From contig JAGBGA010000030.1 in the NCBI GenBank assembly GCA_017936185.1, forward strand, positions 1-13,881: 13,881 nt of DNA, given 5' to 3'. This DNA is from Alphaproteobacteria bacterium. GTDB lineage: Bacteria > Pseudomonadota > Alphaproteobacteria > Rs-D84. The notes beneath the pieces were generated by a model that saw nothing but the letters and a program-made list of their open reading frames with translations, ran no database searches and was not told the origin of the DNA. Below are positions 1 through 13,881 of this stretch, piece after piece. The translations under genes and the position numbers were made by a program. Numbering within the stretch: the stretch's first letter is position 1; each line of letters begins with the position of its first letter.

Positions 1-8
1 GACAACCC

Positions 9-79
9 CACACACATCGTCATGCCGGCGACGGCCGGTATCCATTGCAAAAAAACACACCACAAGAATACACTCTTAA
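9..79. repeat. Extragenic palindromic repeat, copy 1
   Basis: This block of about 71 bp recurs at 121-192 with only a few differences and a one-base indel. Its core is a GC-rich hairpin, CCGGC-GACG-GCCGG with A/T extensions (22-29 pairs with 34-41). It is followed by a shared tail containing ATTGC, a run of A and CACTCTTAA. No convincing coding frame crosses it. It looks like the dispersed REP/RPE-like palindromes common in alphaproteobacterial intergenic DNA; family membership is inferred from form only. Confidence 0.75.
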
Positions 80-85
80 GCACAA

Positions 86-110
86 TGGACCCCGACCTTC
101 GTCGGGGTGA
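86..110. repeat. Extragenic palindrome, second type
   Basis: A perfect 8-bp stem, ACCCCGAC (89-96) with GTCGGGGT (101-108), closes a CTTC loop. It lies between the two copies of the longer repeat and has the same general form (GTCA or TGGA flank, GC stem, tetraloop) with a different stem sequence. It could fold in RNA or act as a protein-binding palindrome. It is not followed by a strong T-run, so I do not call it a terminator. Confidence 0.65.
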
Positions 111-120
111 CGACAAAGCC

Positions 121-192
121 CACACACACCGTCATACCGGCGACGGCCGGTATCCATTGCAAAAAAACACACAACAAGAAAAACACTCTTAA
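121..192. repeat. Extragenic palindromic repeat, copy 2
   Basis: This is the second copy of the 9-79 block, offset by about 112 bp. It carries the same GCCGG hairpin core (134-141 with 146-153) and the same downstream tail, with scattered substitutions such as a T/C change before CGTCAT. The near-tandem arrangement with a different palindrome in between suggests a cluster built up from mobile intergenic repeats. Confidence 0.75.
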
Positions 193-200
193 ACCCCTTT

Positions 201-225
201 GTCACTCCTGCGCAGGCAGGAGTGG
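201..225. repeat. Extragenic palindrome, third type
   Basis: A perfect stem ACTCCTGC (204-211) with GCAGGAGT (216-223) has a four-base loop and a GTC flank like the other palindromes. It is the third distinct stem sequence within 230 bp, so the region is a mixed cluster and not a single tandem array. Confidence 0.65.
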
Positions 226-286
226 GTCTTGAAACCGTCCGCGCCGGGGTTAAGGGATTTAAGAATAAAAAACATAAAAATACCGT

Positions 287-315
287 TTGTAAAAAGTGGT
301 GAAACATGCTAAAAT
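287..315 (+). promoter_or_regulatory. Sigma-70-like extended -10 promoter for the Cys-rich protein gene
   Basis: The -35-like TTGTAA (287-292) and -10-like TAAAAT (310-315) are separated by 17 bp. A TG dinucleotide at 307-308 makes an extended -10. Transcription would start near 322 and leave a leader of about 130 nt before the ATG at 455. Confidence 0.55.
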
Positions 316-337
316 AAAGGGCGAAAGGGGGATTTTT

Positions 338-444
338 TGTGCCGAATCCAAACCACCGTTTGGATTATGCATAAAGCAAAAGAAAAAAGCCGGGATTTCG
401 GGCGTTTTGGAATCAAAAACTGTGCCGAATCCAAACGGTGGTTT
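338..444 (+). repeat. Repeat-rich 5' leader with alternative hairpins
   Basis: The 16-bp sequence TGTGCCGAATCCAAAC occurs as a direct repeat at 338-353 and 421-436. The 17-bp sequence AAACCACCGTTTGGATT (350-366) recurs inverted at 428-444. The left copy can also fold on itself: AATCCAAAC (345-353) with GTTTGGATT (358-366) around a CACC loop. The self-hairpin and the long-range helix are therefore mutually exclusive. The right arm contains GGTGG close upstream of the ATG at 455. A regulatory leader is plausible but unproven; decayed repeats are the alternative. Confidence 0.55.
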
Positions 445-454
445 TATAAGACAT

Positions 455-2860
455 ATGAAGACAAAATTTCTGACTTTTTTAAGTATGATTGTTGCCATTG
501 GAATTGGTGTAAATTCGGCCTGGGGTGGGACGTGTGGTGATAAAAGCGTTAGCTTTAGTCGTTTTGAAGAACCAGAGCACAGAAATTTTTTGTATTCTAA
601 TAAGTACGATTTTGATATAGCTGATTGGTGTCACCTTAATAAACAAAGTTGGTGTGTGTCAACGTTTGATTATGGTGAAGAGCCTAAGAAGATTAGTGAC
701 AATGTATATAAATGTGACACAAGTGACTGTGGAGCAGGTACATTCGTGTATATGAAGCCGAACCATTATTTTGACGATAAAAATATAAACGAAGAAGGAC
801 TTTATATTTGTGTAATTCAAGGTGGTGGGAATACAAGATGGTATCCGCATAAAGTAGAAAGATGTCCCTGTGATTTAAGTAAGTGGACGAAGATTAAAAC
901 GGTCAAAAATGCTAGCGATGATAGGGATTGGTATTATAAGATTGAAAAAGATACACGAAAAAGTTGCTATATCGACAAAACCGACAAAAAGAACTGCGGT
1001 TGTTTAGAAGGCACAAAAGGTTATAATGTTGGGGAAGATGTAGGTGTTTCTTGTTCCAGTGTGATGTATCTGAATGGAATAGAAAACGCAACAAAATGTT
1101 ATAAAGTTTGTGTTGATGGAGGGAAGTGGGAAACAAAAATAAAAGAATGTAAGGGAGGATACAGAGTTGCAGATGATGGGTTTGCTTGTGTTGAAGCGAC
1201 AAATACCCCATCGACCACCACATCCACCCCATCCACCAATAACGGTGAATGTAGCCCAGATGAACTTAATGGAAAGAATGCAAGTAAAGGAAAAAAAAGC
1301 GGTGATACGTGTATTGCAACAAAATGTAAAGATGGTGCGTATTTGGTTGTGAAAGACAATCAAAGTCAAGGTTGGTGTGTCTTTCCGACATTTTGCAAAG
1401 ATAAGCCAAATACAAAACTTAATATTATTAATAATGACAAAACGGATTTACAATGCGTGCCGATTGAACCCAGTGAACCCGCCGCCGGTGAAGAACCCGT
1501 CACCGAAGCGCCCGCCGAAGAACAGGGCGATGTGTCCACGTCTGGTGACCAAACGCCCGCCGATACATCAGCCACCGAACAAGAAGCATGTGCCAAGGTT
1601 GGACGTTGGGCGTTAGGTACTTGTGTATGTAACGATATATATAAACAATGGAATCATGACAAATTGGATTGTGAATATATACCATATATGCCACAACAAA
1701 CAAATACAGAATGTATTGATGCGGGTGGCACTTGGACCATGGATAAAAGGTGTATTTGCCCCGAAGAAAAAGAAAGAAAAGGGCAATATTGTGTTGAAAA
1801 GTCTGGCGCGCCCACCGATACACCAACCACCGGACAAGACCCATGTGCCGCCGGTGGTGGGACGCCTGGGGATGATGGCGCGTGCGATTGTGGTGATGGT
1901 AAAATGTGGGATGACACACAAAAGCAATGTGTTGGCGCGACCGATGCCGGGGGCGATGCCATCACCAGTGAAGAAGCACCGTCTGGCGAAAATACTGATG
2001 TCGAAAATAGTGACAGTCAAGATGGTGAAAGTGCGGGACAGGATGTTGCCCAAGAAACCCCGGTTGACCCGGCGGTGGAATGTTCGGAAAATGGTGGCAA
2101 ATGGGATGCGCAATCCAATCAATGCATAACGCCGGAAATGCAACGTGAAATTGACAGGCAAAAATCACAAGAAAACGTCGATAAATTAAAGGCGGATGCC
2201 GACGCCGCACGTGAACGCGAACAATCGACGGAAAACAAATTAATTGGCGCGGCGGGCATTGGCGCAACCGGTATTGGTGGCATGATGTTGGCACAAAGCG
2301 CCGCCGAAAACGCCGCCGATGACGATGCCGAACGCGCAATGCGGGCATACCTGGCCACGTTCCGATGTGATTATGGTGGGGGCAAAACCGTTCGCGGTGG
2401 TGAACAAGAAATCGAATTGCCGGGTGGAAATGAACTGATTAATCTTTACAGTGAATATATCGCATTGGCAAATGATTTAAAGGTACGCAAAGAACAATTG
2501 GGGTTAAAACCCGGGATTGAATCGGAACCGATATTGGATGGTGCAACATCGGGTCTTTATGACGATATTGCGGTTGGCAAGACGGGCGGTGCGTACACGT
2601 CACTTGCGCGTGCGTTAATGGACCCCAAGGGCGCGGATGCGGCGGCATGGGCGGCCCAACGCGCGGAAACAGCGAAAAATCTGAAAACCGGGGCAATTAC
2701 CGCGGGTGTTGGCGCCGGTGGCAGTATGATTGGTAACCTTGCAATAAATTCGGGCGAAGACAAAAAGAATAAAGCAAACGAAATCGAACGTAAATACGAC
2801 GCCAAAAAAGTATCAGGCGACACAATAAACGCAAACAAAAACACCCCCACCGAACAATAG
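455..2860 (+). CDS. Secreted or surface Cys-rich mosaic protein
   Basis: The function is unknown. The start at 455 is chosen because a signal peptide begins there: MKTK, a hydrophobic stretch to about residue 20, then NSAWGG. An upstream GTG at 296 would add 53 unlikely residues spanning the repeat-rich leader. The product is about 801 aa. Residues ~25-300 form a Cys-rich region, followed by Thr/Ser/Pro and Glu-rich linkers. Several short modules of the type C-x-GG-x-W/G...C-x-C come next (around CIDAGGTW, CAAGGGTP, CSENGGKW). Then come a charged coiled-coil stretch, a glycine-zipper hydrophobic segment (GAAGIGATGIGGMML), a domain with ATFRCDYGGG, and a second Gly-rich hydrophobic segment (TAGVGAGGSMIGNL). 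I recall similar C-terminal domains in gut Alphaproteobacteria proteins. Codon composition shifts from AT-rich before about 1450 to GC-richer after, suggesting a mosaic origin. It stops at TAG. Confidence 0.8.
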   Translation: MKTKFLTFLSMIVAIGIGVNSAWGGTCGDKSVSFSRFEEPEHRNFLYSNKYDFDIADWCHLNKQSWCVSTFDYGEEPKKISDNVYKCDTSDCGAGTFVYMKPNHYFDDKNINEEGLYICVIQGGGNTRWYPHKVERCPCDLSKWTKIKTVKNASDDRDWYYKIEKDTRKSCYIDKTDKKNCGCLEGTKGYNVGEDVGVSCSSVMYLNGIENATKCYKVCVDGGKWETKIKECKGGYRVADDGFACVEATNTPSTTTSTPSTNNGECSPDELNGKNASKGKKSGDTCIATKCKDGAYLVVKDNQSQGWCVFPTFCKDKPNTKLNIINNDKTDLQCVPIEPSEPAAGEEPVTEAPAEEQGDVSTSGDQTPADTSATEQEACAKVGRWALGTCVCNDIYKQWNHDKLDCEYIPYMPQQTNTECIDAGGTWTMDKRCICPEEKERKGQYCVEKSGAPTDTPTTGQDPCAAGGGTPGDDGACDCGDGKMWDDTQKQCVGATDAGGDAITSEEAPSGENTDVENSDSQDGESAGQDVAQETPVDPAVECSENGGKWDAQSNQCITPEMQREIDRQKSQENVDKLKADADAAREREQSTENKLIGAAGIGATGIGGMMLAQSAAENAADDDAERAMRAYLATFRCDYGGGKTVRGGEQEIELPGGNELINLYSEYIALANDLKVRKEQLGLKPGIESEPILDGATSGLYDDIAVGKTGGAYTSLARALMDPKGADAAAWAAQRAETAKNLKTGAITAGVGAGGSMIGNLAINSGEDKKNKANEIERKYDAKKVSGDTINANKNTPTEQ

Positions 2861-2912
2861 TCATGCCCCAGCACCACATATAAAAAATAAAAATTAAGAT
2901 ATTAAATCCCTG

Positions 2913-2942
2913 TTGACACGATTTCAAAAAATTTACTATGAT
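2913..2942 (+). promoter_or_regulatory. Sigma-70-like promoter of the proton-channel operon
   Basis: A perfect TTGACA (2913-2918) and TATGAT (2937-2942) are separated by 18 bp. Transcription would start near 2949, just upstream of a purine-rich ribosome binding site (AGCGAGAGA) and the ATG at 2967. This gives the motA/tolQ-like pair its own transcript, separate from the upstream Cys-rich gene. Confidence 0.7.
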
Positions 2943-2966
2943 TATATCAAAGCGAGAGATATAACC

Positions 2967-3740
2967 ATGACCAAACATTTTCATAACGCGCTTAATCTGA
3001 TGGCTTTATTCACCGCATTGCTGGTTGCGGCGGTTATGTATTTTTGGGCGGAATTCATTGAAATTTCAACCGCAAACATATGGTTAAACGGTGTAATTAT
3101 CGGCACAACAATATTTGGTATTGGCCAGTGCTTTGTCCACATGTTCCGGCTTTTACCAGAATACAAATGGTTGCATGGTTATATAAATAAAAAGCGCAAC
3201 ATCGCCCTTGCCCCCGATTTACTGCGTCCGGTTGCCCAAATACTTACATCGCGCCCAAGTCGCATTTCCGCAAACGACGTTAACGGTTTACTTGACATGA
3301 TATTAATGCGTTTTGATGACACGCGCGAATCGATAAATTATATAACCAACACATTAATCTTTTTGGGATTATTGGGAACATTCTGGGGGCTTATTTTAAC
3401 CGTTGGCGGTTTCGCCGAAATAATTGGTGGTCTTAACTTTGCGGATGAAAGTGTACTTCAAACAATGCAGGCCGGCATGACCAAACCATTGGCGGGCATG
3501 GCAACCGCGTTTACCAGTTCTTTACTTGGCCTTGGGGGCAGCTTGGCCGTTGGTTTCCTGGGGCTTCAGGTACAGATTGCCCAAAACACAATGTATCACC
3601 AATTGGAAGATTTTCTTGCCAAGCGCACAAACATAAACGCAACTCAAGAAATCGCACGTATATTGCCACAAATCAACCTGGCAACACGTGAATTAACAAG
3701 AACAATTCAAAACATCGACCAAGACGAACAAAACGTCTAG
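2967..3740 (+). CDS. MotA/TolQ/ExbB-family proton channel protein
   Basis: This is a predicted inner-membrane stator subunit that would form a proton channel with the product of the next gene. The protein is 257 aa. Membrane segments lie near residues 9-28, 38-58, 125-147 and 182-202. The last two carry the family-type signatures LGLLGTFWGLI and P174-LAGMATAFTSSLLGLG. A cytoplasmic loop (about 60-120) and a short polar tail (205-257) complete it. The ATG at 2967 is chosen over an upstream TTG because that TTG is part of the promoter -35. The next gene starts 32 bp downstream behind its own purine-rich site, as in the alphaproteobacterial 'MotA/TolQ/ExbB plus peptidoglycan-binding protein' pairs. 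There are no flagellar or tol genes nearby, so a flagellar or TolQ role is not supported; the driven process is unknown. Confidence 0.85.
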   Translation: MTKHFHNALNLMALFTALLVAAVMYFWAEFIEISTANIWLNGVIIGTTIFGIGQCFVHMFRLLPEYKWLHGYINKKRNIALAPDLLRPVAQILTSRPSRISANDVNGLLDMILMRFDDTRESINYITNTLIFLGLLGTFWGLILTVGGFAEIIGGLNFADESVLQTMQAGMTKPLAGMATAFTSSLLGLGGSLAVGFLGLQVQIAQNTMYHQLEDFLAKRTNINATQEIARILPQINLATRELTRTIQNIDQDEQNV

Positions 3741-3772
3741 CAAAAAAATATCTAACCAGAGAGAGAAACACA

Positions 3773-4885
3773 ATGTTAAAACTTCGTTATCGTAACAAAC
3801 CAAACGCATGGCCCGGATTCGTCGATTTATTTTCGAACTTGGTTATCATATTGATATTCTTGCTGATTGTGTTTGTATTTTTATGGACCACAACCAGTGT
3901 ATTTAACAAATCGACCGGCGCCCGCGCGGTTGCAGACTTGAAACAAATAAACGCAGAACAAGCGCAAACCATTGAACAAATGGTGGCCGACGAACGCGAA
4001 GCGAACTATCTTTTGACACGTGCCCGCGATGAATTATTGGGTCTTGAACAAAACAATGCCGAATTAAACAACGAATTGGTTGCGATTGACACCAGCATTG
4101 AAGACTTGGTTACCGCATACGAAAATAAAATCCAAGAATTACAGCAAGAAATGGCCGGTATGCAGGAAACGGTGGACAAACTGAACGTGCAAATTGCCCA
4201 AGTAAAATTGGACAAAGAAAAAACAGCCGAACTGGAACAAGAACGCAAAAAATTACAAGACGAAATGACCGCGCAACGCGCCGCCCTTCAAGACCAGTTG
4301 GCAAAACTTCAAGCCGCCCTTGATGCCGCCGAAGAAAAATCGCGCAAACAAGAAATTCAATACGTCGAAATGTCAACGCGCCTTAATCGTGCATTGGCCG
4401 ACAAGATTGCGGAATTAAACGACGTTGCAAAATACCAATCTGAATTTTACAAAGGCATAAAATTGGCATTGGGCGAGCGCACCACAATACATGACGACGG
4501 CGACCGCTTTATTGTAAACAGTGACATTTTATTCCCCAGTGGTTCATACAAATTATCCGCCGAAGGAAAAAAGCAATTACACTTGATTGCCAACGTCATC
4601 AAAGACATGGAAGACAAAATCCCTACAAACATAAATTGGATTATTCGTGTTGATGGCCACACAGACAACGAAATGGTAATACCGGGCACCGCCAACTATA
4701 AAAACAACACCGAACTGTCATTCTTGCGCGCGGCCGCGGTTGCACGCGAATTAACAAACGCCGGTGTTGCAAAGCGTCGCTTGGTCCCAAGTGGCTTTGG
4801 CGATATGTATCCGGTCGCATTGGGCAACGACAAGGCAAGTCTTCAGAAAAATCGCCGTATTGAATTACAATTAACAAACCCATAA
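3773..4885 (+). CDS. OmpA/MotB-like peptidoglycan-binding stator partner
   Basis: The protein is 370 aa. It has a short cytoplasmic N-terminus, then one membrane segment (about 19-40) preceded by WPGFVD, where D18 sits like the proton-carrying Asp of MotB. A long periplasmic coiled coil follows (about 50-215, rich in Q/E/K/A). The C-terminal OmpA domain (about 240-370) contains FPSGSYKL, VDGHTDN (293-299), an LS-x-x-RA helix and NRRIEL (360-365), the usual peptidoglycan-binding signature. Together with the upstream channel gene it should form a proton-driven motor anchored to the cell wall. The architecture matches the alphaproteobacterial 'peptidoglycan-binding protein' neighbours of MotA/TolQ-like genes. 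It also resembles ZorB in outline, but no Zorya effector genes are present. It stops at TAA just before a strong terminator. Confidence 0.87.
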   Translation: MLKLRYRNKPNAWPGFVDLFSNLVIILIFLLIVFVFLWTTTSVFNKSTGARAVADLKQINAEQAQTIEQMVADEREANYLLTRARDELLGLEQNNAELNNELVAIDTSIEDLVTAYENKIQELQQEMAGMQETVDKLNVQIAQVKLDKEKTAELEQERKKLQDEMTAQRAALQDQLAKLQAALDAAEEKSRKQEIQYVEMSTRLNRALADKIAELNDVAKYQSEFYKGIKLALGERTTIHDDGDRFIVNSDILFPSGSYKLSAEGKKQLHLIANVIKDMEDKIPTNINWIIRVDGHTDNEMVIPGTANYKNNTELSFLRAAAVARELTNAGVAKRRLVPSGFGDMYPVALGNDKASLQKNRRIELQLTNP

Positions 4886-4889
4886 AAAA

Positions 4890-4917
4890 GTCCCCCGCAA
4901 ACGCGGGGCTTTCTTTT
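4890..4917 (+). terminator. Rho-independent terminator after the proton-channel operon
   Basis: The stem CCCCGC (4893-4898) pairs with GCGGGG (4903-4908) around an AAAC loop. It is followed by CTTTCTTTT on the plus strand and preceded by a run of A, so it may also serve the opposite strand. It begins 5 bp after the TAA of the OmpA-like gene. Confidence 0.85.
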
Positions 4918-5058
4918 AATCAATAATTTCCATTCGAATAATTTCATCTGGGCTTTCAACCCGACCATTGTTTCGTGCACTGCCCCGCTTTATTTTATCA
5001 ACAAATTCCATACCACTTGTCACACGTCCCCAAAGTGTATAATTGCCACTTTTTAATT
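4916..5058 (-). pseudogene. 3' remnant of a cyclophilin-type peptidyl-prolyl isomerase gene
   Basis: Read on the minus strand, the last 47 or so codons give L-K-SGNYTLWGRVTSGMEFVDKIKRG and end in SPDEIIRMEIID. This matches the C-terminal end of cyclophilins (YT-x-WG-x-V-x-x-GM-x-x-VD-x-I-K-x-G ... PD-x-I). The upstream part of the same frame has no cyclophilin features: no FH-x-x-I, GGD or Q-FF core. The other minus frames contain stops. The usual domain is about 150-170 residues, so only the last quarter or so is left. I infer that an earlier insertion or deletion replaced the 5' part. The frame stays open to about 5257, but that extension looks non-homologous. Confidence 0.6.
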
Positions 5059-5086
5059 CTAACTTTCGAACTCGGTGGAAATATTT

Positions 5087-5120
5087 GAAAACAAACAAAA
5101 ACTTGCCCCGATGGGCAAGC
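5087..5120 (-). terminator. Rho-independent terminator in the scar region
   Basis: On the minus strand CTTGCCC-ATCG-GGGCAAG (stem arms 5102-5108 and 5113-5119) is followed by TTTTTGTTTGTTTT (down to 5087). This is a strong intrinsic terminator for something transcribed leftward, yet no recognisable gene lies immediately upstream of it. It sits 11 bp left of a sequence resembling the end of tRNA-Gln, so it may be the terminator of a lost tRNA copy. Confidence 0.6.
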
Positions 5121-5130
5121 TTTGAAACTA

Positions 5131-5149
5131 TGGTTGGGGCAGCTGATTC
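5131..5149 (-). other. Third tRNA-Gln 3'-end-like fragment (possible old attachment scar)
   Basis: TGGTTGGGGCAGCTGATTC differs from the first 20 bases of the intact tRNA-Gln locus (11761-11780) only by loss of one G. It lies in the same order relative to a terminator hairpin as the other two copies. The match is short, so chance or remnant coding sequence is possible. If real, it marks an earlier integration or recombination at this tRNA. Confidence 0.4.
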
Positions 5150-5272
5150 CCTCGGCATAAAAATGCCTGTGGGGCATTCGTTAGCACTTGAACTGCACTT
5201 CGTTTGTTCTCGTTTACTCATTGTCGAACCAGTGCAACAAATTGTTGCATGGTACAAACCAACGCACCACAG

Positions 5273-5303
5273 ACCAAAATTAAAACGCCCACACAGGGCG
5301 TTT
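5273..5303 (-). terminator. Terminator next to attL (ancestral tRNA-Gln terminator)
   Basis: A perfect 8-bp stem, AAACGCCC (5283-5290) with GGGCGTTT (5296-5303), has an ACACA loop. On the minus strand it is followed by TTAATTTT. It lies directly downstream of the left tRNA 3' fragment, so it was probably the original terminator of the tRNA-Gln gene before the element inserted. The plus strand has a weaker GAATTTT tail. Confidence 0.7.
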
Positions 5304-5308
5304 GAATT

Positions 5309-5354
5309 TTGGTTGGGGCAGCTGGATTCGAACCAACACTGACGGAGTCAGAGT
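5309..5354. repeat. attL: 46-bp duplicated tRNA-Gln 3' end
   Basis: It is identical over 46 bp to 11760-11805. It contains the CCA end, discriminator base, acceptor 3' strand, T arm, variable loop and the anticodon region of tRNA-Gln in minus orientation. Beyond 5354 the sequence turns to TTTTT and no longer matches the tRNA, so this copy is non-functional. It marks the left boundary of the element. Confidence 0.92.
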
Positions 5355-5460
5355 TTTTTCATAATAAAAGACCATAACCTACCATCACCACCAATAACAA
5401 GAACCACAAGGCTTCATTTGTTCTCAAATGTTATCAACAGTCACTGTTTTTATTACAGAC

Positions 5461-5477
5461 TGTCCCACCTGTGTCCC
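5461..5477 (+). promoter_or_regulatory. Putative recombinase arm site, left end
   Basis: TGTCCC-ACCTG-TGTCCC consists of two hexamers with 11-bp periodicity. The same TGTCCC-N5-TGTCCC arrangement occurs twice near the right end (11566-11582 inverted, 11671-11687 direct). Paired hexamers at one helical turn near both ends of an element suit the arm-type sites bound by the N-terminal domain of tyrosine recombinases. The binding protein is inferred. The rest of 5355-5481 holds only a small CATTTG/CAAATG hairpin and the palindrome ACAGTCACTGT. Confidence 0.5.
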
Positions 5478-5481
5478 ACCA

Positions 5482-6780
5482 TTATTCGTCTTCACTATCA
5501 CATTCTGATTTGAGTTCATCGTCTTTTTTTTCTCGCTTACTATTTGCAACATTTGAATAAACATCCGCTACAGCAGACAAGATTTTTGCAGCGTTTTCAG
5601 CCCCCCCTATACGGTTTACCCATTTTTCTGACACGTTAAGCAAGGCAATCATCGGATTGTCGCTTTTTTCGTGATTTGTTATACAGTCACTGGGGTTCTT
5701 TGCAGCAGCATCTAATGTTTGGTCTAACAATTTTACTTTTAGTTTCTGCGACATATCGTCATCACCAACGTCTGCAATTTGCTTGGCGAGTCCTGCATAA
5801 GTTTTTGCTGTTGCCTCTTTGTGAGAGTATTCTTCAATCAGTTTTTTGGATGTTTTCAAGTTTGTATTTTGGAATATGCCCAACCATATAAGTGCAGCAC
5901 AAACTGGTACCAACATAAGGGTCAAATGCGGAGCTTCATCCAATGCGACAGAGACCCCAACGGTACACATCAACACAATTGTGACAATCGTTGGAATAAT
6001 GGCAACGCATGCCAAAATGCTAATCATCCAGACAAATCTTTTGTACCCGTTGTTATAATTTTTCTCTTCTGTTTCCCGTTTGTTTTTATATGCCTCGGCT
6101 AACCCTGCAGACATCGCCCCTGGCAATAAGTTTTCAACTTGGTCTTTTAACGAATTGTATTGAACAGCCCATCCGTTAATGGTATCTGCATAATTTTTTT
6201 TGGTGTTTTTTTCTAGTTCATCCAGTTGAACAGTCAACTTATCGTATGTTTTGTCAAGCCGCTCTTTAAGCCCATCAACATGCTGAACCTCCCCTGTTTC
6301 TGAATTTTTCGTATCATATCCAAACAACGTCTGATACAGTTTGCGGATTTCGTTTTTGTCTTTTTCCGCCTGAGAATATAATGTTCCGATATTATTAACC
6401 TGTTCATTCATTGTTTCAATGTCGTCCAGGATATTAGGGTTAGCCTCAATCACTTTTTTAATTTCGTCCGCTTTGTCAGAAAGTTCTTGAATATCGTCAG
6501 TTAAAGCACGTATCGTTGCCACATCTTTCTCAGCCGATTGTGCAAATCCTGATATCGCACCAGTTTTGGAAACAATATCATTGTAAACCGTTTCATATTC
6601 TTTATATTTACCTTTCAGCTGAGCCAAACTCCTAACCAAGCTTGTAGCATTTTTTGTTTCTTCTGGAACGCTTATCTCACAGGCAGCAATTCGCTTTGAC
6701 AACTTTTCTACGTCGGTTTTCAACAGCTCCAATTCTTTCAAAACACTTTCAGAATTCGTAAAATCGTACTTTTTTTTCAT
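5482..6780 (-). CDS. Membrane-anchored coiled-coil protein of unknown function (element cargo)
   Basis: The start at 6780 (MKKKYDF, 432 aa) is preferred because AGGGG lies 9 nt upstream; an ATG 39 nt earlier has no ribosome site. Residues 10-215 are almost entirely helical and charged, with LFGYD (152-156) and HVDGLKERLDKTY (167-179) in the middle. A NLLPGAMSAGLAEAY segment (217-231) precedes two membrane segments (about 249-275 and 286-304). After them comes a cytoplasmic region with EEYSHKEATAKTY (316-328) and a Lys/Glu/Asp-rich tail. I recall LLPGA...GLA and EEY-x-HKE-x-x-A-K-x-Y from membrane proteins of unknown function in bacterial mobile and defence-rich regions, but I cannot confirm the family. 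It is transcribed toward attL, alone, and divergently from the lipoprotein/GIY-YIG pair. A sensor or abortive-infection role is speculation. Confidence 0.8.
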   Translation of the reverse strand: MKKKYDFTNSESVLKELELLKTDVEKLSKRIAACEISVPEETKNATSLVRSLAQLKGKYKEYETVYNDIVSKTGAISGFAQSAEKDVATIRALTDDIQELSDKADEIKKVIEANPNILDDIETMNEQVNNIGTLYSQAEKDKNEIRKLYQTLFGYDTKNSETGEVQHVDGLKERLDKTYDKLTVQLDELEKNTKKNYADTINGWAVQYNSLKDQVENLLPGAMSAGLAEAYKNKRETEEKNYNNGYKRFVWMISILACVAIIPTIVTIVLMCTVGVSVALDEAPHLTLMLVPVCAALIWLGIFQNTNLKTSKKLIEEYSHKEATAKTYAGLAKQIADVGDDDMSQKLKVKLLDQTLDAAAKNPSDCITNHEKSDNPMIALLNVSEKWVNRIGGAENAAKILSAVADVYSNVANSKREKKDDELKSECDSEDE

Positions 6781-6823
6781 TAATGACACCCCTAATACCA
6801 CATTGTTATCTTTTATCATTGAC

Positions 6824-6886
6824 TATCATAGACAATCACCGTCAACTTTTCCATTGTTTTTTCTACATATCTAATATATCATAGAC
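6824..6886. promoter_or_regulatory. Paired TATCATAGAC sites in the divergent intergenic region
   Basis: The 10-mer TATCATAGAC occurs at 6824-6833 and 6877-6886, 53 bp apart and on the same strand. The first lies in a near-palindrome (TTGACTAT with ATAGACAA). The second overlaps the proposed -10 of the rightward promoter. This could be an operator pair for a repressor acting on both divergent units. No regulator gene of obvious match is encoded next to it. Confidence 0.35.
6854..6882 (+). promoter_or_regulatory. Putative promoter for the structured leader and cargo genes
   Basis: TTGTTT (6854-6859) and TATCAT (6877-6882) are separated by 17 bp. Transcription would begin near 6889, about 6 nt before the first helix of the folded leader (6895). 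That close fit supports the leader being made as RNA. The AT-rich context makes chance matches likely. Confidence 0.45.
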
Positions 6887-6894
6887 GTGTATCC

Positions 6895-7056
6895 GCAAAG
6901 GATGCCGAAGAGTTGAAAACTTCGTTGCGTAGGGTGCAGGGATTGCACCAAAAAATAATCCCCGCAAGTGCGGGGAGCTGTGGCACATAAGGCAAGTCCG
7001 AAAACCACAGGTCATTCTACGCAATGATTTTTCAACCTCCCCGCGCCATCTTTTGC
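6895..7056 (+). ncRNA. Cloverleaf-like structured leader RNA (or folded DNA origin)
   Basis: No coding frame explains this stretch, which folds as nested helices. The outer helix pairs GCAAAGGATG (6895-6904) with CATCTTTTGC (7047-7056), with one G-U. The next pairs GTTGAAAA (6912-6919) with TTTTCAAC (7029-7036). The third pairs 6922-6932 with 7017-7027 (11 bp, one G-U, core TTGCGTAG/CTACGCAA). Inside are three hairpins: GGTGCA/TGCACC (6933-6949), CCCCGC-AAGT-GCGGGG (6960-6975), and CTGTGG/CCACAG (6978-7010) with a 21-nt loop. The downstream lipoprotein ATG is at 7079. It could be a cis-acting leader, a small RNA, or a single- or double-strand origin for the element's HUH Rep. It matches no RNA family I can recall. 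Confidence 0.6.
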
Positions 7057-7078
7057 ACAACAATAGGTGGCTTTTTTT
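7045..7078 (+). terminator. Terminator-like hairpin overlapping the leader helix and Shine-Dalgarno
   Basis: GCCATC (7045-7050) pairs with GGTGGC (7066-7071, one G-U), and seven T follow immediately (7072-7078). The 5' arm overlaps the 3' strand of the leader's outer helix (7047-7056), so the two structures exclude each other. The 3' arm contains AGGTGG, the likely Shine-Dalgarno of the ATG at 7079. The arrangement resembles a terminator/antiterminator or an RBS-sequestering switch. The 15-nt loop and modest stem make it weaker than the other terminators here. Confidence 0.45.
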
Positions 7079-7681
7079 ATGAAAAAACTCTTAATATCAT
7101 GCTTCATATTGCCTGCGCTGGTTGCATGTCATGGCAACAAACAGCCTCTTACCAAATACTTCAAACCATATAAACACTGTTTATACGATGAACACAACGG
7201 TATAACCACCTGTGAAAGCCTGGAAATCAGTCATGGACTTGTATTTGAGTGCAAGCATACACAACCCGACAATAATTTAACCTGCACCAGCACAACACTG
7301 TTTGATTTCAATGACCTTAATAAACTGCCGATTTACTATAATGAATTTGAATTCAAAATAGATTCCAAGCCAAAGTCTAAATCACAGAACATAACACTTA
7401 TCGTCAACATACACACAGACTTAGAAACGCCATTGACAGCAAATAAAGTCAACGACAAAAACCAACGGTCTTTCAAATTTAACATCGTATCAGACAATTG
7501 TTATGACACATACTGTGACGAAAAAATCAATATATTCTTAGACAGAGAATACATATCAAAAAACATTGAAAACGGTATTTCATTAAAAATATACGGCAAA
7601 AACAACCAGTCATCAATATTGCACGTTGAACCACAACACATTGCAGATTTTGACAAATTCTTAACAAGTAAGGGATTATAG
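7079..7681 (+). CDS. Predicted lipoprotein of unknown function (element cargo)
   Basis: The protein is 200 aa from the ATG at 7079, preceded by AGGTGG at 8 nt. A GTG at 7067 lies inside the terminator-like hairpin and is less likely. The N-terminus MKKLLISCFILPALVAC is a lipoprotein signal with lipobox L14-V-A-C17. The residue after the Cys is His and not Asp, which under the enterobacterial Lol rule would send it to the outer membrane. The mature part is polar, with four Cys in C-x(n)-C pairs (CLYDEHNGITTC, CYDTYC) and predicted beta-rich stretches. I recognise no family. It ends one base before the next ATG, so it is co-transcribed and probably translationally coupled with the GIY-YIG gene. 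Confidence 0.75.
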   Translation: MKKLLISCFILPALVACHGNKQPLTKYFKPYKHCLYDEHNGITTCESLEISHGLVFECKHTQPDNNLTCTSTTLFDFNDLNKLPIYYNEFEFKIDSKPKSKSQNITLIVNIHTDLETPLTANKVNDKNQRSFKFNIVSDNCYDTYCDEKINIFLDREYISKNIENGISLKIYGKNNQSSILHVEPQHIADFDKFLTSKGL

Positions 7682-7682
7682 T

Positions 7683-8342
7683 ATGACACGTGGTATCATA
7701 TACATAATGTGGAATGAATTGTTTCCCGAACTGGTGAAAATAGGTATAACCAGTGGAAGCACGCCATCAGACGTAGAAAGGCGCAGGAAAGAGCTGTCCT
7801 GTGGTGAAAATATGCCACAACCATTTGAAGCAAAATTTGCCATTTGTGTGAACAACTACCAAAAAATTGAACAAATCATCCACAAAGGACTTGCAAAACT
7901 ACGCCATAACCCACATCGTGAATTCTTCAAACTAAGCGTTGACGAAGCCATCAATCTACTTTCTGGATACATCATAAGTGGTAGCGCAGTTGAAGTACCA
8001 ATAAAAAACTCTTTCAACCAAGAAGAAAAAAAGGCAATACAAACACTACAAAAACAACGTGCCAATATCACTTTCAGGTCTTTGGGAATACCCGTTGGCA
8101 CAACATTAACTTTCGCTTCTGCACCGCACATAAAAGTCAAAACAAAGAATGATTCACGTATTGTAATTTTACCAAACAACAAACACACAACACTGTCACA
8201 AGCAGCACGCACATTTCGCAATCAGACAAATCCTAAGAACAACATAAAAGGTTTGCCAGATGGGGCGAAAGACTTCTTGTACAACGGAAAAACCTTGTGG
8301 GAACTATTCTTGGAAAAACAACGTGCGGTCATAGAAGCATAA
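7683..8342 (+). CDS. GIY-YIG (T5orf172-type) nuclease with RAMA-like C-terminal domain
   Basis: Residues 1-100 fit the T5orf172/MUG113 branch of the GIY-YIG nucleases. GIIYIM (4-9) stands for GIY and VKIGIT (18-23) for YIG. The conserved Arg is in VERRRKEL (31-38), then P-x-PFEA, an IE-x-x-IH segment (62-67) and REFF (79-82) with the putative metal-binding Glu80. Residues about 120-219 look like a RAMA-type module (V-x-x-x-D-x-RIV, T-LS-x-AA, FLYNGKTLWEL), often fused to restriction or DNA-modification proteins. That second assignment is from pattern memory and less certain. The predicted role is a DNA endonuclease, possibly sensing modified DNA. AAGGGA lies upstream, and the gene starts 1 bp after the lipoprotein stop. 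It converges with the KGG gene with 3 bp between the stops. Confidence 0.8.
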   Translation: MTRGIIYIMWNELFPELVKIGITSGSTPSDVERRRKELSCGENMPQPFEAKFAICVNNYQKIEQIIHKGLAKLRHNPHREFFKLSVDEAINLLSGYIISGSAVEVPIKNSFNQEEKKAIQTLQKQRANITFRSLGIPVGTTLTFASAPHIKVKTKNDSRIVILPNNKHTTLSQAARTFRNQTNPKNNIKGLPDGAKDFLYNGKTLWELFLEKQRAVIEA

Positions 8343-8345
8343 ACT

Positions 8346-8687
8346 TTATAATCCTAAATATAATTTCAAGGGATTGTCCACAGATTCACACGACTTATTC
8401 TGGTCTGTTAAATGCAAAACTTTTTCCATTGCACGCAAGTCGCCAGATAACGCTTTCTTAAACAAAACCACCGCCATCACATCTTGATTTGTTATATTTG
8501 AGATGTCTGGAAACTCTCTTTCAATGTCTTTCACATCCATTGCTGGTGACTCAACAATCAACTGCAATGTTTTGGCGAAATGTTTCTGCTGCCTACGTGA
8601 CTCGCCACTCGCGATTCCACCTTTCCGCCCCAATTCTCTTGCTTCACTCTCGCTTCGTATTTTGTGTAAATTTTGTTCATTCGCCAT
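8346..8687 (-). CDS. Small 'KGG'-motif protein of a mobile element
   Basis: The protein is 113 aa with GGAGG 7 nt before the ATG. The N-terminal third has the stretch SEARELGRKGGIASGESRR (about residues 13-31), a basic motif seen in short proteins of phages and conjugative elements. The rest is helical, ending in VLFKKALSGDLRAMEKVLHL, which resembles small-terminase-like or DUF families in such elements. I cannot name the function; DNA binding is plausible. It follows the Rep gene by 12 bp and is co-transcribed with it. Confidence 0.7.
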   Translation of the reverse strand: MANEQNLHKIRSESEARELGRKGGIASGESRRQQKHFAKTLQLIVESPAMDVKDIEREFPDISNITNQDVMAVVLFKKALSGDLRAMEKVLHLTDQNKSCESVDNPLKLYLGL

Positions 8688-8699
8688 TTTTAGCCTCCA

Positions 8700-9236
8700 T
8701 TAGCAAAACATATCACAGTCAAGGATAAAGTTATCATTTAGCCTTGTGTCACTCACCCCCAATTCCTTGGAAAAATACTCGTCAACCCTTGGTGAATACA
8801 CAGATTTTACCATTATGTCTGCCCCAAATTGTTTTGAAGTCGTCAATTTATCTTCTTCACTCGTCCAAACATCCATTTTTAGTTGATAAGACAAACTTTT
8901 TAACACATCCATGACTTCAGCCACCTGAAACTTGCTTATAATCCCCAAAAGAAAATGCGCATGCCTATTATTATATTTTCCAAACTCTTGCACACCCACC
9001 AATATAAAATACCGTTTGTGCACCTTATTCCAATGCCTCCCCAACAGTTTTCTAAACAGTATACAAAATATCGGCTTACAACTCTGACATAACTCAATCT
9101 TGTTTTCTGGTGGAACGCGAAATCGTACAGACACGAACAAAACACCATTTGACTCCAAACCAATCTTATTCAACCAATTTACAATCTCATATCTTGCAAC
9201 CATATCTCTTACCAATTCTTTTCCAACTGCACACAT
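8700..9236 (-). CDS. Small HUH rolling-circle replication initiator-like protein
   Basis: The ordered motifs of single-Tyr HUH endonucleases are visible in 178 aa: motif 1 VLFVSVRF (32-39), motif 2 E84 and RHAHFLL (91-97) with metal ligands H92 and H94, and motif 3 Y154-FSK157-EL (YxxK). This suits a replication initiator that nicks the element's origin, working with host polymerase and helicase. No helicase domain is fused, and it is shorter than most plasmid Reps. A relaxase is possible but less likely without mobilisation partners. The start is uncertain: the ATG at 9236 lacks a clear ribosome site, and an internal ATG at 9203 has weak AAGAG. It is followed by the KGG gene after 12 bp. The 101 bp upstream (9237-9337) are AT-rich, with no feature I can name. 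Confidence 0.7.
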   Translation of the reverse strand: MCAVGKELVRDMVARYEIVNWLNKIGLESNGVLFVSVRFRVPPENKIELCQSCKPIFCILFRKLLGRHWNKVHKRYFILVGVQEFGKYNNRHAHFLLGIISKFQVAEVMDVLKSLSYQLKMDVWTSEEDKLTTSKQFGADIMVKSVYSPRVDEYFSKELGVSDTRLNDNFILDCDMFC

Positions 9237-9337
9237 TTTTGTGGGCAGTGAATATTAAGATTTAACTTTAAGGTGATAAATAGCCAAAAAACAGCACAGT
9301 ACCAGCGCATAAAGCAATAAAATTCAGACCAATAACA

Positions 9338-9547
9338 TTACAGTCCGTTTTGAGTTTGTATCCAGTTATAGAACTTATTTGTGTCAATAAAAACCTTGCG
9401 CCCAATACGAACAACTGAACCACTAGATTTCATGCCATTGATAGTTTCAAGATTGATAAGCTTCCGCATTCCACCATAAGTAAAGGCAGGATTTTCGGCA
9501 ACAAACTGTTTTACAGTCTTCAAAGACACACACGCATTTTCTACCAT
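9338..9547 (-). CDS. AlpA/excisionase-like helix-turn-helix protein
   Basis: The protein is 69 aa. It has the form of short DNA-binding excisionase/AlpA relatives: QFVAENPAFTYGGMRKLI (a recognition-type helical segment, about 14-31), SGSVVRIGRKVFIDTNKFYNWI (42-63), the beta-wing and final helix. An ideal AAGGAG lies 6 nt before the ATG. It sits between the Rep gene and the integrase pair, the usual place for a protein that bends att DNA for excision or activates integrase and Rep expression. No strong terminator separates it from either neighbour; the 95 bp upstream (9548-9642) carry an AT-rich small hairpin near 9637-9653 and a GCATGCATGC palindrome (9615-9624). Confidence 0.72.
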   Translation of the reverse strand: MVENACVSLKTVKQFVAENPAFTYGGMRKLINLETINGMKSSGSVVRIGRKVFIDTNKFYNWIQTQNGL

Positions 9548-9642
9548 AATTTACTCCTTGTTATTCTGCTGTGATACCACGAATATAATATACTTTGACA
9601 AGGAGATAAAGACGGCATGCATGCATCCCGTACTAATAAGTT

Positions 9643-10356
9643 TTACTTATCTAGCACTTCCTTTTTGAAACGATTATATAGTTGTATCGCCCGTTCTTTT
9701 CCTAAGAATTTTGTTGTACCATCAGGATATTCTAACGTGCATTTATCTAATATGGCTGCGATTATATCCCGTCTGGTAGGCTTTTTACCTGGTGTAGCAG
9801 GATTAACAAGTAATGCTGTACCATGTTTTTCATATTCTTCCTTAAAAAACTGGAACGCCGCCCCCATTACTAATTCGTCTTGTTCCCATCTACGTTTGGA
9901 AGCATCGGATGCATTTTTATGAATCGCACGTTTATAAATATCTTTTGCACGATTTTTTAACTCATCTGGTTGAGCATCTGGAAGATATTCTTTGTTAATC
10001 AGGTATTGAACCGCCTGATATGCCGTGTCCAAAAATCTGTTGCGTTGCTTCTTAGCATATTCTGTACCCCACATCTGACGGTCAACCAACACCAACATCT
10101 GTTGCAGTAGCATAAAATCTATACCATACTCAAAATCTGTGTGCGATTTAATAAAATCAAATAATTCATCTTCATCCGACAAATCAAAGGCTTCCATCAT
10201 ATGATGCAGCAATATCTGAACCTGAAAAACAACATCCTCATTTTCCCCTCTAGGCTTATTTTGTAAATCCTGTCCCAAAACCCGCTGCAAACAACTTTTA
10301 TCAAACGCCCAGTTATTGTACACAATTTTACCCAAATCAGATTCAAGCTTTGACAT
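9643..10356 (-). CDS. Unknown 237-aa element protein overlapping the integrase gene
   Basis: I do not recognise the family. The start at 10356 (MSKLESD) is chosen because AAGGTGA precedes it; an in-frame GTG 9 nt earlier is possible. The first 14 nt overlap the end of the integrase gene, so the two are translationally coupled. The protein is mostly helical: an acidic half (DEDELFDFIKSH, about 60-71), a central MLLQQMLVLVDRQMW segment, a basic KNRAKDIYKRAIHKNASDASKRRW stretch, and a C-terminal KPTRRDIIAAILDKC...FLGKERAIQLYNRFKKE that could contact DNA. There is no signal peptide or membrane segment. Its fixed position after int suggests a recombination or replication accessory role; this is inferred from context only. 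Confidence 0.75.
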   Translation of the reverse strand: MSKLESDLGKIVYNNWAFDKSCLQRVLGQDLQNKPRGENEDVVFQVQILLHHMMEAFDLSDEDELFDFIKSHTDFEYGIDFMLLQQMLVLVDRQMWGTEYAKKQRNRFLDTAYQAVQYLINKEYLPDAQPDELKNRAKDIYKRAIHKNASDASKRRWEQDELVMGAAFQFFKEEYEKHGTALLVNPATPGKKPTRRDIIAAILDKCTLEYPDGTTKFLGKERAIQLYNRFKKEVLDK

Positions 10357-11422
10357 CACCGTCACCTTTTGTTGTAAAGTATATTTTTGCCGTATCCTCC
10401 ATTACAGAACGTTTATATCCAGGCGACAGATGCGCATAACGTTTTGTAATTTTTAAGTCTTTGTGTCCCAAAATTTCTGCAATAATTGCCATATTTACAT
10501 TAGTCATCGCCAAATAAGATGCGCAAGTGTGTCGCAAATCATGAAATCTAAAATTTTCTATCCCTGCAGTCCTGATTATATCTTTCCAACAATACGTAAT
10601 ATCCAGCGCACCAGACCCATCATGACTCGGAAAAACATAAGGACTTTTTCCGCGCTTAGCATACAACTTTTTTAATTCCTCCAGCGCAGGCTCTATCAAC
10701 TGCAACACCCTATATTCACCATTTTTAGTCTCCCACAAAATTGCAGTATTAGCATTAAAGTCAATATCCTCCCAGCGCAAGCGCAGAATTTCCATCTTGC
10801 GTGCCCCAGTAGTCAATGCAACCAAAACAATCGCGTAAATATAAGGATTTGTAGAATTTCGTGCAGATTCAAGCAAGTTTTCGCGCTCTTCATCTGACAA
10901 ATATCTCACGCGTGGTTTAGGCTCTTGTAAATGTGATATTTTACTAATTGGGTTATCATCTATCCATTCAAGCTCTTTGACCGCATAAGAAAAAACAACC
11001 GACAATGCCGCCATATATCTATTAACCGTTGAACAAGACTTCTTCTTACCCCTGGTTTCCATATTTTGTATCTTTTCACGAGCATCCAAAATCATTTTTG
11101 TGTTGATGTTTATTAGCGCATACTTACCCACCAGCTGTCGCCAAACTTCCAAATGCCTCTTGGTATCAACTGCACCATTCCCCTTGTATGGCAACACCTT
11201 GTTAACATACAAATCAATCAACTCTTCAACAGTGCGCTTTTTTGCCTCACGCACAATCAAGCGCATACCACCCCTTATATCAGATTGAGTTTTATCTGCC
11301 CATTCTTTGGCAAGTGTCTTTGTAGTAAAAGTTTCAGAAATTTCAGGATACCCCTTTAACCGAACCTTTACACGATATGACACCTTTCCATTTTTTGACT
11401 CGCGTTTTTCAATAGTTGCCAT
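10343..11422 (-). CDS. Tyrosine recombinase (phage-type integrase)
   Basis: The protein is 359 aa. It has an N-terminal arm-binding type domain (1-55; KRESKNGKVSYRVKVRLKG), a SAM-like core-binding domain (about 63-165) and a catalytic domain (about 175-345). The active-site set is complete: R208 in TTGARKMEILRLRW, K233 in the beta-hairpin, H294 and R297 in HDLRHTCASYLA, H320 in LGHKDL, and nucleophile Y329 in KRYAHL. It should catalyse integration and excision at tRNA-Gln using the 46-bp repeats. AAGGA lies 9 nt upstream of the ATG. It ends in TGA, the only TGA stop among the genes here; if UGA were read through, five more codons would follow before TAA. It lies next to the intact tRNA, the typical orientation. 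Confidence 0.95.
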   Translation of the reverse strand: MATIEKRESKNGKVSYRVKVRLKGYPEISETFTTKTLAKEWADKTQSDIRGGMRLIVREAKKRTVEELIDLYVNKVLPYKGNGAVDTKRHLEVWRQLVGKYALININTKMILDAREKIQNMETRGKKKSCSTVNRYMAALSVVFSYAVKELEWIDDNPISKISHLQEPKPRVRYLSDEERENLLESARNSTNPYIYAIVLVALTTGARKMEILRLRWEDIDFNANTAILWETKNGEYRVLQLIEPALEELKKLYAKRGKSPYVFPSHDGSGALDITYCWKDIIRTAGIENFRFHDLRHTCASYLAMTNVNMAIIAEILGHKDLKITKRYAHLSPGYKRSVMEDTAKIYFTTKGDGDVKA

Positions 11423-11460
11423 TTTTGTATTCCTTAGAACAAATCATAACCGTTTATGCA

Positions 11461-11489
11461 ACTGTACAACCCCACAGCCACAACGTCAA
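11461..11489 (-). promoter_or_regulatory. Putative integrase promoter
   Basis: On the minus strand TTGACG (11484-11489) and TACAGT (11461-11466) are separated by 17 bp. This is 40 bp upstream of the integrase ATG at 11422. The -35 overlaps the nested palindrome at 11486-11515, so it could be repressed from there. Confidence 0.5.
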
Positions 11490-11515
11490 CAAGATTCAGA
11501 ATCTGACAATGTTGA
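11486..11515. promoter_or_regulatory. Nested palindrome, likely operator of the integrase operon
   Basis: The outer arms TCAACA (11486-11491) and TGTTGA (11510-11515) enclose a perfect inner palindrome AGATTC-A-GAATCT (11492-11504). It overlaps the proposed -35. Two concentric dyads point to a dimeric regulator or a recombination accessory protein such as the AlpA-like product. Confidence 0.45.
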
Positions 11516-11565
11516 TTAACAAAACCCCAGAAAACCGCCAACACACCCACAAAAACCCACCACAT

Positions 11566-11582
11566 GGGACAATTACGGGACA
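11566..11582 (-). promoter_or_regulatory. Putative recombinase arm site, right end (inverted)
   Basis: GGGACA-ATTAC-GGGACA is TGTCCC-N5-TGTCCC read on the minus strand, with the same 11-bp repeat period as the left-end site. It lies between the integrase gene and attR. The rest of 11423-11760 carries the integrase promoter region, a further arm site and a terminator; I see no gene there. Confidence 0.5.
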
Positions 11583-11670
11583 ATAACTACCAAAAAGAAC
11601 AAAAATTTTACCATTTTGCAATCTATCATCCCTGAAATGATTCTATTTGATTATGATTCGTTATACCGTG

Positions 11671-11687
11671 TGTCCCGTCAGTGTCCC
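11671..11687 (+). promoter_or_regulatory. Putative recombinase arm site, right end (direct)
   Basis: TGTCCC-GTCAG-TGTCCC is the third copy of the paired hexamer, in the same orientation as the left-end copy and about 73 bp from the attR repeat. Spacing and placement suit a site for the integrase's N-terminal domain or an accessory factor. Confidence 0.5.
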
Positions 11688-11722
11688 AAAAACAAAATAA
11701 ACACCCTGCCAAACGACAGGGT
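11688..11722 (-). terminator. Terminator downstream of the intact tRNA-Gln
   Basis: On the minus strand ACCCTG-N8-CAGGGT (arms 11717-11722 and 11703-11708) is followed by TGTTTATTTTGTTTTT. It is element-borne and replaces the chromosomal terminator displaced to 5273-5303, so the restored tRNA still has a transcription end. Confidence 0.65.
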
Positions 11723-11759
11723 TTAACTTTACAATCAGCAGATATTACTGACAAAATTC

Positions 11760-11805
11760 TTGGTTGGGGCAGCTGGATTCGAACCAACACTGACGGAGTC
11801 AGAGT
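11760..11805. repeat. attR: 46-bp tRNA-Gln 3' half at the intact gene
   Basis: It is identical to 5309-5354. It forms the 3' part of the complete tRNA, from CCA through the T arm to the anticodon loop. The match ends at 11805; further right the tRNA 5' half is chromosomal. The crossover must lie within these 46 bp, probably near the anticodon or T arm as in other tRNA-targeting recombinases. Confidence 0.92.
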
Positions 11806-11834
11806 CCGGAGTTCTACCATTAAACTATGCCCCA
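11761..11834 (-). tRNA. tRNA-Gln (anticodon CUG)
   Basis: Read on the minus strand it folds fully. The acceptor TGGGGCA pairs with TGCCCCA. There is a D arm with AATGGTAG, an anticodon arm CCGGA-CTCTGAC-TCCGT (loop anticodon CTG, closing pair weak), and a T arm GTTGG-TTCGAAT-CCAGC. The discriminator is A and CCA is encoded. The size, 74 nt with CCA, is normal. The gene is the integration target of the element, and its 3' half is supplied by the element after integration. Confidence 0.95.
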
Positions 11835-11984
11835 ATGCGCCCCGGATTATAAGGCTTTTATTTTCACAACGCAAGCAGAAAGTTTTTTCCATGTAAAAAT
11901 TCCCACGCAATGGTTCCTATGGAACCGGCCCCCAAAAATACAAATAATTTATATTGGATAAATAACAAAAAGGGGGAAATACAC

Positions 11985-13070
11985 ATGACACAGGTAAAAA
12001 TACTTGGTGCATTGGTTGCGTGTCTTGCAATAGTTTCGCGCGCCGACGCATGCACTGGAATCACCCTAAAGTCCAACGATGGCGCAACAATTGTTGCACG
12101 CACAATGGATTGGTCGGGTGCCGAAATGAACAACATGTACACAATTGTTCCACGTGGCCATGAACAACAATCTTTATTACCCGATGGTTCGACAAATGGT
12201 TTGAAATACACATCATTATACGGGTATGTTGGCCTGGCGGTCCAACAACCTGAATTTGTCGTCGACGGCACAAACGAAGCCGGCCTTTCAGCCGCCCTGT
12301 TTTACTTTCCAAACTATGGTGAATATATTGAATACAACGAAGCATCCAAAGACATAACCCTTGCCGACTTTCAAGTCGTATCATGAATATTATCACGCTT
12401 TTCCACAATTGACCAAGTCAAAGAAGCCATTAACAACGTCCGCATTGTTAACATAGACCCCAGCGCATCAACCGTCCACTGGCGCATAACGGAACCGAAT
12501 GGTCGTCAAGTTGTAATGGAAATTGTAAATGGCGCCCCCAACTTTTATGAAAACGAAGTTGGCGTATTAACAAATTCACCTGGATTTGAATGGCAACTGA
12601 CGAATTTAAACAATTATTTCAATTTGCATCCTGGCACTGCGGGTCCAACACCATTTGGCCCAATAAGATTACGTGCATTTGGGGCGGGTTCTGGATTTCT
12701 TGGGTTACCGGGTGACTTTACCCCACCATCACGTTTTGTTCGTGCGGCATTTTTTTCAACATATTCAATTCCCCAAAACACCGCATACAAAGCAATCGAA
12801 CAATCATTTCATATTTTGAACAATTTTGATGTTCCATTGGGCATTCAATTTGCGATTGGTTCAGCCCCGAACAACATGCCATCTGCGACACAATGGACGG
12901 TTGCGACCGACCTGAAAAACATGAAGATATATTATCACACGATGTACAATCGTCTTATTCGTCGCATTGACATGACAGATATTGACTTTACATCTGTACC
13001 GTTTCAACATCATTCACTTGACATCGGAACACAACAAACAATAATTCCGGTCAAGATAGACACAAAATAA
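11985..13070 (+). CDS. Choloylglycine hydrolase/penicillin V acylase family protein with in-frame TGA
   Basis: The product is an exported Ntn-hydrolase that would cleave linear amides, such as conjugated bile salts or N-acyl amides. The ATG at 11985 follows AGGGGG and starts a signal peptide (MTQVKIL...SRADA) ending at Cys23, which is exposed as the catalytic N-terminal nucleophile (CTGITL). Family residues are visible in both parts: ARTMDW, VVDGTNEAGLS, VLTNSPGFEWQLTNLNNY and SRFVRAAFF. One frame runs from 11985 to the TAA at 13068-13070 (361 codons, normal length), broken only by TGA at 12384-12386. The context is VVS-[TGA]-ILSRFSTIDQVKEA, where relatives have W (SW-x-L-x-x-F-x-T-x-x-E/QVK). 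It is either a recent TGG-to-TGA nonsense mutation, a sequence error, or UGA read as Trp. If translation stops there, a 133-aa truncated product results; a separate frame is open from 12516. Confidence 0.82.
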
Positions 13071-13076
13071 CAACAA

Positions 13077-13095
13077 TCGGGGCATTACGCCCCGA
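13077..13095. terminator. Bidirectional terminator between convergent genes
   Basis: CGGGGC-ATTAC-GCCCCG (13078-13083 with 13089-13094, plus a T-A pair) is followed by AATTATTT on the plus strand. On the minus strand it is followed by ATTGTTGTTATTTT. It lies 6 bp after the hydrolase stop and just before the stop of the opposing LRR gene. Confidence 0.8.
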
Positions 13096-13096
13096 A

Positions 13097-13881
13097 TTAT
13101 TTCCACGCACTTGGGATATTGGCATAGTCGGACAGACCGGTATCCCTATAATACATATCATCAACATAACTCGTTGTCGCATCGGGCCAAATTTCATATA
13201 AATATTGCCCATTTATTCGCGCCGACGGCCCGGTTAAACCAGTACAACCAGAAAACATATGGTCGAACATTTGGTACTGCGCACTGCCCGATATGTCGCC
13301 AAATAAATTTTCGGGGATTGATGTTAACTTCGCACAACCATAAAACGTACTGTCGAACATACTGCTTGCCGGTGGGCCTTTTATCCCCGCAAATAAACCA
13401 TCGGGGATTGAACCGGTCAAACCACTGCAACCATAAAACGTATAGTTAAACATACTACTTGCCGGCGGGCCACTTATACCCGCAAATAAACCCGACGGTA
13501 TCGATGTCAAACCACTGCAACCTTCAAACGTACTTTGAAACATATAACTTGCCGGTGGGCCACTTATACCCGCAAATAAATTTTCCGGTATCGATGTCAA
13601 ACCACTGCAACCTTCAAACGTACTTTGAAACATATAACTTGCCGACGGACCACTTATACCCGCAAATAAATTTTCGGGGATTGATGTTAACCCACTGCAA
13701 CCATAAAACGTATATTCGAACATACGCTCTGCCGGTGGGCCACTTATACCCGCAAATAAATTTTCGGGGATTGAACCGGTCAAACCACTGCAACCAGAAA
13801 ACGTACTTTCAAACATATAACTTGCCGGCGGGCCACTTATACCCGCAAATAAACCCGACGGTATCGATGTTAACCCACTGC
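13097..13881 (-). CDS. BspA-type leucine-rich-repeat surface protein, N-terminus outside the window
   Basis: The frame is open to the window edge, so the start lies beyond 13881. The visible 260 residues are tandem units of about 30 aa with the pattern MF-x-x-TF-x-GCSGLTSIPENLFAGISGPPAS-x. There are six to seven units, two of them with a two-residue insertion (TGSIP). A non-repeat C-terminal cap follows with YEIWPDATTSYVDDMYY, DTGLSDY and IPSAWK. The spacing and the GCSGLTSIP core match BspA-like (DUF285-type) repeats, usually extracellular adhesion or binding surfaces. No membrane anchor or sorting signal is visible at the C-terminus; export signals would be in the missing N-terminus. Confidence 0.85.
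   Translation of the reverse strand, partial: SGLTSIPSGLFAGISGPPASYMFESTFSGCSGLTGSIPENLFAGISGPPAERMFEYTFYGCSGLTSIPENLFAGISGPSASYMFQSTFEGCSGLTSIPENLFAGISGPPASYMFQSTFEGCSGLTSIPSGLFAGISGPPASSMFNYTFYGCSGLTGSIPDGLFAGIKGPPASSMFDSTFYGCAKLTSIPENLFGDISGSAQYQMFDHMFSGCTGLTGPSARINGQYLYEIWPDATTSYVDDMYYRDTGLSDYANIPSAWK
13496..13644 (-). repeat. Recently duplicated 90-bp LRR unit
   Basis: A 59-bp stretch at 13496-13554 is identical to 13586-13644 at a 90-bp offset, coding for two adjacent MFQSTFEGCSGLTSIP units. Other units of the gene are more divergent. This suggests a recent unit duplication or gene conversion, and that the repeat number may vary between strains. Confidence 0.8.

Follow-up and report, generated by a model that had tools for sequence, protein, structure and literature searches.

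The antisense RNA C4 is processed to a short RNA by RNase P, and sRNA-Xcc1 is reportedly called trans-acting in the title of a 2011 paper. C4 is described in a review as binding the ant mRNA around the ribosome binding site and so blocking translation (PMC12197685). For IsrK, silent and active alternative structures have been described, with a terminated short form that acts in trans (PMC4825925). sRNA-Xcc1 was reported as a separate 88-nt RNA mapped by RACE (PMC2996969), and a 2025 study locates it in integron cassettes, ahead of symE, with the suggestion that its mode of regulation is divergent (PMC12444791). A Xylella study predicts trans targets for sRNA-Xcc1 homologues, and one of its tables has C4, isrK and an sRNA-Xcc1 copy together for a single genome (PMC12189769). 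Both c4 antisense RNA and c4-a1b1 are listed by Weinberg 2010 (PMC2864571). In the portions of the open-licence literature that were consulted, no account joining sRNA-Xcc1 with a C4-like circuit was found.

The window is a stretch of 13,881 nucleotides (contig JAGBGA010000030.1 of assembly GCA_017936185.1, positions 1-13,881, forward strand) from Alphaproteobacteria bacterium (Rs-D84). It contains a leader whose transcript is predicted to start near 6889 (Table 1). Folding of positions 6895-7078 gave -73.1 kcal/mol, against -48.3 kcal/mol (sd 4.3) in 200 shuffled sequences (z -5.77, no shuffle as good), with three closed hairpins, P3, P4 and S2, nested within long-range helices. The original prediction of a cloverleaf with three closed hairpins, set between a promoter-like sequence and the ATG, was borne out by this fold and the sequence, as was its hairpin followed by seven T with the Shine-Dalgarno (SD) in the 3' arm. 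The outermost helix that it proposed is present and does overlap an arm of the seven-T hairpin; its 3' strand had been placed at 7047-7056, one base off the position found, 7048-7057. These bases are shared in part with the 5' arm of the switch hairpin (7045-7051). Inverted repeats of about 25 nt lie at the ends of the leader sequence. A generic scan of the + strand reported neither the leader promoter nor the T7 terminator, because the promoter has a poor -35 and the loop on the 7-bp stem, at 13 nt, exceeds the scanner's limit of 8.

Table 1. Window coordinates of the leader parts and of the two genes behind the leader.
Feature	Position	Strand	Pairing or context	Basis
-35, poor, TTGTTT	6854-6859	+		sequence
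-10-like box, TATCAT	6878-6883	+		sequence; missed by generic promoter scan
P0 5' hairpin, GTATCC/GGATGC	6889-6905	+	6889-6894 with 6900-6905	fold and permutation tests
Long-range (outermost) helix, 5' strand	6895-6904	+	partner 7048-7057; rival of SD hairpin	fold and permutation tests
P1 hairpin	6906-6924	+	6906-6910/6920-6924	covariation
a1, GTTGAAAA	6912-6919	+	in P1 loop	covariation
b1, TTGCGTAG	6925-6932	+	partner b' 7017-7024	covariation
P3 hairpin, GGTGC/GCACC	6933-6949	+	6933-6937/6945-6949	covariation alignment
P4 hairpin, CCCCGC/GCGGGG	6960-6975	+	6960-6965/6970-6975; rival of S1 for 6970-6975	alignment and fold
S1, 5' strand	6970-6977	+	partner 7037-7044; closes sRNA-Xcc1-like 3' domain	covariation; same stem in RF02221
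S2 hairpin	6978-7010	+	6978-6983/7005-7010; AUANAA motif site in family, degenerate in window	covariation
b', CTACGCAA	7017-7024	+		covariation, duplex tests
a', TTTTCAAC	7029-7036	+	partner a1	covariation
S1, 3' strand, CTCCCCGC	7037-7044	+		covariation
Switch (SD) hairpin	7045-7071	+	7045-7051 with 7065-7071	permutation tests and fold
Shine-Dalgarno, AGGTGG	7065-7070	+	inside 3' arm of switch hairpin	sequence
Seven-T run	7072-7078	+	behind switch hairpin; terminator-like	sequence
ATG of lipoprotein-like ORF	7079	+		sequence
Lipoprotein-like ORF, 200 aa, no Pfam match	7079-7681	+	first gene after leader	
GIY-YIG-type protein (T5orf172/MUG113)	7683-8342	+	next gene, likely same operon	

Folds were computed without pseudoknots, and the energy of the long-range state with the SD side kept single-stranded. 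The whole leader (6889-7084) folded at -77.2 kcal/mol, with pairing probabilities of 0.996 for the SD hairpin and 0.993 for P0. The form with the outermost helix reached -72.9 kcal/mol and was 4.3 kcal/mol less stable than this off state; the cloverleaf with the outermost helix is therefore a minor state at predicted equilibrium, and the finished window leader is predicted to be off. P4 and S1 have a common strand, P1 overlaps a1-a', and P0, the long-range helix and the SD or terminator hairpin have common strands, so that three linked choices are built into the leader. In the window's own predicted fold, P4 beats S1. When the transcript was folded as it grows, P0 and P1 appeared earliest, b1-b' by 7030 and a1-a' by 7044; the long-range helix was predicted at a 3' end of 7057, and P0 together with the SD hairpin from 7071 onward.

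When the 156 genomes of the genus were searched at the DNA level, matches were listed in 25 of them, including the window's own. Eleven further leaders matched over at least 167 of 206 nt and were 70-88% identical; the other matches in the genus covered only 25-52 nt, mainly the P4 hairpin. The 12 leaders (window and 11 others) align from the -10-like box through to the start codon, and standard pairs are kept in 12/12 at all five positions of P1 and at the first five of b1-b', with compensated changes. A covariance model, R1, was built on these 12 leaders; its E-values are rough owing to a short calibration. R1 matched 132 of the 156 genus genomes at E ≤ 0.01 (91/103 of those of good quality), 166 of 201 genomes of the order, some of which belong to the window's genus, and 8 of 240 genomes of the class, three of the eight being from the window's genus and the window's genome among them. 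Four genomes were searched closely and gave 8 (the window's own), 12, 17 and 13 matches; among the eight are the opposite strand of the window leader, at E 0.005, and another match with E 0.009. A pattern of the S2 motif was found in 66 named stretches; by title, 39 are Alphaproteobacteria, 4 are Rickettsiales and many come from ruminant gut. R1 was present in 5 of the 27 stretches not titled Alphaproteobacteria (four Rickettsiales and one 'proteobacterium') and in none of the 5 viral stretches scanned. No DNA similarity to the window was found in phage records, and plasmid records gave three short matches (E 0.05-0.6).

Seventy-three R1 matches were aligned (alignment A5) as group 1, 21 rows of at least 107 bits that include the window, and group 2, 52 rows of at most 74 bits. 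Pairs were counted at 39 positions, including a1-a' and S1, both absent from R1. Overall, 92.0% of cells were paired, compared with 70.4% after shuffling, both sides had changed in 33 of the 39 pairs, and covariation was 0.535, compared with 0.171 when shuffled (0/500) and at most 0.103 in slid controls. P1 was 89.4% paired with 5/5 pairs changed on both sides. The main b1-b' helix was 98% paired with 7/7 pairs changed on both sides, an eighth, outlying pair being paired in 67.6%. The two helices outside R1 gave 93.1% for a1-a' (5/7 pairs changed on both sides) and 93.5% for S1 (4/8); S2, the other 3'-domain stem in the count, was 84.1% paired, and its AUANAA motif is conserved in 60/73 leaders. 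Judged from this alignment, the leader structure is conserved, and the compensatory stem changes for which homologous leaders were to be checked are abundant.

Pairing of each leader with itself was compared by permutation with pairing between leaders, using 20 of 21 group-1 and 43 of 52 group-2 loci; relatedness inflates such tests. L045 (group 1), with its ORF about 100 nt off, was excluded from the SD test. On average, the 3' arm preferred its own 5' segment, giving the long-range helix, with z 4.4 in group 1 and 6.4 in group 2, and its own SD or terminator side with z 5.0 and 6.5; 0/2000 permutations were as good in either test. With near-duplicates removed, the long-range and SD values were z 3.5 and 3.8 in group 1 (n = 11) and 6.7 and 6.4 in group 2 (n = 41). 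At less than 80% identity (n = 11), the observed long-range and SD values of group 1 were reached by 1 and 2 of 5000 permutations; at less than 70% (n = 5) the tests weaken, with 220, 87 and 1394 of 5000 for long-range, SD and P0. For P0, locus specificity was clear in group 2 (z 8.7), but in group 1 without redundant leaders it fell short of significance (<80% identity, z 1.8, 152/5000). These locus-specific competing pairings, with the compensatory changes, support the proposal that mutually exclusive structures are placed to control the downstream gene.

A T-rich tract follows the RNA in 45/51 group-2 loci (control 8/49) and in 3/21 group-1 loci (control 1/21), the window's T7 being such a tract. 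As the tract is common in group 2 and rare in group 1, control in group 2 appears to act through a terminator and in group 1 at the ribosome site. The window leader carries both outputs, a ribosome-site hairpin and a terminator-like T tract. Boxes resembling a -10 stand at a fairly constant place upstream of the related leaders, with mean best scores of 5.74 in group 1 (control 4.48; 21 and 21 loci) and 5.52 in group 2 (control 3.82; 51 and 49 loci).

A same-strand ORF starts within 130 nt of the leader in 67/73 loci, mostly at 38-50 nt in group 2; the search covered the same strand only, hence provides no control on polarity, and 6/52 group-2 rows were without an ORF of 60 aa in range. The genes behind the leaders differ: a lipoprotein-like ORF and a GIY-YIG gene in the window, GIY-YIG alone in L003, a DUF4268 protein in L008, and others. 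In L005, by eye, the leader precedes a secreted protein beside a terminase-like gene. No direct homologues of the window's lipoprotein-like ORF were found in a search of genome contigs. By a home-made hydrophobicity rule, used in place of SignalP, a signal-peptide-like N-terminus was counted in 33/46 downstream ORFs of group 2 and 13/21 of group 1, compared with 32/157 other ORFs of at least 120 aa in the same loci. Seven downstream proteins from both groups were scanned and include EcoRI-type and N6 methyltransferases, a glycosyltransferase, LicD and Stealth proteins, a sulfatase and a DUF4268 protein; no pathway shared among these seven was found.

A perfect 46-nt direct repeat (5309-5354 and 11760-11805) lies at a tRNA-Gln gene (11761-11834, minus), and its copies are the attachment sites of an integrative element of 6.45 kb, which encodes a tyrosine integrase (10343-11422, minus). 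The ORF at 8700-9236 (minus) matches REP_ORF2-G2P below threshold (E 0.063) and is possibly the element's rolling-circle initiator. The predicted setting as cargo of a mobile element holds for the window leader, which lies in this element, but not for the family: the leaders are not limited to the window's mobile element, and related genomes carry many copies before different genes. An ORF piece at 4916-5257 (minus), peptidyl-prolyl isomerase-like by eye, ends near the left attachment site. Also by eye, the ORFs at 11910-12386 and 12516-13070 look like the two parts of a single linear-amide hydrolase-like gene that may be frameshifted.

No Rfam family matches the window leader on its own strand. 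Run over the full window at E ≤ 1, cmscan gave nothing on the leader, and a scan of 6800-7150 at E ≤ 10 gave only two weak matches, both on the opposite strand, with no match of the sRNA-Xcc1 family, RF02221, to the leader. The RF02221 gathering cut-off of 53 bits was not reached by the window or by any relative scanned. Below it, RF02221 was found in 8/18 relatives' loci at E ≤ 1 (best 45.3 bits) and in 11/21 genomes of the order at E ≤ 0.001 (0/21 above cut-off, best 46.7 bits), the alignments in relatives landing on the 3' half of the element. The matches were in group-2 relatives and none was obtained for the group-1 loci scanned (L066, L067 and the window); the window's link therefore runs through group 2. 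Conversely, R1 matched 5 of the 8 order loci that have an RF02221 match (L099-L106) and, weakly, 2 of 20 sRNA-Xcc1 loci from the phylum (E 0.04 and 0.06). Across the phylum, RF02221 was present in 58/398 genomes, 39 above cut-off. The C4 family, RF01695, had no match in the window (E ≤ 1) or in its genome (E ≤ 0.001).

The 20 sRNA-Xcc1 loci (L107-L126) were read and have a 5' domain made up of b1 and a hairpin whose loop holds a1; most of them have another a/b copy close to where the next gene begins. Three of these next genes were scanned and gave Bro-N, Bro-N and P22_AR_N (phage antirepressor-type). A perfect receptor complement of at least 6 nt lay on both sides in 15/19 sRNA-Xcc1 loci, a length that is not rare by chance, and the weight rests on permutation tests of duplex energy. 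These covered 19/20 sRNA-Xcc1 loci (L118 was left out, its match being offset by the contig end), 10/10 C4 loci, 21 loci of group 1 and 45/52 rows of group 2 (six were without an ORF and one without a'). Own compared with permuted duplexes gave upstream and downstream z of 8.5 and 5.5 for sRNA-Xcc1, 7.1 and 6.1 for C4, 9.8 and -1.0 for group 1, and 21.3 and a weak 2.1 for group 2. With strong pairing upstream and z -1.0 downstream, the window branch therefore keeps the upstream half of the circuit without the downstream half. Against the start region, a' gave a weak signal in group 2 (3/2000 permutations) and the reverse in group 1 (1994/2000), and b' gave none in either group. In the window, only TGAAAAA (7 nt, in the start codon region) matches a'. 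Besides the leader and its complement, an exact search, with no mismatches allowed, turned up no a-b copy in the window's 786-kb genome (71% complete).

The original view that no known class has this shape is not supported, in that form, by these comparisons. On the alignments, the leader family is not an isolated new class, because the 3' half of its relatives matches sRNA-Xcc1, below cut-off, and the layout a1/b1 - [a'/b'] - a2/b2 is found in sRNA-Xcc1 and C4 loci; the layout is that of phage C4 and IsrK. Some further features of the sRNA-Xcc1 and C4 loci were noted. In many of the 5' domains of L107-L136, by eye, a hairpin and T run lie between a1/b1 and the sRNA-Xcc1 or C4 domain, and in some sRNA-Xcc1 loci the loop of this hairpin is complementary to the S1 5' strand. 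A CRISPR array (L121, 24-1193, CRISPR-DR4 repeats) adjoins one sRNA-Xcc1 copy, and another sRNA-Xcc1-bearing locus has a sub-threshold c4-2 match (L116, 2890-2958, minus, 34.8 bits; cut-off 41).

The leader is probably a default-off, cis-acting two-state mRNA attenuator that works by strand exchange during transcription and belongs to a widespread RNA family of gut Alphaproteobacteria, with an ancestry in common with sRNA-Xcc1-type RNAs and a C4/IsrK layout. Conserved structure, competing pairings and two types of output are established at the level of sequence comparison; the order of events and the default-off state are drawn from the modelled folds. During transcription, the local 5' hairpins P0 and P1 would form earliest. 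Next, b1 would take b', and a1 would take a' and thereby open P1. The emerging 3' arm would briefly invade P0 and give the long-range helix. Once the SD or terminator side emerges, the 3' arm would pair with it, P0 would re-form and the gene would be off. In this state the ribosome site would be hidden, and in the window a U7 terminator would act in addition. Anything that holds the long-range helix or blocks the last exchange would turn the gene on.

A true riboswitch, in which the 5' and 3' domains form a small-molecule pocket that stabilises one state, would also account for the joining of a single conserved domain to two output types, for many copies per genome ahead of unrelated genes and for the AUANAA motif kept in the S2 part. 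It is nonetheless unlikely: conservation outside the motif is largely helical, the motif itself is degenerate in the window, the seven scanned proteins are without a common pathway, and C4 and IsrK, with the same layout, are described as acting through base pairing. A second rival is a trans-acting, C4-like antisense RNA whose a'/b' silence another mRNA, the downstream gene being incidental. The receptors of C4 and sRNA-Xcc1 do pair with a downstream target, the published accounts have sRNA-Xcc1 as a separate RNA and IsrK as trans-acting, and a terminator-like tract ends many group-2 leaders. Such a role is quite improbable here, given that the receptor does not pair with the stretch downstream of it in group 1 and pairs with it only weakly in group 2, and given the single exact a-b copy in the incomplete window genome and the locus-specific SD hairpin.

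Two further readings were rejected. A DNA element, such as a transposon end or an origin of replication or packaging, whose symmetry merely resembles an RNA leader, would fit the inverted repeats at the leader ends and the location in an integrative element, one of whose ORFs is weakly Rep-like; the promoter-like box upstream, the pairing with a Shine-Dalgarno or terminator arm and the compensatory change in the helices make it very improbable. The hairpin and T7 ahead of the ATG might by themselves be an ordinary intrinsic terminator amid chance structure, a reading with next to no probability, being contradicted by the fold z of -5.8 and by covariation over 73 loci.

The family adds to small-genome gut bacteria a large set of leaders, without an Rfam match at the window, that often precede genes for exported proteins. 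sRNA-Xcc1 would gain a candidate local job, with a1/b1 as decoy upstream and a2/b2 as target at the start of the next gene. If these readings are correct, one RNA architecture serves both antisense immunity and a cis switch, and a way in which a new switch class can arise is seen. It is conceivable, if somewhat doubtful, that a C4/sRNA-Xcc1-type antisense module of phage immunity was turned into a general riboswitch-like leader in which an anti-SD or terminator arm took the place of the target copy, with at least a dozen private, non-cross-pairing copies per genome of about 1 Mb that answer one common signal and serve exported proteins.

Riboswitches with terminator or SD-sequestering platforms likewise join one conserved domain to either output, and the leader family appears to combine a conserved domain with mutually exclusive output structures in the same manner; the window, however, matches no Rfam riboswitch class. 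IsrK-orf45-anrP of prophage Gifsy-1 is described as a leader that folds into either a silent or an active structure and whose transcript contains a terminator. Its short form is reported to act in trans on the long transcript, whereas no such target was found for the window, and there is no Rfam match between them. C4 (RF01695, phages P1/P7 and relatives) has the same order of parts, first a hairpin whose loop holds a1, next b1, and last a domain in which b' occupies a loop and a' is left single-stranded, and upstream a1/b1 are complementary to a'/b' in the window family too. The window differs from C4 in its S2, in having no a2/b2 around the Shine-Dalgarno and in its output, an anti-SD or terminator arm. 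From sRNA-Xcc1, most of whose loci have an a2/b2 copy near the downstream gene start, the window group differs in being without that copy. The sRNA-Xcc1 loci also have a 5' a1/b1 domain, as the leader family does; their S2 carries an AUACAA motif where that of the leader family has AUANAA, and the relatives share with them the S1 stem that closes S2 and S3, with b' in the S3 loop and a' between S3 and S1.
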